Assembly (NCBI RefSeq): GCF_027497175.1
Contig: NZ_CP114901.1
Location: forward strand, 3,224,001-3,288,000
Length of the DNA stretch: 64,000 nt
Direction: 5' to 3'
DNA from: Verrucosispora sp. WMMD573
Lineage (GTDB): Bacteria > Actinomycetota > Actinomycetes > Mycobacteriales > Micromonosporaceae
Shown: piece by piece, positions 1-64,000 of the stretch
Layout: each line of letters starts with the position of its first letter
How positions within the stretch are numbered: the stretch's first letter is position 1
Made by a program: the position numbers and the translations under genes
The notes under the pieces: generated by a model
The model's input: only the letters and a program-made list of their open reading frames with translations
Told to the model about the DNA's origin: nothing
Database searches by the model: none

Positions 1-93
1 GTCGTCCGCGACCCCGACACCGAGCACGCCTCCGACCACTACCCTCTGCTCGCCGAGTTCGCCCTCACCCCACCCGTCACAGGAGCAGATTGA
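1..93 (+). CDS. C-terminal end of an endonuclease/exonuclease/phosphatase-family protein (partial)
   Basis: Only the last 30 codons are in the window; the start lies to the left. The tail contains Ser-Asp-His-Tyr-Pro-Leu shortly before the stop. This resembles the SDH(Y/F)P(L/V) block that ends the EEP (exonuclease III/DNase I-like, metal-dependent phosphodiesterase) fold, where the His is the catalytic base. The substrate cannot be judged from this fragment. The last 17 bases overlap the convergent small membrane-protein gene on the other strand. Confidence 0.5.
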   Translation, partial: VVRDPDTEHASDHYPLLAEFALTPPVTGAD

Positions 94-196
94 GCAGCAC
101 GGTCAGGACGATCGAGGCGATGAGGGAAAAGAGAATCATCAGGAGGCAGCCGATGCCGCCGCCGGCGGGGCGGATCTCCGTGTTGCCGATGCGCAT
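77..196 (-). CDS. 39-residue single-span membrane protein
   Basis: A short reading frame not usually called because of its size. It starts ATG at 196 with GAGGAG about ten bases upstream. A polar N-terminus (MRIGNTEIRP) and a Gly-rich turn are followed by one hydrophobic span of about 22 residues, rich in Leu/Ile/Val, to the C-terminus. It sits 17 bases before the F420-oxidoreductase stop codon on the same strand, so it could be co-transcribed with it. Its 3' end overlaps the end of the EEP-family gene tail to tail. The function is unknown. Confidence 0.6.
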   Translation of the reverse strand: MRIGNTEIRPAGGGIGCLLMILFSLIASIVLTVLLNLLL

Positions 197-213
197 CGAT
201 CACTCCTCGTCGT

Positions 214-1176
214 TCACAGGTCGCGTAGGCGGGGGAGCAGTTCGTCCTGCGCCCAGTCGAGGAACATCGGTTGGGTGTCGCCGCCGACCTGGACCAGTGC
301 CACGTGGGTGAAGCCGGCGTCGACGAACTTCTTGAACGCCGCCACGTGCTTGTCCACGTCCGGGCCGCAGGAGAGCTCGGCCGCCACGTCCTCCTCGCGG
401 ACGCTGCGGGTGGCCGCCGCGAAGGAGTCGGTGTCGGGCAGGTCGGAGTTGACCTTCCAGCCCAGTCCGAACCAGCGGAACTGGTCGTGGGCGATCTTGC
501 GGCACTCGGCCTCGTCCGGTCCGTAGCAGACGGCCACCTGCCCGTAGCGCGGGCGTCCCGCCCCGCCGGCCTGCTCGTACATCTCGACCAGGTGCGGCTC
601 CGGATCGGTGGCGATCATGCCGTCGGCGTACTCGGCGGCCAGGGTCGCCGACTGCCGGCCGGAGGCGGCCACCGCCATCGGCACCGGCGTGTCCGGGCGG
701 TCCCAGAGGTAGGCGTCCGGCACGTCGAAGTGGTTGCCGGAGAAGGTGAGCGTCTCACCGTTCAGCAGCGGACGGATGATCTGCAACGCCTCCTCGAACA
801 TCTCGTGCCGCTGCTGCACGTGCGGCCAGCCGCCCACCACGTGCTCGTTGAGGTTCTCCCCGGCACCGAGGCCGAGGGTGAACCGACCGTCGGAGAGCAC
901 CCCCAGCGTCGACGCCTTCTGCGCCACCATCGCCGGGTGGTAGCGGCGGATCGGACAGGTGACGAACGACATGAGCGCCGCGCGGGAGGTGGCGTGTGCG
1001 ACCGCGCCCAGCACCGACCAGGCGTACGGCGAGTGCCCCTGCGACTCCAGCCAGGGGTAGTAGTGGTCGGACATGACGAGGTGGTCGAAGCCGGCCGCCT
1101 CGGCCCGCACGGCGTGGTCGACGAGTTCCTTCGGACCTGCCTGCTCGCACATCAGGGTGTAGCCGATGCTGACCAT
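214..1176 (-). CDS. F420-dependent LLM-class oxidoreductase
   Basis: A 320-residue TIM-barrel protein of the luciferase-like monooxygenase (bacterial luciferase/F420) family, closest in look to the F420-dependent glucose-6-phosphate dehydrogenase-like subgroup (TIGR03557). Features seen are the N-terminal IGYTLMCEQ strand, SDHYYPW, the TLGLGAGENLNEHVVGG phosphate-binding segment of F420 enzymes, and a C-terminal GFTHVALVQVGGDT strand. The start was set at the ATG at 1176 because GAAGGAG lies 6-7 bases upstream; an in-frame ATG 30 bases earlier lacks a good ribosome site. It should transfer hydride to or from F420H2 in the cytoplasm; the substrate cannot be inferred. Confidence 0.85.
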   Translation of the reverse strand: MVSIGYTLMCEQAGPKELVDHAVRAEAAGFDHLVMSDHYYPWLESQGHSPYAWSVLGAVAHATSRAALMSFVTCPIRRYHPAMVAQKASTLGVLSDGRFTLGLGAGENLNEHVVGGWPHVQQRHEMFEEALQIIRPLLNGETLTFSGNHFDVPDAYLWDRPDTPVPMAVAASGRQSATLAAEYADGMIATDPEPHLVEMYEQAGGAGRPRYGQVAVCYGPDEAECRKIAHDQFRWFGLGWKVNSDLPDTDSFAAATRSVREEDVAAELSCGPDVDKHVAAFKKFVDAGFTHVALVQVGGDTQPMFLDWAQDELLPRLRDL

Positions 1177-1280
1177 TGACGTCTCCTTCGGGCCGGTGCG
1201 GGTCATTCCGGATACCCCGGCCGGGATCGGTCAACCCTGCCCGATGCTTGACGGTGTACCTGACCCGTGCCTACCGTTGT

Positions 1281-1294
1281 CTGAACCGGTTCAG
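1281..1294. promoter_or_regulatory. LacI-type operator candidate O1 (CTGAACCGGTTCAG)
   Basis: A perfect 14-base palindrome with the central CCGG/CG step typical of LacI/GalR-family operators, about 227 bases upstream of the GH5 start. Its position suggests sugar-responsive control of the mannanase/cellulase. No LacI-family gene is in the window. Confidence 0.5.
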
Positions 1295-1381
1295 ATGCCG
1301 GCGTGGTGTGCATCCTGTGGTGGGGATGTCCGCGCCCGTGACGACTCGGTGTCTCCTGGGTCGTCACGGGTAGCCGGCGTA

Positions 1382-1392
1382 CTGAACCGGTT
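1382..1392. promoter_or_regulatory. Second operator-like copy (CTGAACCGGTT)
   Basis: Repeats eleven bases of the palindrome at 1281-1294; the right arm then diverges. Two spaced copies upstream of one gene would fit repression by a LacI-family dimer or tetramer. This is inferred from spacing and sequence only. Confidence 0.4.
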
Positions 1393-1520
1393 GCTTTCGC
1401 CATCCCATCGGCATACGCTGATGCCTCGCCGGGTCTGAACGCGGCTGTCGGGCTGCAGCCGCTCACCTGTCACTCACCGCACCCCCTGGGCACGGGGGAG
1501 ACACCTCCTGCGAGGAACGC

Positions 1521-2909
1521 ATGAGAAAACTGTTCGCGGCCGTCGGCGCCGTTCTGCTGGCGACCGTCGCCGCAGTCTTCGCCTTCGGACCTTCGGCACA
1601 CGCCGCCGCCGGCTTCACGGTCAGCAACGGGCGGCTCTACGACGCCAACGGCAACGAGTTCATCATGCGCGGGGTCAACCACGCGCACACCTGGTACACG
1701 AGCCAGACCAGTTCCTTTGCCAACATCAAAGCACTTGGCGCCAACTCGGTACGCGTCGTGCTCTCCAGCGGCGACCGGTGGACCCGGAACAGCGCCAGCG
1801 ATGTGTCCAATGTGATCCAGCTCTGCAAGGCCAACCGGCTGATCTGCGTGCTGGAGGTGCACGACACCACCGGGTACGGGGAGCAGAGCGGCGCGATCAC
1901 CCTGGACCGCGCGGTCGACTACTGGCTCAGTATCGCCAGCGCGCTGAACGGCCAGGAAGCGTACGTGATCGTCAACATCGGCAACGAGCCGTACGGCAAC
2001 CAGAACTACTCGTCGTACGCCACCGACACGGCCAACGCGATCCGTCGGCTGCGCACCGGCGGCCTCACGCACACCATCATGGTGGACGCCCCGAACTGGG
2101 GTCAGGACTGGTCGTTCACCATGCGCGACAGCGCCCCCACGGTGTTCGCCGCCGACCCGGCCGGCAACACGGTCTTCTCGGTCCACATGTACGGCGTCTT
2201 CGACACCGCCGCGGAGATCAGCGACTACCTGGGTCGATTCCGCAGTCGTGGCCTGCCCATCGTGGTCGGCGAGTTCGGGCACAACCACTCCGACGGCAAC
2301 CCCGACGAGGACGCCATCCTCTCCTACACCCAGGCCAACGGCATCGGTTGGTTGGGCTGGTCGTGGAGCGGCAACAGCGGTGGCGTGGAGTACCTCGACA
2401 TGGCCACCAACTTCAACCCGAACCAGCTGACCAGCTGGGGCGAGCGGTTGTTCAACGGCACCAACGGCATCCGGCAGACCGCGCGACAGGCCAGCGTCTA
2501 CGACTCGACCCCGCCGACCACGCCGCCGCCGTCGACCCCGCCACCGTCCACCCCGCCCCCGTCGACGCCGCCGCCCTCTACGCCGCCCCCGTCGACCCCG
2601 CCGCCGAGCGCCGGTTGCACGGCGACCTACTCGATCACCGGGCAGTGGCAGGGCGGCTTCCAGGGTGAGGTGCGGGTGACCGCGGGCGCCAGCGCCATCA
2701 ACGGCTGGACGGTGCGCTGGACGTACGCCAACGGCCAGACGGTCACCCAGTCCTGGAACGCGACGGTGTCCAGCAGCGGTTCCACCGTGACCGCCCGCAA
2801 CGTCTCCTACAACGGCCGTCTCGGCGCCGGGGCCAGCACTACCTTCGGCTTCCTCGGCAGCTGGAACGGCACCAACTCGGCCCCTGCGGTGGCCTGCACC
2901 GCAAGCTGA
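1521..2909 (+). CDS. Secreted GH5 endo-beta-mannanase/cellulase with C-terminal CBM2
   Basis: 462 residues. The signal peptide is at 1-28, with cleavage predicted after AHA. A GH5 catalytic barrel spans about 30-330, with acid/base Glu156 in IGNEP and nucleophile Glu251 in VVGEFG. A Pro-Ser-Thr linker of repeated PPPST units lies at about 333-357. A CBM2 (two Cys, exposed Trp in GWTVRWTY and GSWNGTN) covers about 358-462. The layout and RGVNHAHTWY start resemble GH5 subfamily 8 beta-mannanases, so mannan is the favoured substrate, but a cellulase role cannot be excluded. It acts outside the cell. A strong hairpin follows the stop, and palindromes upstream suggest LacI-type control. Confidence 0.9.
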   Translation: MRKLFAAVGAVLLATVAAVFAFGPSAHAAAGFTVSNGRLYDANGNEFIMRGVNHAHTWYTSQTSSFANIKALGANSVRVVLSSGDRWTRNSASDVSNVIQLCKANRLICVLEVHDTTGYGEQSGAITLDRAVDYWLSIASALNGQEAYVIVNIGNEPYGNQNYSSYATDTANAIRRLRTGGLTHTIMVDAPNWGQDWSFTMRDSAPTVFAADPAGNTVFSVHMYGVFDTAAEISDYLGRFRSRGLPIVVGEFGHNHSDGNPDEDAILSYTQANGIGWLGWSWSGNSGGVEYLDMATNFNPNQLTSWGERLFNGTNGIRQTARQASVYDSTPPTTPPPSTPPPSTPPPSTPPPSTPPPSTPPPSAGCTATYSITGQWQGGFQGEVRVTAGASAINGWTVRWTYANGQTVTQSWNATVSSSGSTVTARNVSYNGRLGAGASTTFGFLGSWNGTNSAPAVACTAS

Positions 2910-2921
2910 CATCGCACCGTC

Positions 2922-2951
2922 GATGGCCGGGCCCGTGCGGGCCCGGCCATC
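2922..2951. terminator. Strong bidirectional hairpin terminator
   Basis: A perfect 13-base stem (GATGGCCGGGCCC and its complement) with a four-base loop. It begins 13 bases after the GH5 stop and lies before the end of the convergent MerR gene, so it can serve both. Confidence 0.85.
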
Positions 2952-3035
2952 TCTGCTTGTCGGGCCGTCCCGTCGACGGTGCGCCGGTGCCAGGGGCAGC
3001 AGGGTTCCGGCGTCGTACGACCCGGCGAAATGGGC

Positions 3036-3461
3036 TCAGTTGGACCCGTCGGATCCGCGAAAAGTGGGGGAGTGGGCCGGCTCGCCGGCAGTGTTGTTCA
3101 CCGAATTCACCAGTTCGGTACATTCGGTGAGGTCCGGATGATCGCAGTCCAGAGCCTGAGAAATAATTGCCAGCGAGGCTTGCGAGTCGCTTATTCGTTG
3201 GCGCAGCAGTTTCTGCTGTTCCGTCAGCAGCTGCCGCCATACCGTCGGGTCGTCCTGATTGGTCAGCAGTGCCCGCAACTGGCTGAGGCTGAACCCGGCA
3301 TCCTTGCCAAGGAGGATCAGGCCGACCTGGCCAGCGTGTTCTCGCTGGTAGCGGCGTCGCCCGTTGGGTTGCCGCTCGGGAGCGAGCAGACCCATCGCCT
3401 CCCAGTGCCGCAGTACGTGTGTAGCCAGGCCGAACCGGGCGGCCAACTCGCCGATAGTCAT
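3036..3461 (-). CDS. MerR-family transcriptional regulator
   Basis: 141 residues. The N-terminal winged helix-turn-helix is typical: MTIGELAARFGL, then LRHWEAMGLL, then the RRRY wing. A dimerisation helix follows (LLTEQQKLLRQRISDSQASL). The C-terminal tail has Cys residues in ALDCDHPDLTECTEL, which could sense metal or redox, but no known effector pattern is clear. The start at 3461 fits where MerR domains begin; in-frame ATGs upstream (for example 3488) would add a short tail. It is divergent from the secreted repeat protein at 3581, whose promoter it may control. Confidence 0.85.
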   Translation of the reverse strand: MTIGELAARFGLATHVLRHWEAMGLLAPERQPNGRRRYQREHAGQVGLILLGKDAGFSLSQLRALLTNQDDPTVWRQLLTEQQKLLRQRISDSQASLAIISQALDCDHPDLTECTELVNSVNNTAGEPAHSPTFRGSDGSN

Positions 3462-3580
3462 CGATCGCCCACCAGATCTTGACTTCATGTCAGCATTAAC
3501 TTGCATCATTGTCATTGGCGTCAAGCCGCGGCGGCCGATTCCCGGAAAAGCGATGGAAGCCTTGACAAGTGGAGGCGTCA

Positions 3581-4192
3581 GTGCAGTTGTTGCGTCAATC
3601 GGGTCATGCGAGGTTGCGGGCGGTACTGACCATGCTGGTCGTACTCGCCGCGGCAATCGGGGTCAACCTGGCGGCGTCGTCGCCGGCCAGCGCGGCGACC
3701 ACGACCATCTGCAAGAGTTCCCCGGTACCGGCCGGCTACGTGATCATCGCCGAGGGGTCGTCGAGCTCCTGCCCGTACGCATACCCGAACACCTGGACCA
3801 TCACCACTCCGTCCACCACCGGCACCACCACGGTCTGCAAGGTGTCGACCATTCCGGCCGGCTACGTCATGCTCAGCGAGGGCAATTCCACGCAGTGCCC
3901 GTACGCGTGGCCGAACACGATGACCATTCGGATTCCGTCCACGACCACCACCACCGTGGTATGCAAGGCCGGGCCGCTGCCGGACGGCTACGTGATTCTG
4001 GCCCAGGGCAACTCCACCCAGTGTCCGTACGCGTGGCCGAACACCTGGACCATCCGTATCCCGTCCGCCAGCGGCACCACCGTCGTCTGCGGGGTCTCGC
4101 CCGTTCCGTCGGGCTACGTCGTGGTCGGTACCGGATACTCCAGCCAGTGTCCGTACTCCTCGCCGAACACCAAGAGCATTCGGCGTCCCTGA
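3581..4192 (+). CDS. Secreted protein of four Cys-containing ~40-residue tandem repeats
   Basis: 203 residues starting at GTG 3581, chosen because GGAGG ends 5 bases upstream. A signal peptide (hydrophobic MLVVLAAAIGVNLAA, then SSPASAA) is followed by four repeats. Each has the pattern [V/I]C[K/G]-x4-P-x-GYV-x5-G-x-S-x2-CPY-x3-PNT-x3-I, about 40-43 residues long. The repeats share two Cys each, suggesting one disulphide per unit, and Ser/Thr/Pro-rich connectors. The middle two repeats are most alike (NSTQCPYAWPNT). No known family was recognised; it may be a small cell-surface or exported binding protein. It is divergent from a MerR gene and is followed by a clean hairpin. Confidence 0.8.
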   Translation: MQLLRQSGHARLRAVLTMLVVLAAAIGVNLAASSPASAATTTICKSSPVPAGYVIIAEGSSSSCPYAYPNTWTITTPSTTGTTTVCKVSTIPAGYVMLSEGNSTQCPYAWPNTMTIRIPSTTTTTVVCKAGPLPDGYVILAQGNSTQCPYAWPNTWTIRIPSASGTTVVCGVSPVPSGYVVVGTGYSSQCPYSSPNTKSIRRP

Positions 4193-4206
4193 CGGTAGCG
4201 CGTGCA

Positions 4207-4236
4207 GCCGGGCGGCCCGGGTTCGGGCCGCCCGGC
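4207..4236 (+). terminator. Hairpin terminator after the repeat protein
   Basis: A perfect 13-base GC stem (GCCGGGCGGCCCG and its complement) with a GGTT loop, 14 bases after the stop codon. Confidence 0.85.
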
Positions 4237-4371
4237 CAGTCGGCGTCCGGCGCACCAGGAGGCACCGGGATCGCCGGTTTTCAGCGACCTCACAGGCCCA
4301 TTCGATAAGGTGCGCTGGTCCGCGTCCGGTCCCGCATGGGAGTTCGGGCACCAGACCCCGCAGGAGTACCG

Positions 4372-5388
4372 ATGGTCTTCAAGAAGATGCTGAGCGCGTT
4401 GGGCGTGGGCGGTCCCAGTGTGGACACCGTCCTGGCCAACCCGAACACCCGGCCTGGCCTGGCCCTCGACGGTCAGGTCAACCTGCTCGGTGGGGACGCC
4501 GCGGCGGACATCGAGCACATCGCCATCGGTCTGGTCACCCGGGTGGAGATCGGTGAGCAGGCCGGTGTGATGGAGTTCCACCGCCAGGTGGTCAGCGGGC
4601 CGCTGCAACTCGCGCCGAAGCAGGCGCTGTCCATCCCGTTCCAGCTTCCGCTGCCCTGGGAGACCCCAATCACCGCCGTGTACGGCCAGCGGCTGCCCGG
4701 CATGTCGCTGGGGCTGCGCACCGAGCTGGCGATCGCCCGCGCGGTCGACAAGGGCGACCTGGACGAGATCAACGTGCACCCGCTGCCGGTGCAGGAGCGC
4801 ATCCTGGAGGCGTTCCTCCAGCTCGGCTTCCAGTTCAAGAAGGCCGACCTGGAGCGGGGTGTGATCCACGGGGTGCAGCAGACCCTGCCGTTCTACCAGG
4901 AGATCGAGTTCTTCGCCGGGCCGCAGTACGCGCAGACCATCAACGAACTCGAACTGACCTTCGTCACCAACCCGCACGGCGTCGACGTGGTGCTGGAATG
5001 CGACAAGCGCGGCGGCTTCCTGGCGCCCGGCCACGATGTCTTCGGCCGCTACCAGGTGGCGCACACCGACGCGGAGCGCTCCGACTGGGTGCAGGTGGTC
5101 GACGGCTGGTTGCAGGAGACGATCGGCCGCTTCGGTGCCATGCGCGCCCAGGCGTTCGGCCCGCAGGGCTACGGCGGCGCGCAGAAGTTCGGCCACCCGC
5201 ATCAGCGCCGGGGCTCCGGCATGGGTGGGGTGGTGGCCGGCGCCGCGCTGGGTGCCGCCGGTGGCATGCTCGCCGGCCACATGATCGGTAACGCGTTCGA
5301 GGGAGCCGAGGACGACGTGACCGAGGCCGCCGGTGACTTCGGTGGCGACTTCGGTGGCGGTGACTTCGGCGGCTTCGAGGAGTTCTAG
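4372..5388 (+). CDS. Spo0M-family sporulation-control protein
   Basis: 338 residues, starting ATG 4372 with CAGGAG upstream. The N-terminal two thirds match the Spo0M (SpoOM) arrestin-like fold: MVFKKMLSALGVG, PGLALDGQVNLLGG, FHRQVVSGPLQLAPKQ, PFQLPLPWETPI, and LERGVIHGVQQTLPFYQEIEFF. The last 85 residues add a low-complexity part with a glycine-rich GGVVAGAALGAAGGMLAGHMIG stretch and an acidic FGGDFGG tail. Spo0M proteins modulate sporulation or cell-cycle progression in Bacillus and are widespread in actinomycetes; the role here is inferred. It has its own strong terminator. Confidence 0.85.
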   Translation: MVFKKMLSALGVGGPSVDTVLANPNTRPGLALDGQVNLLGGDAAADIEHIAIGLVTRVEIGEQAGVMEFHRQVVSGPLQLAPKQALSIPFQLPLPWETPITAVYGQRLPGMSLGLRTELAIARAVDKGDLDEINVHPLPVQERILEAFLQLGFQFKKADLERGVIHGVQQTLPFYQEIEFFAGPQYAQTINELELTFVTNPHGVDVVLECDKRGGFLAPGHDVFGRYQVAHTDAERSDWVQVVDGWLQETIGRFGAMRAQAFGPQGYGGAQKFGHPHQRRGSGMGGVVAGAALGAAGGMLAGHMIGNAFEGAEDDVTEAAGDFGGDFGGGDFGGFEEF

Positions 5389-5398
5389 GCACGACCTG

Positions 5399-5436
5399 AC
5401 GGTGGCCCTTCGGGAGAGATCCCGAAGGGCCACCGT
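5399..5436. terminator. 16-base-stem terminator between convergent genes
   Basis: A perfect stem (ACGGTGGCCCTTCGGG and its complement) with a six-base loop AGAGAT. It lies 10 bases after the spo0M-like stop and about 39 bases before the convergent membrane-protein stop, so it likely works both ways. Confidence 0.9.
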
Positions 5437-5474
5437 GCGTACGCGGGCCGGTAGCGGCCCCGCCGGTGCGGAGG

Positions 5475-5852
5475 TCACCGCCCCCGCTTGCGCTCCTCAC
5501 CGGAACGCTTGGCGCTGCCGGCCTTGGCCAGACCACGGCTGCCCAGGTAACCGAGGGTCAGCAGGGTGATGAAGAACCACGCCTGGCCGGGGTTGTTCAG
5601 GTTCAGGCCGTACGAGCTGGTGCCACGCCAGAAGGCGGCGATGACCACGGTGGTGACGGCAGCGGCGTAGATCCAGAACTCGGTGGTCAGGAACGCCTGC
5701 TTCGTCTCCGTACCCGGTGCCGGCATCGGCTCCCGGTGCCCGTCCTGCATCATCGGCATCTGACGGGTCGGTGCCTCCTGCATGGCCGCACGGTTCTGTA
5801 CGTCCTGCGCCGGGCGGTTCATCGGCCTGGTAGATGCAGCCTGCGTGCTCAT
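5475..5852 (-). CDS. Small two-span membrane protein of unknown function
   Basis: 125 residues. A disordered, Met/Pro/Gln-rich N-terminus of about 52 residues is followed by FLTTEFWIYAAAVTTVVIAAFW (span 1), a short polar loop and AWFFITLLTLGYLGSRGL (span 2), then a basic tail ending RSGEERKRGR. The architecture is common in actinomycete genomes without an assigned role. It stands alone between a terminator and a 216-base gap. Confidence 0.75.
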   Translation of the reverse strand: MSTQAASTRPMNRPAQDVQNRAAMQEAPTRQMPMMQDGHREPMPAPGTETKQAFLTTEFWIYAAAVTTVVIAAFWRGTSSYGLNLNNPGQAWFFITLLTLGYLGSRGLAKAGSAKRSGEERKRGR

Positions 5853-6068
5853 CTGTCCTCCTCAGGATTGATGAGTCGTAACCTGCGACCCTCGCCCCGC
5901 TACCGCGTGTCGGCCACGGCGCGGTTCGCACACTTGGCGGGGACACCCCGCGTCTACCCCTGCCGGCGGGGACAGTAACGCCGTCCAGTCCGCGATTCCC
6001 GCCCAGGTCGCCCGCTCGGCGCTCCGCCTGCGCGCGCGGCGCACAACGTACGCCGCCCGCGCGGAGAC

Positions 6069-8111
6069 TCACCGCAGACCGTTGCGGATGGCCACGCCGA
6101 CCAGCAGATCCGGGTCGTCGGTGATGATGCCGTCGACTCCGAGGTCGATCACCCGTTGCATCACCGCGGCGTCGTTGACGGTGTAGGGGATCACCTTCAG
6201 GCCGTACCGGGCCTGGAGGGTGCGTACGTCCGGCCCGTGGAAGTACGTCGGGTCCTGCCGCAGGTACCAGTCCGGGTGGGTGACGGAACCCTGCGCCGGG
6301 TCGTGCACCTGCCAGTTCGCCGAGACCGTGGCAGCGCCGGCCGCCCGGGTGAGCTTGCCCAGGTTCCGGTACTTCCACCAGTCCAGTCCGGCGGTCCACG
6401 GGCTCTTGACCGACGGGTCGCCGTACGCCGCCCGCAGCGAGCACTCGTCGGCCAGGCCGGCACACTCCGCCGGCCCGTACTGCCAGACCAGGGCGACCGT
6501 CTCGATCCGCCGGTCCAGGTGCCGGGCGTAGGTGATGGTGCGCCAGTCGAACGACTGGACGGTGACCCGGCTGGTGAGGCCGGCGCGCTGCACGGCGGTG
6601 ACCAGCTTACGGGTGAAGCTGCGGTACGGCTCGGTGTCGTCCACCAACGGGCTGATCTTCGTCTCGATGTTGAACCGGATGTCCGTCCGGCCGCTGGCCT
6701 TCACCAGCGCGAAGACCTCCTCCAGGGTGGGGATCCGGGCGCCCGGGGCGGGCACCTGGTCGGGCATGTCGGCGGCGGTCTTCGTGCCACAGTCGAGGGT
6801 CTTGAGCTGCGCGAGACTGAGCGAGTGCACCAGCTTGCCCACGTACGGGAACTGCGGGTCGCGCGGCCGTACCGGTGCGGTGTCGAGACAGTGCGAACCG
6901 TTGACGGTACGGTCGTGCAGCACGACCAGCCGGCCGTCGGAGGTCACGCCGGTGTCCAGTTCCAGGGTGGAGATCGCCGGGTTGGCCAGGGCGTTGGCGA
7001 AGGCGGGCAGGGTGTTCTCAGGTCGAGTCGCCCGGCCGCCGCGGTGCGCCTGAATGTCGAACGGCGAGGCGTACGCCCGTGGGAGCCGGTAGCCGCGCTG
7101 CGCGAGCAGCGTACGCAGCCGGTCCGGGTAGTCGGTGATGATGCCGTCCACCCCGTCGTCGATCAGCTTGGCCATGGTCGGCACGTCGTTCACCGTCCAC
7201 GGGATCACCCGGATGCCGTTGCGGTGCGCGTGGGTCACCACCTCCCGCGTCACGTACGGCCGGTAGCCGGGGTCGGTGACGGTGCCGTTCTGCGGGAAGC
7301 CGTGCACCGGTGAGAAGGCGGTGACGCCCAGGCTGCGGATCGCCCGGATCGGGTCGCCGCCGAAGTCGTCGATGTCCAGCCCACCCAGCCACGGGGAGGC
7401 ACCCGGCTGTCCGACCTGGAGGAAGTCGTAGTTGGTGAGCGCCACCAGCGGCAGCCGCGGCTCGACCTGACGCATCCGCTTGAGCGCGCCCCAGTCGAAG
7501 CTCTGGATGGTCACCTGCCGCAGCAGCCCGGCGGCCCGGATCTCCTTCGCGGTGACCTGGACGAACTGCTCCCGTGGCGCGGTCTCGCTCGGCGCTCCCG
7601 CCTCCACCTTGGTCTCGATGTTGAGCGTCACGTCGTTGGCCCGGTACCGCTTGACCAGGGCGAAGACCTCACTCAGCAGCGGCATCCGGGCACCCGGCAC
7701 GGCGAGTTGGCCGGGCCGGTCCGGCAGCGTACGCGAGCCGCAGTCGAGGGTGCGCACCTGCGCCAGGGTCAACGTGTTGACGTACTTGCCGACGTACGGG
7801 AACTCGGGGTCACCGGGTACGACCGGGGCGGTGTCGGTGCACTTCGCGGCGCTGACCCGCCGGTCGTGGGTGACCACGGCCCGTCGGTCCTCGGTGATCT
7901 GAACGTCCAGTTCGAGGGTGCTCACCCCGAGCTGGAGGGCGTTGCCGAACGACGCCAGGCTGCTCTCCACCCGCAACCCGAGTCCGCCGCGGTGGGCCTG
8001 TAGGTCGAAGTCCCGGTCTGGTCGCGGATGTGCCGCGGCGGGTGCCGCCAGCATGGTCGTCACGATCGTCGCGGCCAGGGCCGCGACGGCGGTACGGCGT
8101 ACGGTGCGCAC
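6069..8111 (-). CDS. Exported tandem-domain glycerophosphodiester phosphodiesterase
   Basis: 680 residues from GTG 8111, with an AGGAGGGAGAGG ribosome site upstream. A signal peptide ends near PAAAH. Two GDPD TIM-barrel domains of about 310 residues follow in tandem. Each begins with QAHRGG, then an STLELD metal-binding strand, and a catalytic His in THDRR (first) or LHDRT (second). The second copy has the canonical RPENT, while the first has RVESS, so the first may be altered in activity. Both have matching Cys in the AAKC/GSHC and TLDCG positions. GDPDs hydrolyse glycerophosphodiesters to glycerol-3-phosphate and an alcohol; secreted forms act on phospholipid or teichoic-acid debris. The gene probably arose by internal duplication. 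Confidence 0.88.
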   Translation of the reverse strand: MRTVRRTAVAALAATIVTTMLAAPAAAHPRPDRDFDLQAHRGGLGLRVESSLASFGNALQLGVSTLELDVQITEDRRAVVTHDRRVSAAKCTDTAPVVPGDPEFPYVGKYVNTLTLAQVRTLDCGSRTLPDRPGQLAVPGARMPLLSEVFALVKRYRANDVTLNIETKVEAGAPSETAPREQFVQVTAKEIRAAGLLRQVTIQSFDWGALKRMRQVEPRLPLVALTNYDFLQVGQPGASPWLGGLDIDDFGGDPIRAIRSLGVTAFSPVHGFPQNGTVTDPGYRPYVTREVVTHAHRNGIRVIPWTVNDVPTMAKLIDDGVDGIITDYPDRLRTLLAQRGYRLPRAYASPFDIQAHRGGRATRPENTLPAFANALANPAISTLELDTGVTSDGRLVVLHDRTVNGSHCLDTAPVRPRDPQFPYVGKLVHSLSLAQLKTLDCGTKTAADMPDQVPAPGARIPTLEEVFALVKASGRTDIRFNIETKISPLVDDTEPYRSFTRKLVTAVQRAGLTSRVTVQSFDWRTITYARHLDRRIETVALVWQYGPAECAGLADECSLRAAYGDPSVKSPWTAGLDWWKYRNLGKLTRAAGAATVSANWQVHDPAQGSVTHPDWYLRQDPTYFHGPDVRTLQARYGLKVIPYTVNDAAVMQRVIDLGVDGIITDDPDLLVGVAIRNGLR

Positions 8112-8283
8112 GCTGTCCTCTCCCTCCTGCGGGGATCTCCCGCCGAATCCGCTGCACAGCATCGGCAGCCGGCGCGGCGGGCAGGCAAGCGCAGTGCGAC
8201 GGCCCGGTGAACCGGTGGTGCGGGTTTGCCGTGCCGGTCACCGGGCACGCACCGAGACCGACCCTTCAGCGAGGTGATGAATC

Positions 8284-8673
8284 GTGCGTGAGGACGAGAT
8301 GCGACAGGACGCCGCCCGCCGGGCCGAGGAGCGGATCGCCGGCGGCGTGTACGGCGAAGGTGCCCTGGACGAGGTGACCGTGCCGCCGACCGACGTGGAG
8401 AGCCAGTTGCAGCGCGACGACCCGGACGACCCGGCGGACGTGCCGATCGACCCGAATGTGCTGCGCGACGGCGGGCCGACGGGCGGCCAGGGCGCGATCA
8501 CCACGACCGGTGGCACCGCCGGCCCGGCCAGCGCCCGTCGGGTGGCCCGCCATCGCGGCAAGGTCGCCCCGACGACCACCGGCGACGCCACCACCGGCGG
8601 CCTGACCACCCCACCCGCCGGCCCCACAAGCGACAACTCCACCCCCACCACCCACCAAGGCAACTTCGAATAA
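8284..8673 (+). CDS. Disordered acidic/Thr-Gly-rich hypothetical protein
   Basis: 129 residues from GTG 8284 with a GAGGTGATG site upstream. An acidic, charged N-terminal half (REDEMRQDAARRAEERI, DDPDDPADVPID) leads into a low-complexity Thr/Gly/Pro tail. No fold, signal peptide or membrane span is visible. It is divergent from the glycerophosphodiesterase gene. A cytoplasmic stress-associated disordered protein is possible but unproven. Confidence 0.6.
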   Translation: MREDEMRQDAARRAEERIAGGVYGEGALDEVTVPPTDVESQLQRDDPDDPADVPIDPNVLRDGGPTGGQGAITTTGGTAGPASARRVARHRGKVAPTTTGDATTGGLTTPPAGPTSDNSTPTTHQGNFE

Positions 8674-8710
8674 CCACCCGCCCACCCCGGGCCTCACCCC
8701 GTCCCACCTT

Positions 8711-8771
8711 GTTGATCATGAGGTTAGCGGTGAGTTTGATCTCTGTGCGTGCCGCTAACCTCATGATCAAC
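8711..8771. repeat. REP-like inverted repeat, copy 1
   Basis: A perfect 20-base inverted repeat (arm GTTGATCATGAGGTTAGCGG) around a 21-base loop, between two convergent genes. It shares the GATCATG core and the layout with the element at 18337-18417. It may also act as a terminator. Confidence 0.8.
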
Positions 8772-8775
8772 GCCG

Positions 8776-11073
8776 TCAAGCGGTCGGGCGGGTGGGGGTG
8801 AGGGTGGTTAGGCGTTGGGTGGCGCGGGTGAGGGCTACGTAGAGGTCGCTGGGGCCTCGGGGGGACTCGGCGATGATGCGGTCGGGGTCGACCACGACGA
8901 CCGAGTCGAATTCCAGGCCCTTGGCCTCGGCGACGGTCAGCACCACCACCCGGCTCTCCAGCTCCGGTTGCTCACCGACGGCCGCCTCGGGCAGTGCCGT
9001 CGTCAGCGCGGGACCGAGGTCGTCGAGCCGGCCGGCCGGGACGATCACCCCGAGCCGCCCGTCGGTCAGCCCGGCCGCCTCGGCGGTGGCGAGCGCCACC
9101 AGCTCCGCGCCGAGCGACTCCGCCGGCACCGCCCGCTGCTGTGGCGGGAAGCCGCTGGAGCGTACGGCGCGGGGCGGACGTAGTGCCGGATCGATCTCGG
9201 CCAGCACCTCCGCGGCCACCTCCATGATCTCGGCTGGGGTGCGGTAGCTGACGGTCAGCTCGGTCAGCCGCCACCGGTCCGCCACGTACGGCGCCAGCGC
9301 CTCCGCCCACGACGGTGTGCCGGCCAGCGCACCGGTCTGCGCCACGTCACCCACTATGGTCATCGAACGGCTCGGGCAGCGGCGCATCAGCAGCCGCCAC
9401 GCCATCGGCGACAACTCCTGCGCCTCGTCGACGATGACGTGGCCGAACGCCCACCCTCGGTCGGCCGCCGCGCGCTGGGCGGTGGTGAGCCGGTCCGCCT
9501 CCTCCTGCCGCTCCAGCAGCCGGTCGGCGTCGAGCAGGTCGGTCACCCCGAGGATCTCGCCGCCCTCGGCCTCGTCCTCCACGTCGATCGAGCGGGAACC
9601 GCGGGCGATCTCCAGCACACCCTCGGCGTACTCGCGTTGCAGGGCCCGGATCCGGTCCCGGCGGGCGGCGGCGGCCCGGTCGTCCTCGCCGAGCAGCTCC
9701 GCCGCCTCGTCGAGCAGGGGCACGTCCGCCGGTGTCCAGCCGCCCGGCTCGCGGTGCAACGCGGCCCGCTCCGCGTCGGTGAGCATGGGCGCGGCGGTGT
9801 CGATGCGCTCGGGCGCCGCGTACAGGTCGGCGAGCAGGCGCTGCGGCGTGAGCACCGGCCACAGCTCGTCCAGGGCCGCCCGTACCTCCGGCTCCTCGCG
9901 CAGTTCCCGGCGGATCTCGGCGCGGTCGGCCTCTTCGAGCAGGTTCTCCCCGCCCAGCGGGTCGGCACCGATGCGTTCGGCCACCTGGTCGGCGAGCGCG
10001 TGGATGACCTCGATGTCGAAGACCGCGCGGGCCAGGTTGTGCGGCCGGCCGCTTCGCCGAGCCCGGTCCCGCGCCGCCCGCACGGTGGCCGGGTCGAGGA
10101 CGAGGACCTCCCGTTGCGGCAGCTCGATCTCCACCGGCTCGTCGGGCACCCGTTGCCGATCGCGTACGGCGGCGGCCAGCACCTCGACCATCGTCAGGCG
10201 GCCCTTCAGGGCGGCGGTGGTGGCCGGCTCGGCCCGGTGGGCGCTGACGCCCGGGAAAAGATCGCCCTGGGTACGCAGCAGCACGCCCGTCTCGGCCAGC
10301 GCGGGCAGCACCTGCGAGATGTACCGCAGGAACGTCACGTTCGGGCCGACCAGCAGCACACCCCGGGTCGACAGTTCCCGCCGGTGGGTGTAGAGCAGGT
10401 ACGCGGCCCGGTGCAGCGCGACGGCGGTCTTGCCGGTGCCGGGGCCGCCCTGTACCACCAGCACGCCCGGCAGGTCGGCCCGGATGATTCGGTCCTGCTC
10501 GGCCTGGATGGTCTCGACGATGTCCCGCATCCGGCCGGTGCGCCCGGCGTTCAGCGCGGCCAGCAGCGACGCCTCACCGGTCAGCTCCTCGTGGGCGGTG
10601 GGGGAGGCGGTGGCCAGGTCGAGCACCTCGTCGTTGAGGCCGACCACCTTCCGCTGCCGGGTACGCAGGTGCCGACGCCGCCGGATGCCCTGCGGGTTGG
10701 CGGCGGTGGCGAGGTAGAAGGCGCGGGCGGCCGGGGCACGCCAGTCCATCAGCAGCGGCTCGTAGTCACCTTCGGTGTCGAAGATGCCGATCCGGCCGAT
10801 GTAGTGGCGCTGGTCGCTGTCGGTGTCCAGCCGGCCGAAACAAAGACCGTTCTCCACCGCCGAGAACTGCTCGACCTGGTCGGCGTACATGCGTACCGAG
10901 CTGTCGCGTTGTGAGCGGGCCTGCAACGTGCCACCGCCGGACCTCAGTTGCTCGGTCAACCGCGTCGCCGCCTGGTCACGTAGGTCGTCGAGGCGCTGGT
11001 AGAGCATCGAGACGTACTCCTGCTCGCGGCCGATCTCGTCGTCGGACGGCGAACCGCCGGAGTGCCTTGACAA
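8776..11073 (-). CDS. helR: HelD/HelR-type RNA polymerase-recycling ATPase (UvrD-like superfamily 1)
   Basis: 765 residues. The start is TTG 11073, with GGGAG about 5 bases upstream. An N-terminal coiled segment (about 15-70) and FGRLDTDSDQRHYIGRIGIFD lead to Walker A GGPGTGKT at about 209-216. Later motifs include VIVDEAQELSPMAWRLLMRRCP (motif II), TIVGDVAQ (motif III), SYRTPAEIM, and AKGLEFDSVVVVDP plus LYVALTRATQRL at the C-terminus. Length and order match actinobacterial HelD/HelR, which removes stalled or rifampicin-bound RNA polymerase from DNA. No rifamycin-associated element was seen upstream. The symbol rests on family resemblance. Confidence 0.8.
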   Translation of the reverse strand: MSRHSGGSPSDDEIGREQEYVSMLYQRLDDLRDQAATRLTEQLRSGGGTLQARSQRDSSVRMYADQVEQFSAVENGLCFGRLDTDSDQRHYIGRIGIFDTEGDYEPLLMDWRAPAARAFYLATAANPQGIRRRRHLRTRQRKVVGLNDEVLDLATASPTAHEELTGEASLLAALNAGRTGRMRDIVETIQAEQDRIIRADLPGVLVVQGGPGTGKTAVALHRAAYLLYTHRRELSTRGVLLVGPNVTFLRYISQVLPALAETGVLLRTQGDLFPGVSAHRAEPATTAALKGRLTMVEVLAAAVRDRQRVPDEPVEIELPQREVLVLDPATVRAARDRARRSGRPHNLARAVFDIEVIHALADQVAERIGADPLGGENLLEEADRAEIRRELREEPEVRAALDELWPVLTPQRLLADLYAAPERIDTAAPMLTDAERAALHREPGGWTPADVPLLDEAAELLGEDDRAAAARRDRIRALQREYAEGVLEIARGSRSIDVEDEAEGGEILGVTDLLDADRLLERQEEADRLTTAQRAAADRGWAFGHVIVDEAQELSPMAWRLLMRRCPSRSMTIVGDVAQTGALAGTPSWAEALAPYVADRWRLTELTVSYRTPAEIMEVAAEVLAEIDPALRPPRAVRSSGFPPQQRAVPAESLGAELVALATAEAAGLTDGRLGVIVPAGRLDDLGPALTTALPEAAVGEQPELESRVVVLTVAEAKGLEFDSVVVVDPDRIIAESPRGPSDLYVALTRATQRLTTLTPTRPTA

Positions 11074-11104
11074 TCCGTCTCCCGATTAGCTAGAATTCGC
11101 ATTC

Positions 11105-11133
11105 AGAACGGCTTTGTTGAGCCGTTCTTTTTT
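11105..11133 (+). terminator. Hairpin with T-tract (AGAACGGCT stem)
   Basis: A perfect 9-base stem with a six-base loop, followed on the + strand by a run of six T. It lies between the end of the TPR protein gene and the helR start. On the + strand it is a classical intrinsic terminator, which would stop antisense transcription. On the minus strand it has only a preceding A run and could stop read-through into helR. Confidence 0.7.
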
Positions 11134-11168
11134 ATGCCTGAACTGCCAAAGATAGCGCGCTCCGACGG

Positions 11169-13013
11169 TCAGCGGCGCTCGGTGCAGACCTCGTCTGAGC
11201 GGGCCACGGTCTCGGTGGACCACGCGACCGCGACCGTGAAGCAGTAGTCGAGACTGCGGTTGAGTCCGTAGACAACGAAGCTGTCGCTGCCGGCGGGCAG
11301 ATCCGCGAACGGGCTCTGCGGCTGGCCGTTCCGGCCACCCGAGACGATCACCGGCCCCTCCGCTCCGGCCGGGTAGGTCCACCGCAACGTCACACTGTCC
11401 CGGTTGTCACGCAGCGACAGCCCGGTCGGCGGTGCGCCGGGGGAGGCGGGGGAAGGCTCGCCGGCCGTGGCGGTGGCCGCCGGGGGTGCCGCGCCGCTCG
11501 GATCGCCGCTGGCCACCGGTGGCGCCGGATCGCCGCCGCCGACCCGGGACACCCCGGCGATGACCGCCGCGGCACCGAGCAGCACCACGACGACTCCGGC
11601 CGCGACGATCAGCACCAGTCGGTTCGGCCGAGCCTCCGACGCCGGTGCGGCGGTGCGGCGTACCGGCACCGGCAGCAGGCGCGACGGCGGCCCCGGGCGT
11701 TCCGGCTCGACCCGGCGCAGCCGGTAGACCCCGGGCGCCTGCGGCGTGCCGGTCAGCCCGACCACGTTCGGCGGTACCGCACCGCCCGCCGGTGGCGGCG
11801 GCTCGGGATACGGGTTCGGACCGGGTTGGTCGGTCGTCGGCCCGACCCACCAGTCCTCGGGCGGCCCGGCCGGACCGTCGACAGGCTGCCGGGGCGTGGG
11901 GACCGCTGAGGCGGTACCGGTGGCCGAGGGATCAGCCGACGGGTACCCGTGGCTCGGGTGGTAGCCCTCCGCCGGGTGCTCCTCCCGGGCGGCGTGGTGA
12001 GCCGCCCGCCACGGCTGGTCGTCCTCGTCCGTGGCCCAGGACGGCGCGGCAGCGGCCCCGGAGGGCTGCTCCGGCGGTGGTTCCTCCGATGTCGCCGCCC
12101 AGGTCGGGGGCCAGGTGTCGGTCGGCGGCTCGGGGTCGTCTGGCCAGGCGGTCGGTGAACCGGGCGACTCGGCCCCGGTCGGCGGCGACGACGCCGAGGC
12201 GGTGTCGTCGTCGGGCAGGCGCGGGTGCGGCCAGGTCGGCGCGGCTGGGATGTCGTCGGCCGGCGGGGTACGGGCGGACGGTACCACCGGTTCCTCCACG
12301 CTGACCGGTGGAGTCTCGGCGCAGACGTGGTCCGGGTTGGCCGCCGCCCGGGCGAGCGTGGCCACCTGGGCGGCCAGCGGGTCGTCGGCGGGAAGGTGCT
12401 GGCGGGCCAGTTCCCGGGCCAGGGCCAGATTGTCCTGCGCCTCGGCGAACTGGCCACAGTCGCGCTGCATCGAACCGAGCCGGGCGAGCATCTTGATGCC
12501 GCTCGGGTGCCCGTCGCCGTAGACCTCCCGGTGCAGCTCCCACGCGTCCTGGAGCCGGTCACGGGCGACCTGGCACTGACCCCGGGCATACTCCACGGTG
12601 GCCAGATCGGCGTGCGCGGCGAGCACCCGCAGCGACTCCGGTCCGTCCGACGCGGTCAGCTCGATGATCACTTCCTGGTACAGCCGCGCCGCCCGCGACC
12701 AGCTGCCCACCCGGTGCAGCACCGCCGCGAGGGTGGCTGCGGCGGCCACCGTACGCGGATCGGAGCGGCCGTAGAGCCGGCCGCTGGCGGCGTACGCGTA
12801 GGCGGCCCAGCCCCGTGCCGAGTGCGGCTCACCGAGCGCGACCAGCACCCGCGCGTGCAGGCTGGCCGCCTCGGCCAACTCGGACGTGGCGTTGGCCGGG
12901 CGCGGGTCCGCGCCGGTCAGCGCGTCGGCGAGCAGCCGTTGGGCACCGGCGAGATCGCCGGCGGAGACCAGGTCGTGCGCCTGATCAGTCAGTTCACCGA
13001 AGCCGGAAGGCAC
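11169..13013 (-). CDS. TPR-domain membrane protein with extracytoplasmic fibronectin-III-like domain
   Basis: 614 residues. TPR-like helical repeats cover about 1-225 (LHARVLVALGEPHSARGWAA, LARLGSMQRDCGQFAEAQ). A disordered Pro/Thr/Glu-rich stretch runs to about 440. One membrane span (LVLIVAAGVVVVLLGAAAVIAG) lies near 470, then a Pro/Ala linker. A terminal FnIII-type domain (about 530-610; LRDNRDSVTLRWTYP, DYCFTVAVAWS) has one Cys pair. The likely topology is TPR inside and FnIII outside, linking a cytosolic complex to the wall. Its partners are unknown. It is separated from helR by a hairpin. Confidence 0.75.
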   Translation of the reverse strand: MPSGFGELTDQAHDLVSAGDLAGAQRLLADALTGADPRPANATSELAEAASLHARVLVALGEPHSARGWAAYAYAASGRLYGRSDPRTVAAAATLAAVLHRVGSWSRAARLYQEVIIELTASDGPESLRVLAAHADLATVEYARGQCQVARDRLQDAWELHREVYGDGHPSGIKMLARLGSMQRDCGQFAEAQDNLALARELARQHLPADDPLAAQVATLARAAANPDHVCAETPPVSVEEPVVPSARTPPADDIPAAPTWPHPRLPDDDTASASSPPTGAESPGSPTAWPDDPEPPTDTWPPTWAATSEEPPPEQPSGAAAAPSWATDEDDQPWRAAHHAAREEHPAEGYHPSHGYPSADPSATGTASAVPTPRQPVDGPAGPPEDWWVGPTTDQPGPNPYPEPPPPAGGAVPPNVVGLTGTPQAPGVYRLRRVEPERPGPPSRLLPVPVRRTAAPASEARPNRLVLIVAAGVVVVLLGAAAVIAGVSRVGGGDPAPPVASGDPSGAAPPAATATAGEPSPASPGAPPTGLSLRDNRDSVTLRWTYPAGAEGPVIVSGGRNGQPQSPFADLPAGSDSFVVYGLNRSLDYCFTVAVAWSTETVARSDEVCTERR

Positions 13014-13081
13014 GCCCCATCGTGCTCATTCAGCGACGTTTAGTACAAGACCCGCGCCGGAGTGGTTCGGTCAGGATCCGG

Positions 13082-13534
13082 TCACGCTGACCTCAGACGT
13101 TCGGCCAGCACCTCGCTGATCCGGCGCAACTGCTCCACCTGCGCCGGGCTGAGGGGGTCGAACAGGTGCCGGCGTACCCCCTCGACGTGGCCGGGCGCGG
13201 CGGCGGCCAGCTTCGCGAAACCCTCGTCGGTGAGGTGGGCGATCTGGCCGCGCCGGTCGGTGGGGCACTCCTCGCGACGCACCCAGCCGGCCGCCTCCAG
13301 GCGAGCCACCGCATGCGACAGCCGACTGCGCGAGGAGCCGCTGGACTCGGCCAACTCGCTCATCCGCAGCCGACGTTCGGGGGCCTCGGAGAGTCGTACC
13401 AGGATCTCGTAGTAGGCGTGCGGCATCCCGGCGTCGCGTTGCAACTCGCGGTCGAGCGTGTCCATCAGCGCCCGGGAGGCGGTCAGGAACGCCCGCCAGG
13501 TGCGCTGTTCGTCCGGGTCCAGCCAGCGGGTCAT
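13082..13534 (-). CDS. MarR-family transcriptional regulator
   Basis: 150 residues. The start was set at ATG 13534 because MTRWLDPDEQRTWRAFL is the usual opening of this subfamily. Longer starts (13543-13564) would run into the operator palindrome, and no strong ribosome site is seen, so it may be leaderless. The winged helix has MSELAESSGSSRSRLSHAVARLEAAGWV and wing ECPTDRRGQIAHLT. It is divergent from the VOC protein at 13592 with a palindrome between them, the usual arrangement for autorepression and repression of the neighbour. Confidence 0.85.
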   Translation of the reverse strand: MTRWLDPDEQRTWRAFLTASRALMDTLDRELQRDAGMPHAYYEILVRLSEAPERRLRMSELAESSGSSRSRLSHAVARLEAAGWVRREECPTDRRGQIAHLTDEGFAKLAAAAPGHVEGVRRHLFDPLSPAQVEQLRRISEVLAERLRSA

Positions 13535-13553
13535 GACCAGCATCATAGCCTGA

Positions 13554-13571
13554 TAGTTGAACACTCAACTA
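13554..13571. promoter_or_regulatory. MarR operator candidate (TAGTTGA-n4-TCAACTA)
   Basis: A perfect 7-base inverted repeat with a four-base spacer in the gap between the divergent MarR and VOC genes. The TTGA...TCAA half-sites are typical of MarR operators. Confidence 0.7.
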
Positions 13572-13591
13572 AAGCGGGCTAGCCTTGGCGC

Positions 13592-14113
13592 ATGGGAATC
13601 CATCGCCTCAACCACGCCGTCCTCTACGTCAGCGACCTCGACCGCAGCGTCGCCTTCTACCGCGACGTGCTGGGCTTCCGCCGGGTGCCGATGACCCCCG
13701 AGGGTTTCCGGGGCGCGGCCTTCCTCCAGGCGCCGGGCTCCACCAACGACCACGACCTCGGCCTGTTCGAGATCGGTGCGGGTGCCGGTCGGTCGACCGC
13801 AGGCCGCGCCACCGTCGGCCTTTACCACCTGGCCTGGGAGGTGGACACTCTCGACGAGTTGGCCGCCACCGCCCGGCGGCTGACCGAGGTGGGCGCGTTG
13901 GTCGGCACCTCCGACCACGGCACCACCAAGAGCCTCTACGGTCAGGACCCGGACGGGCTGGAGTTCGAGGTGGTCTGGCTGGTGCCCGCCGACCGGCTCG
14001 ACGACGCCGCCCTCGCCGCCCGGACCAGGATCGGTCGCCTCGACCTGACCGCCGAGATCCAGCGTTACGGCGGCGACACCCGGGGTGGCGTCGGCATCTC
14101 GGTCCCCGCGTGA
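13592..14113 (+). CDS. VOC-family (glyoxalase/extradiol dioxygenase-like) protein
   Basis: 173 residues from ATG 13592. A vicinal-oxygen-chelate fold is seen: HAVLYVSDLDRSVAFYRDVLGF at the start, YHLAWEVDTLDELA in the middle, and YGQDPDGLEFEVVW with the metal-binding Glu at the end. Candidate metal ligands are the His in LNHAV, the His in YHLAW and the Glu in LEFEV. It resembles CatE-like catechol dioxygenases and dioxygenase-like resistance proteins. Its likely repressor is the divergent MarR, which suggests a role with aromatic or electrophilic compounds. Confidence 0.8.
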   Translation: MGIHRLNHAVLYVSDLDRSVAFYRDVLGFRRVPMTPEGFRGAAFLQAPGSTNDHDLGLFEIGAGAGRSTAGRATVGLYHLAWEVDTLDELAATARRLTEVGALVGTSDHGTTKSLYGQDPDGLEFEVVWLVPADRLDDAALAARTRIGRLDLTAEIQRYGGDTRGGVGISVPA

Positions 14114-14161
14114 CACGCCGCCAGTGCCGGCCGGCGTGACGGGTTGCGGTAGAACGGCAGG

Positions 14162-15016
14162 ATGCCGACCGACGCCGTAGGGCACGCGCCGTTCCTCCGA
14201 CACCTGGACAGGTGGCTGCCGGCCGCACTGCGCCGCGCCCGGCGAGCCACCATCGCCCTCGGGTACGACGGCAGCGTCCCGGACCTGGCCGAGCAGACCG
14301 TACGCCTGGCCGGCGAGCACGCCGCGCGGCCGCGCGGCTGCCGGCTGACCGTGCTCGTGCTCGCCCAGGGCACCGAGGAACTACCGGCCCGACTCGGTGC
14401 CGCCGAGGCCGGACTGCCGGCCGAGGTCGCCGTACACCTGATGCCCGGCCCGGCGACCCGGCTGCCGGTGGCGCTGCGGGCGGCCGGCGCGGCGGGCGCG
14501 CCGGTGCTGTCCTACCTGGAGGCGGATGATCCGGTGGCGCTCACCGCCGCCGCGACCGGGCGGGGCACCGAGGCGTTCGTGGTCGCCGCGGCGGCGACCG
14601 CCCTGCGACCGGGGCTGATCGACGCCGGATTCGCGCTGGCCACCGAGGTCGAGCTGGTCGACGCCGACCGGCGGCTCGGCTTCGGCACCGGCTCGGACCG
14701 CAGCCTGGAGGAGCTGAAGGAAACCCTGTGGGCGGGCGGGTTGCGGTTCCGCGACCCGGACGGCGAGCCGCTGTCGCCGGCACTCCCGGCGGACCCGGCG
14801 CCACTGGGCCGCGCCCTGCTGGCCGAGCTGACCCGGCACGGCCCGCGCACGGTCACCGAGCTGCGCCGGCACGCGGTGACGGAGACCGCCTACCGGGCGG
14901 TGGACGCGGTCCGGGCGCTGTCCGACCTGCTCGACAGCGGCCAAGCGACCCGGTTCCCGCCGGACGGCCGGCTCGGCGGCGACGTGCTCGTCACGCCCGT
15001 GCCGTCAAACACCTGA
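14162..15016 (+). CDS. Hypothetical protein, 284 residues
   Basis: Not assigned to a family. The first 150 residues alternate strands and helices (TIALGYDGSVPDLAEQTVRL, CRLTVLVLAQG, PVLSYLEADDPVALTAA) like a Rossmann-type domain. The C-terminal 80 residues look like a winged helix (GRALLAELTRHGPRTVTELRRHAVTETAYRAVDAVRALSDLL). The codon bias is that of a real gene, and a hairpin follows the stop. Confidence 0.7.
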   Translation: MPTDAVGHAPFLRHLDRWLPAALRRARRATIALGYDGSVPDLAEQTVRLAGEHAARPRGCRLTVLVLAQGTEELPARLGAAEAGLPAEVAVHLMPGPATRLPVALRAAGAAGAPVLSYLEADDPVALTAAATGRGTEAFVVAAAATALRPGLIDAGFALATEVELVDADRRLGFGTGSDRSLEELKETLWAGGLRFRDPDGEPLSPALPADPAPLGRALLAELTRHGPRTVTELRRHAVTETAYRAVDAVRALSDLLDSGQATRFPPDGRLGGDVLVTPVPSNT

Positions 15017-15043
15017 CCGCCAACGAGCAGCCGGAGACAGTGC

Positions 15044-15070
15044 CGGGGCGCCGGGAATGCCGGCGCCCCG
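15044..15070. terminator. Hairpin terminator between convergent genes
   Basis: A perfect 11-base GC stem (CGGGGCGCCGG and its complement) with a five-base loop. It lies 27 bases after one stop and 15 bases from the next convergent stop. Confidence 0.8.
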
Positions 15071-15085
15071 CTGAACGTCGGCGCT

Positions 15086-15259
15086 TCAGGACTTGTCCTG
15101 CTTCCAGTGCAGCGGCCCCGGCAGGTCGACGCGGTGTGCCTTGGCCCGCGAGTTCCAGGACCACCGACCGAGCTTGATGCTCCAGGACGAGAAGCCGTTC
15201 TGCGTGAAGTGCAGGATGAGCGGCCCGAACTTCTTGCGCTTACGCAACATCACACCCAT
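15086..15259 (-). CDS. DUF4236-like small basic protein
   Basis: 57 residues from ATG 15259 with GGGAG upstream. It opens MGVMLRKRKKFGPLILHFTQ and continues with SSWSIKLGRWSWNSRAKAHRVDLPG, like DUF4236 proteins: a beta-rich, basic short domain common in actinomycetes and without a known function. Longer in-frame starts upstream lack a ribosome site. Confidence 0.7.
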   Translation of the reverse strand: MGVMLRKRKKFGPLILHFTQNGFSSWSIKLGRWSWNSRAKAHRVDLPGPLHWKQDKS

Positions 15260-15346
15260 TGTGGGGCTCCCTTCGAGACTTCCCGTACGGGCTCGAAGAT
15301 GCCCGTTGCGTCGATTCGCCAAACCAGGCCGAATCCGCAGTGGAGT

Positions 15347-15859
15347 TCAGTCGCTCGACTGATCGACCAACAACACCCGGGTGATGCTGCCGTTGGACTC
15401 GGCGACATCGCGTTCGTGGCCGAAACCGAGCCGCGCCAGCAGGGCCAGTGACGCGCTGTTCTGCTCGTCCACGGTGGCATGGATCCGGGACAGTCCGAGG
15501 CAGTCGAACCCGTACCGGAGCAGCTCTCGGACCAACTCCGTGCCCAGACCGCCGCCCCACGCCGGCTTCGCCAGGGCGTACACGATCTCGTGGCCGGACA
15601 CCTCGTCGGTGGGTTTGATCTCGGCGTGCCCGACGAACCGGCAGGCGCTGCGGACCGCCCACACGTCGAACAGGTCATTGGCGTAGACCTTGCTGAACAC
15701 CCGCTCGAACAGCGCCTCGGCCGCAGCCGGGGCGAGTGGTCCGTCACCCATGAACCGTCCGACCTCGACGTCGGTGAACAGCGCGACGAAGTCGTCCCGG
15801 TCTGTCCGCCGGTACGGCTCCAGCAGCAGTCGCTCGGTCCGCAGGGTGGGGGTGGGCAT
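15347..15859 (-). CDS. GNAT-family N-acetyltransferase (RimJ/RimL type)
   Basis: 170 residues. It has the RimJ-like opening LRTERLLLEPYRRTDRDDF, the acetyl-CoA pyrophosphate loop in AWGGGLGTELVRELL, and the closing N-x2-S-x3-L-x-RLGF pattern (NSASLALLARLGFGHE). It acetylates an amine of unknown identity. Its ATG overlaps the Rrf2 stop codon (TGATG), so the two genes are translationally coupled. Confidence 0.85.
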   Translation of the reverse strand: MPTPTLRTERLLLEPYRRTDRDDFVALFTDVEVGRFMGDGPLAPAAAEALFERVFSKVYANDLFDVWAVRSACRFVGHAEIKPTDEVSGHEIVYALAKPAWGGGLGTELVRELLRYGFDCLGLSRIHATVDEQNSASLALLARLGFGHERDVAESNGSITRVLLVDQSSD

Positions 15860-16314
15860 CAGCGGGGTTCCCAGGCGTCCGGCTGCGTGGTCAGGTTGCG
15901 GATGTGGGGCGGCAGTCGACCGTCGATCAGGTCGGCCAGGCTCACCTCGTCGACGACCCGGCGCAGTGCCGCGCGGACCGCCACCCAGAACTCGGGCAGG
16001 TGCGCTGCCACCCCTTCGTACCGTGTCTCCTCTGGACGCCGGCCGCGTACGCCGGCCAATGGGCCCTCCGCCGCGCGCAACACCGCGCCGACGGTGACCT
16101 CGCCGGGCGGTCGGGCCAGGGTGTAGCCGCCTTCCGCACCGCGCTGGGCCCGGACGATGCCGGCCCGGCGCAGGTCGGCCAGGACCGCCTCCAGGAACTT
16201 GCGGGGCATGTCCTGCTCCGCGGCGATGACCTGGGTGGACAGTAACGCCGGGTACGTGGCGGCGAGGCTCAGTGTCGCCCGTACCGCGTAGTCGCCACGC
16301 GCCGAGATCTGCAC
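15859..16314 (-). CDS. Rrf2-family regulator lacking cluster cysteines
   Basis: 151 residues from GTG 16314 (VQISARGDYAVRATLSLA). The Rrf2 winged helix is clear: LSTQVIAAEQDMPRKFLEAVLADLRRAGIV, then RGAEGGYTLARPPGEVTVGAVL. No Cys occurs, so it cannot bind the Fe-S cluster of IscR/NsrR types and must sense something else. It is the first gene of a two-gene operon with the acetyltransferase. A pair of CCCAATGG motifs lies just upstream and may be its operator. Confidence 0.82.
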   Translation of the reverse strand: MQISARGDYAVRATLSLAATYPALLSTQVIAAEQDMPRKFLEAVLADLRRAGIVRAQRGAEGGYTLARPPGEVTVGAVLRAAEGPLAGVRGRRPEETRYEGVAAHLPEFWVAVRAALRRVVDEVSLADLIDGRLPPHIRNLTTQPDAWEPR

Positions 16315-16325
16315 TCCGCCATCAT

Positions 16326-16379
16326 GCCCAATGGGCGGCGGCCGGTGTCGCGTCGAGCCGGCCGGATCGCCCAATGGCG
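16326..16379. promoter_or_regulatory. Paired CCCAATGG motifs upstream of the Rrf2 gene
   Basis: GCCCA-a-TGGGC at 16326-16336 and CGCCCAATGGCG at 16368-16379, in the gap between the Rrf2 start and the end of the AraC gene. The repeated core with partial dyad symmetry is operator-like. Confidence 0.35.
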
Positions 16380-16393
16380 CGTCACGTGCGCTG

Positions 16394-17293
16394 TCAGGCC
16401 CGGTGAACGTCGATTCGGCCGTCCACGGGTGGGCGGGGGCGCACCACAGGTGTCGGCGCGGGCCGCTCGCGGGCGGCCCGGAACGCACCCGGGCTCATAC
16501 CGACCTCGCGGGTGAAGAACCGGCCGAAGTTCGTCGGTTCGGTGAAGCCGAGCTGTCGGCCGATCCGGGCGATCGGCTCGTCGGTGGCCGCCAGCATCCG
16601 GCTGGCCTGGAGCGCGACCCGCTCGTCCACCACCTGTTTCGCGCTGCGCCCGGTGATCGCCAGGCAGGCCCGGGTGAGGGTACGCACCGAGCAGCCCAGC
16701 CGGTCGGCGTAGTCCTCGACCCGGCGGCTGGCCTGGTAACTCCGCTCCACCTCGCGGCACAGCCGCCGGAAGGTCTCCTCCTCCGGGCGCGACGTCCGCC
16801 TCGCACCGGAGGGCAGCATGCTCAACCGCAGCAGCAGCACGCTCAGTTGATGACGCAACAGGCTGCGGGCGATCCGGGTGTCCCGGTGCCGGCCGGCGTC
16901 CACGGTCAGCTGGCTGACCTCGTTGATGATCGCGTCCTCGTCCTCACCGGCGAGCTGGAACCAGATCGGCACCTCCTCGGCGTCGACGTCGAGCCCGTGC
17001 AGCGCCTCCGGATGCCAGCGGACCACCGTGGCGTCCAGCTGGGGCACGGCGCAGCGCAGCACCTGGCCGGGCCGGATCCGCAGCAGCGTGCCGGGCCGGC
17101 ACGGCAGGGCACGAAAATCCACCTCGGCGATCCCGTGACCACTCGTGGTCAGCACGATCAGCTCGCTGTCCAGCAGCACCGGTCGTCGCCACCCGGAATC
17201 GGGTGCGAGATCGCCGAGGGTGATCGTGTCGATCTCGGCCGGGCTGGCGGCAGCATCGGACAGCGCCGTGGCTAGGTGACCGGAAGGGACCAT
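16394..17293 (-). CDS. AraC-family transcriptional regulator
   Basis: 299 residues from ATG 17293. The N-terminal half is an AraC-like ligand domain of the type with an FRALPCRPGTLLRIRPGQVLRC strand. The C-terminal helix-turn-helix pair is standard: VEDYADRLGCSVRTLTRACLAITG, then IGRQLGFTEPTNFGRFFTREVGMSPGAFR. It is divergent from the SDR gene, a likely target. The same frame stays open far upstream, but that part is antisense to the SDR gene and lacks a start signal. Confidence 0.85.
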   Translation of the reverse strand: MVPSGHLATALSDAAASPAEIDTITLGDLAPDSGWRRPVLLDSELIVLTTSGHGIAEVDFRALPCRPGTLLRIRPGQVLRCAVPQLDATVVRWHPEALHGLDVDAEEVPIWFQLAGEDEDAIINEVSQLTVDAGRHRDTRIARSLLRHQLSVLLLRLSMLPSGARRTSRPEEETFRRLCREVERSYQASRRVEDYADRLGCSVRTLTRACLAITGRSAKQVVDERVALQASRMLAATDEPIARIGRQLGFTEPTNFGRFFTREVGMSPGAFRAARERPAPTPVVRPRPPVDGRIDVHRA

Positions 17294-17506
17294 CACCTGC
17301 GACGTTAGCCCGAGGTTGGCTCGTACGCATCCCTCGCCACCCGGGTATCGCGAGGTCGCGGTGCCGCTGGGCGCACAGGGTTGTCCCCGATGCGGCAGGA
17401 CGGTTAGGTTACTGATCGGTAGTGACCTGGTCGTCGTGGCGCCCGTGCGGTCCGTGACGGCGGCCCCGACACCGGCTGTCCCAGGCCGGGGACGCAAGGG
17501 GATGGC

Positions 17507-18283
17507 ATGAAGGATCTGTTCTCCGTCGAGGGCAAGACCGTCCTGGTCACCGGCGGCTCCCGGGGCATCGGCCTGATGATCGCCCGGGGCTTCGTCACCG
17601 CCGGTGCGCACGTCATCATCTCCTCCCGCAAGGCCGATGTCTGCGAGGCGGTGGCCAAGGAGTTGTCCGCGCACGGCAGCTGCGAGGCGATCCCCGCCGA
17701 CCTGGGCCGCGACGAGGGCGTGCAGCAGCTGGCCGCCAGCGTTCAGGATCGGGCCGACAAGCTGGACGTACTTGTCAACAACGCCGGCGCCACCTGGGGC
17801 GCGCCGCTGGAGAGCTACCCGGAGAGCGCGTTCGACAAGTTGTGGGCGGTGAACGTCAAGTCCGTCTTCCGGCTGACCACCGCCCTGCTGCCGGCCCTGC
17901 GCGCCGCAGCGGGTCCCGACGACCCGGCGCGGGTGATCAACATCGGCTCCATCGACGGCATCCGGGTGCCGCTCATGGAGGTGTACGCCTACTCGGCCAC
18001 CAAGGCGGCGGTGCACATGCTGACCCGCAGCCTGGCTCACCAGCTGGCCGGCGAACAGATCACCGTGAACGCGATCGCCCCCGGACCGTTCGAGAGCAAG
18101 ATGATGGCGTTCGCGCTCGACGACCCCGGCTCCCGGTCCGCCATCGAGGCCCAGGTCCCGCTCGGCCGCATCGGCCGCCCCGAGGACATGGCCGGCACCG
18201 CGATCTACCTCGCCTCCCGAGCCGGCGCCTACCTCACCGGCGCGGTGATCCCGGTAGACGGCGGCCTGACCACCCACGGCTGA
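17507..18283 (+). CDS. Short-chain dehydrogenase/reductase
   Basis: 258 residues, a classical SDR. The cofactor loop is TGGSRGIG near 17-24, with NNAG at about 90, a catalytic Ser in NIGSIDG, and YSATK with the Tyr and Lys. The C-terminal APGPFESKM and GAVIPVDGG are standard. Arg in SSRKAD after strand 2 favours NADP(H). The substrate is unknown. The start ATG 17507 lies shortly after GGGACGCAAGGGG. Confidence 0.9.
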   Translation: MKDLFSVEGKTVLVTGGSRGIGLMIARGFVTAGAHVIISSRKADVCEAVAKELSAHGSCEAIPADLGRDEGVQQLAASVQDRADKLDVLVNNAGATWGAPLESYPESAFDKLWAVNVKSVFRLTTALLPALRAAAGPDDPARVINIGSIDGIRVPLMEVYAYSATKAAVHMLTRSLAHQLAGEQITVNAIAPGPFESKMMAFALDDPGSRSAIEAQVPLGRIGRPEDMAGTAIYLASRAGAYLTGAVIPVDGGLTTHG

Positions 18284-18336
18284 CCGCTCCCGCCCTCGCC
18301 TCCCCGCTTTGTCTCGCGGCTCGTCTTCCCGGGTGT

Positions 18337-18417
18337 CTCGTCGATCATGCAGTTGAGGTACTTGCCATAACGGGCAAAGATGCGGATACCACGTGCCACA
18401 ACTGCATGATCGACGAG
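18337..18417. repeat. REP-like inverted repeat, copy 2
   Basis: A perfect 19-base inverted repeat (arm CTCGTCGATCATGCAGTTG) around a 43-base loop that itself contains a TTGCC/GGCAA hairpin. It shares GATCATG with copy 1 and sits between convergent genes. Confidence 0.8.
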
Positions 18418-18449
18418 GCGGTGGGTGGTAGCGAGACGGAGGATAGGCG

Positions 18450-18484
18450 GGGGCCGCGCGAACTCGGCAGATTCGCGCGGCCCC
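18450..18484 (-). terminator. Hairpin terminator for ssgB
   Basis: A perfect 13-base stem (GGGGCCGCGCGAA and its complement) with a nine-base loop, 13 bases beyond the ssgB stop on the minus strand. Confidence 0.85.
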
Positions 18485-18497
18485 GGTTGTCGATCTG

Positions 18498-18929
18498 TCA
18501 GCGACCGGCGAGCAGCCGGTTCACCGCGGTGTCGACGTCCAGGTGCTCGGCCTCCCGGCCGCGCGGAACGACGACGTAGGTCCGCCGCAGGAAGCGCACC
18601 AGCACGCTGCGGGGTACCTCGAACAGGGCGTTGCCGTCCGGCGACGACAGCGCCAGCGCGACGAAGTCGCCGCGCGGGGTGGCCCAGGGCCAGACCCGTA
18701 CGTCCCCGATGCCGGCCGGCTCGTCCAGCCCGGTGACCAGCAGTTCGCGGGCGAAGGACCAGCTCACCGCCTCGCCGCCAGCCGATTCGGCATGAAACAG
18801 GACATGGACCGCATACGGGTCCGCAGGGTCGTAGCGCAGACTGGCGCGCACCGGCAAGGCGGTGGCGTCAGGTGCGACGAGCCTTAGCGACGTCTCGACC
18901 TCTACGGTCGTCGGTCGGATGACACTCAT
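18498..18929 (-). CDS. ssgB: SsgB-like sporulation/cell-division activator
   Basis: 143 residues. SsgA-like protein family features run along the whole length: LRYDPADPYAVHVLFHA, VSWSFARELLVTGL, GDVRVWPW, and SPDGNALFEVPRSVLVRFLRRTYVVVP. SsgB recruits FtsZ to septation sites in sporogenic hyphae and marks morphologically complex actinomycetes. It is monocistronic with its own terminator. The upstream 519-base gap holds a palindrome that may be regulatory. Confidence 0.9.
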   Translation of the reverse strand: MSVIRPTTVEVETSLRLVAPDATALPVRASLRYDPADPYAVHVLFHAESAGGEAVSWSFARELLVTGLDEPAGIGDVRVWPWATPRGDFVALALSSPDGNALFEVPRSVLVRFLRRTYVVVPRGREAEHLDVDTAVNRLLAGR

Positions 18930-19448
18930 GAACGTTCTCCCCCCGGCACCGCTGCGGAACGCGCGTGTCCCGCTTTTCCCATACTCAGCCGCTACTCCTG
19001 GCTACGCTCCGCCATGCGCTGACTTCACCCAGTGGTGGGAAGGGGGTCGGAAGGGCCTCGCGAACGTGAACGTTCATGTAGGATTTCCGATTCTGCCCAG
19101 TGGGTTCATCCTGCCCGGCATCGGGTTTGTTGAGTCGTCGACTTACTCCGGTAACGTCCAGTCGGCGGTTGCAGTGACGGGCCCGCGCCACACTGGGGCG
19201 TGAAATGGTCGCGGACGCCATCCTCAGTGGATGCGCTGACCCGGCGAGACCCGTCGAACGTCGCGGTCCGCACAGCCGAACAGCGGGGGTACGGGGTGCC
19301 GAAGAAGCGGAGAAGCCGGCACGGTCGGTCAGTGATCGACCGCGGTCGGGTAGGTGAACGCGGCGCGGCAGCCGTCCGGGTGCGCAACGGACGGGGCTAC
19401 CCGGGGGGAAGTCGGGATAGATCGACCGGGACGGGGCATCGTGGGGAG
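18930..19448. other. Long intergenic region upstream of ssgB and the PGPGW protein
   Basis: 519 bases. No gene is supported; open frames crossing it lack ribosome sites and family features. It should contain both divergent promoters. A 16-base near-palindrome at 19064-19079 is the only structured site noticed. Confidence 0.5.
19064..19079. promoter_or_regulatory. Near-perfect palindrome (core TGAACGTTCA) in the ssgB upstream region
   Basis: ACGTGAACGTTCATGT has one mismatched pair in eight. It lies 135 bases upstream of the ssgB start, a plausible regulator site. The regulator is unknown. Confidence 0.4.
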
Positions 19449-19904
19449 ATGACCGGTGGTGCGCAGCGCAAGGGGGGTGGTGTCGCCGTGTCCGAGCGGC
19501 GCGACCCGCCAGCGTGGCGGCAGCGGATAACCACCACCCTCGCCCTGATCCGAGCCAACCCCACCGGCCGAATCGCACTGAAGATCATCTTCGGGGTGCT
19601 CGGCGCCCTCGTGGTCACCATCGGCATCGCCCTCATCCCGCTGCCCGGCCCCGGCTGGCTGCTGGTGATCGCCGGCCTCGGCATCTGGGCCGTGGAATTC
19701 CACTGGGCCAAGCGCCTGCTCGCCTTCACCCGCCGCCACGTCCACGGCTGGACAGCCTGGGTGAAGAAGCAGTCACTGCCCGTACGCCTGGTGATCGGCT
19801 CGGTCGGCCTCGTCTTCGTCGGCGCCGTCGCCCTGCTGTCGATCAAGTACAGCCTCGGCATCGACGTGATCGCCCAGGTGCTGCACTACCTCGCGACCCA
19901 CTGA
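19449..19904 (+). CDS. PGPGW/TIGR02611-type membrane protein
   Basis: 151 residues from ATG 19449; a GTG at 19488 with AGGGGGG upstream is an alternative start. Hydrophobic spans are ALKIIFGVLGALVVTIGIALIPL, then the diagnostic PGPGW (LPGPGWLLVIAGLGIWA), and a last span VRLVIGSVGLVFVGAVALLSI. The family is widespread in actinobacteria with no defined role. A tRNA gene follows 50 bases downstream. Confidence 0.8.
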   Translation: MTGGAQRKGGGVAVSERRDPPAWRQRITTTLALIRANPTGRIALKIIFGVLGALVVTIGIALIPLPGPGWLLVIAGLGIWAVEFHWAKRLLAFTRRHVHGWTAWVKKQSLPVRLVIGSVGLVFVGAVALLSIKYSLGIDVIAQVLHYLATH

Positions 19905-19954
19905 CCCCGGGTTCGCGGTCCGCGCGCCGGATCGGGTAGAGTCATCCGCGCTGA

Positions 19955-20026
19955 GGGCGATTAGCTCAGCGGGAGAGCGCTTCGTTCACACCGAAGAGGT
20001 CACTGGTTCGATCCCAGTATCGCCCA
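19955..20026 (+). tRNA. tRNA-Val (anticodon CAC)
   Basis: A complete 72-base cloverleaf. The acceptor is GGGCGAT/ATCGCCC with discriminator A, the D arm GCTC-AGCGGGA-GAGC, the anticodon stem CTTCG/CGAAG with loop TTCACAC, and the T arm ACTGG-TTCGATC-CCAGT. CCA is not encoded. The anticodon CAC reads GTG. The segment from the anticodon loop to the variable loop is the attachment core of the adjacent integrative element; the element side appears to supply an intact 3' half. Confidence 0.96.
19984..20001. other. Left attachment core (attL)
   Basis: GTTCACACCGAAGAGGTC inside tRNA-Val, identical to 27233-27250. It covers the anticodon loop, the 3' anticodon stem and the variable loop. Confidence 0.85.
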
Positions 20027-20034
20027 CGCAGCTC

Positions 20035-20066
20035 AGGCCACTTCCCAGCTTCGGGAGGTGGCCTTT
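20035..20066 (+). terminator. Terminator after tRNA-Val
   Basis: AGGCCACTTCCC and GGGAGGTGGCCT pair with one G-T step around a six-base loop and are followed by TT. It ends tRNA transcription and, read the other way, may stop int transcripts. Confidence 0.7.
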
Positions 20067-20075
20067 CTGCTGCCC

Positions 20076-20098
20076 GTACAGCAGCGAAGTACAGCAGC
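20076..20098. repeat. Arm-type repeat pair at the left end of the element
   Basis: Two direct copies of GTACAGCAG separated by five bases, starting 75 bases inside the attL core. The same double repeat (21 of 23 bases identical) occurs inside the right end. This is the pattern expected of integrase arm-binding sites. Confidence 0.65.
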
Positions 20099-20102
20099 AC
20101 GG

Positions 20103-21323
20103 CTATTGCGCGAGTGAATCGCCGAGGCGCTTGAGGGCGTCCCGGGTCGCCTTGGATGAGACCTGGGTGTAGATCTCCATCGTTACGGAGAAGCGGGCGT
20201 GCCGGAGGATCTGCATGGCGACTCGCGGGTGGACGTCGAGGTCGGCCAGGAGGGTGGCGCAGGTCCGCCGCGCGTCGTGCACAGTGATCGGCTTCGTTGC
20301 GGCCTTGTCGCAGCGGGTCTGCCAGGAACGCTGAAAGTTGCGCGGCTCGATGGGTGTGCCGTAGCGGGTGGTGAACACCAGGTCGTTGTCGTGCCACGCC
20401 TTGCCGGCGGCTGCTCGTGCCTCGTCGCGTTGTTGCTGTCTGAGCTTGAGAGCGGTCAGGCAGATGTCGGGCAGGGGCAGGGTGGCGTCGGACGCCTGGG
20501 TCTTGGTGTCGCGGTGAAGGAGTTGCCCGCGTACGCGTTGCAGTTGCCGGCCGATGGTCAGCTCTCCGGCGTCGAGGTCGACGTCGGCCCAGGTGAGGCC
20601 GAGGGCTTCGCCTTTACGTAGGCCGGTGACGAGGACCAGGGCGTACGCGGCGTAGAGCGGATCGGCGTCGGCGCGGGCGGATTCGAGGAACCTACGGGCC
20701 TCGTCGCTGGACCAGGACTTGCCCCGCCGCCGGCGGACGGTGGCGAGGGTGACCGGGACGGCCGGGTTGCGGGTGATGAGGTCTTCGGCCTGGGCGTGGG
20801 TGAGGGCGGCCCGCAGCGCGGCCCGGATGTCGCTGACCGTGCGCGTCGACGGGACCGCCTGACAGCACCGGCCGACCGCGCAGCAGCGCCGCTTCTCCTT
20901 GCGGCGGGCGGCGTCCTTGCCCTGGGCGCAGCACTGGCAGGTGCGAGCCACCTGGTTGAGCCAGGTCTGCACGTCGCGTGCCTGGAGCCGGTCGAGTCGC
21001 TTGGTGCCGAGGCCGGGGGAGAGGTAGCGACGGACGAACGTCTCGTAGGTGGCGAAGGTCAGCGGCGCCCGGTTCGGCTCGATGATCTCGGTCAGCCAGT
21101 AGGCGAGGAAGCTGCCGACGGTCGGCACGCTGGTCGCCACGGGTCCGGCCTTGGCCTGTTGGTGCAGTTTGATCCACTTGTCGTGGACGGCGTCGCGGGT
21201 CTTGCCGTAGACGTACTTGCGGGTGCGCTTGCCGTCGGGCTTGGTGACCCAGACGTACGCGGCGAAGCCGTTGCGGTAGGGGAAGATCGAGCCTTCGCCG
21301 TTGGCGCGGGCGCGGGCGGGCAT
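20103..21323 (-). CDS. int: Tyrosine recombinase integrase
   Basis: 406 residues from ATG 21323 (MPARARANGEGSIFPYRNG). An AP2-like N-terminal arm domain is followed by a core-binding domain with TFATYETFVRRYLSPGLGTKRL. A Cys-rich insert (CQCC ... CC ... CC) probably binds zinc. The catalytic domain has Arg in TGLRKGEALGL, His-x2-Arg in HDARRT, His in LRHARFSV and nucleophile Tyr in EIYTQVS. Its gene ends 76 bases from the tRNA attachment site. Its ATG overlaps the xis stop (TGATG). It should insert and, with Xis, excise the element. Confidence 0.95.
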   Translation of the reverse strand: MPARARANGEGSIFPYRNGFAAYVWVTKPDGKRTRKYVYGKTRDAVHDKWIKLHQQAKAGPVATSVPTVGSFLAYWLTEIIEPNRAPLTFATYETFVRRYLSPGLGTKRLDRLQARDVQTWLNQVARTCQCCAQGKDAARRKEKRRCCAVGRCCQAVPSTRTVSDIRAALRAALTHAQAEDLITRNPAVPVTLATVRRRRGKSWSSDEARRFLESARADADPLYAAYALVLVTGLRKGEALGLTWADVDLDAGELTIGRQLQRVRGQLLHRDTKTQASDATLPLPDICLTALKLRQQQRDEARAAAGKAWHDNDLVFTTRYGTPIEPRNFQRSWQTRCDKAATKPITVHDARRTCATLLADLDVHPRVAMQILRHARFSVTMEIYTQVSSKATRDALKRLGDSLAQ

Positions 21324-21520
21324 CAGGCGGCCTCCTGCCGGTCGATCTGCTCGCGGATGTAGTCGTCGACCCATTCGGGGAGGATGCGGCGGTACTTGCC
21401 GTCCTTGATGGAACGCAGTTCACCGGTGGCGATCTTCATCTTGACCTTGGAGATGCCGAAGCCGAGTAGGACGGCGACCTCGGCGGGGGAGTACCAGCGT
21501 GGGGTGAGGGGTCGGGTCAT
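21323..21520 (-). CDS. xis: Excisionase-type helix-turn-helix protein
   Basis: 65 residues from ATG 21520. A MerR/excisionase-like DNA-binding domain is seen: PRWYSPAEVAVLLGFGISKVKMKIATGELRSIKDGKYRRILPEWVDDYI. It lies between rep and int with four- and three-base overlaps on its two sides, the standard place for xis in these elements. It directs excision and may affect int expression. The longer upstream frame overlaps rep coding and is rejected. Confidence 0.88.
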   Translation of the reverse strand: MTRPLTPRWYSPAEVAVLLGFGISKVKMKIATGELRSIKDGKYRRILPEWVDDYIREQIDRQEAA

Positions 21521-23061
21521 GCCGCCACCCCCGACCACAGCTCGTGGGCGAGTTCCTCCCGGCCGACGCGGCGGCGTTCCCGGTGCTGGGCGGCGGCGGT
21601 GTTGGCGAGCAGTGCGTCCCCGTCGGTCAGCCATCCGGAGCCGACGAAGGCCAGGGTGCCGACGGTGACGGAGCCGTCATCGGCGCGGCGGTAGGTGGCG
21701 CGGGTGTCGCGGAGCAGCCCGAAGGTGACCGAGTAGCGGCGGGCCTTAGTGAGGAAGTGCCCGCCGTAGCCGAGCATGTGCGCCCACCGTCGCAGCCCGC
21801 CGTAGGGATGGAGTGTGGTGTCAAGGTCGCCTTGACGGTCCTCGGCCTGGGAAGCGGTGTCGCTGGTGCGGTGCCGGGTGGGGCGGCCGAGTCGCCAGCA
21901 GGCGTCGATGAGCCGGGCCAGGTGGTCGCCCTCCGGATCGGCGTAGGAGTCGACGGTGCCCGGGGTGAGTCGGGTGGAGCAGTGGCCGGTGACCTCGGTG
22001 GCCTTGGTGGCGTACTTGGCCAGGTAGGCGGCCACCCTGGCGTCGGTCACGTCCCCGTCGCCGGTGCCGATGCGGCGCACGTCGACCTGCTCGCCCCAGG
22101 CGATCGCCCAACCCTGTGGCCGGTCGGGATGCGGCGGGGTGGCGAAGGTGATCTGCCGGGCGGCGGCGTGCACGGCGGCGTCGAGGTCGTCCACGGTGAT
22201 CCCGGCCGGTGGCGGGACCAGGGCGTGCCGGTCACCGGGGTCGACCCCGTCGAGACGCAGCAGGACATGGAAGTGCACCGCGCCCCGGCGCTGCATCTCG
22301 GCGACCTTCCCGTGCGACACCCGCACTGGCGGCACCCGCCGAACCCGGCCCGAGTCGGTGACGACCTCGACCCTCGGGATGCCGCGTCGGCGGCAGAGGG
22401 CGGCGAGCTGGCGTTCGACAGCCTGCTTGGTGCGTCGCCACAGCTCACCGGCGAAGACGTTCCAGATGACCTGGTGATCGTGGTCGTAGCAGTCCAGGCA
22501 GAGCGGCCGACCGAGCTGCGGATCGGCACCGTCGTGACGGACGAAGCAGGCCCCGGGCCGCCCGTGCGGGCAGGTGACAGCGTCACGGCGGGCGTGGCAG
22601 GGGGCCGGTCGGCAGTCGCAGTGCCGCCGGTCGGCACAGGTGTGGAGGGGTACGTTCCGGTGGTGGACCGGGCCGAACGACGGCGCGGTGAAGGTGGCGA
22701 AGACGACCGGGTGCCGGGACACCGAGGCGGGGACGGTCTTGCCGCCGGTCAAGCCACAACGGACGACCTGGAAGGCATCACCGGCGTAGACCCAGGAGCA
22801 GTCCGCGCACTGGGCGGCACGCCGGTTGCCGCACGCCTTGTAGAGCACCCGATCGGGCAACTCGTCGGTGTGCTGCTCGCCCAGGACCCGCCCGGTGTCC
22901 CGGTCGACGGCGGTCATGGTGCCGGTCAGCCGGATCGGACGGGCACAACCCCCGGCGGTCCGGGTGTGCTCCAACCAGCCGAAGTAGTCAGGGATGGCGG
23001 CCCGGTGCAGGGCCTGGGCGTCACGTCCGGCGGCGACGCCGGGACGGTGCAGGGTGGACAC
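21517..23061 (-). CDS. repSA: RepSA-like replication initiator
   Basis: 514 residues from GTG 23061. Cys-rich zinc-ribbon segments (CGNRRAAQCADCSW; CADRRHCDCRPAPCH; CLDCYD) are followed by a His-Phe-His metal motif in GAVHFHVLLRLDG and a Tyr/Lys helix in VAAYLAKYATKATE. This is the order expected of HUH-type rolling-circle initiators of the pSAM2 RepSA family. It nicks the element's origin after excision so that the circle replicates. A GTCAAGG/CCTTGAC palindrome lies within its coding sequence. It heads the rep-xis-int operon. Confidence 0.88.
   Translation of the reverse strand: MSTLHRPGVAAGRDAQALHRAAIPDYFGWLEHTRTAGGCARPIRLTGTMTAVDRDTGRVLGEQHTDELPDRVLYKACGNRRAAQCADCSWVYAGDAFQVVRCGLTGGKTVPASVSRHPVVFATFTAPSFGPVHHRNVPLHTCADRRHCDCRPAPCHARRDAVTCPHGRPGACFVRHDGADPQLGRPLCLDCYDHDHQVIWNVFAGELWRRTKQAVERQLAALCRRRGIPRVEVVTDSGRVRRVPPVRVSHGKVAEMQRRGAVHFHVLLRLDGVDPGDRHALVPPPAGITVDDLDAAVHAAARQITFATPPHPDRPQGWAIAWGEQVDVRRIGTGDGDVTDARVAAYLAKYATKATEVTGHCSTRLTPGTVDSYADPEGDHLARLIDACWRLGRPTRHRTSDTASQAEDRQGDLDTTLHPYGGLRRWAHMLGYGGHFLTKARRYSVTFGLLRDTRATYRRADDGSVTVGTLAFVGSGWLTDGDALLANTAAAQHRERRRVGREELAHELWSGVAA
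21820..21836. repeat. Palindrome GTCAAGG-n3-CCTTGAC inside rep
   Basis: A perfect 7-base inverted repeat with spacer TCG. The same arms recur at 24072-24088 (spacer TGG), and a shorter form occurs at 23614-23629, all within the element. Confidence 0.6.
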
Positions 23062-23613
23062 GATCTCTCCTCAGGGCGGGTGGCAGGGACGGGCGACGAA
23101 ACGCCACCGGTGGCCGGATCGCTGTCCGTAGGTGGTGTTCGTGGTGTCTCCTGGCACCGCCGTGGAGGGCGGCTGACGCCGGAGGGCGGGTGTGGCTGAC
23201 CGCCGTTGGGGTGTGGTCCTTCCGGTTGCCGTGCTGGGTGAGGCCGGGACGGGCGGGGTGCCTGGAGGTCGGCATCCGGCGGGTTGCCGCAGGCGAGCCC
23301 CACCCGTCGAGGGAATGCGAATCCGGGCCATCGTGACGGCGGGAAGGCCGTGCTGGGCCACTCAGCGGATTCCGGGCCGACATCGCGGCCAGAGGTGATC
23401 GAGAACCGGCGGGATCTGGCCCGCATCAGCGGCAGGACGGCCGCTCAGCAACTCCGTGGTCGAGCCCAGCGATCCGGCAGGAAGGCCGCACTGGCGTGCT
23501 CGACGACCGCCAGAGTAGCACCGGGTACCGACGCGTCAACCCGTCGTGAACCTCGGTGCCGAGCTGGTCCGGACCGGCTGCCGGGTGGTGTGGGAGGACT
23601 TTCTGTACGTCTA

Positions 23614-23629
23614 TCAAGGCGGCCCTTGA
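23614..23629. repeat. Palindrome TCAAGG-n4-CCTTGA
   Basis: A shorter relative of the GTCAAGG palindromes, upstream of rep. Six-base arms with spacer CGGC. Confidence 0.45.
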
Positions 23630-23650
23630 CGGGCCGCACGCGCCGCCGAT

Positions 23651-23700
23651 TGGGCGTCGCGCTGCGCAGCGGGCAAGCCCAAAGCTGCGCAGCACGCCCA
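23651..23700. repeat. Long interrupted hairpin built on GCTGCGCAGC
   Basis: TGGGCGT...GCTGCGCAGC pairs with GCTGCGCAGC...ACGCCCA around a 13-base loop; a three-base bulge (CGC) lies in the left arm. GCTGCGCAGC is itself palindromic and occurs twice. A stem this size in a non-coding element region suits an origin or processing site. Confidence 0.6.
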
Positions 23701-24071
23701 GTGCCCATCGGCTGGCGCGGAGAGCGGGAACCCCGGACCGCCGCAGACGGTAGCGGCAAAAGGGTGGTCGAGGTCCGTGGGCCGGCAGCCGGCCGGGACG
23801 CGGCGGCCGTCGCACCGCCGCGCCGTAGGTCGAGTCACCGCCGGCCGTGGTGGGGATGCGGCGCGGAGGATGCGGGGCCGCCCCTCCAGCCTCAAGGGTG
23901 CTTCGCATCGCTGCGCGACGGCCCTGCGGGCCGCCCTTGACCCCGGAGCCTCTGCGACCCCTCGGGCCGGCGTTGCCGGCAGGCGGGGGCCTGCCCGTGA
24001 TGCTCGCGCCGCATCCCCACCACGGCCTCGTCGCGGCACCGCCATTGTCCGGTGCGCGCCCCAGAGCATCC

Positions 24072-24088
24072 GTCAAGGTGGCCTTGAC
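24072..24088. repeat. Palindrome GTCAAGG-n3-CCTTGAC upstream of rep
   Basis: A perfect 7-base inverted repeat with spacer TGG, 43 bases beyond the stop of the 182-residue gene on the minus strand. It may be an operator or iteron shared with the copies at 21820 and 23614. Confidence 0.6.
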
Positions 24089-24130
24089 GCCACCGACAGT
24101 CACCGGGTCAGACTGCGGAAGCAGGGTCGG

Positions 24131-24679
24131 CTACGCCCACTCCTCACCGTTCGGCTCGTTCGGTGGCTCGGCGTAATCCTCATTGCGGGACGCCGGCTGA
24201 GGCGGTTTCGGCGCGGTGAGCTTGTGCAGCTTCAGTCGGGACGAGATCCCGCCAACGTTCCTGCCGAACTCGGAACAGAGTTCAGCCATAGAGGCACCCT
24301 CATGGAAACGGCGGATCAGGCGACGGTCGTCGTCGGCAGTCCACGGCTCAAAGGCGTTGGGGTAGTCCTTCCGGATCTCGTCGAGGTCAAGGCTGGCGTG
24401 CGGTGTAGCCAGTCCGAGCGTCACCGCAACACCGCCGACCGTGGTCGTGATCGCCTTCGTCACCGTGAGGAGATCGGCTCGCCGCAGAGTGCCAGTCATC
24501 AGGCCGACAGTCTGCCCCTGGTCGTCAATGGCATCAAAGCGCACGTGCACCGTCTCACCTGCTGCGGTGACTTGCAGGGTGCAGCGACAGCCGTTAATCC
24601 ATATGTCACGGACGGTCTCAGTTCGGTCCGGAGGAACTTCCTGAGCAGGGGCAACATCATGCCGCGTCCCTGGTGTCAT
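24131..24679 (-). CDS. Element-encoded protein with C-terminal helix-turn-helix-like domain
   Basis: 182 residues from ATG 24679, overlapping the upstream gene's stop (TGATG). The first 100 residues are beta-rich (IWINGCRCTLQVTAAGETVHVRFDAIDDQG). The C-terminal half has FEPWTADDDRRLIRRFHEGASMAELCSEFGRNVGGISSRLKLHKL. This pattern is seen in bacterial SANT/HTH-like modules that test DNA contacts. It may be a regulator of the element. It is the last gene before the non-coding region. Confidence 0.7.
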   Translation of the reverse strand: MTPGTRHDVAPAQEVPPDRTETVRDIWINGCRCTLQVTAAGETVHVRFDAIDDQGQTVGLMTGTLRRADLLTVTKAITTTVGGVAVTLGLATPHASLDLDEIRKDYPNAFEPWTADDDRRLIRRFHEGASMAELCSEFGRNVGGISSRLKLHKLTAPKPPQPASRNEDYAEPPNEPNGEEWA

Positions 24680-25014
24680 CAGTCGTCTCCGCCAGCCCAG
24701 AGCGAGACGCCACAGTCGTGATCCTCTTTGTGCCTCTGGTCGCACACGAGCCGCTGATGGCCGGTGACGACGCAACGCGGGATCGCGCACCGCTCACCGT
24801 GTGGCTCCCCGCGTCCGTGAGAGCAGTAGCGGCATCGACCGTGCTCGTCACGGTCACTTGTGACGCCATCGTCGACCAACCCGGACGCCTCCAGCGCGTG
24901 GTACATGCGAAGGAGCAAGTTCTCTCGGGAACCATGCCCGGCAATCGTTGGAGCCTCAGCGTAGGACGCGACTGCCAGTCGTTCGGCGATCACGTATCCG
25001 TTGGGGTGGGTCAT
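24679..25014 (-). CDS. Element-encoded Cys/His-rich hypothetical protein
   Basis: 111 residues from ATG 25014. The N-terminal half is helical (YVIAERLAVASYAEAP, LLLRMYHALEASGL). The C-terminal half carries Cys and His pairs (CRYCSHGRGEPHGERCAIPRC, CDQRHKEDHDC), suggesting one or two structural zinc sites. It is translationally coupled to the following 182-residue gene. The role is unknown. Confidence 0.65.
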   Translation of the reverse strand: MTHPNGYVIAERLAVASYAEAPTIAGHGSRENLLLRMYHALEASGLVDDGVTSDRDEHGRCRYCSHGRGEPHGERCAIPRCVVTGHQRLVCDQRHKEDHDCGVSLWAGGDD

Positions 25015-25090
25015 ACAACGATGCTAGGCGATGTCACCTAGTGCGTCATGATTGCAACTGTGGGTGCTGGCTCGTCGAGCCGCCAACGCG

Positions 25091-25423
25091 CTACAACCCA
25101 TGGTGCTTCCGGAGCGCCTCGCCAGCTTTCCAGCGACGATGATGTGCTTGACGGCATCCATCCGAGCAGTAGAGCGCATCCCGTCGGCGCAACCGAAGCT
25201 TCGGCGACAGCGGGCGCATCCAACCGCCGCAGTAGTCGCATCGCTCGCGGTTGCGATCGGAGATCCGCACGCGATGCTGTGACCGTCGCCACGACGCAAC
25301 CCGGCACTTAGGGGAACAGTACTGAGCATTCGGGCGCGCGTCGCTCGGTATCAGCTTGTAGCAGAAGCCATTTGCGCAAAGTTGATCAGGACGCTGAGGC
25401 ACCTCGGCAGGGTAGCAAATCAT
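25091..25423 (-). CDS. Double zinc-ribbon-like small protein
   Basis: 110 residues; ATG 25423 has GAGG four bases upstream. Two similar Cys modules are seen: CANGFCYKL...YCSPKCR and CDYCGGW...YCSDGCRQAHHRRW. Each pairs a Cys doublet with a YCS-x2-C knuckle, like the FPG/MYM-type zinc knuckles common in actinomycete phage and integrative-element proteins. It probably binds nucleic acid. A palindrome lies in its upstream region. Confidence 0.7.
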   Translation of the reverse strand: MICYPAEVPQRPDQLCANGFCYKLIPSDARPNAQYCSPKCRVASWRRSQHRVRISDRNRERCDYCGGWMRPLSPKLRLRRRDALYCSDGCRQAHHRRWKAGEALRKHHGL

Positions 25424-25457
25424 CACACCTCAGTGATACGGAACAGATTGACTTGCG

Positions 25458-25475
25458 ACGATGAAATCTCATCGT
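25458..25475. promoter_or_regulatory. Operator-like palindrome (ACGATGA-n4-TCATCGT)
   Basis: A perfect 7-base inverted repeat with spacer AATC, 35 bases upstream of the zinc-ribbon gene start and in the AT-richer gap shared with the divergent 44-residue gene. It is a plausible binding site for the element's own regulator. Confidence 0.5.
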
Positions 25476-25643
25476 TCGGGCTGGTCTACGCATGATCAGG
25501 AAGGCTGTGTATGGTTGACTACGCGCGTGCGTGCACGCGATCGCGAGGAGTAGACTCTTTCCTACGCTGGTCCCGCCGCTCGTCGAGTGGCTCCGAGATG
25601 GTGGGCCAGCTTTCGCGATCTTGCCGCACAGCCAACCCCCCCC

Positions 25644-25661
25644 CATCCGGATAGCCGGATG
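25644..25661. repeat. Small inverted repeat (CATCCGG-n4-CCGGATG)
   Basis: A perfect 7-base arm pair, 18 bases upstream of the 44-residue gene and after a poly-C run. It could be a regulatory hairpin in the leader. Confidence 0.45.
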
Positions 25662-25678
25662 CGGAGAGGGGGTGACTG

Positions 25679-25813
25679 GTGGACGAACTGTTCCGGCAGC
25701 TCGGCGAGACAATCCGGGAAGCCTCGGGTGACTGGGCCCGGATCGCTCGACTGAGTGTCCTGCTTGCGGTTGCAGCCGCTTGCTGGACCTGCTTTCACCT
25801 GCTGACCAGGTAA
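25679..25813 (+). CDS. 44-residue single-span membrane peptide of the element
   Basis: Starts GTG 25679 with GGAGAGGGGG upstream. It has an amphipathic N-terminus (MDELFRQLGETIREASGDW) and one hydrophobic span (SVLLAVAAACWTCFHLL) ending at TAA. It is too short for ordinary gene finders. Small membrane proteins near regulators are usual in integrative elements (for example Spd or entry-exclusion-like peptides), but the role is not known. Confidence 0.6.
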   Translation: MDELFRQLGETIREASGDWARIARLSVLLAVAAACWTCFHLLTR

Positions 25814-26128
25814 GGGTAGTAGTGAGGGTATGCGCCGCCCTGCGTCTTTGCCAAGGCGGCGCAGACCTTCCTTCCCTCTTCGAGGGAGAGTTTTTCCAGG
25901 GTGCGGCTGGAGCGTCGCCTACTTGTAGCCGGGAACTGCTGATGGTGCCCTCCGGCGTCGATACTGTCGACAGCAGCGCTGACAGCAACCGGCCGAGACG
26001 GGGGCGGCCTCGGGCAGCCAAGCGCGGACAGACCCTCCGAGGTGGCAGACATGGACAGACCCTGCCGGACGGAGCGCCCAGAACTTACAAGCGAGGGATC
26101 CATTCCGAACAGGTTGGGTGTAGGAGCG
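25814..26128. other. Gap between the membrane peptide and the GntR gene
   Basis: 315 bases. A minus-strand frame starting GTG at 26148 (117 residues, Ser/Pro-rich) crosses most of it but has no recognisable domain and no convincing ribosome site. I do not call it. No structured RNA was recognised. Confidence 0.4.
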
Positions 26129-26344
26129 TCACTCGGCGACGAAGACACCGACCCCTGGCAGCGTCTCGGTCATTCCCTTGATCCGTAGTACCTGCATGGC
26201 GCGGTCGATCACCGGCTCGGTGACCTCGTAGTGCTCGATCAGCTCTCGTCGGCTGGGCAGCTTGGAGCCCGGTGGGAACTCGCCGGATGCGATGCGTTCA
26301 GCGAGGTCGTCGGCGATCTGCTCGTAGCGGTAACGCGGTGGCAC
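26129..26344 (-). CDS. Short GntR-type winged-helix regulator
   Basis: 71 residues from GTG 26344, six bases after GAGGAG. It is essentially only the DNA-binding domain: RYEQIADDLAERIASGEFPPGSKLPSRRELIEHYEVTEPVIDRAMQVLRIKGMTETLPGVGVFV. Single-domain GntR proteins of this kind (KorSA-like) act as element repressors in pSAM2-type elements, controlling replication and transfer. A palindrome (ACCCATGGGT) lies 64 bases upstream between it and the divergent gene. Confidence 0.85.
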   Translation of the reverse strand: MPPRYRYEQIADDLAERIASGEFPPGSKLPSRRELIEHYEVTEPVIDRAMQVLRIKGMTETLPGVGVFVAE

Positions 26345-26407
26345 GTGGTTCTCCTCGGTTGGCAACACGAGTAGACCACCTACGTCAGCCCTTGACTACC
26401 CAACGCT

Positions 26408-26417
26408 ACCCATGGGT
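26408..26417. promoter_or_regulatory. Palindrome ACCCATGGGT upstream of the GntR gene
   Basis: A 10-base perfect palindrome flanked by CCAAC on one side and GGTTGG on the other, extending the symmetry with a one-base offset. It lies in the divergent promoter region and is a candidate operator of the GntR repressor. Confidence 0.5.
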
Positions 26418-26577
26418 GGTTGGCGGGGAGGTCGATTCCCTCGGTTGGCGCTGTTGGACCGTCCTCGCCGACGTGGATGTCCGGCGCATTCCCCCGCGCT
26501 CGGGCATCCACGTCTTCAAGTAGCTGCGGCACAAGGAGGTGGCAGTGCTCCCTTCGACAGGGCCGAGAGGAACGCTC

Positions 26578-26787
26578 ATGGGCCGGGTACGCAACGAGCC
26601 GGTCAATCGGGTCTCCTACGACGAGTACGTCCTAGCCGTTGCGCTGACCCTCGCCCGCCGACATCGGCCAGTGTGGTCCTGGCAGCACTGGCGGCGCATC
26701 TGCCAGTGCGGAGCCGACCTGCCGTGCCGTGCCCGGCACCGAATACCGATCAATCGTGGGCACTGGCCGCAGGCGGGTGAGCAATGA
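26578..26787 (+). CDS. Small element protein with CQCGADLPC motif
   Basis: 69 residues from ATG 26578, with GAGAGGA upstream. A helical segment (YDEYVLAVALTLARRHRPVWSWQHW) leads to RRICQCGADLPCRARHRIPINRGHWP, a compact Cys3/His motif that may hold zinc. Similar small proteins are common near the regulators of actinomycete integrative elements. The function is unknown. Confidence 0.65.
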   Translation: MGRVRNEPVNRVSYDEYVLAVALTLARRHRPVWSWQHWRRICQCGADLPCRARHRIPINRGHWPQAGEQ

Positions 26788-26899
26788 GCGGCGGATCGGA
26801 GTGGGTAATCCTCGCGGCGCATGTTCAAGGGCTCACCGGCTTGTGTGTCGGTTGCCGGGTAGCTCACGCGAGCGTCGTCCGACTTCGTGGCGGTGCGCG

Positions 26900-27196
26900 A
26901 TGACCACCCACGGCCCGGTCATGCCGATCTGGAGCTGCGGCGGCTGTGACCTGCCGTGGCCGTGTCCGACGCGGCGGCGGGAGCTGCGCGCGGAGTACGT
27001 GGACGCGCCGGTGTCGCTGGCTCTCTACCTCGGTGCCTATCTCGTCCAGGCCGCCGAGGACCTGCCCTGGGCACCCGCCGGCGCGCTGCACCGCCGCTTC
27101 GTCGGCTGGACGCGGCAGCCGGCGGAAGTACAGCAGCGGAGTACAGCAACCGTGCCGACCGGACCCGACCGGAACGGGCGTCACCAGGCCGGATGA
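26900..27196 (+). CDS. Small element protein with CGGC...PCPTRR motif
   Basis: 98 residues from ATG 26900. It opens MTTHGPVMPIWSCGGCDLPWPCPTRRRELRAEY (Cys-x2-Cys ... Cys) and continues as a helical domain (VSLALYLGAYLVQAAEDLPWAPAGALHRRFVGWTR). Proteins of this type sit at the attR end of many actinomycete elements and are sometimes annotated, without evidence, as flavin reductases. The right arm-type repeat is embedded in its last 25 codons. Confidence 0.65.
   Translation: MTTHGPVMPIWSCGGCDLPWPCPTRRRELRAEYVDAPVSLALYLGAYLVQAAEDLPWAPAGALHRRFVGWTRQPAEVQQRSTATVPTGPDRNGRHQAG
27128..27150. repeat. Arm-type repeat pair at the right end of the element
   Basis: GTACAGCAG and GTACAGCAA separated by five bases, 82 bases inside the attR core. 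It matches the left-end copy at 20076-20098 at 21 of 23 positions and has the same orientation. Confidence 0.65.
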
Positions 27197-27232
27197 CCTC
27201 GCATCGAGCCCGATCCGACCGGCCTGCCGTGA

Positions 27233-27250
27233 GTTCACACCGAAGAGGTC
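27233..27250. other. Right attachment core (attR)
   Basis: An exact copy of the 18-base tRNA-Val core GTTCACACCGAAGAGGTC. The sequence beyond it does not continue as a tRNA 3' half. Confidence 0.8.
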
Positions 27251-27726
27251 GGCTTCCTCGGGGGATGGGCTCGCGCTACCACTTCTCTCGCCACCACACC
27301 GCAAGCATTCCCACGGCCCCTACGAAGGGGTCAACAGGGTCCGCCTCGACGTACCGCTCGGTCCCATGCGACAGGGCGTAGTCACTGGTCGCTTAGGAAG
27401 TGACCCTGGGGGTAGATCAAGCTGATTCCCAAGCTGATGGTGACTCGCCGGCATCTATAGACTGGCATGCATTAGCGCAAGGCGGCTGACCTGTTGGAAG
27501 AGCGGATCCAGCTCCAGTTCGACGGTGTGCCGCGAGAGGAACAGCCGGCGCCCCGGAGGGTGGTCGGTCGGGTGGTTGTCCACCGGCCCCGACGGCTCAT
27601 GATCGCCGCCTGACACGGCAACCAACGAGATCCTGGGCTGTCAGTTCGTCTGGGCGCTGCGGTCGTTGCCTCAGCCACGACTTTGGTCCTGCACGAGTCC
27701 CGGGGCCGCGGCCTAACCTACTGAGC
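27251..27726. other. Right flank of the element with a regulator relic
   Basis: 476 bases without an intact gene. It holds a short piece resembling a LuxR helix-turn-helix (27455-27552, minus). Nothing else was recognised, and no tRNA fragment is present after attR. Confidence 0.5.
27455..27552 (-). pseudogene. Remnant of a LuxR-type helix-turn-helix
   Basis: The minus strand reads RRLFLSRHTVELELDPLFQQVSRLAL before a stop at 27455. LFLSRHTVE-x-x-L...F matches the recognition helix of LuxR/NarL regulators, but the rest of the domain is missing upstream and the sequence after it is degenerate. It is likely a relic left when the element inserted. The evidence is short and tentative. Confidence 0.3.
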
Positions 27727-28287
27727 ATGACGCGTTACCTTGTCGTGCCCGGTCGAGGAATTCCACTCCCTGGCCACTGGTCGCGCACTTGGGTCAGGGA
27801 GATCCCGGAGTTTCAATGGGCGCCTGAACCGCCAGGGCCGCCGTACGTGGCTGCCGAACGGGTCGCCGCGCTGCACGCTGCCGTAAGCGCCGATGGCGAG
27901 CCGGTGATCCTCGTGGCGCACAGCGCCGGATGCCTGACCGTCGCTGTCTGGGCCAGCCAACACACCGGTCCCGTCGATGCCGCCCTGCTGGTTACTCCAC
28001 CGTATCTGGATCCGGACTGGACTCCTGGTCCTGACGAGATCGCCGATGTCTTCATCGATCATGTGCCACGCGAGCCACTGCCCTTTCGTTCGATCTTGGT
28101 TGCCAGTCGCAACGACCCACATGCCACGTTCGAGCAGTTCGAGGCGTACGCGCGGGATTGGGGCTCGGAGCTTTTCGACGCGGGCGTGGTCGGGCACCTG
28201 GACTCGAAGACTGGGTTCGGTGGGTGGCCCGACGGCGAGCGCCTGGTCCGATCATTGACCAAGCCTGTACGGCCACAACAACGCTGA
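27727..28287 (+). CDS. RBBP9/YdeN-family alpha/beta hydrolase
   Basis: 186 residues from ATG 27727. MTRYLVVPGRGIPLPGHW opens the fold, and the nucleophile Ser is in VAHSAGC (G/A-H-S-x-G). The acid is in VASRNDPHATFEQ and the catalytic His in GVVGHLDSKTGFGGW. This short hydrolase family has mostly unknown substrates. It stands alone in the right flank of the element. Confidence 0.85.
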   Translation: MTRYLVVPGRGIPLPGHWSRTWVREIPEFQWAPEPPGPPYVAAERVAALHAAVSADGEPVILVAHSAGCLTVAVWASQHTGPVDAALLVTPPYLDPDWTPGPDEIADVFIDHVPREPLPFRSILVASRNDPHATFEQFEAYARDWGSELFDAGVVGHLDSKTGFGGWPDGERLVRSLTKPVRPQQR

Positions 28288-28634
28288 CGCTACCGGGAGC
28301 GTGACGCATAGTCCGAACGCTACTACCGACCGTACGACGTGCGCTCATCGCAGTTCGGGACGCGAACCGATGCGACATTCCCGAGGTGCAGGTCCGGGGA
28401 TTGGTCGCGCGTTCAAAGCCGGCGCATCGACCGTCTGCTACTACTCGGTCGGCTTCGATCTCGCTGCCGTCCGCGCGAGGACGCGTTCTCAGGCGAACTC
28501 CCGTGCGGTGGATTCCTCTCGCTGCGATGAACGAGCAACTCGGCGACTAATCGATGAAGCGCTTGCGTCGAGCACCGCGGTGGCGTTCTCGCTGCTGGCG
28601 AGTTCGTGTCGGTGGGTTGGGGCAGGATGTGGCC
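28288..28634. other. Intergenic gap, nothing recognised
   Basis: 347 bases between the hydrolase and the double VOC protein. Open frames crossing it have no ribosome site or family features. A weak ACGCT/AGCGT hairpin follows the hydrolase stop. Confidence 0.4.
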
Positions 28635-29348
28635 ATGACCGTGACAGCCCGCCTGGACCTGGCCATCTTCGACGCCGCGGACATCGACAGGGTCGGCTCG
28701 TTCTACGCCGAGTTGGCCGGCTGGGACATCGTCCGTCAGGGTCCTGACCGGTTCGGCGTTCGGACTCCGGACGGTCAGGAGGTCGAATTTCAGCGCGCTC
28801 CTGACCATGTCGGGCCGCGGTGGCCCGGGCAGGAGCACCCGCAGCAGTTCCACCTGGACCTGCAGACCGACGATCCCCAGTCGCAGGCCGAGCGGGCCGT
28901 CGCCCTCGGTGCGGTCCGGCTGGCCGACGGCCCTACCTGGATCACCCTGGCCGACCCGGCCGGTCATCCCTTCGATCTCTGCCAGGCAGACGGCGTCGGG
29001 CCGGTGATGAGGCTGTTCGCGGTGACGATCGACGCCCCTGACGCGTCAGCGCTGGCCCGCTTCTACGCAAGCCTCACCGGTATGGAGGTCACCTACGACG
29101 GCCCCGAGGGTGCGCTCGTCGCTGGTGGCGGTAGGAGCCTGATGTTCCAGCAGATCAGCGCCTACAACGCGCCCCGCTGGCCGGATCCGGCGTACCCGCA
29201 GCAGGCCCATCTCGACCTTCTCGTCGACGATCTGGACGCAGGCGAGACCCGGGCACTGGAACTGGGCGCCCGCCGGCTCAGCGCCGGCAGTGAGCGCTTC
29301 AGAGTCTTCACGGACCCGGCCGGCCACCCGTTCTGCCTGATCCGGTAG
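28635..29348 (+). CDS. Double-domain VOC (glyoxalase/bleomycin-resistance-like) protein
   Basis: 237 residues from ATG 28635; an in-frame ATG at 28554 lacks support. Two VOC modules of about 115 residues: the first opens LDLAIFDAADIDRVGSFYAELAGW and closes LADPAGHPFDLC; the second opens FAVTIDAPDASALARFYASLTGM and closes FTDPAGHPFCLIR. Typical metal-ligand positions are not clearly conserved (the closing strands lack the Glu), so it may bind ligands rather than catalyse. Such proteins can sequester antibiotics. It lies 314 bases upstream of the lanthipeptide precursor, but no link is shown. Confidence 0.8.
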   Translation: MTVTARLDLAIFDAADIDRVGSFYAELAGWDIVRQGPDRFGVRTPDGQEVEFQRAPDHVGPRWPGQEHPQQFHLDLQTDDPQSQAERAVALGAVRLADGPTWITLADPAGHPFDLCQADGVGPVMRLFAVTIDAPDASALARFYASLTGMEVTYDGPEGALVAGGGRSLMFQQISAYNAPRWPDPAYPQQAHLDLLVDDLDAGETRALELGARRLSAGSERFRVFTDPAGHPFCLIR

Positions 29349-29662
29349 CGCACCGGGACCAGCGCCGTCTGGACGGACTTGACGAATTCGTACGGTCACG
29401 GCGCACATCCGTCGGGACCTGCGAGCAACTCGCGGCGCACCAGGCTGCCGCACCTCCCGACGACACGCACGACCCACGGTGAGCGCCAGCCGACCGGCAG
29501 ATGCGGGCTCGGAGCAGCGCGCCCGGGATGGCGTCGGGACGAGGCGGCCGAGCCGATAGAGAACGCGTAGCCGACGCATAAGCGACTCGATGACACTGGC
29601 CGTCGACAGGGCGTGGCGCGGAAACCCTGCGTGACGGATCGCCCTGACCAGAAAGGACTGGT
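29349..29662. other. Upstream region of the lanthipeptide operon
   Basis: 314 bases with no supported gene. It should contain the operon's promoter and any SARP-binding repeats. I could not fix -10/-35 elements by eye. Confidence 0.4.
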
Positions 29663-29881
29663 ATGGCCGACAACAAGATTGCGGATCACACCGCGGGCGG
29701 ACAGGCCGAGCACTTCCTCGACCTGGACGACCTCGACCTCGCCGGGGTCGACATCGATACCTGGGACAAGACCGCGGGCGGCACCAGCTGGCCCTGCGTC
29801 GTACGCACCATCACGGTGGTCACCCGGGCTGCCTGCGGTTCCGCCGACTGTGGCCCGCCCCCGCCCGGTGGCAGCTACTGA
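29663..29881 (+). CDS. Class I lanthipeptide precursor (LanA)
   Basis: 72 residues with AAAGGA upstream of ATG 29663. The leader (1-40) is acidic and carries FLDLDDLDLAG, which resembles the F-N-L-D recognition box of class I leaders. It ends in Gly-Gly (DKTAGG), a C39-peptidase cleavage site. The 32-residue core starts TSWPC and holds three Cys (45, 58, 63) and seven Ser/Thr (41, 42, 49, 51, 54, 60, 71), ending in a Pro4-Gly-Gly-Ser-Tyr tail. Plausible rings are Ser42-Cys45, Thr54-Cys58 and Ser60-Cys63. It does not look like nisin, microbisporicin or planosporicin cores. The modification genes follow directly. Confidence 0.9.
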   Translation: MADNKIADHTAGGQAEHFLDLDDLDLAGVDIDTWDKTAGGTSWPCVVRTITVVTRAACGSADCGPPPPGGSY

Positions 29882-29905
29882 GTTCCTGAGGTTGGTTAAC
29901 GACCG

Positions 29906-30868
29906 GTGAAACAGCTCAGCTCTCCACTGCTGTGGCTGCGGGACGGTCCGGAGGAGGTCCAGAGCCTAGTTGCGGGCCTGGACCTCGTTCGGACCACCGC
30001 CCACGAGGACGCCAGCCACGCGTGGCTCTGCATGATTGCCAATGGCACCGCACACTACCTGTCCACCTACGCGCCGACGGAGCTGCTGTCGAGGCTCTAC
30101 ACCGGCGGAAACGAACTGTACGGCGTGGTCGCCCCGGTCGGCCGGCTGCGCACCGGTGCCGATGGCGAGCTGGTGGTCGACGGGTGCTGGCGGTTCGGCT
30201 CCGGGTCTGATCGGGCCGCCGTCATGGCGATGGGGTGCGAGCCGATGGCGGGCCGTCGTGTCACCGTCCTCGTCGACCGTGCGCGGCTCGACGTGACGCA
30301 CCCGTGGGAGGGGCCGGGGTTACTCGCGACCGCCAGCCACACCCTGCGGGCCAGCGGTGTTCGCGTCTCACCCGCAGATGTGGTCGACATGACCGACGTG
30401 CCGGCCGGTCGACCGGTCGGCATCTACGCCGATCCGGATCTGTTCCTGGCCAACATGCCCGGGGTGGCGCTCGGGCTCGCCGAACGGCTACTGGCGCTGC
30501 TCGAACCGGGTTCGGTGCCCGGTTCCTGGCGGGCCACCTACGCCGACGCCGTCGCCCGTAACACGCTCGCCCGACGCGGCCTGGTCGGGATGCTGCACAG
30601 CTTCGACGCGCTGGCCCGGGCAGGGCAGCTGACGCCGTTCTCACCGGCGTTGCGGCAGGAGTTCCTGCTGATGTTGAGCGCTGCGTACCACCTCGGCCTG
30701 GATGCCGCCCTCGCGTTGGCCGAAAGCTGCGACACGACGGACGCGGAGATCCGGCAACAGCTCGACCAGGCGCGGGTCGACATCGCGACCATGCGACCGC
30801 ACGCCGCGATGCGATCGTCCCGGCTGGTCGGCCAGGTGTCGGCCATCCCGGTGGGGAGGCTCCGATGA
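29906..30868 (+). CDS. Acyl-CoA-dehydrogenase-fold flavoprotein of the lanthipeptide operon
   Basis: 320 residues from GTG 29906, 24 bases after the precursor gene. It resembles the acyl-CoA dehydrogenase/group D flavin monooxygenase fold: an N-terminal helical part (DASHAWLCMIANGTAHYL), a middle beta domain (APVGRLRTGADGELVVDGCWRFGSGSDRAAVMAMGC), and a C-terminal helical bundle ending TMRPHAAMRSSRLVGQ. It is shorter than the usual 380-400 residues. The catalytic base is not identifiable. A role in oxidising or hydroxylating the peptide is inferred from position. Its stop overlaps the lanB ATG. Confidence 0.7.
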   Translation: MKQLSSPLLWLRDGPEEVQSLVAGLDLVRTTAHEDASHAWLCMIANGTAHYLSTYAPTELLSRLYTGGNELYGVVAPVGRLRTGADGELVVDGCWRFGSGSDRAAVMAMGCEPMAGRRVTVLVDRARLDVTHPWEGPGLLATASHTLRASGVRVSPADVVDMTDVPAGRPVGIYADPDLFLANMPGVALGLAERLLALLEPGSVPGSWRATYADAVARNTLARRGLVGMLHSFDALARAGQLTPFSPALRQEFLLMLSAAYHLGLDAALALAESCDTTDAEIRQQLDQARVDIATMRPHAAMRSSRLVGQVSAIPVGRLR

Positions 30869-33594
30869 ACGCTGCCCCAATGCTGTCGACACCGGGCTGG
30901 TGCCTGCTGCGGATTCCGCTGCTGCCGGCGGTGCCCGACGCCGCTGCCCCAGAAGGCTTGGCGCGGCAACTGCTGGACCTGGCCGTCGACTACGCGACCG
31001 TGTTCCAGCGGGCCGGGGAGGAGGACCGGGACTGGCAGGACCCGGCGACCCGGTTGGCCGTCTACGGCAGTCGGGCCCGGTACCGCCCGACCCCGTTCGG
31101 CATGTTCAGCCTCAGCCTGCTCGCCGAAGTCGAGGAACGGAACGTGGCGTCGGCCACCCGGCTCGATCTGGTGACCGATGTCCGGTTGCGCCGCCTCGAT
31201 CTGCCGCAGCAGACCGGTCGGTGGTTCGTCAATCCGTCCCTCGCCGTCGAGCACGGCCGGTGGTCGTACCTGCACCCGGACAAGGGTGGCGTCACGTCGA
31301 TGTCGGACAATCCGGGCGTGCGCCAGCTCGCGGAGCGTCTCGCCGCGCAGCTCGCCGCCGTACCCCGATCGGCGGCGGCATGGGCCGTCGTGCTCGATGG
31401 CGAGACCCAGTTCGACCTGGGCGTACGGCACCGGCTGCTGCTGCCGGAGCATGAGCCAGAGATGATCGTCGGCCCGGCCGCACCGGCTGTGCCCACTGAG
31501 CCGGTCAAGGCGGCGCTGGCTGTCGAGCGGCCGTTCCGGGACGACCAGTTCGTGGACGCCTTCAGCGAGGTCCGGGCCCGGCTGTCCGGCGGGCGCACCG
31601 CGACGCTGCTCGACGGGGCCGCCCAGCTTCTGCGGGGCCACTGGCGGCCCGGGCGGCTCGACCGGGTGCGGGACCACGTCGCCGGCAGCTACAGCGGCGG
31701 AGCGATCCCGCTGGCGTGGCTGCTGACCGCCCCGGTGGACCATCCGCTGGGCAGCTGGCGGCGGCCGGAGACCGAGGTCGAGGGCGCCGAGACCCGGGTA
31801 CCGGCGCGACGCCTGTTCGTGCCACAGGCCCGTCGCGACAACGGCGCGGTGCGATGGTGGGCGGAAGCCCTCACGCTGGACCAGTGGCGGTCCCGCCGCT
31901 CGCTGCCCACCCCCGACAGCGCCGTGGTGACCCAGCCACAGTTCGGGATGGCCAACGGCGCGCTGCTGGCCGAGCCGGTGGCCGGCGCGGACGCCTGGCT
32001 CAAGATGGTCCTGCCAGGCTTCTGGGGCGGCCCCGGCGCCCGGCTCAGTGAGCAGCTGGGGATCAGCACGCCCGACCTGGGTACGGCGGTCCCCGGCTGG
32101 CTCCCGGTGGAGATCGGGTGGGCGCCGCCGGATCGGCGGGCACCGTTGGTCCGCCGGCCGGAGAGCGGATTGCCCCGGCTCAACCTCAACCTGCCGCACC
32201 GTGCCGACGACGTGCAACTGGCGGACCTGGCCGTGACCATGATGGCGGGGCGGCTCCAGTTGGTTCGCCGATCCGACGGGCGCTACGTGCAGCTGCGGTG
32301 GGACAGCCCATTGACGCTCAGTAACAGCTTCAACCCCTGGTCGGTGCAGCTGCTGGGGTTGCTGCTGGATGAGGCGCACGGTCCGGCGCTCGCCGCCGAC
32401 CCCAGCCTGTGGGCGCCGCCGGGCGAGATGGTCCCCCGCATCACCGCCGGCCGTTGTCTGGTGGCGCGGCGCAGCGTCGTCCTGGACGCACAGCACCGCG
32501 CCGATCTTCTGAACCTGGCGGAGAGTCCGGCGCAGTTGTGCGACGTACTCACCGAGGTGGGGCTCGGGCCGCAGGTGGAGGTGAGCGAGGGGCCGGACAC
32601 GACCATGCGGTTGGACCTCACCGACCCCACCCAGCGGTGGTGGTTCACTCGGCGGCTGCGCCGCGAGGGCCGGCTGATGCTGCATGAGGCCCTGCCGGTG
32701 GCGCCGCTCGTCGAGTCGGAGCTGGGCGGGCACATCCATGACGTCTGGGTGCCGTGGCTGCGTCCTGATCCGCATGCAGTCAGGCCGATGTCGCGCACCC
32801 GGCTGGTGGACCGGCAGCCGACCGAGGACCCGGAGTGGACCAGCTGGTTCGTCTACGCCCCGGAGCGGGTGGTGGAGCTCTGGCTGGCGGGCGCCGAGAG
32901 AATGACGTTGATGCGCCAGGCGCAGCTGTTCTACATCCGCTATCACGACGATCGGCCGCATCTGCGGATACGGGTGCAGCACGGCGTCGAGGCCGAGTCG
33001 TTGCTGGCCGGCCTGCGCGCCCACCTGGCCGCGATGGTGCCGCAGCAGCCCTGCGAGGTCGAACTCCGGACCTGGACACCTGAGGACTACCGGTACGGCG
33101 GTGTGGCGAGCCGGGCCGACGCCGTACGGCTGTTCTGCGCCGACTCGGCCTGGTGGACGCAGCGGCTCGCCGCTGGCCCGGACCGGGCTGGCCGGTACAC
33201 GTTGGCGGTTGCCCGGATCGCCGCCTGGTGCCGGCAGCTGGCCGGCGAGGAGCAGGCGTTGGCGCTGCTCTGCGAGCTACGCGGGCTGGACCCCCGGCTG
33301 CCCAGCTCGCGGGGCCAGCGGGAGTGGATGGCGACCTTCCGGGCCGCTCGACTGGACCTGGAACAGGCCCTGGACGCCGCGCTGACCGAGCCGGAGCCGG
33401 CCCTGGACTATCTGACCGGTCTGGACAGCGACGCCTATGCCACGGCGCTGAGCAGCCTCATCCACATGAGCGTCAATCGTGGGTTGCCGATGGGGCAGGC
33501 GGTGAACCGCGAACCAGAGCTCGTGCTGGCGGCGGCACGGTTGTTGAAGGGTCGGCAGGCGCGGGCCACCCGAGGCAGAGCGGCCGATGGCTGA
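30865..33594 (+). CDS. lanB: Lanthipeptide dehydratase LanB
   Basis: 909 residues, slightly short for full-length LanB (about 1000). The N-terminal glutamylation domain opens PGWCLLRIPLLPAVPD and contains SRARYRPTPFGMFSLSLLAEV, a hallmark block. The C-terminal elimination domain is present from about 640 (WTSWFVYAPERVVELWLAGAERMTLMRQAQLFYIRYHDDRPHLRIRVQ). It should use glutamyl-tRNA to activate Ser/Thr in the precursor core and remove glutamate to give Dha/Dhb. It overlaps its neighbours by four and eight bases, so production is coupled. Confidence 0.93.
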   Translation: MNAAPMLSTPGWCLLRIPLLPAVPDAAAPEGLARQLLDLAVDYATVFQRAGEEDRDWQDPATRLAVYGSRARYRPTPFGMFSLSLLAEVEERNVASATRLDLVTDVRLRRLDLPQQTGRWFVNPSLAVEHGRWSYLHPDKGGVTSMSDNPGVRQLAERLAAQLAAVPRSAAAWAVVLDGETQFDLGVRHRLLLPEHEPEMIVGPAAPAVPTEPVKAALAVERPFRDDQFVDAFSEVRARLSGGRTATLLDGAAQLLRGHWRPGRLDRVRDHVAGSYSGGAIPLAWLLTAPVDHPLGSWRRPETEVEGAETRVPARRLFVPQARRDNGAVRWWAEALTLDQWRSRRSLPTPDSAVVTQPQFGMANGALLAEPVAGADAWLKMVLPGFWGGPGARLSEQLGISTPDLGTAVPGWLPVEIGWAPPDRRAPLVRRPESGLPRLNLNLPHRADDVQLADLAVTMMAGRLQLVRRSDGRYVQLRWDSPLTLSNSFNPWSVQLLGLLLDEAHGPALAADPSLWAPPGEMVPRITAGRCLVARRSVVLDAQHRADLLNLAESPAQLCDVLTEVGLGPQVEVSEGPDTTMRLDLTDPTQRWWFTRRLRREGRLMLHEALPVAPLVESELGGHIHDVWVPWLRPDPHAVRPMSRTRLVDRQPTEDPEWTSWFVYAPERVVELWLAGAERMTLMRQAQLFYIRYHDDRPHLRIRVQHGVEAESLLAGLRAHLAAMVPQQPCEVELRTWTPEDYRYGGVASRADAVRLFCADSAWWTQRLAAGPDRAGRYTLAVARIAAWCRQLAGEEQALALLCELRGLDPRLPSSRGQREWMATFRAARLDLEQALDAALTEPEPALDYLTGLDSDAYATALSSLIHMSVNRGLPMGQAVNREPELVLAAARLLKGRQARATRGRAADG

Positions 33595-34666
33595 GGCCGA
33601 CGCCGCGCGGCGACTGCTGCGTCGACTCGTCGTCGAGCTACGGCGGCGGGGGCACGTGAGCTCGGAAGCGGCGACAGCCCTCGCCCTGCTCGCGTCCCGG
33701 CTGGGTCAGCGGGGTCTGGCGGCGTCCCTGACCGAGCTGGCCGTGCGGGGCGGGCAGGTGCCCGACTTCCGGATCAGCTGGCTGCGCCACCGGCTGGTGG
33801 GTGAGTGCCTCCCGGTTGGCCCCGGCCACGCCGAGACCCTGGCCCGGACCAGGGCGCAGGCGGTGGAGATGCTCGATGCCTTCTATCGGCACCATGTCGA
33901 GGCCGCCGACGCAGATCTGGTCAACGGCGCCGGCGGGGTCGTGATGAGCCTGTGGGACCTCGCCGACGAACCGACTCGCGCCAGGCTGGCCCAACCCATC
34001 ACCGGGATCGCGCTGTCCATCATGGAGCAGGATTCGCCCGGTCTATACCACGGTCGCAGCGGTGGCATCCTGCTGTTGCGGATGCTGGGTCGCCGCTACG
34101 GCGAGGACCGGTTGGTAACCGCGGCGGTCGACGCGTTGCTACGGCATCTGGAACAGCTGAGCCCTGCCAGCCTCGACCGCGGCTGGTTGGGTGTCGGCGG
34201 TGTCACCATGTGTTACGGCCAGCCGGGAATGCTTACCGCGCTGGGGCCGGAGGTCGACCCGCTGGTGCTGGCGCGGTTCGTCGACGCGGCGATCACCGGC
34301 CCGGCCCTCGCCCGTCTGGACGGGCTGCTGGCCGACGCCGGGGCCGACATCTCGGTCTGCCACGGCCTGGCCGGGCTGAGCCTGGTCACCAGGTTCGCCC
34401 CCGGGTGGCGGGAACTGGTCGGTCCGGACCGCCGGGCCCGGCTGGCGGCCCGACTCGCGCACCACCTGGACCAGGCCGACGACCAGGCGGTGGCCGCCAT
34501 CTTCGACACGCCTTTCCTGCTGTCGGTGATCGAAGGGACGCTCGGGGCGGCGCTGGCGCTGGCGGAGTGCGAGACGACGTCACGGCCCTGGTGGGGCGTC
34601 TGCGTGAGTCTCGGTGACGGGTCGGCCGCGGTGGCCGGCAGCCAAGCAGTAGGGAGCAGTCGATGA
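33587..34666 (+). CDS. lanC: Lanthionine cyclase LanC
   Basis: 359 residues. An alpha-barrel with the zinc ligands of LanC in order: Cys209 in VTMCYGQPG, and Cys258-His259 in ISVCHGLAGL. GGVVMSLWDL and YHGRSGGILLLRML also fit the family. The N-terminal 60 residues are Arg/Leu-rich. It adds Cys thiols to dehydro residues to form the (methyl)lanthionine rings. The C-terminal 25 residues look flexible. Its start lies inside the lanB end, and its stop overlaps the transporter ATG. Confidence 0.92.
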   Translation: MAEADAARRLLRRLVVELRRRGHVSSEAATALALLASRLGQRGLAASLTELAVRGGQVPDFRISWLRHRLVGECLPVGPGHAETLARTRAQAVEMLDAFYRHHVEAADADLVNGAGGVVMSLWDLADEPTRARLAQPITGIALSIMEQDSPGLYHGRSGGILLLRMLGRRYGEDRLVTAAVDALLRHLEQLSPASLDRGWLGVGGVTMCYGQPGMLTALGPEVDPLVLARFVDAAITGPALARLDGLLADAGADISVCHGLAGLSLVTRFAPGWRELVGPDRRARLAARLAHHLDQADDQAVAAIFDTPFLLSVIEGTLGAALALAECETTSRPWWGVCVSLGDGSAAVAGSQAVGSSR

Positions 34667-36750
34667 CAGCCAACCTTCAGACCGAGGACAACGACTGCGG
34701 CGTGTCGGCACTCGTCGCCAGCCTGCGCCTACAGGGACACCAGTTTTCCGAGCCGCTGCTGCGGGATGCGTTGGCCACCCGGGGCGCCCTGTCGCTTCAG
34801 GACCTGCGGGACACCTGCGCGGCAGTGGTGGGCGTGCGCTACCGCGGCCGGCGGGACTTTCCGTTCGCCGAACTGACTCCGGGCACCATCGTCCACCTGC
34901 GTATGGATCACTTTGTGACGGTGGAGCGATGGCGCGGGCGGCGGGTACGGATCTTCGACCCATCGGTCGGGTACGGATGGCTGACCGAGGCCGCCTACCA
35001 GGAGCAGGCCAGCGGCTGGGTGCTGGCACCGGCCACTCCGGCACCGGCGGCGAACGCAACCCGACGTCCACGCGCGGCCACCCGGGCCGACTGGCTGTGG
35101 CCGATGCTGCGGTCCGGGCAGATCAAGTTCCGGCAGGTGGTGCCGGTCCTCGCGATGAGCCTGCTGCTCTACACCGGCCTGACCCTGCTCAACATGGTCC
35201 TGTTGCCCTACCTGAACGAGGTCACCGTCGCGGGTACGGTCGCCGCCGGCACCCTGGTCACCGTGTTGGTGGCGTTCAGCGTCGCAGCCAGCGCGCTGTT
35301 CTGGCTCCGGCATCGGCAACTCACCTCGCTGGGGCTGTCGTTCGACCGGGCGATGCTGCGTGAACTGATCGACCGCCTGACCCGTACGTCGGCGCGCACC
35401 GAGCTGACCTCGGGCGACGTGCTGCATCGGGTGCAGAGCGCCCGCGCCGTCCGGGAGGCCGGCACCGGCCTGGCGCTGTCGCTGTTCACCGACGCGGTCG
35501 CCGTGGTGATCCTGCTGGCGTTCATGGCGACGATGTCGCTGCCGCTGACCGGCGTGGTGGCCGGCGTGGCCGCGCTACACATCGTCCTGACGGTCCTCGG
35601 CCGGATCCCGATCAACAGGCGTTTCGAGGAGCAGCTGCAACTCGACGGTGAACTCCAGGATCTGCTGATCAGCGTCTCTCGCGGTCTGACCACCTACCGG
35701 GGGCTGGGAGCGGTCCGGCACCTGGAGGCCGAGCACGCCCAGCGGCTGGACCGGTTGCAGCAGTCGATCCGCGGGCTGGAGTACCGCTTGGCCTGGGTGT
35801 ACGGGCCGAGCAACGCCCTGCGGTTCGCCGGGCTGTACGTGATTCTCGTGGTGGGTTCGGTGCTGCTGTCCGCAGGTCTGGTCAGCACCGGAGAGCTGTT
35901 CGGGTTCCTCACCCTCGGCGGTACGGTGCTGTTCTCGGTCACCGCCATCGCGCAGAGCCTCACCAACGCCGCCACGCTGGAACGGCAACTCCGCTACGTG
36001 ACGAGTGTGTTCACGTTGCCCGTGATGGAACGGGGAACCCGCACCGAGCCGGTGCCGGCCGCGTCGGCAGTGGTGCTGGACGGGGTTCGGGTGCACCGCC
36101 CGAGGGAGCACTTCGACCTTCGGTTGGACCTGCGGGTGGAGCGGGGTGAAACGGTTACCGTCAGCGGTACGAGTGGGGTCGGCAAGTCGACCATGGCCCA
36201 GATCATCAGCGGCCTGGACCCGGTACCGACCGGCCAGGTGACCGTCTACGGCGTACCGATCGGCGACTGGGACCCGGATTGCCTTCGGCCGCTGGTGTGT
36301 TACGTACCGCCCCGGTCCGACTTCCTGCACACGACGATCCGGGAGAGCCTGTCCAGCGGCTCCACCGACGTCACCGACCAGGAGATCAACGACGTGCTCG
36401 CCGCGATGGAGCTGACCGAGGTGATGCGGCCCCTGCGGCTGGGGTTGCGTACCCGCCTGCGCATCAACGGTTCGACCTTCAGCGCGGGAGAGGTGCAGCG
36501 GTTCGCATTGGCCCGGGCGCTGCTGCGCCGGCCGTCGCTGCTGATCCTCGACGAGGCCACCAACTCCCTGGATCGGGATCTTGAGCTGCGGCTGCTCTCG
36601 GAGATGCAGCGCCGGGTCGAGACGCTTGTCGTGATCAGTCATCGCCCGATCGGTGACCACCTGGGCAGCCGTCACGTGCGGATCGTGCGCGACGACAGCG
36701 GCGTGTCCCGGCTCGAATCGGCGGCGGTCGCGGCGGTCGTCGGTGGCTGA
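34663..36750 (+). CDS. lanT: Peptidase C39-containing ABC transporter (LanT-type)
   Basis: 695 residues. The C39 peptidase spans 1-130, with Gln6, Cys12 (QTEDNDCG), His83 (MDHFVTVE) and Asp99 (FDPSVG). A six-span exporter domain covers about 160-430. The nucleotide-binding domain has Walker A GTSGVGKST near 503, signature FSAGEVQRF near 606, Walker B LLILDEATN near 626 and H-loop ISHRP. It cuts the leader after Gly-Gly and exports the product. Such fused transporters are typical of class II lanthipeptides; finding one with LanB/LanC is less usual. Overlaps of four and eight bases join its neighbours. Confidence 0.92.
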   Translation: MTANLQTEDNDCGVSALVASLRLQGHQFSEPLLRDALATRGALSLQDLRDTCAAVVGVRYRGRRDFPFAELTPGTIVHLRMDHFVTVERWRGRRVRIFDPSVGYGWLTEAAYQEQASGWVLAPATPAPAANATRRPRAATRADWLWPMLRSGQIKFRQVVPVLAMSLLLYTGLTLLNMVLLPYLNEVTVAGTVAAGTLVTVLVAFSVAASALFWLRHRQLTSLGLSFDRAMLRELIDRLTRTSARTELTSGDVLHRVQSARAVREAGTGLALSLFTDAVAVVILLAFMATMSLPLTGVVAGVAALHIVLTVLGRIPINRRFEEQLQLDGELQDLLISVSRGLTTYRGLGAVRHLEAEHAQRLDRLQQSIRGLEYRLAWVYGPSNALRFAGLYVILVVGSVLLSAGLVSTGELFGFLTLGGTVLFSVTAIAQSLTNAATLERQLRYVTSVFTLPVMERGTRTEPVPAASAVVLDGVRVHRPREHFDLRLDLRVERGETVTVSGTSGVGKSTMAQIISGLDPVPTGQVTVYGVPIGDWDPDCLRPLVCYVPPRSDFLHTTIRESLSSGSTDVTDQEINDVLAAMELTEVMRPLRLGLRTRLRINGSTFSAGEVQRFALARALLRRPSLLILDEATNSLDRDLELRLLSEMQRRVETLVVISHRPIGDHLGSRHVRIVRDDSGVSRLESAAVAAVVGG

Positions 36751-37582
36751 GGGAGTAAGCGGCGTCCACGCCTACTGGCAGCTGCCCAGCCGGCTACCCC
36801 GGGCCTACCAGCAGCTGTCCCGGGCGACCTGGCTGCTGAGCATCCGCTCGTGGCAACGGCACGCCGGGCCGATCACGCTCTACGCCGACCCGCCGACCAT
36901 GGAGTGGCTCGACCAACTCGGCTGGCTCAACTGCTACGACCAGACCGAGACGATCGACGACCGGGATCTCGACAAGCACTACGACCGGGTGGCCTGTTTC
37001 GCGCTGCCGAAGCTGCTCGCCCTGGAGCGGTATCCCGACGCGGTGCTGGTGGACACCGACGCCTACCTGTACCACCGGCTGCGGCTGCCGGCCACCGGCT
37101 CGGTCTTCGCACACCTGGAGCACGGCGCCGCCGACTTCTACTCCCGGCTGCGCGAACTGCGCAACCCCGCACAGGTGGAGCTGCCCGACTCGCTGCCGAC
37201 GGTCGGCAACACGTCGTTGTTCCGGGCGGCCGATGCGGGCCTGGCCCGCCGGATCAGCCACGCCGGCCTCAGCTTCCTGGCCGGAAACCCGAGCACACCC
37301 GGCCGCGACGTCCACCTGCACATGACCGTCGCCGAGCAGGTGCTCGCCACCCACCTGACCACCGTCGCCGGGCAGCAGGTGGTCAATCTCTTCAATGCGT
37401 TGTGGTGCCCACGGACGCTGCGCTGGCTGACCGAGCCACCCCGCTTCGGCCACCTGTGGAACCTCAAACGCGGGGGGACCGCCGAGCAACTGCTGGCCGC
37501 GTACGTGGCGGTCACCCGAAAGCTGTGGAACGAGTACGGCGTCGACCCGGACCGGGTACGCGCAGTCTTGGAGCGGACATGA
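36743..37582 (+). CDS. DxD-motif glycosyltransferase-like protein
   Basis: 279 residues from GTG 36743, eight bases inside the transporter end. It opens VHAYWQLPSRLP and has LLSIRSWQRHAGPITLYADP, then a DxD-like motif in VLVDTDAYLYHRL (GT-A metal and nucleotide-sugar binding). Later parts (TVGNTSLFRAADAGLARRI, HMTVAEQVLATHLTT) resemble small sugar-transferase-like proteins of the DUF6734 type. A transferase decorating the lanthipeptide is inferred from the operon. No signal peptide or membrane span is seen. Confidence 0.65.
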   Translation: MAEGVSGVHAYWQLPSRLPRAYQQLSRATWLLSIRSWQRHAGPITLYADPPTMEWLDQLGWLNCYDQTETIDDRDLDKHYDRVACFALPKLLALERYPDAVLVDTDAYLYHRLRLPATGSVFAHLEHGAADFYSRLRELRNPAQVELPDSLPTVGNTSLFRAADAGLARRISHAGLSFLAGNPSTPGRDVHLHMTVAEQVLATHLTTVAGQQVVNLFNALWCPRTLRWLTEPPRFGHLWNLKRGGTAEQLLAAYVAVTRKLWNEYGVDPDRVRAVLERT

Positions 37583-38841
37583 TCTCGACCGACCTGCTCG
37601 ACCGGCTGGCGAACACCGGCGCCGGGCTGACCCAGCCAGCCGGATCGACCGTATCGGGTGGGCATTCTCCGGACTGGGTGGTGGAGCCGGAGTCGTTGGC
37701 TCAGCTGACCACCCTGGTCCGGGTACTGCACGCAGCCGGCGCGGACTGGCGGGTGGACGCCCACGGTCGCAACTGGGGATACGACGATGCCCGGGTACGC
37801 GAGCCGGGGCTGATCGTCCGGATGGCCCGGCTGGATCGGTTGGATCTCGATGTCGACCTCGGCCTCGCCACGGTGCAGCCCGGGGTGACCTTCGCGCAGC
37901 TGAACGAGGCGTTGCGGCGGGCCGACGCCCGCTTCCAGCTGCCTGCGCCGGGCTCCGGCCCGCACACCTCGGTGCTCGGTAACGCGCTGGAACGTGGCCT
38001 GCTCGCCGGTCTCGGCGAGCGCGAACGCCACTGTAGGGACTTTCTCGTCCTGCGCCGCGACGGCGAACTCGATCGCCTGGGCTGGCCGGATGCCACCGAC
38101 GACCGGGTCCGGCGGGCGCTGCCGTATCCACCCGGTCCGCACCGGCAAGGGTCGCTGTTCCAAACCTCCGGGTACGGCCCGGTGGTGGTGGAGCTGACGC
38201 ACGTGCTGCCGCTGGCAACCGACCTGACGGCCACGCCGGTGTTGCTGGCCGGTGCCGAGCTGACCGAGGAACTGGTGCGGTGCTGGCGGGACGTGCTCAT
38301 GGAGGAGCTGGTGACCTCCAGCATCCTTCTCTCGCCGGCCCGCCGCCGGGCTCAGGGCATCAGGGTCAGCCACGACGGGCTCGTCCTTGAACTGTGCGTC
38401 GGCGCCCGCTCGTCCGTGATGCTGCGGGCCAAGGTCGTCGACGTGCAGCGGTTGGCCCGTCAGCACGGGCAGCGGCTGGCCGTACGAGTCGTCGGCGGCC
38501 ACGACGACCTGAGCATCCTCGGCGGCGACCAGAGCCAACCGGAGCTGGTGGGCAAACTCCCGAAAGGGCTGGAATGGCACACCGCGGCGTTACCGTTCGC
38601 CCCATCGGTGGTGGCAGCCTTCGCGCGGGCGGTACGGGCGGACCCGGTGCTGGCGGACATCCCGTGGACGCTGCGTCCGCTCGATTCCCGGGCGTTGGTC
38701 TGGTTGGCGCCGCTCGTGTACCGCAAGCAGGACTCGGACAGCGTCGCACTACTGCGGCGTCGGGTGGCCGCCGTTGCCCGGCTCCGCGATGAGTTCGCCG
38801 TTCCGGCCTACCGGTCCGGCGCGGTACGGAGCCACCGATGA
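37579..38841 (+). CDS. PCMH-type FAD-binding oxidase/dehydrogenase
   Basis: 420 residues from ATG 37579 (ATGA overlap with the gene before). The FAD domain follows the vanillyl-alcohol oxidase/4-cresol dehydrogenase type: DWVVEPESLAQLTTLVRVL, WRVDAHGRNWGYDD, VTFAQLNEALRRADARFQLP and APGSGPHTSVLGNALERG. The C-terminal half is less conserved and likely binds substrate. The Tyr/Trp of WGYDDA may flank FAD. It should oxidise the peptide, an attached sugar or an aromatic residue; which one is unknown. It is the second flavoprotein of the operon. Confidence 0.75.
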   Translation: MISTDLLDRLANTGAGLTQPAGSTVSGGHSPDWVVEPESLAQLTTLVRVLHAAGADWRVDAHGRNWGYDDARVREPGLIVRMARLDRLDLDVDLGLATVQPGVTFAQLNEALRRADARFQLPAPGSGPHTSVLGNALERGLLAGLGERERHCRDFLVLRRDGELDRLGWPDATDDRVRRALPYPPGPHRQGSLFQTSGYGPVVVELTHVLPLATDLTATPVLLAGAELTEELVRCWRDVLMEELVTSSILLSPARRRAQGIRVSHDGLVLELCVGARSSVMLRAKVVDVQRLARQHGQRLAVRVVGGHDDLSILGGDQSQPELVGKLPKGLEWHTAALPFAPSVVAAFARAVRADPVLADIPWTLRPLDSRALVWLAPLVYRKQDSDSVALLRRRVAAVARLRDEFAVPAYRSGAVRSHR

Positions 38842-39875
38842 GTCACGTTCTCATCGTCAGCGTCCACCGGATCCACACCGGCCGGTCCGGCGAGGCGGTC
38901 CACCTGCGCCAGCTCATTGAGGCGCTGCGCGCCGCCGGCGAACGCGTGACAGTCCTCGACGGTCCGATGGACCCGGGGACGGCCGGGGCCGATCACGGGG
39001 CCGGACTGCGGTCGATCGCCGAGCAGCTGGTCACCCTGTTGACGCGGGATCGGCCCGATGCCGCCCTGCTCTGGGGGCACCTCGGTGAGGAGACCGAGCT
39101 GGCGCGGCGGCTGGCAGCGGCGGACATACCGACCGTGCTGGAACATCCGGCCGCTGACCTTGAGCCGGTGCCGGAGACACTCCGGCTGGTTGACGAGGTG
39201 GTGGTGCCGTCCGAGTTCGCCCGGCGGCTGTTCCAGTCGCAGACCGGCCGTCAGGCCCGCGCGATCGAACCGTGCCTGCGTGGCTGTGCCTGCCCGCCGG
39301 CGACGTCCCGCGTACCGGTGTCCAAGGGGCCGTACCAGCTGACCTTCATCAACCCGGAGCCGGCCAAGGGGCTCGGGATCGTGATGCACCTCGTGATGGC
39401 CGCCAGCGGGGCGGGGCTGCCGTTCCGGTTCCGGTTCGTCGAGGGGCGGTGGACCAGGGAGCATCTCGCCCGGCTCGGCATCGGCCCCACCGACCTGCCC
39501 GGGGTGGAGATCGTCGAATACCGCGACGACACCTGTGCGCTCTACGCCGAGACCGACCTGTTGCTCGCACCGAGCCTGTGGCAGGAGAGCTTCGGGATGG
39601 TCGCCCGCGAAGCCGTGATCCACGGCGTGCCGGTGGTGGCAACCCGGGTCGGCGGTCTGCCACAGGCGGTCGGTGCCGGGGGACAGTGCCTGCCACCGCC
39701 GGCGTGGGAGGACGACTACCAGGTCCGGATGACCACGGCCGAGGTCAGGGCCTGGCTGGCGGCCGTGGTCACCGGGCTGCGCGGCGCTCACCGCCGTCAA
39801 CCGGCGCTGCTGTCCCGCGCCACGTCGGACAGCGTCCGGGCGTACCGGGCGGTGCTCGGTTCGTCGCCGGGGTGA
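38838..39875 (+). CDS. GT4-family glycosyltransferase
   Basis: 345 residues from ATG 38838 (ATGA overlap). A GT-B fold: the N-terminal half has VSVHRIHTGRSGEAVHLRQLIEAL and VPSEFARRLF. The C-terminal half has FINPEPAKGLGIVMHLV and the donor-site ALYAETDLLLAPSLWQESFGMVAREAVIHGVPVVATRVGGLPQAVG with the E-x7-E pattern. Together with the DxD-type transferase it predicts a glycosylated product. Its last 79 bases overlap, tail to tail, the SARP gene on the minus strand. Confidence 0.85.
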   Translation: MSHVLIVSVHRIHTGRSGEAVHLRQLIEALRAAGERVTVLDGPMDPGTAGADHGAGLRSIAEQLVTLLTRDRPDAALLWGHLGEETELARRLAAADIPTVLEHPAADLEPVPETLRLVDEVVVPSEFARRLFQSQTGRQARAIEPCLRGCACPPATSRVPVSKGPYQLTFINPEPAKGLGIVMHLVMAASGAGLPFRFRFVEGRWTREHLARLGIGPTDLPGVEIVEYRDDTCALYAETDLLLAPSLWQESFGMVAREAVIHGVPVVATRVGGLPQAVGAGGQCLPPPAWEDDYQVRMTTAEVRAWLAAVVTGLRGAHRRQPALLSRATSDSVRAYRAVLGSSPG

Positions 39876-41992
39876 ACGCGTCCGGTGGCACGGCTCACGG
39901 CGTCGGCGATCGCCGCTGCCGGCCTGCTCCAGCGTCGCTCGCCAGCCACCGCCCCCATCGTGGCCAGGTTCTCCGACTCGTCGCGTAGCCAGTCCTGCGG
40001 CCTGACAAGCAGCCGGTCCAACTCGGCCGGTGAGAAAAGGAGCCGAGAGGCCGTGCCCGGCGGCGGGGGCCAATCGGGCGCCGGCCGTCCGGGGCACGGC
40101 GCCAGCCGACGCACGGCCTCCTGGGCCAGCACACTCCAACCGTCGGCCGCACGGGCCAGCACCTGGGTGACGGGCACGTCCGCGTGGGGCGATCCGTCCG
40201 CCGCTGTGGTGAGCGCGTAGGTCCGGACCAGGTTGGGCAGCAGGTAGCGGTGCGGGCCGACGGTCTGCCGCGGCACCGGCGTCAGCAGGTGGCTGCCGAC
40301 CAGCTCGTCCAGCGCCTGCATCGCCTCGCGGGGTGCCAGCCCCGCACAGATCGTGGGCGCCCAGTCCGGGACGGTGGCTGTCGGAAGTACGGCGAGCCGA
40401 CGCAGCGCCAGGCTTGCCGCCGCGGTCAGCGCCCGGAATGACGGCGCCAGGTTGTCGCGCATCGACCCGTCCTCGGTACTCAGCGCGTCGAGCCGGTGCT
40501 GCGGGTCCCGCAACAGGGCCACCAGGTCGGCGGCCCACCGGCCCCGGTACATCCGGCAGGAAGCGAACCACAGGGCCAACGGCAGGCCGTCGCAGAGCAC
40601 GGACAGCGCGCGGAGCGCGGCCGGCTCCGCCAACAGACGATCGGGGCCGAGATGAGCGGCGAGGACCTCCAGCCCTTGCGCCTGCGACAGCGGCGCCACC
40701 GCATGCCGGTGCGCCCCGGGAAGGTCGAGCTGCCAGCGGGCGGTGACCAGCACCGCGCAGCCAGCCCCCGCCGGCAGCAGCGGCAGCACCTGGTCGACCG
40801 CGCGGGCGTCGTCGAGCAGCAGCAGGCAGCGCCGCTCCGCGAAGAGGCTACGCAGCAGCGCCACCCGGGCCGTCCGCTCGGTTGGAATTGCCAGATCGGG
40901 GACGCCGAGCACACGTAGCAGTTCGTCGAGCATTTGGTCCGGGTGCTGCGGCTGCCCGCTGCCAGCGAGGTCGACGTACAGCTGGCCATCGGGGTAGGCG
41001 GCGGCGACGGTGTGGGCGACCTGGAGGGCCAGGGCAGACTTGCCGACCCCGGGCATGCCGTGCAGCAGAACGACCTGAGGGCCGACGTTGGCCGGCCGGT
41101 CCGGGGTGCCGCCCAAGCGCCTGACCAGGTCCGTCAGGTCGTCCTGGCGGGCTACGAAGAGCGACGACGCGGGCGGCAGTTGGGCTGGCCGGGGCCGGTC
41201 GGCGAAGCGCAGGGTCGGCACCGAACCGACCGTGACGTCGAGGCTCGGATCCTGCCGGAGAACAGCGTGTTCCAGATCGCGCAGGAGTGGGCCAGGGTCG
41301 AGGCCATGCTCGTCCCGCAGCAGCTGGCGACCGTGTCGAGCTACGCTGAGCGCCTCCGGCTGCCGGTCGCTTCGGTAGAGCGCCACCACCAGTTGGGCGC
41401 GCAGCAGCTCGCGCAACGGATGCTCGGCGACATACTGGGTCAACTCCGGGATCAGGTCGCGGTGGCAACCGAGCTCGAGCTCGATATCGAGCAGCCATTC
41501 CAGGTCGGCCAGCCGGGTCTCCTCCAGACCCGCACGGGTCGGGTCGACGAACGAGGCGAGGGCACCGGTCAGCGCCGGGCCGGTCCAGAGTGCCAGCGCG
41601 TCGCGCATGAGGGTACGGGCGTTGGGCAGCCGACCGTGGTTGCGCTGCGCCCGCGCCAACTCGGTGAGCCTGCTGTAGGCCGTCAGGTCGAGTTCGTGCG
41701 AGGCGAGGTCCAGCAGATAGCCGCCGGGCCTGGTGAGCAGCGGCGCCGGTGCGCCGTCGGTACGCCGCAACGTCCAGCGCAGCGCCGAGATCTCGGACTG
41801 AATCTGCGCCCGTGCCGTGGCTGGCGGCGTGCTTTCCCAGATCGCCGTGGTCAGCTGGTCGACCGACACCACGCGGTTGGCGTTCAGGAGGAGGTAAGCG
41901 AGCACCGCACGGCGGCGGGGCCGCGCCACGTCGACCGGCTCACTATCCACAGCTGCGCCGACCGGACCAAGCACCGTGAAGCGCAGCGTCAT
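39797..41992 (-). CDS. SARP-type regulator with NB-ARC ATPase domain
   Basis: 731 residues from ATG 41992. An OmpR-like winged helix (1-95; RRRAVLAYLLLNANRVVSVDQLTTAIW) and a bacterial transcriptional activation domain (about 100-245; LARAQRNHGRLPNARTLMRDAL) are followed by an NB-ARC domain with Walker A HGMPGVGKSALALQ near 316 and Walker B CLLLLDDARAVD. The C-terminal part lacks clear TPRs. AfsR/SARP proteins activate secondary-metabolite operons by binding repeats near -35. It is convergent with the lanthipeptide operon and a candidate regulator of it or of the NRPS locus. Confidence 0.88.
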   Translation of the reverse strand: MTLRFTVLGPVGAAVDSEPVDVARPRRRAVLAYLLLNANRVVSVDQLTTAIWESTPPATARAQIQSEISALRWTLRRTDGAPAPLLTRPGGYLLDLASHELDLTAYSRLTELARAQRNHGRLPNARTLMRDALALWTGPALTGALASFVDPTRAGLEETRLADLEWLLDIELELGCHRDLIPELTQYVAEHPLRELLRAQLVVALYRSDRQPEALSVARHGRQLLRDEHGLDPGPLLRDLEHAVLRQDPSLDVTVGSVPTLRFADRPRPAQLPPASSLFVARQDDLTDLVRRLGGTPDRPANVGPQVVLLHGMPGVGKSALALQVAHTVAAAYPDGQLYVDLAGSGQPQHPDQMLDELLRVLGVPDLAIPTERTARVALLRSLFAERRCLLLLDDARAVDQVLPLLPAGAGCAVLVTARWQLDLPGAHRHAVAPLSQAQGLEVLAAHLGPDRLLAEPAALRALSVLCDGLPLALWFASCRMYRGRWAADLVALLRDPQHRLDALSTEDGSMRDNLAPSFRALTAAASLALRRLAVLPTATVPDWAPTICAGLAPREAMQALDELVGSHLLTPVPRQTVGPHRYLLPNLVRTYALTTAADGSPHADVPVTQVLARAADGWSVLAQEAVRRLAPCPGRPAPDWPPPPGTASRLLFSPAELDRLLVRPQDWLRDESENLATMGAVAGERRWSRPAAAIADAVSRATGRVHPGDEPSTARYARTLSDVARDSSAG

Positions 41993-42287
41993 CGTGCTGC
42001 CCGGGTGCTCCGTCGAAGACCGCGAACCGATTCTGGTTGGGTGACGATTGCTGAGGACGGGACCGTGTGCACCGGGGCTCCTGGATCGGTTGGGCGGCGT
42101 CGCTTAATCCGTCGCGCAACGCCCGGTCGAGGCCGATGGCCCCGCGCCCTCCGATGGAGTGCCAGCGAAGGCCGGTGGATCGGACACGACACGGATGCCA
42201 CTGCGCTTTTCGGGTGTCCGTGCGGCAGAAGGGTATGGCGATTGACGTACATCCCGGGTACAAGCGGCGTACAAGCTCGGCGGAACC

Positions 42288-45104
42288 CTAACCTTCTGAT
42301 TCGTAGCGTTCGAGGCGGCGACGTGTCTCCTCGGCGGCGGGGTCACCCACGTCCTCGTAGATCCGCACGGCCTGACGCCAGGCGGCGGAGGCGGCGGCCC
42401 GGTCGCCCATCCCATCCCGGGTGTCTCCGAGCCGGATGAGAGTTTCCGCCTCGTGATACCGGTCGACGGAGTCGCGGAAGAGTTGGATCGCCTGCTCGTA
42501 GCAGTCGGCCGCGCGGTCGCGATCACCGAGGCGGTCGTAGGCGAAGCCGAGGCTGTCCAACGTGGCGGCCTGGCCGTTGCGGTCATCGCTCCGTCGTTGC
42601 TGAGCGAGTGCCTCCGTGCAGCTCTCGATGGCCTGGACATAGTCGCCGTTGGCGGCCAGCAGCCAACCGATCGCGTTGAGCGTCCGGGCTTCCCCCGACC
42701 GGTTGCCGACCAGCCGGTACAGCCGCAGCGCCTCGCGACCGTGGGTGAGCGCCTCGTCGATCCGGCCGTCCAGGTAGCAGAGTTCGCAGTAGTTGTGCAG
42801 CGTCTGGGCCTGACCGGTGGGATCGCCGAGGCGCTCGTGCAGCTCAAGTGCGCGCTTCAGCCGGTGCTCGGCGGTGTCGTGGTCGCCGAGTCGGGTCAAT
42901 GCCCGGGAGAGCAGCCGGTTGGCTGCGGCCTGCCCGGCGAGGTCGTCTATCTTTTCTGCCGCGGCCAGCGCGACCAGTTGGGTGGCGAGCTGGTCCTGCC
43001 ACAGGCCACGCGGCGCCAGGAAGGTGTTCAACGCCCAGGCGATCTGCCAGGCGTACGCCTCGAAGCCGTTCTCGGCGGCCTGCTGGACCACCCGCATCAG
43101 CACCCGGTGCTCCGCGGTGAACCAGACGAGCGCGCCGTCGTGATCGGTCACCGGCCGTCTGGCCGGTACGGGCAGCGGTGGCACCGGCTCGATCGGGGGC
43201 CACTGCGGTTGGAGCAGCAGGGCGGCCGGATAGGCGTCGTGCAGATAGTGGTCGTACAGGCGCGCTCGGGCCGCCTCGTGTTCGTCGGCGCGCTCCGGGG
43301 ACTCCGCGAGCTCGGCCGCGTAGACCCGCAGAAGATCATGGAAGGCGTAGCGGCCGGGCGTGTGCTCAGCCAGCAGATGGAGCCGGGTCAGCTCCCGCAG
43401 TCGCGGCGTGACGGCCGCGGTCGACACGCGGGCGAGCGCCGCGGCTGCGGCGGGGGTCAGGTCGGGGCCCGGATGGAGCCCCAGCAGGGCGAACAGCCGG
43501 GCGGCGTCCTGCCCCAGGGCCAGGTACGACCAGGAGAAGACGCGCCGTACGTCGCCGTCGGCCAACGCGTCGAGCCTCGCCTCGGCCGAGTGCAGTTCGG
43601 CGGCGATGGCGTCGAGCGGAAATGTGGGATGGGTGGCGACGCGGGCCGCCACTATCGACAGTGCCAGCGGGAGTCGGCCGGTGGCCTCGACGATGTCGGC
43701 CACCGCGGCCGGCTCGGAGGCGAGCCGGCTGGCGCCGAGCCGGCTGGCGAGCAGGCTCGTCGACTCATCGGCGGTGAGCACGCTCAGGGTCAACGGCGCC
43801 GCGCTCTCGGTGGCGATCAGGCCGCCGAGCCGGTCGCGGCTGGTGACCACGACCATGCAGCCGCCGGCACCGGGCAGCAGGGCGCGAACCTGGGCGGAGT
43901 CGCGAGCGTTGTCGAGCACCACGAGCATCCGGCGGGAGGCCAGCAGGCTCCGGTAGAGACCCGTCCGGGCCTCCAGGTCGGAGGGTATCCGGGCGTGGGG
44001 TACGCCGAGCGCCTCGAGGAAGCCGGACAGGGCGTCGGGCGGCGACACCACCCCGGCTTCGTCGTACCCGCGAAGGTTCACGTAGAGCTGGCCGTCGGGG
44101 AAGCGGTCGGCCACCCGGTGCGCCCAGTGCAGCGCCAGGGCGGTCTTGCCGACTCCGGCCATGCCGGACACCACGGCGATGACCACTGTCGTAGGCGCCG
44201 GTGCCCCGCTGTCCAGGAGAGCGTCGAGCCTGGCCAGTTCGACGCCGCGGCCGACGAACTCCGGCACCGCACGCGGCAACTGTTCGGGGCGTTGGATGAA
44301 AGGCCGTGGTGTCGTGACCGATGCCGGCCCGTTCGGCTCCGGTGGCGGGTGCGCTGCCAGTCCCGGGCGGTGATGCAGGATGTCGTCGTACAACTTGGTG
44401 AGCTCCGGCACGGGATCGAGGCCGGTCTCCTCCGCCAGCACCTGCCGAGCCTGCCGGAAGGTATCCAGTGCGCCGGCCACGTCTCCGATGCGGTAGAGGC
44501 CCACCATCAGCTGCCCCCACGCCCGCTGCCGCAGCGGGTGTCGGTCGAGCAGGGCACGCAGCCGGCGTACCACCTCGGCCGGCGCACCGAGCGCCAACAG
44601 CGCCCCGGCGTAGTCCTCCTCGGCGAGCAGCCGGCGCTCCTCCAACTGCGCCACCCGCCGGGACAGCGCCGGACGCAGCGGCAGGTCGGACAGCGCGTCC
44701 CCACGCCACAGTCCCAGCGCCGCGGCGAGTTCGGCCTCGGCCCGGTGCGCATCCGAGGCGGCGAGGGCGTCGCGGCCCCGCGCCACCGCGGCGTCGAACA
44801 GGTCGAGATCCCGTTCGCCTGGCCCCACCCGCAGCAGGTAGCCGCCGGCCGCAGCGGTCACCCCCTCCCAGGACGTCCCGCCGCCCAGCGACTGCCGCAC
44901 GCCGCGTACGTAGGTGCGCAGGTTCGCCGCGGCCGATGCCGGCTGATCGTCGCCCCACAGCATCGACGTCAACTCGTTGGTGCTGACGATCTCGTTCGGA
45001 CGCAGCAGCAGAGTGGCCAGGAGGAGGCGTTGTTTCACCGAGCCCAGCGGAACCGGCTGGCCATCGCGGTAGACGCGGATCGGGCCGAGGAGGTCGAAAC
45101 GCAC
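42288..45104 (-). CDS. AfsR-like SARP with NB-ARC and TPR domains
   Basis: 938 residues from GTG 45104, chosen because GAGG lies just upstream and SARPs usually begin at this strand (VRFDLLGPIRVYRDG). A GTG at 45131 is an alternative. It contains a winged helix and a BTAD domain to about 250, Walker A SGMAGVGKTALALHWA with MLVVLDNARD as Walker B, a linker winged helix, then at least five C-terminal TPRs from about 740 (for example AQTLHNYCELCYLDGRIDEAL and AATLDSLGFAYDRLGDRDRAA). The architecture is that of AfsR. It is transcribed in the same direction as the other SARP, 295 bases upstream of it. Confidence 0.88.
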   Translation of the reverse strand: MRFDLLGPIRVYRDGQPVPLGSVKQRLLLATLLLRPNEIVSTNELTSMLWGDDQPASAAANLRTYVRGVRQSLGGGTSWEGVTAAAGGYLLRVGPGERDLDLFDAAVARGRDALAASDAHRAEAELAAALGLWRGDALSDLPLRPALSRRVAQLEERRLLAEEDYAGALLALGAPAEVVRRLRALLDRHPLRQRAWGQLMVGLYRIGDVAGALDTFRQARQVLAEETGLDPVPELTKLYDDILHHRPGLAAHPPPEPNGPASVTTPRPFIQRPEQLPRAVPEFVGRGVELARLDALLDSGAPAPTTVVIAVVSGMAGVGKTALALHWAHRVADRFPDGQLYVNLRGYDEAGVVSPPDALSGFLEALGVPHARIPSDLEARTGLYRSLLASRRMLVVLDNARDSAQVRALLPGAGGCMVVVTSRDRLGGLIATESAAPLTLSVLTADESTSLLASRLGASRLASEPAAVADIVEATGRLPLALSIVAARVATHPTFPLDAIAAELHSAEARLDALADGDVRRVFSWSYLALGQDAARLFALLGLHPGPDLTPAAAAALARVSTAAVTPRLRELTRLHLLAEHTPGRYAFHDLLRVYAAELAESPERADEHEAARARLYDHYLHDAYPAALLLQPQWPPIEPVPPLPVPARRPVTDHDGALVWFTAEHRVLMRVVQQAAENGFEAYAWQIAWALNTFLAPRGLWQDQLATQLVALAAAEKIDDLAGQAAANRLLSRALTRLGDHDTAEHRLKRALELHERLGDPTGQAQTLHNYCELCYLDGRIDEALTHGREALRLYRLVGNRSGEARTLNAIGWLLAANGDYVQAIESCTEALAQQRRSDDRNGQAATLDSLGFAYDRLGDRDRAADCYEQAIQLFRDSVDRYHEAETLIRLGDTRDGMGDRAAASAAWRQAVRIYEDVGDPAAEETRRRLERYESEG

Positions 45105-45335
45105 AAGCACCTCAAACGTGGGCGCTGTCACCGGGTGCACCGTACCCCGATGACGGGGGCGAGTTGGTGGTCCATACGTCAGTTGTGCCGCGATTGTATG
45201 GGCCCCACCGTATCGTTCCGCGGTCCACACCTCCGCGCCGGAGACCGCCCGCCGTGACCGAGCGGGAGTACGGTCACCGGCCTCGGACACGGCGCGGCGA
45301 TGTGACGTGGGGCGGGTCGTCGTCACCCGCCGCCG

Positions 45336-46031
45336 TCAGTTGAACAGCCGGTCGAGCGCTTTCTGTTCGAGGTCGCGCCAGCGCTGGACGTCCTTCAGCG
45401 CCTTGGCGATCTCCTTCTCGTCGAGGTGGTGGGCGCCCTCCTCGCGGATGCACGCGACGTTGAAGGGCCGGCCGACCGACGGCGAGGTCAGGTCCAGCGC
45501 CTCCAGCACCCGTATGACGCCCACCACGCCGTACTCGACCGTACGGGTGGTCATCCGGAAGTGGGACAGCAGCGCGCCGGCCTGCTGGGCCATGGGCGCG
45601 CCGGAGCCGATGGCGTGGAAGCCGACGTCCTCGTAACGGCCGATGAGCCCGTTGGGGTTGATCTCCACGATCCACGGCGCGCCCTGGCTGTAGCCGGCCG
45701 CGAGCAGGTACGCCGACACTCCGCCGCCGTCGTCCTCGCCGGGCACGTCCGGGATGTAGTTCTCGTAGTGCTTCCTGAAGATGGGCAGGACGCGCTCCTG
45801 CAACTCGTCGCCGATGTCGGGTGCTTCGAGGATGGCGGTGGCGGAGTCCTGAAGGAGGGGGCGCAGGTCGTTGAGTACTCCCCGCGCGCCGCTGCCGCCC
45901 CAGGCGGCGCAGGAGCCCAGCGGGTGTAGCTTCTGCGCGGGAAAGCTCAGACCGCGGTCGCTGTCGGTGATCTGGGAGTCCGCGCCGATCACCACCCCGT
46001 CGCTGCAGACAACGGCGAGTACGACGGTCAT
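45336..46031 (-). CDS. Proteasome-beta-like Ntn hydrolase
   Basis: 231 residues. MTVVLAVVCSDGVVIGADSQITD opens like a 20S proteasome/Anbu beta-type fold, with Thr2 as the possible N-terminal nucleophile after Met removal and Asp18 (ADSQ). Further fits are GVSAYLLAAGYSQGAPWIVEINPNGLIGRYEDVGFHAIGSGAPMAQQA. There is no propeptide, unlike canonical PrcB. It may be a stand-alone peptidase or amidase. Its place between regulators and an NRPS locus raises the option of self-resistance, but these genes also occur elsewhere in actinomycetes. Confidence 0.75.
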   Translation of the reverse strand: MTVVLAVVCSDGVVIGADSQITDSDRGLSFPAQKLHPLGSCAAWGGSGARGVLNDLRPLLQDSATAILEAPDIGDELQERVLPIFRKHYENYIPDVPGEDDGGGVSAYLLAAGYSQGAPWIVEINPNGLIGRYEDVGFHAIGSGAPMAQQAGALLSHFRMTTRTVEYGVVGVIRVLEALDLTSPSVGRPFNVACIREEGAHHLDEKEIAKALKDVQRWRDLEQKALDRLFN

Positions 46032-46125
46032 GGGTCCTCCTGGGCGGGGGTAGGGGTACGGCGCGAGGTACCCGTCATCCCGCCTGCCTACACCCCGCCA
46101 GTTGTCGACCCCGCCGAGAGTTCAT

Positions 46126-46199
46126 GATCCGGGCAACTTCCCTGCTCCTGCTGTATCCGGCCCGGTTGAGGCAGCAGTATCAGGGAAGTTGCCCGGATC
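46126..46199. repeat. REP-like inverted repeat, copy 3
   Basis: A perfect 19-base inverted repeat (arm GATCCGGGCAACTTCCCTG) around a 36-base loop with an inner CTGCTG/CAGCAG stem. It has the same overall design as the elements at 8711 and 18337 but a different arm sequence. It lies between two minus-strand genes. Confidence 0.8.
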
Positions 46200-46269
46200 T
46201 TGGTTTCGGTAGGGGAGCGTCGTCGGGGTCGGGTGAACTGGTGCGGTGGTGGGTCCCGTCGAGGGCGAC

Positions 46270-47520
46270 TCAGTTGGCGACGGCTGTCGCCACGGCCTGC
46301 TCCAGGATGTCGAGGCCCTCGGCCAGTTCGCCGTCCGTCAGGGTCAGGGGCGGCATCAGCTTCAGCACTTCGTCCGTGGAGCCGGACATTTCCACCAGCA
46401 GTCCACGGGCGAACGCCGCCTGGGCGGCCCGTCGGGCCAGCTGCGGTTCCCGGAAGACCAGACCCCACACCAGGCCCCGACCACGTGAGGTGGCGATGTG
46501 TGCCTGGTGTCGACCGGCGAGTTCCGCCAACCTCGCGTCGAGCAGGATGTCCCGTTCCGCTGTCTGCTTCTCCAGTTTGCTGTCGACCCAGAATTCCTTG
46601 AGAGCGGTGGCTGCGGTGACGAAGGCGAGGTTGTTGCCGCGGAAGGTTCCGTTGTGCTCACCGGGTCGCCACACGTCGAGTTCGGGGCGGAAGAGAGTGA
46701 GGGACATCGGCAGGCCGTATCCGCTTATCGATTTGGAGAGGCAGACGATGTCAGGGGTGATGCCGGCGTGCTCGAAGCTGAAGAACGGGCCGGTGCGGCC
46801 ACAGCCCATCTGGATGTCGTCGACGATCAGCAGCACGTTGCGGCGGGCGCACAGCTCGGCGAGGTCGGCGAGCCAGTTGGTGTGGGCCGGGTTGATGCCG
46901 CCTTCGCCCTGCACGGTCTCCACGATGACGGCGGCCGGTAGGTCCATGCCGCTGCTGTTGTCGGCGAGCATGGTGTCGAGCAGGGTGAGCCCGGATATCT
47001 GACCACCGGCGAAACCGTCGTACGGGATGCGCCAGGTGTTGCCGAGTGGGACGCCGGCGCCGGCGCGCAGGGTGGCGTTTCCGGTGACGGCCAGGGAGCC
47101 GAGTGACATGCCGTGGAAGGCGCCGGTGAAGGCGACGACGGTGTGGCGCCCGGTCACTTTGCGGGCGAGTTTGAGAGCGGCCTCGACGCTGTTCGTTCCG
47201 GTGGGCCCGGTGAACTGCACGCGGTAGTCCAGGCCACGGGGGACGAGTACCTGCGAGGCGAATTCGGTGAGGAAGTCCTGCTTGGCGGCGGTCAGCATGT
47301 CGAGACTGTGGGTGACTCCGTCCCGCTCCAGGTAGTCCAGCAGGGCTCGCTTGAGGATCGGATGGTTGTGGCCGTAGTTGAGGGCGCCGGCGCCGGCGAA
47401 GAAGTCAAGGTACGCGCGGCCGTCGTCGGTGAACAGTCGGCTGCCACGCCCGTGGTCGAACACGACCGGCCAGCTCCGGCAGTAACTACGTACCTCGGAC
47501 TCGATTGTCGGGGCGATCAT
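46270..47520 (-). CDS. ectB: Diaminobutyrate-2-oxoglutarate aminotransferase (EctB-like)
   Basis: 416 residues from ATG 47520, with GAGGAG six bases upstream. A class III PLP aminotransferase: FDHGRGSRLFTDDGRAYLDFFAGAGALNYGHNHP, GTNSVEAALKLARKVTGR, AFHGMSLGSLAVTGN, and LLIVDDIQMGCGRTGPFF. PLP-binding Lys is in CLSKSISGYGLP. EctB makes L-2,4-diaminobutyrate from aspartate semialdehyde; ectA and ectC are absent, so it probably supplies Dab to the NRPS instead of ectoine. A 195-base gap separates it from mbtH, with which it may share a transcript. Confidence 0.88.
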   Translation of the reverse strand: MIAPTIESEVRSYCRSWPVVFDHGRGSRLFTDDGRAYLDFFAGAGALNYGHNHPILKRALLDYLERDGVTHSLDMLTAAKQDFLTEFASQVLVPRGLDYRVQFTGPTGTNSVEAALKLARKVTGRHTVVAFTGAFHGMSLGSLAVTGNATLRAGAGVPLGNTWRIPYDGFAGGQISGLTLLDTMLADNSSGMDLPAAVIVETVQGEGGINPAHTNWLADLAELCARRNVLLIVDDIQMGCGRTGPFFSFEHAGITPDIVCLSKSISGYGLPMSLTLFRPELDVWRPGEHNGTFRGNNLAFVTAATALKEFWVDSKLEKQTAERDILLDARLAELAGRHQAHIATSRGRGLVWGLVFREPQLARRAAQAAFARGLLVEMSGSTDEVLKLMPPLTLTDGELAEGLDILEQAVATAVAN

Positions 47521-47715
47521 GATTTCTCCTCGAAGTTGGAGCTGCCCGTCCACCACGGTCTCGGAATCGCGTCGATGTAGGTGTCTGCCTCCACGGCGCT
47601 GAGCCGCCGGGCCGCGGCGGCGGGACGTCGTCCGCCGCCCCGCCGCGCACCGTGTTCGGCGCGGCGGCGGGGCGGCGGGGCGGCGGGCAGTGCGGTGCGG
47701 TGCGAACACCGGCCG

Positions 47716-47913
47716 TCAGGCCGCAGCCATCTGCTCCCGCAGGCTGCGCGGTCGCATGTCCGACCACACCTTCCCGATGTGATCCAGGCACTCCTGCTTC
47801 GACCCGGACGTCCCTTCGGCGGTCCAGCCGAGCGGCAGTTCCCGGTCGGCCCACCAGATCGAGTACTGCTCCTCGTCGTTGCGCACGACGCGGTAGACAC
47901 CGTCGTCAGTCAT
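47716..47913 (-). CDS. mbtH: MbtH-like protein
   Basis: 65 residues from ATG 47913. The signature is complete: VVRNDEEQYSIWW, LPLGW, SGSKQECLDHIGKVWSDMRPRSLRE. The Pro of the usual SIWP is Trp here. MbtH proteins bind adenylation domains and raise their solubility and activity. It is transcribed away from the NRPS operon, from a shared 178-base divergent promoter region. Longer in-frame starts run into that region and are rejected. Confidence 0.93.
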   Translation of the reverse strand: MTDDGVYRVVRNDEEQYSIWWADRELPLGWTAEGTSGSKQECLDHIGKVWSDMRPRSLREQMAAA

Positions 47914-48091
47914 GGCCCCTCCGGCATGGTCGGGTGATCCGAATAGCTGAGCCCGATATTGCCGGGCACGCCCACACCGTCCGTAGAGACGAACACGCAG
48001 ACGCGTCGTGCGGCTCCGTCCCTGTTCCACGGTCCGCACCTCGCGCAGGCTCTGGGGTCACGGCCGATCGCCACCTGGAAGGGGGCTCGGC

Positions 48092-49039
48092 ATGACCGAG
48101 CGACGCCACCTGATCTCCATCGACGACCTTCCCGACGACCAACTGCGCTGGATCGTCCAGCGCGGCGCCGAGTACTCGCGCGGTACCGCGGGAGCCGACC
48201 AGCCCCTGAGCGGGGCGGTCGTCGGCGTGCTGTCCCGCAAGACGTCCACCCGTACCCGGACCGCGTTCTCCGCCGGTGCGCTGCGTCTCGGCGCCAGCCT
48301 GATCTCGTACGGCCCGAACGACCTGCAACTGGCCACCGGCGAGTCGGTGGAGGACACCGGCGCGGTGCTGTCCGGCATGCTCGACGTCCTGGTCGCCCGC
48401 ACCGTCGGGCCGGAGTCCGAGCTGCGCGCGTACGCCGCGCAGAAGCGCATGTCGGTGATCAACGCGATGAGCGCGGTCGAACATCCGACGCAGGCCCTTG
48501 CCGACCTCACCACGATCCTCCGGCACTTCGGCCGGGTCGAGGGCGTGCGGGTGCTGTATGTGGGGGAGGGGAACAACACGGCCTCGGCGCTGACCCTCGC
48601 GCTGTCCCGGTACCCCGGTGCCGAGCTGCACCTGCGTACCCCGGCCGGGTACGGCGTGGAACAGCGCTACCTCGACCAGGCGGCGGTGTCCGCCCGGCGC
48701 AGCGGCGCGCGCGTCGAGCAACGGCACGACGTGTCGGACCTGCCGCCGGTAGATGTCGTCTACACCACTCGTTGGCAGACCACAGGTTCGACGAAGCCGA
48801 CGCCCGACTGGCGTACCGAGTTCGCCCCGTTCCAGGTCAACGAGGCGCTCATGGCCGCCTGCCCGGACGCGATCTTCATGCACGACCTGCCGGCGCACCG
48901 GGGCGAGGAGGTGACCGCCGGGGTGCTCGACGGACCCGACAGCATCGCCTTCGCCCAGGCCGAGAACAAGTACCACAGCGCCCGGGCGGTCCTGGAGTGG
49001 TGCGCCGCCGACCGGCCGAGCGGCGGAGCGGGGCTGTGA
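48092..49039 (+). CDS. Ornithine carbamoyltransferase-like enzyme (amino-acid carbamoylase)
   Basis: 315 residues from ATG 48092 with GGGGG upstream. The carbamoyl-phosphate loop is SRKTSTRTRTAF and the second block is VEHPTQALADLTT. The amino-acid-side motif, HCLP in ornithine transcarbamylases, is His264-Asp-Leu-Pro (MHDLPAHRGEEVT). The Cys-to-Asp change is in the position that touches the acceptor amine, so the acceptor is probably not ornithine; Dap or Dab made by the neighbours would give a ureido amino acid. It is first in the NRPS operon, overlapping the next gene (GTGA). Confidence 0.85.
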   Translation: MTERRHLISIDDLPDDQLRWIVQRGAEYSRGTAGADQPLSGAVVGVLSRKTSTRTRTAFSAGALRLGASLISYGPNDLQLATGESVEDTGAVLSGMLDVLVARTVGPESELRAYAAQKRMSVINAMSAVEHPTQALADLTTILRHFGRVEGVRVLYVGEGNNTASALTLALSRYPGAELHLRTPAGYGVEQRYLDQAAVSARRSGARVEQRHDVSDLPPVDVVYTTRWQTTGSTKPTPDWRTEFAPFQVNEALMAACPDAIFMHDLPAHRGEEVTAGVLDGPDSIAFAQAENKYHSARAVLEWCAADRPSGGAGL

Positions 49040-50508
49040 CCAGCTTTCTCGACGACATCCTGACCCACGCCACGACCCGGCCCGACGCGCCGGCGATCGT
49101 CACCCCGGACACCGCGCTGTGCTACGAGGACTTCGCCGCCCGGACCGACCGGCTGGCCCGGGCGCTGGTCGCCCGGGGCGTCGGCCCGGAGCAGGTCTGC
49201 GCGGTCATGGTCGACCGAGGTCCGGAGGCCGTCATCGCGATGGCGGCGGTGCTTCGGGCCGGCGGCGCCTTCCTCACCCTCAACACCGAGCTGCCCGATC
49301 AGCGGCTGGCGGCGATGGTCCGTACCGCCGGGGCCCGGTTCCTGGTCACCACGCCGTCCCGGGCCGGGCAGCACGACCTCGCCATCGACGGCCCCACCGT
49401 GTTCGTCGACGCGCCTGACGTGCCGGCGCCTCTGCGACCGGTGTCGCCCCGATCGCTGGCCTACGTCAGTCACACCTCCGGTTCGTCCGGGCCGCCGAAC
49501 GCGGTACTGCTGGAACACCGCGGCGTCACCAACTACCTACGGTTCATCGTCGACGACTACCGACTCGGGCCGGACACCGTGGTGCTGCAACTCGCGCCGT
49601 TCGGGTACGACGCCTCGATCCGCGACACGTTCGCCCCGCTCGTCGCCGGCGGGCAGGTGATCCTGGTGCCGCGCTCCACCCTGTTGCGCGCCGGTGAGTT
49701 CGTGGCGGCCCTCCGCAGGTGGGGGGTGAACACGATTCTGTCGGCCACCCCGACCTTCCTGACGTCGCTGCGGCGCAGCGATCTGCCAGACCTGCGGTTG
49801 ACCGTGTCCAGCGGTGAGTCGCTGCGACCGTTCCTCGTCGCCGGCGGCCGGGACTTCGTGCGCGGACGAATGATCAACCAGTACGGCCCGACCGAGACCA
49901 CGATGACCTCGACCCGCTTCGACGTGCCGCCGGTCGCGGACACGACTGTCGACCTGATCGGGACACCTATCGACGGTGTCAGCGTGCACCTGCTCGACGA
50001 CGAGCTGCACGCCGTGCCCGACGGCGCTGTCGGTGAGGTGTGGATCGGTGGATGTGGTGTCGCGCGAGGGTACAGCGGCCGGCCGGCGCTCACCGCGGAC
50101 CGGTTTCTGCCGGATCCGCACGGCGCGCCCGGCGCGCGCATGTACCGCACCGGGGACCTGGCGCGTCGGCTGCCCGACGGTGGCCTGGTGTACCTCGGTC
50201 GCGTCGACCGGCAGATCAAGGTCCGTGGTTACCGGATCGACCCGGCCGAGATCGAGGGCGCGTTGCTGGCCCATCCCGCCGTCACCGGCGCGGTGGTCAC
50301 CGCGGGTACCGATGCCGGTGGTCGGGTCTTCCTCATCGCGCACGTCGCCGCCGGGCCGGCGCAGGTGACGGACGCGGCGCTGCGTGCCCACCTGGCGATG
50401 ACGTTGCCCCTTTACATGATCCCCCGACGGTTCGCCCGGATCGACCGCCTGCCGACGACGGTCAGCGGCAAGACCGACCGCAGGGCGGTCACCGTGGACG
50501 GGCCATGA
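49036..50508 (+). CDS. Stand-alone adenylation enzyme
   Basis: 490 residues from GTG 49036. A full amino-acid-adenylation fold with A3 loop TSGSSGPPNAV, YGPTE (A5), YRTGDLARRLPDG (A7), GRVDRQIKVRGYRIDPAEIE (A8) and SGKTDRR with Lys (A10). In A3 the usual Pro-Lys-Gly is Pro-Asn-Ala. Substrate-pocket residues read by eye are D-A-R-S-V-S-Q-M-T-K, unlike any code I know. No carrier domain is fused, so it must load a carrier in trans or form a free acyl-adenylate. It overlaps both neighbours by four bases. Confidence 0.85.
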   Translation: MTSFLDDILTHATTRPDAPAIVTPDTALCYEDFAARTDRLARALVARGVGPEQVCAVMVDRGPEAVIAMAAVLRAGGAFLTLNTELPDQRLAAMVRTAGARFLVTTPSRAGQHDLAIDGPTVFVDAPDVPAPLRPVSPRSLAYVSHTSGSSGPPNAVLLEHRGVTNYLRFIVDDYRLGPDTVVLQLAPFGYDASIRDTFAPLVAGGQVILVPRSTLLRAGEFVAALRRWGVNTILSATPTFLTSLRRSDLPDLRLTVSSGESLRPFLVAGGRDFVRGRMINQYGPTETTMTSTRFDVPPVADTTVDLIGTPIDGVSVHLLDDELHAVPDGAVGEVWIGGCGVARGYSGRPALTADRFLPDPHGAPGARMYRTGDLARRLPDGGLVYLGRVDRQIKVRGYRIDPAEIEGALLAHPAVTGAVVTAGTDAGGRVFLIAHVAAGPAQVTDAALRAHLAMTLPLYMIPRRFARIDRLPTTVSGKTDRRAVTVDGP

Positions 50509-51560
50509 GGACGACAGGCGTCGGGCCCACCCTCGCGGACGTGCGCCTGGCCGCCGGCCGGATCAGCGGCCTGGTGGATCGCACCCCGGTGCTGGCGCTG
50601 GATTCGCGGGTGCTGGTCAAGGCCGAGCATCGCCAGCGCGGCGGCTCGTTCAAGATCAGGGGCGCGGCGAACGCGATGCTGGCCCGGTACGCGGACGAGG
50701 TGGTGGCGGGTTCCTCCGGTAACCACGGCATTGCGGTCGCCATGCTCGGTGCCGCGTTGGGCATCAGGGTGACGATCGTGATGGCCGCCGGGGCCAGCGA
50801 CGGCAAGGCCCGGACGATCCGGGCGCTCGGCGCGAGCGTGGTCCAGGTGACCGGCGGCGTGGTCGAACGGGACCGCCGGGCCGCGGACATCGCCGCGGCG
50901 ACCGGGGCGGTTTTCGTGCCCTCCTCCGACGACGAGTTGGTGGTGGCCGGGGCCGGCACCGTCGGGCTTGAGGTGCTCGAACAGGTGCCGAGCGTCAGCA
51001 CGATCTTCGTGCCGACCGGCGGTGGTGGCCTGCTGGCCGGCGTCTGCCTGGCCGCGTCGGCGCTGTCCCGGCGGGTGCGGGTGGTCGGGGTGGAGCCGAT
51101 GTCCGCACGCCGCTACGCCGTTTCCGTCGCTGAGGGTGCGCCTACCGAACTGCCACCGTCTATGACGATCGCCGACGGCCTGCGCGGGCAACGACCGGGT
51201 GTGGTTCCCTGGCCGATCATTCGGCACCGGGTCGACGATCTGATCGGCGTGACCGACGAGGCGATCACCCACGCGCTGGGTGTCCTTCGCCGTGCCGGGG
51301 TCAGCGCGGAACCAAGCGGTGCGGTAGCGCTGGCCGGCGCGCTACGGCGCGAATCTGCCGACCGTGCGGTGGTGATCGTCTCGGGTGGAAATGGCGCGAC
51401 CGGCAGCAGCGGTACGAGGCAAACAAAAGAACCCCCGGCAGAACTGCTGCCGGCGTCAACCGGTGAGTCTGCATGTTCTTCCCTGCGCTGTCCCGCTGGT
51501 GCGGAGGAATCTCGTAGTAGGCGCATCGCGGCGGATGCAATTCGAGGAGCGGCTCTATGA
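50505..51560 (+). CDS. Threonine dehydratase/serine racemase-like PLP enzyme
   Basis: 351 residues from ATG 50505 (ATGA overlap). A fold-type II PLP enzyme: PLP Lys in RGGSFKIRGAANAM, SSGNHGIAVAM for the phosphate-side loop, and PTGGGGLLAG. The normal family end (VVIVSGGN) falls near residue 298, but the frame continues about 53 residues through Ser/Pro/Glu-rich sequence that includes a DNA hairpin, up to an ATGA overlap with the next gene. It might dehydrate Ser/Thr, racemise, or act on Dap-derived residues; not resolved. Confidence 0.8.
   Translation: MRTTGVGPTLADVRLAAGRISGLVDRTPVLALDSRVLVKAEHRQRGGSFKIRGAANAMLARYADEVVAGSSGNHGIAVAMLGAALGIRVTIVMAAGASDGKARTIRALGASVVQVTGGVVERDRRAADIAAATGAVFVPSSDDELVVAGAGTVGLEVLEQVPSVSTIFVPTGGGGLLAGVCLAASALSRRVRVVGVEPMSARRYAVSVAEGAPTELPPSMTIADGLRGQRPGVVPWPIIRHRVDDLIGVTDEAITHALGVLRRAGVSAEPSGAVALAGALRRESADRAVVIVSGGNGATGSSGTRQTKEPPAELLPASTGESACSSLRCPAGAEESRSRRIAADAIRGAAL
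51435..51453 (+). repeat. Hairpin CCGGCAG-n5-CTGCCGG near the end of the dehydratase-like gene
   Basis: A perfect seven-base stem with a five-base loop. It lies where the family's normal C-terminus is already passed and 103 bases before the sbnA-like start; it could mark a former intergenic region or an attenuator. Confidence 0.5.
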
Positions 51561-52567
51561 CCGAACAAACCCCCACCGGGTCAGGAGTGCTGGCGACCAT
51601 CGGAGCGACACCGATCGTCGAGCTGGTGAAGCTCGACCCCGAGAGTCCGTTCAGGACGTTCGCTAAGTTGGAGTCGCACAATCCAGGCGGCAGTATCAAG
51701 GACCGCTCGGCGCTGGAGATGCTGCGAGAACGCATACGCGACGGGCGGCTCGTACCCGGACGATCGGTGGTGATCGAGTCCAGTTCCGGAAATCTAGGAA
51801 TCGGGCTCGCGCAGGTCTGCGGGTACTACGGAATTCGCTTCATCTGTGTGGTCGACCCGCGCACCAACAAGGACAACATCGCCATCATGCGGGCGCTCGG
51901 CGCGCAGGTCGAGGTGGTCACCGATGTTGACCCGGCCACCGGAGAGTACCTGCCCGTTCGCATCCGTCGGGTGCGTGAACTCGTCGCGACGATCGATCAC
52001 GCCTACTGCCCGGACCAGTATTCGAACCCGCTCAACCCGCAGGCGCACCGTACGACCGTACGAGAGATCGTGCGGGCCCTGCCGGAAGTCGACTACCTGT
52101 TCTGCGCCACGAGTTCCTGCGGCACCCTGCGGGGGTGCGCCGAATACATCCGGACGCACCAACTGCCGGTGACCATCGTGGCGGTGGACGCCCTGGGCAG
52201 CGCGATATTCGGCCCAGCGGTCGGGTGGCGGATGATTCCCGGCCACGGCGCATCGGTGCGTCCGAAGCTGTACCGCAACGACCTGGCTGACGTCGTGGTC
52301 CGGGTCGACGATCTCGACGCGATTGTGGCGTGCCGCCGATTGGCCGCCCGTGAGGCGATTCTCGTCGGTGGCTCGTCGGGTGCGGTCGTGGCGGGCCTGG
52401 ATCAGATGCGCGATCAGATCCGACCCGGGGCCACCTGCGCGATGGTCTTTCCCGACCGCGGTGAGCGGTACCTCGACACCATTTACGACGACGACTGGGT
52501 CATGCGGTACTTCGGCGACGTGTCGCACCTGTGGACCAAGCCCGACCTGGAGGCGGCGCCATGTTGA
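51557..52567 (+). CDS. sbnA: SbnA-like ACEGA synthase (Dap pathway)
   Basis: 336 residues with GAGGAG upstream of ATG 51557. It belongs to the cysteine synthase fold: PLP Lys in NPGGSIKDRSA, SSGNLGIGLAQ, and a C-terminal VGGSSGAVVAG loop. It resembles SbnA, which joins O-phospho-L-serine and L-glutamate to form N-(1-amino-1-carboxy-2-ethyl)glutamate. With the overlapping SbnB gene it forms the two-step route to L-2,3-diaminopropionate. The start is coupled to the gene before. Confidence 0.87.
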   Translation: MTEQTPTGSGVLATIGATPIVELVKLDPESPFRTFAKLESHNPGGSIKDRSALEMLRERIRDGRLVPGRSVVIESSSGNLGIGLAQVCGYYGIRFICVVDPRTNKDNIAIMRALGAQVEVVTDVDPATGEYLPVRIRRVRELVATIDHAYCPDQYSNPLNPQAHRTTVREIVRALPEVDYLFCATSSCGTLRGCAEYIRTHQLPVTIVAVDALGSAIFGPAVGWRMIPGHGASVRPKLYRNDLADVVVRVDDLDAIVACRRLAAREAILVGGSSGAVVAGLDQMRDQIRPGATCAMVFPDRGERYLDTIYDDDWVMRYFGDVSHLWTKPDLEAAPC

Positions 52568-53571
52568 TTCTGGGAGCAGGCGAGGTCCGTGCCGTCCTCG
52601 ACGGGGGCGAGCACGACGTGGTGTCCGCGGTGGAGGCGGCGTACCGGTCGCACGCGACGGGCCGTACGCGGGTACCGCAGTCGGTCTTTCTCCGCTTCCC
52701 CGACGGAGAGCGCGAGCGGATCATCGCGCTACCGGCCTATCTGGGCGGTGCGACGCCGACCTGCGGGGTGAAGTGGGTGTCCTCCTTCCCCGGCAACCTC
52801 GACCGGGGGATGCACCGGGCGTCGGCCGTGATGATCCTGAACTCGGTGCACACCGGCGTACCGGAGGCGATCCTCGAAGCGTCGGCGATCTCGGCCGGGC
52901 GGACGGCCGCGAGCGCCGCCCTGGCCGCGTCCACGCTCTCCTCGTCCAGCCCGGAATCCGCGGTGACGCTCGTCGGCTGCGGCCCGATCAACTTCGAGGT
53001 GCTGAGGTATCTGCTCACCGTGCTGCCGACGCTGGACACGGTGACCCTGTACGACCTCAGCGCCGAACGGGCGCACTCCTTCGCCGCCGAGGCCCGGTCC
53101 GCCTGGCCGACGTTGAAGATCGACGTGGCCGAGCACCCGGCCGACGCCATGGCCCGCCACAAACTGGTCTGCCTGGCGACGACGGCGAGCGCCCCGCACC
53201 TGGGTACCGAACACTGCCGCCCGGGGACGCTGGTGCTGCACCTGTCCCTGCGTGACCTCACCACCGAATCGATCCGCGCCAGCGTCAACATCGTCGATGA
53301 CGCGGACCACGTGTGCCGGGCCGCGACCTCGCTGGACCTGGCCCAACAGGAAGCTGGCCACCGCGACTTCATCGCCGCCTCGCTCGGCGAGGTCCTGGTG
53401 GCCGGCGAGCGGTACGTCAGAAGCGACGACGCCGTGACGGTGTTCTCCCCGTTCGGACTCGGCTGCCTGGATCTGGCGGTGGCCGACCTGGTCCGACGTT
53501 CGGCGTCGGCCCGCAGCCTGGGCACCACATTGGACGACTTCCTACCGACGAAGCAGCAGGTGTGCGCATGA
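52561..53571 (+). CDS. sbnB: SbnB-like ACEGA dehydrogenase (Dap pathway)
   Basis: 336 residues from ATG 52561, with GGAGG upstream. It belongs to the ornithine cyclodeaminase/mu-crystallin family: GVKWVSSFPGNLDRGMHRAS, ILEASAISAGRTAASAALAA, and NAD loop VGCGPINFEVLRYLL. In SbnB this enzyme oxidises ACEGA with NAD to release L-Dap, 2-oxoglutarate and NADH. It overlaps sbnA by seven bases and the NRPS by four. Confidence 0.87.
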   Translation: MLILGAGEVRAVLDGGEHDVVSAVEAAYRSHATGRTRVPQSVFLRFPDGERERIIALPAYLGGATPTCGVKWVSSFPGNLDRGMHRASAVMILNSVHTGVPEAILEASAISAGRTAASAALAASTLSSSSPESAVTLVGCGPINFEVLRYLLTVLPTLDTVTLYDLSAERAHSFAAEARSAWPTLKIDVAEHPADAMARHKLVCLATTASAPHLGTEHCRPGTLVLHLSLRDLTTESIRASVNIVDDADHVCRAATSLDLAQQEAGHRDFIAASLGEVLVAGERYVRSDDAVTVFSPFGLGCLDLAVADLVRRSASARSLGTTLDDFLPTKQQVCA

Positions 53572-56500
53572 CTGACATCCTCGAAACCGACAATCAGCTT
53601 CGACTGTCGTTCGAACAGGAGCAGCTGTGGTTCCTCGACCAGGTGCGGTCCGGCACCCAGGAGTACCTGTTGCACTGGGGATTCCGACTGCGCGGGCCGC
53701 TGAACCGGGGGGCGCTGACCGCCGCCTGCACTGACATCGCCGGCCGGCACGAGATTCTGCGTACCCGCTACGCCACGGTCGACGGGCAACCGGTGCAGAT
53801 CATCGACGAGCCGGCGGCGGCCGACCTCACGGTGGTCGACCTCACCGGGTACTCCGCCGCCGAACAGGACCGACGGGTACGGGAGATCGGCGAGGCGGCG
53901 GTCACCACGCCGATCGACCTGCGCGAATCGGCCCCCTGGCGGCTCACCCTCGTGCAGCTGTCCCCCACTGACGCGATCTTGGTGATCGTGGTGCATCACA
54001 TCGCCTTCGACGGCCCGTCGCTGGGCATCCTCGCCCGCGAACTGGGCGTGCTCTACGCGGCCCACGCCGCCAGCGAGCAGTCGCCGCTGGAGCCGCTTGA
54101 CCTTCAGTACGCCGATTTCGCCGACTGGCAGCGGAGCCGGTGGGACGCGAACGACGCGGCGTTCGTCCGGCACCTGAACTACTGGCGTGAACGACTGGCC
54201 GGGCTGCCGTCACTGGAACTGCCCACGGACCGGCAGCGCCCCGCCACCTGGGAGCCGGCCGGCGACGTGGTGGCGTTCGCCGTGCCGGCCCCGTTGGCGG
54301 CCCGGCTCAGTTCCCTGGGACGCACCGCCCGGGCGACCCCGTTCATGGTGTTTCTGGCCGCCTACCAGCTCCTGATCAGCCGTTACGCGGACCAGCTCGA
54401 CTTCGGTGTCGGGGTGTCGACAAGCGGGCGGAACCGGGTCGAGCTGGAGCCGGTGATCGGCTCCCTCGCGCAGACGGTGGTGCTGCGGACCGATCTGTCC
54501 GGCGACCCCACCTTCGTCGAGCTGCTCGGCCGGGTCCGCGAGACGGCCCTGGACGCCTTCGAGCACAAGGACGTACCCCTGCAACGCCTGGCCGCCGAAC
54601 TGTCCCCGGACCGCGGCCTGTCCCGCAACCCGCTCTTCCAGGTCGGGTTCGCGGTCCTCAACGGCCAGGGCGAGCCGCTGAGTCTGCCCGGCATCGAGGT
54701 CGACTGGGTGCCGACCCCGGTACGCAGTGCCACCTTCGACATGTCGATGCAGATGACCGAGGAGCCGGACGGTTCCTGGGTCGGCCGGATCACCTATCCG
54801 ACCGCGCTGTTCGACCGGACCCGGATCGAGCGGATCGCCGACAACTACCTGGCGCTCCTGGAGAAGCTGGCGGCGGCCCCGGACACACCGCTGCGCGAGG
54901 TGCCGACGGTGACGGCCGTGGAACAGCGGCAACTGCTCGGCTGGTGCCCCGCACGGCGCGGCGCGACCGACGCGCTGTTGCCGGAGCTGTTCCGGGCGCA
55001 GGCCGACGCCACGCCGGACGCGGTGGCCGTGGTCTGTGGGGACGTCGAGCTGACCTATGCCCAGCTGAGGTCCCGGGCGGACGGCCTGGCCGGCTTCCTG
55101 CACACCCGGGGAGTCGGCGCGGAAACCGCCGTCGGTGTCGCCCTGCACCGCGGTACCGATCTCGTGGTGGCGCTGCTCGGTACGCTCACCGCCGGCGCGG
55201 TCTACGTCCCGCTCGCACCCGACCTGCCTGACGAGCGGCTCGAATTCATGATCGACAACGCGGGTGTCGAACTGGTGCTCACCGACACGGCCCTGCGGCA
55301 GCGGATTCCTCAGCAGTCCCCGGTGGTGGTGCTCGACGAGCAGTGGGACGACATCGCTCGCGCCACACCACTACCGTCACCGGTGGCGCTCGACGCCGCG
55401 AACGCCGCCTACGTCATGTACACGTCCGGGTCCACCGGTCGCCCCAAGGGCGTCGTGATCAGCCACGACGGGATCCGGAACCGGGTGCTGTGGGCGGTGG
55501 ACGAGTTCCGGCTCACCAGTGCCGACCGGGTCCTGCAGAAGACGACCATCGGGTTCGACGCGTCGATGTGGGAGTTCCTGGCACCGCTGGTGTCCGGCGG
55601 TTGTGTGGTGATGGCGCCGCCGGCCGCGCACCGCGACACCGCCGTGATGGTCGGTGCGCTCGCCGCGTACCGGATCACGGTGGTGCAACTCGTCCCGTCC
55701 GTGTTGCGCACCGTGGTCGAGGAGCCGGAGCTGGCCGCCTGCGACGCGCTGCGGCTGGTGTGCTCGGCCGGCGAGCCGCTGCCGACCGAACTGTGCGAGC
55801 GCCTGCTCGGCGTGCGGGAGGTGGAGCTGTACAACACCTACGGCCCGACCGAATCCTCGATCGACGTGACCGCGTGGCGCTACCGGCGGGGCGGCACCGA
55901 CGGTACGGTTCCGATCGGTGCCGCGCTGCCCGGCGTCGACCTGTACGTGGTGGACTGCGCCGGCCGGCTCGCGCCCATCGGCGTACCCGGCGAGTTGCGT
56001 ATCGGCGGTGTCGGCCTCGCCCGTGGTTACGCCGGGCGCGGCGACCTCACCGCCGAACGGTTCACCCCGAACCCCTTCGCCACCCGGCCCGGCCAGCGGT
56101 GGTACCACACCGGAGACCTGGCCAGATGGCGTGACGACGGGGTCCTGGAGTTCCTCGGCCGCCTCGACGCGCAGGTCAAGGTGCGGGGGGTGCGCGTCGA
56201 ACCGGGCGAGGTGGAGGCCGCGCTCCGGTCGCACCCGTCGGTCGCGGCGGTCGTGGTCACCTCCTACCGGTCCGTCAGCGGTGACCTGGAGCTCGCGGGC
56301 TACGTGGTGCCGGCCGCCGGGGCGACTGTGGAAACCGACGAGCTGTCCGGATTCCTCGGCGCCCGGCTTCCCGCCGCGATGGTCCCCGCCAGCATCGTCC
56401 CGCTGGCCGCGCTCCCGTCGCTGCCCAACGGAAAGGTCGACCGTTCGGCGCTGCCGGCCCCCGGCACCCGCCCACCCGGCGACGACCCGGATCACGTCGC

Positions 56501-59500
56501 GCCCGACGACGTGGCACCCGACCACGTCGCCCCCCGGACGGAGACCGAGCGGGCCGTCGCCACGCTCATGAGTGAGCTGACCGGGGTCGAGCGGATCGGC
56601 GTGTCCGACGACTTCTTCACGCTGGGCGGGCACTCGCTGCTGGCGATCCGGCTCGCGCACCGGTTGCGCCGCAGGTTCGGGCTGGAGCTGACGGTGGCCA
56701 CCCTGTTCGAAGGACGGACCGTGGAGCGGGTCGCCGCGGCGATCGACGCGGACACGACACCCGACAGCGAGCCGCAGATCGTGCCCGTACCCCGTGATAG
56801 CGCCCTGCCGACCTCCTTCGGCCAGCAACGACTGTGGTTCCTGGACCAGCTCGAACCGGGCAGCGCGGAATACCTGATCCCGATGGTGTACCACCTCACC
56901 GGAAAGCTCGACACCGCGACGCTGCGCCGCGCGGTGGAGCAGGTCAGCGCCCGGCACGAGGTGCTGCGCACCCGGTACGTCGGGGACAGCGGTGTCCCGC
57001 GGCAACTCGTGGATCCACCCGGCCCGGTGCCCTTCGACGTGGTGGATCTGACCGGCACCGCGGATGCCGCGCAGCGCGCCAGGACGATCATCGAAGCGGC
57101 GAGCGCCCGTCCGTTCGATCTCACCCACGAGCGTCCGCTGCGGGTCACGGTGGTGCACACGGCGGTCGACGAACACCTGGTCGCGCTGACCCTGCACCAC
57201 ATCGCTTTCGACAACTGGTCGCTGGGCATCTTCCTGCGTGAGCTGAACGAGGCGTACGCGGCGGAACTCGCCGGTGCCCCCTGGTCGACGCAGCCACTCC
57301 CGGTGCAGTACGCCGACTTCGCCGCCTGGCAACGCGACCGGCAGGCCGACGGCACCATCGGCAACCAGATCGAGCATTGGCGAAGCCGGCTCACCGGACT
57401 CGTGCCGGTCGAGCTGGCCCCCGACCGGCCCCGCCAGCCCGGGCGTGACCTGCGCGGCGAGCTGCTGATCGTCGATATTCCACAGGCCACCGGAGCAGCA
57501 GTACGCGAACTGGGCAACCAGACCGGCGCAACCTTGTTCATGGTGCTGCTGGCCGCGTTCGACGTGCTGCTGAGCCGCCACACCGGCCGCACCGACATCG
57601 CGATCGGCACCCCGGTCGCCGGTCGGACGCGGCCGGAGACCGAGGACCTGATCGGCTTCTTCGTCAACAACCTCGTGGTCCGGTCCGACCTGAGCGGGAA
57701 CCCGACCTTCCTCGACCTGGTCGACCGGGTCCGCCGGACCGCCCTGGAGGCGTTCGCCAACCAGGAGGTGCCGTTCGAGCACCTCGTCGACGCCCTGCAA
57801 CCGGACCGCGACCTGTCCCGCAACCCGCTGTTCCAGATCATGTTCGAGGTTCAGCACACCGGTGCCGGCAACGCGGCGTCCACCCTCGCCGGGTGCACCG
57901 CGACCGGCCTGGACAGCGGCCTCTCGGTGGCCAAGTTCGACCTCACCCTGTCCGTCATGGAGCAGCCGGACGGCCGGCTGGAGTGCTGGTTCGAGTACGC
58001 CACGGCGCTGTTCGACCGCGCGACGATCGAACGCCTCGCCGGCCAGTACCTACGTCTGCTGGGCGGCGTCACCGCCGACCCGCAGGCCCGGATCAGCGAG
58101 CTGGAACTGCTGTCGGTCGACGAACGCCACACGATCGTGCGCCGATGGGCGGACCCCGACGCGGACAAACTGGACCTGCTCGACCCGCCCGGCGAACGGC
58201 ACCTGTCGGTGCCGGAGCTGTTCGAACAGTGGGTGGCCCGGACCCCGGACGCGACCGCCGTGGTGTTCGGCGCCGACCGGCTCGGCTACGCCGAGCTGAA
58301 CGCCCGGGCCAACGAGCTGGCGCACCGGCTTCGTGCGATGGGTGTCGGCCCGGAGGTCGTCGTCGGCTCCTGCCTTCAGCGCGGGATCGCACCGGTCGTG
58401 GTGCTGCTGGCCGTGCTCAAGGCCGGCGGGGTGTACGTGCCGTTCGACCCGGAACATCCGCCGGAGCGGCTGCGCTACATGCTCGCCGACGCCGGGGCGC
58501 AGCTGGTGGTGACCAGCGGCAAGTTCGCCGACCGGTTCGCCGGGCACGACCGCCCGGTGCTGATCGTCGAAGACGGGGATCGGGCGAGCGGCCGGCCGGT
58601 GACCGATCCGGCACCGGTGACGGTTCCGGACAACCTCGCGTACATCATCTACACGTCCGGGTCGACCGGCCGTCCCAAGGGCGTGATGATCTCGCACCGG
58701 GCGTACGCGCACCACTGCCGGGTGATTGCCGACTACTACGGCATCCGCTCCGGCGAGCGGGTCGTGCAGCTGTCGGCGCTCACCTTCGACGTCGCCATGG
58801 ACCAGATCGGCGCCACCCTGGCCACCGGGGCCACGATCGTGGTGAGCGACCCGGTCTTCTGGACGCCGAACGAGTTGCCGGCCAAGCTCGCGCAGTACGG
58901 CGTGACGATCATGGAGATCACCCCGGCGTACTACCGGGAGATGATGGAGTCCGGCGTGGACCAGCTCGCCGGGCTGAAGCTGATCAACATCAGCTCGGAC
59001 GTGGTGACCGTGGCCGACGCCCAACGCTGGGCGGCGGGCGGCCTGCCCGGCCGATTCCTGTGCACGTACGGGCCGACCGAGGCGACCGTCACCTGCATGC
59101 TCAACCCGGTCTCCGGTGACCTCGCCGACGAGCGCAGCACGGCAACCCTGCACATCGGCCGCGCTGCCGCCGGCACGCAGGTGTACGTGCTCGACGCGGA
59201 GCAGCGTCCGCTCCCGGTCGGGGTACCCGGCGAGCTGTACCTCGGCGGCGTGCGCCTGGCCCGCGGGTATCACGACCGGCCCGAGCTGACCGCGGAGCGG
59301 TTCGTGCCCGACCCGTTCGCCACCGAACCGGGAGCGCGCCTCTACCGCACCGGGGACCTGGTCCGGCTCCGGCCGGACGGCAACGTCGACTTCCTCGGCC
59401 GCCTCGACACCCAGGTGAAGATCCGCGGTTTCCGGATCGAACTCGCCGAGATCGAAGCCGTGTTGGCCAGGCATCCCGCGGTGCCCGCGGCCGCCGTCGT

Positions 59501-60035
59501 CGCGAGGGACGTCGGGCCCGGCGACAAGCGGCTCGTCGCCTACCTGGAGTGGTCCCACGACACCGGCCCCGACCTCGACGAGCTGCGGGCGTACCTACGG
59601 GAGTCACTGCCCTCGTACATGATCCCGTCGGCCTGGGTCACCGTCGCGGCCCTGCCACTGACACCGAGCAAGAAGGTCGACCGGGCGGCGCTGCCGGATC
59701 CGAAACCGTCCGAGATCGATGGCGCCCGCGGCTACGTGGCGCCGCGGGATCCGGCGGAGGAGACCATCGCCGGGATCTGGTCGGACATTCTCGGCGTCGA
59801 GCGGGTCGGCGTCGATGACGACTTCTTCGGACTCGGTGGGCACTCGTTGCTGGCCACCAGAGTCCTGGCCCGGCTGCGGGCGGCCTTCGCCGTGGAGGTC
59901 CCGCTGCGCTGCCTGTTCGAGGCGACCACCGTGGCCGAGCTGGCGGTGGTGGTGAGCGACCTGATCACGGCGGAACTCGACGAGTTGACCGACGCCCAGA
60001 TGAGTGAACTGCTTTCCCAGGATGGTGCCCTGTGA
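53568..60035 (+). CDS. Bimodular NRPS (C-A-PCP-C-A-PCP)
   Basis: 2155 residues from ATG 53568. C1 spans about 10-445 (HHIAFDG) and A1 about 460-980 (TSGSTGRPKG; NGKVDR). PCP1 has Ser near 1023 in GGHSL. C2 spans about 1085-1520 (HHIAFDN) and A2 about 1540-2045 (SKKVDR). PCP2 has Ser near 2092 in GGHSL, and a terminal ELTDAQMSELL helix may dock. My hand-read pocket codes are A1 D-A-W-Q-C-A-T-I-D-K (Gln-like) and A2 D-V-D-E-N-S-T-V-T-K (unusual; Glu278 favours an amine side chain). No epimerase or thioesterase is present. It starts with a condensation domain, so an upstream acyl donor or starter is needed. Confidence 0.93.
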   Translation: MTDILETDNQLRLSFEQEQLWFLDQVRSGTQEYLLHWGFRLRGPLNRGALTAACTDIAGRHEILRTRYATVDGQPVQIIDEPAAADLTVVDLTGYSAAEQDRRVREIGEAAVTTPIDLRESAPWRLTLVQLSPTDAILVIVVHHIAFDGPSLGILARELGVLYAAHAASEQSPLEPLDLQYADFADWQRSRWDANDAAFVRHLNYWRERLAGLPSLELPTDRQRPATWEPAGDVVAFAVPAPLAARLSSLGRTARATPFMVFLAAYQLLISRYADQLDFGVGVSTSGRNRVELEPVIGSLAQTVVLRTDLSGDPTFVELLGRVRETALDAFEHKDVPLQRLAAELSPDRGLSRNPLFQVGFAVLNGQGEPLSLPGIEVDWVPTPVRSATFDMSMQMTEEPDGSWVGRITYPTALFDRTRIERIADNYLALLEKLAAAPDTPLREVPTVTAVEQRQLLGWCPARRGATDALLPELFRAQADATPDAVAVVCGDVELTYAQLRSRADGLAGFLHTRGVGAETAVGVALHRGTDLVVALLGTLTAGAVYVPLAPDLPDERLEFMIDNAGVELVLTDTALRQRIPQQSPVVVLDEQWDDIARATPLPSPVALDAANAAYVMYTSGSTGRPKGVVISHDGIRNRVLWAVDEFRLTSADRVLQKTTIGFDASMWEFLAPLVSGGCVVMAPPAAHRDTAVMVGALAAYRITVVQLVPSVLRTVVEEPELAACDALRLVCSAGEPLPTELCERLLGVREVELYNTYGPTESSIDVTAWRYRRGGTDGTVPIGAALPGVDLYVVDCAGRLAPIGVPGELRIGGVGLARGYAGRGDLTAERFTPNPFATRPGQRWYHTGDLARWRDDGVLEFLGRLDAQVKVRGVRVEPGEVEAALRSHPSVAAVVVTSYRSVSGDLELAGYVVPAAGATVETDELSGFLGARLPAAMVPASIVPLAALPSLPNGKVDRSALPAPGTRPPGDDPDHVAPDDVAPDHVAPRTETERAVATLMSELTGVERIGVSDDFFTLGGHSLLAIRLAHRLRRRFGLELTVATLFEGRTVERVAAAIDADTTPDSEPQIVPVPRDSALPTSFGQQRLWFLDQLEPGSAEYLIPMVYHLTGKLDTATLRRAVEQVSARHEVLRTRYVGDSGVPRQLVDPPGPVPFDVVDLTGTADAAQRARTIIEAASARPFDLTHERPLRVTVVHTAVDEHLVALTLHHIAFDNWSLGIFLRELNEAYAAELAGAPWSTQPLPVQYADFAAWQRDRQADGTIGNQIEHWRSRLTGLVPVELAPDRPRQPGRDLRGELLIVDIPQATGAAVRELGNQTGATLFMVLLAAFDVLLSRHTGRTDIAIGTPVAGRTRPETEDLIGFFVNNLVVRSDLSGNPTFLDLVDRVRRTALEAFANQEVPFEHLVDALQPDRDLSRNPLFQIMFEVQHTGAGNAASTLAGCTATGLDSGLSVAKFDLTLSVMEQPDGRLECWFEYATALFDRATIERLAGQYLRLLGGVTADPQARISELELLSVDERHTIVRRWADPDADKLDLLDPPGERHLSVPELFEQWVARTPDATAVVFGADRLGYAELNARANELAHRLRAMGVGPEVVVGSCLQRGIAPVVVLLAVLKAGGVYVPFDPEHPPERLRYMLADAGAQLVVTSGKFADRFAGHDRPVLIVEDGDRASGRPVTDPAPVTVPDNLAYIIYTSGSTGRPKGVMISHRAYAHHCRVIADYYGIRSGERVVQLSALTFDVAMDQIGATLATGATIVVSDPVFWTPNELPAKLAQYGVTIMEITPAYYREMMESGVDQLAGLKLINISSDVVTVADAQRWAAGGLPGRFLCTYGPTEATVTCMLNPVSGDLADERSTATLHIGRAAAGTQVYVLDAEQRPLPVGVPGELYLGGVRLARGYHDRPELTAERFVPDPFATEPGARLYRTGDLVRLRPDGNVDFLGRLDTQVKIRGFRIELAEIEAVLARHPAVPAAAVVARDVGPGDKRLVAYLEWSHDTGPDLDELRAYLRESLPSYMIPSAWVTVAALPLTPSKKVDRAALPDPKPSEIDGARGYVAPRDPAEETIAGIWSDILGVERVGVDDDFFGLGGHSLLATRVLARLRAAFAVEVPLRCLFEATTVAELAVVVSDLITAELDELTDAQMSELLSQDGAL

Positions 60036-63000
60036 CTGAGACAATCGATCGAGCCGGTCTGCGCGCGGAACTGCTCCGGCGCAGGCTCGTAGGTGCCGGG
60101 ACCGCCGCGCCGGACGAGGGGATCATCCGGGTCTCGCGGGAGACGCCGCCCGCGTTGTCGTTCGCGCAGCGCCGGCTGTGGATTCTCGACCAGGTCCGGC
60201 CGGGCGGCACGGAGTATCTGGCCAGCGCCGGCCTGCGTCTGTTCGGGCCGCTGGAGCCCGGCGCCCTGCGGGCGGCGCTGGACGCGATCGTGGCCAGGCA
60301 CGAGGTGCTGCGCACCCGCTATGTGGTGGTCGACGGTGAACCGGGTCAGGTGATCGACCCTCCGCAGCCGGCCAACCTGCACGAGGTGGACCTGCGGGGC
60401 CTCGACCCCGCCGCGCGGGACGAGCGGATCGCCGGCTGGATGACCCACGACCGGGCACCCGTCGACCTGGCGGCCGGCCCGGTGCTGACCGCGACCCTGG
60501 CGCGGCTGGCCGACGAGGAGCACGCGCTGGTGCTGACCCTGCACCACATCGCCTTCGACGGTTGGTCCGAGCAGGTGCTGTGGCGTGAGCTCGACCGGTT
60601 GTACTCAGCCGCGCTGACCGGCGGGCCGTCCCCGCTGGCGCCACTACCGGTGCAGTACGCGGACTTCGCCGCGTGGCAGCGCGATGCGATGTCCGGTGCC
60701 AAGCTGGATCGTCAGCTCGACTACTGGCGGCAGGCGTTGGCCGGCGCGAGCGCGGTGGAACTTCCGCTCGACCGGCCCCGCCCGCAGGTCCGGGACAGCG
60801 CCTGCGACCTGGTGCCGTTCACGGTGTCCGCGCCGGACGCCCGAGCCCTGCACGAACTCGCCCGTCAGTCCGGCGCGACGCCGTTCATGGTGCTGATGGC
60901 CGTGTACGCGATCACGCTGGGCCGGTTCGGTCGGAGCAACGACATCACGATCGGCACCCCGGTGGCCTGTCGTGATCGGGCCGAGGTGCAGGACCTGATC
61001 GGGCTGTTCCTCAACACGCTGGTGCTGCGCACCGACCTGTCCGGCGACCCTTCCTTCCGGGAGGTGCTCCGGCGGGTGAAGGAGATGGCGCTCGGCGCGT
61101 ACGCCCACCAGGAACTCCCGTTCGAGCGGTTGGTCGACGAGCTGGCCCCGGTGCGCGACGCGTCCCGGACCCCACTGTTCTCGACCATGTTCCTGTGGGC
61201 CGGCGGAGACGCCACGGCTCGCCGGGTCGGCGAACTGCGCGCCGAGGAGCTGCCGGTCGGCGAGAGCGACGCCAAGTTCGACCTGACCCTGGTGGTCGTC
61301 GACCAGCCCGACGACACCCTCAGCGGCTTTCTGAACTACGCCACCGCGCTGTTCGACCGGGACACCGTCGAGCGGTTCGCGAGCCACTTCACCACTCTCA
61401 TCGGCAGCATCGCGGCCACGCCGGACGCACCGATCAGCCGGCTGGTCGAGTCTCCACCGGCGGAGCGGGAGCTGGTGGTGCGGACGTGGAACGAGACCGA
61501 GGTGGCGTACCCGGCCGGCACCCTGCCGGAGCTGTTCGCGCGGCAGGTGGCCCGGACCCCGGACGCCGTCGCCCTCCGCTTCGCAGGCGAGGATGTCTCC
61601 TACGCCGAGCTGGACCGGCGGGCCGACCGGCTGGCGCGGCACCTGGTCGACGCGGGCGTCGGGCCGGAGTCGATCGTCGGGGTGTGTCGCCGACGCGGCG
61701 TCGGGCTGGTGGTCGCCCTGCTGGCGATCCAGAAGGCCGGCGGCGCCTACCTGCCGCTGGACCCGGACCACCCGGCCGAGCGCCGGGACTACATGTGCGC
61801 CGACGCCGGCGTCACCATCGTGCTCACCGACACCGAACCGGCCAGCACCGACGGCGGGTCGGCACCGGCGAGCACGACCCCGGCGGGGCCGGACCATCCG
61901 GCGTACGTGATCTACACGTCGGGCTCGACCGGCCGGCCCAAGGGCGTGGTGGTCACCCACCGTGCGATCGTCAACCGGCTGCGCTGGATGCAGGACGCGT
62001 ACCGGCTGGACGACTCCGACCGGGTGCTCCAGAAGACCCCGTACAGCTTCGACGTCTCGGTGTGGGAGTTCTTCTGGCCGCTGATCACCGGGGCCACGCT
62101 GGTGATCGCCCGACCCGACGGCCACCGCGACCCGCACTACCTGGCCGAGCTGATCACCACCGAACAGGTCACCACCCTGCATTTCGTACCGTCGATGCTG
62201 CGGGTCTTCCTGGCCGAGTCGTTCGGGCCGCTGCCGTCGGTGCGCCGGATGATCTGTAGCGGCGAGGCGCTCCCCGCCGACCTGGTCGCCGCCGTCCACG
62301 AGCGGATCGGCTGCGAGCTGCACAACCTGTACGGACCGACCGAGGCGGCCGTCGACGTCACGGCGGTGCGGTGCACCACCGGGACGCCGGTCACCATCGG
62401 ACGGCCGATCGCCAACACGCGCACCTACATCGTCGACGAGAACCTGCGACCGGTTCCCATCGGCGTGCCGGGTGAGTTGCTGCTGGGCGGCGTGCAGCTG
62501 GCCCGCGGCTACCTCAGCCGGCCGGGGCTCACGGCGCAGCGGTTCGTTCCCGACCCGTTCGGAGAGTCCGGCGGGGGAGGGCGGCTGTACCGCACCGGTG
62601 ACCTCGCGCGGTACCTGCCGGACGGCCGGATCGACTACCTCGGCCGGCTCGACGACCAGGTGAAGATCCGTGGGCACCGGGTTGAACTCGGCGAGATCGA
62701 GGCGGTGGCGGCGGAGCACCCGGGCGTGTCGGCGGTCGCCGTCGCGGTGCACGACGGTCAGCTCGTCGGCTACCTCGTCGCCCGGGACCCGGAAGCCGGC
62801 GTCGAGGTGAGCGACGTGGCGTCGTTCCTGCGCGGTCGACTGCCCGAGGCGATGGTTCCGAGCCACTGGCAGCTGCTGCCCGCGCTGCCCCTGACCACCA
62901 GCGGCAAGACCGACAGGCGCGCGCTGCCGGCGCCGACGCCTGGCCGCGGCTGGGCGGCCGGAGCGTACGTCGCCCCCCGCACCGAGGCCGAAGGCGTCGT

Positions 63001-64000
63001 CGCCGAGGCGCTCGCGGCGGCGCTGGGCATCGAACGGATCGGTGTGCACGACCGGTTCTTCGACGTCGGGGGTGACTCGATCCGGGCCATCCGGGCGATC
63101 GGAACCCTGCGCCGGGGCGGGCTGAACCTGTCGGTGCAGGACATCTTCACGCACCAGACCCCGGCGCAGCTGGCGACCCTCGCCGACCGCCCGACGACCG
63201 GTGCGGACGAGCCGCCGGTCGGCCCGTTCGAGCAACTCGACCCGACCGACCGTGACCGACTTCCCGACGGCCTGGTGGACGCCTACCCGATGGGTCAGGT
63301 GCAGGCCGGCATGGTGTACGAGATGCTGGTCAACGGCTCGCACCCGGCCTACCAGAACGTCACCAGCTTCGACATCGCCGACGACGGCCCGTTCTCGCTG
63401 GCCGCGTTGCGGCAGGCCGCGCAATGGCTGGTCGACCGGCACGAGATCCTGCGCACCACGTTCCACCCGTCCGGCTACACCGAGCCGATGCAGCTCGTCC
63501 ACGCCGAGGCGCGGGTCGAGGTCGGCTTCGACGATCTGCGTGGGCTGCCGGAGACCGACCAGCAGGACATCCTGGAGCGGTACCGGGAGACGATGAAGCT
63601 GTCGGCGCTGCCCATCGATCACGCCCCGCAACTGCGTTGGCACGTGCACCGCATCGGAGAGCAGACGTGGGTGCTCACCCACACCGAGTGCCACGCCATC
63701 CTGGACGGCTGGAGCCACCACTCCCTCATCGCCGAGCTGCGGGACACCTACCGGGCAATCCGGGACGCGGACCCCGATGCGCTCAAGCCCCCGCCCCCGG
63801 GGCGGTACGCCGACTTCGTCAGGTTGGAACGACGATCGCTGTCGGCCGGGCCGGACGAACAGTTCTGGCGCAGCCGGGTCGGCGAGTACGACCGGATCGC
63901 GTTGCCGGCGGACACCGCCCCGGCCGGCCACGGCGCGGTGCCGGAGCTGCGGATGTCCTGGCGGCATCTCGAACCGGGGCTGCGTGAGCTGGCCGCGCGC
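60032..64000 (+). CDS. NRPS (C-A-PCP-C..., partial, runs off the window)
   Basis: 1323 residues are visible from GTG 60032 (GTGA overlap); the frame is open to the window end. A short N-terminal docking-like helix (LRAELLRRRLVG) leads to C3 (HHIAFDG), then A3 with TSGSTGRPKG, YGPTEAAVD and SGKTDRR. Its pocket code D-V-W-H-I-S-L-V-D-K matches the Ser code closely. PCP3 is of the GGDS type (FFDVGGDSIRAI). A further condensation-type domain begins near residue 1080 and has ECHAILDGWS, with the first motif His replaced by Cys. The rest lies to the right of the window. Confidence 0.92.
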   Translation, partial: MTETIDRAGLRAELLRRRLVGAGTAAPDEGIIRVSRETPPALSFAQRRLWILDQVRPGGTEYLASAGLRLFGPLEPGALRAALDAIVARHEVLRTRYVVVDGEPGQVIDPPQPANLHEVDLRGLDPAARDERIAGWMTHDRAPVDLAAGPVLTATLARLADEEHALVLTLHHIAFDGWSEQVLWRELDRLYSAALTGGPSPLAPLPVQYADFAAWQRDAMSGAKLDRQLDYWRQALAGASAVELPLDRPRPQVRDSACDLVPFTVSAPDARALHELARQSGATPFMVLMAVYAITLGRFGRSNDITIGTPVACRDRAEVQDLIGLFLNTLVLRTDLSGDPSFREVLRRVKEMALGAYAHQELPFERLVDELAPVRDASRTPLFSTMFLWAGGDATARRVGELRAEELPVGESDAKFDLTLVVVDQPDDTLSGFLNYATALFDRDTVERFASHFTTLIGSIAATPDAPISRLVESPPAERELVVRTWNETEVAYPAGTLPELFARQVARTPDAVALRFAGEDVSYAELDRRADRLARHLVDAGVGPESIVGVCRRRGVGLVVALLAIQKAGGAYLPLDPDHPAERRDYMCADAGVTIVLTDTEPASTDGGSAPASTTPAGPDHPAYVIYTSGSTGRPKGVVVTHRAIVNRLRWMQDAYRLDDSDRVLQKTPYSFDVSVWEFFWPLITGATLVIARPDGHRDPHYLAELITTEQVTTLHFVPSMLRVFLAESFGPLPSVRRMICSGEALPADLVAAVHERIGCELHNLYGPTEAAVDVTAVRCTTGTPVTIGRPIANTRTYIVDENLRPVPIGVPGELLLGGVQLARGYLSRPGLTAQRFVPDPFGESGGGGRLYRTGDLARYLPDGRIDYLGRLDDQVKIRGHRVELGEIEAVAAEHPGVSAVAVAVHDGQLVGYLVARDPEAGVEVSDVASFLRGRLPEAMVPSHWQLLPALPLTTSGKTDRRALPAPTPGRGWAAGAYVAPRTEAEGVVAEALAAALGIERIGVHDRFFDVGGDSIRAIRAIGTLRRGGLNLSVQDIFTHQTPAQLATLADRPTTGADEPPVGPFEQLDPTDRDRLPDGLVDAYPMGQVQAGMVYEMLVNGSHPAYQNVTSFDIADDGPFSLAALRQAAQWLVDRHEILRTTFHPSGYTEPMQLVHAEARVEVGFDDLRGLPETDQQDILERYRETMKLSALPIDHAPQLRWHVHRIGEQTWVLTHTECHAILDGWSHHSLIAELRDTYRAIRDADPDALKPPPPGRYADFVRLERRSLSAGPDEQFWRSRVGEYDRIALPADTAPAGHGAVPELRMSWRHLEPGLRELAAR

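Follow-up and report, generated by a model that had tools for sequence, protein, structure and literature searches.

A conserved eight-gene operon in Verrucosispora sp. WMMD573 predicted to direct an oxidised and glycosylated class-I-type lanthipeptide

The 64,000-nucleotide stretch of Verrucosispora sp. WMMD573 DNA analysed here (the window) carries eight genes that are confirmed as a real, conserved gene set. They probably form an operon under SARP control whose product would be a class-I-type lanthipeptide processed by a C39 exporter, oxidised and glycosylated; we infer this chemistry from the genes. The operon and its parts are as follows.

29663-39875, + strand: operon of eight in-frame genes
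29663-29881, + strand: gene 1, precursor, 72 aa; same position in 6/6 relatives, DLDDLD and Gly-Gly in 7/7 loci
29663-29782, + strand: precursor leader with its Gly-Gly end, kept in 7/7 loci
29783-29878, + strand: predicted precursor core after Gly-Gly, 32 aa with 3 Cys and 7 Ser/Thr
29876-29878, + strand: codon of the C-terminal Tyr72; Tyr is terminal in 13/13 precursor rows
29906-30868, + strand: gene 2, short acyl-CoA-dehydrogenase-fold protein (320 aa) related to group D flavin monooxygenases, from profile matches
30865-33594, + strand: gene 3, full-length LanB dehydratase, 909 aa (PF04738, PF14028, TIGR03891), a single protein holding both the glutamylation and the elimination part
33587-34666, + strand: gene 4, divergent LanC-like cyclase, 359 aa (PF05147 at 27.6 bits, cut-off 23.2)
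34663-36750, + strand: gene 5, C39 peptidase-ABC exporter, 695 aa (PF03412, PF00664, PF00005)
36743-37582, + strand: gene 6, glycosyltransferase-like protein with GT-A fold and DTD motif, 279 aa, without a Pfam family
37579-38841, + strand: gene 7, vanillyl-alcohol-oxidase (VAO)-type, 4-phenol-oxidising FAD protein, 420 aa (PF01565 and PDB matches)
38838-39875, + strand: gene 8, GT4-type glycosyltransferase, 345 aa (PF13692 at 51.3, PF00534)

Six relatives (okii, WMMD1082, zingiberis, G287, Polymorphospora and C95) were fetched and compared with the window, giving seven loci. In tblastn searches with the eight proteins, all eight genes were found in every relative, in identical order and on a single strand, so the operon is more than a chance arrangement. 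Its junctions measure +24, -4, -8, -4, -8, -4 and -4 bases, and the five from LanB to the last glycosyltransferase have identical overlap lengths in 7/7 loci. The junction between gene 2 and LanB is -4 in five of the seven loci and -1 and +14 in the other two, and the gap between precursor and gene 2 is 24-25 bases in six loci and 288 in G287, where the choice of start is unsure. Gene 7 starts with the ATG at 37579; for gene 6, orthologues favour the GTG at 36743 over a longer frame from 36653. These measurements bear out the first-pass annotation, which had described eight genes on one strand with 4-8-base overlaps apart from a 24-base step after the precursor. The gene identities that it proposed stand, to differing degrees, for the precursor, LanB, the C39 transporter, two different flavoproteins (gene 2 appearing group D-like and gene 7 VAO-type) and two different glycosyltransferase types (GT-A fold in gene 6, GT4 in gene 8), and only weakly for LanC. 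The extent of the cluster was right for the eight genes and left out a convergent SARP-type regulator, which lies together with further regulatory features around the operon.

29552-29580, + strand: putative SARP operator GCCGATA-n4-ACGCGTA-n4-ACGCATA, heptads repeating every 11 bp, 111 bases upstream of the precursor start
39797-41992, - strand: SARP-type regulator (BTAD, Trans_reg_C, NB-ARC), convergent, its 3' end overlapping gene 8 by 79 bases
42288-45326, - strand: second SARP-type regulator (BTAD, NB-ARC, TPR), adjoining the first in 3/6 relatives

A homologue of the convergent regulator occupies the equivalent place in all six relatives (in okii only residues 1-259). The second regulator possibly belongs to the cluster: close copies, 92-98% identical over their main pieces, lie beside the first in three of the six relatives, okii and G287 have distant matches only (30-37%), and the WMMD1082 stretch ends too early to judge. 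The evidence for an operator is suggestive. In five of the seven loci the highest-scoring period-11 triple sits at -111 to -117, and among 300 shuffles its score was reached by 0 in okii, 0 in WMMD1082, 15 in zingiberis, 17 in G287 (at -99), 86 in Polymorphospora, 107 in the window and 86 in C95 (best triple elsewhere), so that the signal stands out in okii and WMMD1082 only. In the window, period 9 outscores period 11 (14 vs 13), and four further loci show ties with other periods. The upstream flank genes (GntR-like, serine hydrolase, glyoxalase-like) were excluded from the cluster because no copy was found in the ~3-6 kb beside the relatives' operons, apart from one weak GntR match beside the okii operon.

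The precursor is conserved in frame, position and leader in 6/6 relatives, and a chance or untranslated frame (the first-pass annotation had named evidence against translation as a ground for giving up its claim) is rejected on this basis. Third-position changes are the commonest against four close relatives (6, 7 and 14 at positions 1, 2 and 3 for Polymorphospora, for example). The changed codons split into 10/10, 15/12, 9/6 and 11/10 non-synonymous/synonymous; as non-synonymous changes equal or exceed synonymous ones, purifying selection on the precursor is not strongly shown. In the two most divergent loci, the core is only 16% and 25% identical vs 37% and 47% for the leader, and among close relatives core variability does not exceed that of the leader in three of four. 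The comparison supports a leader and core pattern that appears typical of RiPPs. The 13 precursor rows comprise 11 distinct sequences and 10 distinct cores. Every core holds two or three Cys (two in okii, not three), and the last residue is Tyr in 10/10 distinct cores, Tyr being the sole aromatic residue common to all. Since a single close clade accounts for eight of these cores, the Tyr rule is supported by three lineages. Trp was set aside as a site of oxidation or sugar attachment, as only 3/10 distinct cores carry it.

A database search with the precursor returned six related proteins, none of them characterised, five named 'hypothetical protein' and one without a name; one of the five is also labelled 'FxLD family lantipeptide' in UniRef. 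The leader stretch FLDLDDLDL is near the class I FxLD/FNLD box, with no exact FxLD match. Pfam does not match the precursor, and none of the NCBIfam lanthipeptide precursor models was matched by the seven close precursors scanned (a set without okii and G287). A methanobactin identity, at a sub-cut-off NCBIfam score of 13.4 vs 24 bits, was rejected as chance. Identity with a known cluster was rejected, the precursor relatives being uncharacterised and no matching cluster appearing in the open-access literature searched; 'apparently undescribed' holds as far as that literature.

For LanB, both Pfam scores are above cut-off (PF14028 82.5 bits, PF04738 46.8), and the LanB profile matches NisB at 2.2e-5; in this alignment the elimination region is significant and the R-TPFG stretch lies below significance. 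R70, R74, T76, R701 and R703 align with NisB and are invariant in 7/7 loci; we take them to be glutamylation and elimination residues. The single LanB and LanC sequences matched nothing in the PDB at 0.001.

The LanC assignment is weak. PF05147 at 0.001 matches six of seven rows and misses one, and the profile retrieved no bacterial LanC among 10 PDB rows with E-values of up to 10, which were headed by unrelated proteins (0.006) and included LANCL1 at 0.83. A PF05147 scan of the own genome gave 0/1 although the translated LanC passes the Pfam cut-off; this miss is taken as a sensitivity limit, yet counted against the call. A LanC protein search found matches in 4/300 family genomes including the own, before a fuller scan. 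It is accordingly conceivable, though improbable, that no strict lanthipeptide is made, with LanB dehydrating and the divergent LanC closing no rings, which would leave a linear or otherwise crosslinked dehydrated peptide. H155, C209, C258 and H259 are invariant in 7/7 loci and presumably correspond to the LanC zinc motifs, and the Cys kept in every core likewise speak against a ringless product. The low PF05147 score and the PDB result point the other way, as does an M. tusciae cluster with LanB and a Gly-Gly precursor and without any LanC, described in the available part of PMC3951391. Ring closure by LanC remains our preferred reading.

The exporter reaches 31.7 bits with PF03412 vs a cut-off of 22 and matches a ComA chain over 6-662. 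Cys12, His83 and Asp99, which we assume to play the roles of the C39 catalytic triad, are invariant in 7/7 loci, where Gly-Gly also precedes the core, consistent with C39 processing at a double glycine.

The two glycosyltransferases are unlike each other. Gene 6 has no Pfam match, and the best of five models (mean pLDDT 87.5 down to 57.4; only the best was used) predicts a GT-A (GT8-like) fold with a DxD motif, at low Foldseek TM-scores of 0.33-0.51. Its 14 homologous matches, 58-91% identical, look like orthologues, with genomic context checked in the fetched loci only. In gene 8, E250 and E258 (E-x7-E) are invariant in 7/7 loci. Pfam and NCBIfam recognised neither an immunity nor a sugar-supply gene among the eight, so some operon genes could serve self-protection. 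Both glycosyltransferases and gene 7 might then have a small molecule or the cell surface as their target, while precursor, LanB, LanC and exporter alone build the product. We give this a small chance only, against which stand the overlaps of 4 and 8 bases running unbroken from LanB through both glycosyltransferases and gene 7 in 7/7 loci, and the orthologue-like gene 6 matches; near the G287 operon, however, there is a second gene 6 copy, 30% identical. In our preferred reading the glycosyltransferases would act on the peptide.

Gene 2 resembles group D flavin monooxygenases over positions 28-207, with profile matches to Rv3094c (9e-16), HsaA (8.4e-10), HPAH-C2 (7.6e-6) and XiaF (2.4e-5), the last three being aromatic hydroxylases. 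Its solved relatives are 56-102 aa longer, and no flavin reductase was recognised among the eight operon genes with Pfam or NCBIfam. We do not file it as a group D member because it touches three NCBIfam models far under their curated cut-offs (best 26.6 vs 450 bits) and Pfam gave no match in 19/19 sequences. The homologue search returned 18 close sequences before a drop to 1.3e-4. Among 394 class genomes, a strong match was found in the own genome only, with 16 others weak, and 44/160 genomes of the genus match only at E 9e-18 or weaker; these weak matches were taken for remoter acyl-CoA-dehydrogenase-fold proteins and left out.

Gene 7 matches PF01565 at 63.1 bits, and of its 33 PDB matches, 23 bear the names of VAO, eugenol, allylsyringol or cresol enzymes, while 10 are named generically. 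Its FAD domain (30-254) is matched best by VAO, eugenol oxidase and p-cresol methylhydroxylase. Unlike these, which have 501-560 aa, it has 420 aa, and residues 255-420, including Y411-R412, gave no sequence match in the PDB search; its proposed substrate is moreover a peptide. Y68 and Y411-R412 are invariant in 7/7 loci. Y68 aligns with eugenol oxidase Tyr91, presumably the phenolate-binding Tyr, and Gly125 stands in place of Asp151, a residue to which we assume an enzymatic role. A fold prediction from four rows had a low pLDDT of 44.4 and was kept out of the evidence. The family genomes with gene 2 and those with gene 7 form one identical set of 7/354; no gene 7 relative at 1e-20 lay outside the operon in the 354 genomes, and a plasmid search found no copy.

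The flavoproteins resemble phenol- or sulfur-oxidising enzymes, and no aromatic residue other than the C-terminal Tyr recurs in every core, which makes this Tyr the most probable site of tailoring. We propose tentatively, at somewhat short of even chances, that it is the main such site: gene 7, perhaps together with gene 2, would oxidise it, and its ring might also carry a sugar. Rather unlikely, and still to be taken seriously, is that the same lanthipeptide is oxidised at sulfur, with gene 2 as a thioether S-oxidase yielding lanthionine sulfoxide, as known from actagardine, with sugars on Ser/Thr or Trp and Tyr as an export or recognition feature. This would leave the second, phenol-oxidase-type flavoprotein and the C-terminal Tyr unexplained, the scarcity of Trp weakens it, and gene 2 also matches aromatic hydroxylases. 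It is favoured by the presence of Cys in all cores and by Rv3094c, the nearest solved relative of gene 2, which the available part of PMC9904262 reports to sulfoxidise ethionamide (sulfur, not phenol). Flavoproteins that oxidise lanthionine sulfur are also described in the accessible text of PMC7268733.

In the pathway favoured here, LanB would recognise the leader and dehydrate core Ser/Thr, and LanC would close up to three thioether rings at Cys45, Cys58 and Cys63. The flavoproteins of genes 2 and 7 would oxidise the peptide, the GT-A and GT4 enzymes would add one sugar and then extend it, and the exporter would cut after Gly40 and release the 32-residue product. A more specific version, which we regard as doubtful, is a new lanthipeptide subclass with a class I core, an obligatory C-terminal Tyr and VAO-type benzylic oxidation via a quinone methide, followed by GT-A/GT4 glycosylation. 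The oxidation might yield beta-hydroxy- or dehydro-Tyr or, with decarboxylation, a p-hydroxystyryl enamide cap akin to AviCys. To our knowledge, this would be the first use of this kind of the flavoenzyme family on a RiPP; the literature search on the point gave a single paper, which looked unrelated.

The operon shares with class I systems such as nisin the full-length LanB with NisB-like residues, LanC and an acidic leader with FLDLD, and differs from them in its Gly-Gly leader end, C39 exporter, two glycosyltransferases and phenol-oxidase-type flavoprotein, and in precursors outside the NCBIfam lanthipeptide models. LanB, LanC, a bifunctional C39 exporter and a Gly-Gly precursor also occur together in salivaricin, Cystobacter, Corallococcus and Bacteroidetes clusters, the Cystobacter and Corallococcus ones with a 'LanO'; unlike the operon here, no glycosyltransferase or VAO-type flavoprotein is named for them in the available parts of PMC3951391 and PMC7268733. 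The actinobacterial M. tusciae cluster differs also in lacking core Cys (PMC3951391, in part). Cacaoidin, according to the accessible text of PMC8068269, is a class V lanthipeptide with a disaccharide on Tyr and a GT4 among the three glycosyltransferases of its cluster, which parallels the Tyr glycosylation proposed here; it differs in having neither LanB nor LanC and in its other two glycosyltransferases being GT2. NAI-112 is likewise glycosylated, but belongs to class III and carries its sugar N-linked on Trp (PMC8068269, PMC10373908, available parts); the same passages name no class I lanthipeptide with sugars. LanB/LanC with C39 processing being known elsewhere, the tailoring set appears to be the new part, and no class I lanthipeptide with a matching set was found in any paper of the open-access literature searched. 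Gene 6 adds a glycosyltransferase group without its own Pfam family, and the two unlike glycosyltransferases with a phenol-oxidase-like flavoprotein would offer a compact, testable route to glycosylated, C-terminally oxidised lanthipeptides.

The genome holding the window is a single contig of 6.5 Mb, and the proteins of the window have named relatives chiefly in Micromonospora, and also in Polymorphospora and Plantactinospora. The operon and the regulators beside it are arranged as follows:

29663-39875, + strand: eight-gene operon, successive gaps of +24, -4, -8, -4, -8, -4 and -4 bases
39797-41992, - strand: first SARP-type regulator (BTAD, NB-ARC), convergent with the operon and overlapping its 3' end by 79 bases
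42288-45326, - strand: second SARP-type regulator (BTAD, NB-ARC, TPRs), adjoining the first

Domain scans of the eight proteins recognised LanB, LanC, a C39-ABC exporter, a FAD_binding_4 protein and a GT4 enzyme, and found no Pfam family for genes 1 (the precursor), 2 (a flavoprotein) and 6 (GT-A fold).

The LanB profile matched NisB at 2.2e-5 over the elimination region, with the TPFG stretch aligned below significance. NisB R784/R786 align with R701/R703, and NisB R83/R87 with R70/R74; these NisB residues have functional roles, and all four LanB counterparts are invariant. LanC has diverged, scoring 27.6 bits (cut-off 23.2), and its residues H155, C209 and C258-H259 are invariant. Membership in the class I lanthipeptides is likely, although the similarity of LanC on which it depends is weak. 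Since the exporter is matched to ComA over residues 6-662 and keeps Cys12, His83 and Asp99, leader cleavage at Gly-Gly by this protein is the straightforward reading. The combination of LanBC, C39 exporter and Gly-Gly precursor is already known from the salivaricin, Cystobacter and Corallococcus clusters (PMC3951391) and from many Bacteroidetes (PMC7268733). The tailoring set of the operon had no match in the open-access literature searched.

In all seven loci (the window and six relatives: G037, G107, G287, G319, G342 and G346), the leader carries an F(L/V/I)DLDDLD(L/F)A stretch and ends in Gly-Gly. In three of four close relatives the core is conserved as well as the leader or better. The core of M. 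okii, INWTSIIPTTGCTSTTNRCPGPTGPY, is 25% identical to that of the window (leader 47%), and the core of G287, FRPTDLCTITGRCATAGCNGQQY, 16% (leader 37%). The established pattern of RiPP precursors is a conserved leader, then Gly-Gly, then a core that diverges at greater distance, and this precursor follows it. The unmodified 32-residue core of the window has a calculated monoisotopic mass of 3204.515, falling to 3150.484 with the loss of three waters and to 3132.473 with four; the predicted tailoring would shift these by +16 or -2, and sugars by +162 or +146. All cores contain three Cys except that of M. okii:

L063 (fetched stretch of M. okii) 6140-6337: precursor with two core Cys and nine Ser/Thr

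Because of this composition, the predicted ring pattern of M. okii must differ from that of the three-Cys cores; despite the differing core, its enzymes 2-8 are 56-74% identical.

A C-terminal Tyr ends all 13 precursor rows (11 distinct sequences, 10 distinct cores) and is the sole aromatic residue found in every core. As eight of the ten distinct cores come from one close clade, the rule is carried by three lineages. Together with this residue, the two glycosyltransferases and the two flavoproteins, whose relatives oxidise phenols or sulfur, suggest Tyr72 as a tentative tailoring site, at somewhat short of an even chance. The main alternative is that gene 2 sulfoxidises the thioethers. Gene 6 is linked to DUF6734 by a second protein in G287, about 30% identical to it and matching DUF6734 at 28.4 bits versus 27:

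L060 (fetched stretch of G287) 1532-2542: gene-6-like second protein, just past the SARP

The first SARP keeps its convergent position in 6/6 relatives. Therefore, the cluster end of the first-pass annotation probably falls one gene early. The second SARP lies beside the operon in three of the six, one further relative being not judgeable. Heptad repeats with an 11-bp period occur 111-117 bases upstream of the precursor start in 5/7 loci. Shuffles support them strongly in two loci but give little support in the window, where another period outscores 11 bp. Serine-hydrolase and glyoxalase-like genes upstream (window 27727-29348) were not found again in the flanking DNA fetched with the operons of the relatives.

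The claim of an eight-gene operon was confirmed, as all eight genes recur on one strand in identical order in 6/6 fetched relatives, with identical overlaps from LanB to gene 8 in 7/7 loci; its reading as encoding an oxidised, glycosylated class I lanthipeptide is supported at the level of predicted genes. Genes 2-8 are 47-95% identical to their counterparts in the relatives, and the precursor is 37.5-87.5% identical. Gene 2 and gene 7, searched at E 1e-40 and E 1e-20 respectively, were each found in seven of 354 family genomes, the identical set. A search of the protein collection gave 18 close homologues of gene 2, the next match appearing only at E 1.3e-4 (best 7,996 candidates scored), and 14 homologues of gene 6; names for the precursor, gene 2 and gene 6 include Plantactinospora, Dactylosporangium, Catellatospora and Actinomadura. 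Shared order, strand and overlaps, together with restriction to the same few genomes, indicate that the eight genes form a coherent operon that is rare and belongs to the Micromonosporaceae and their neighbours.
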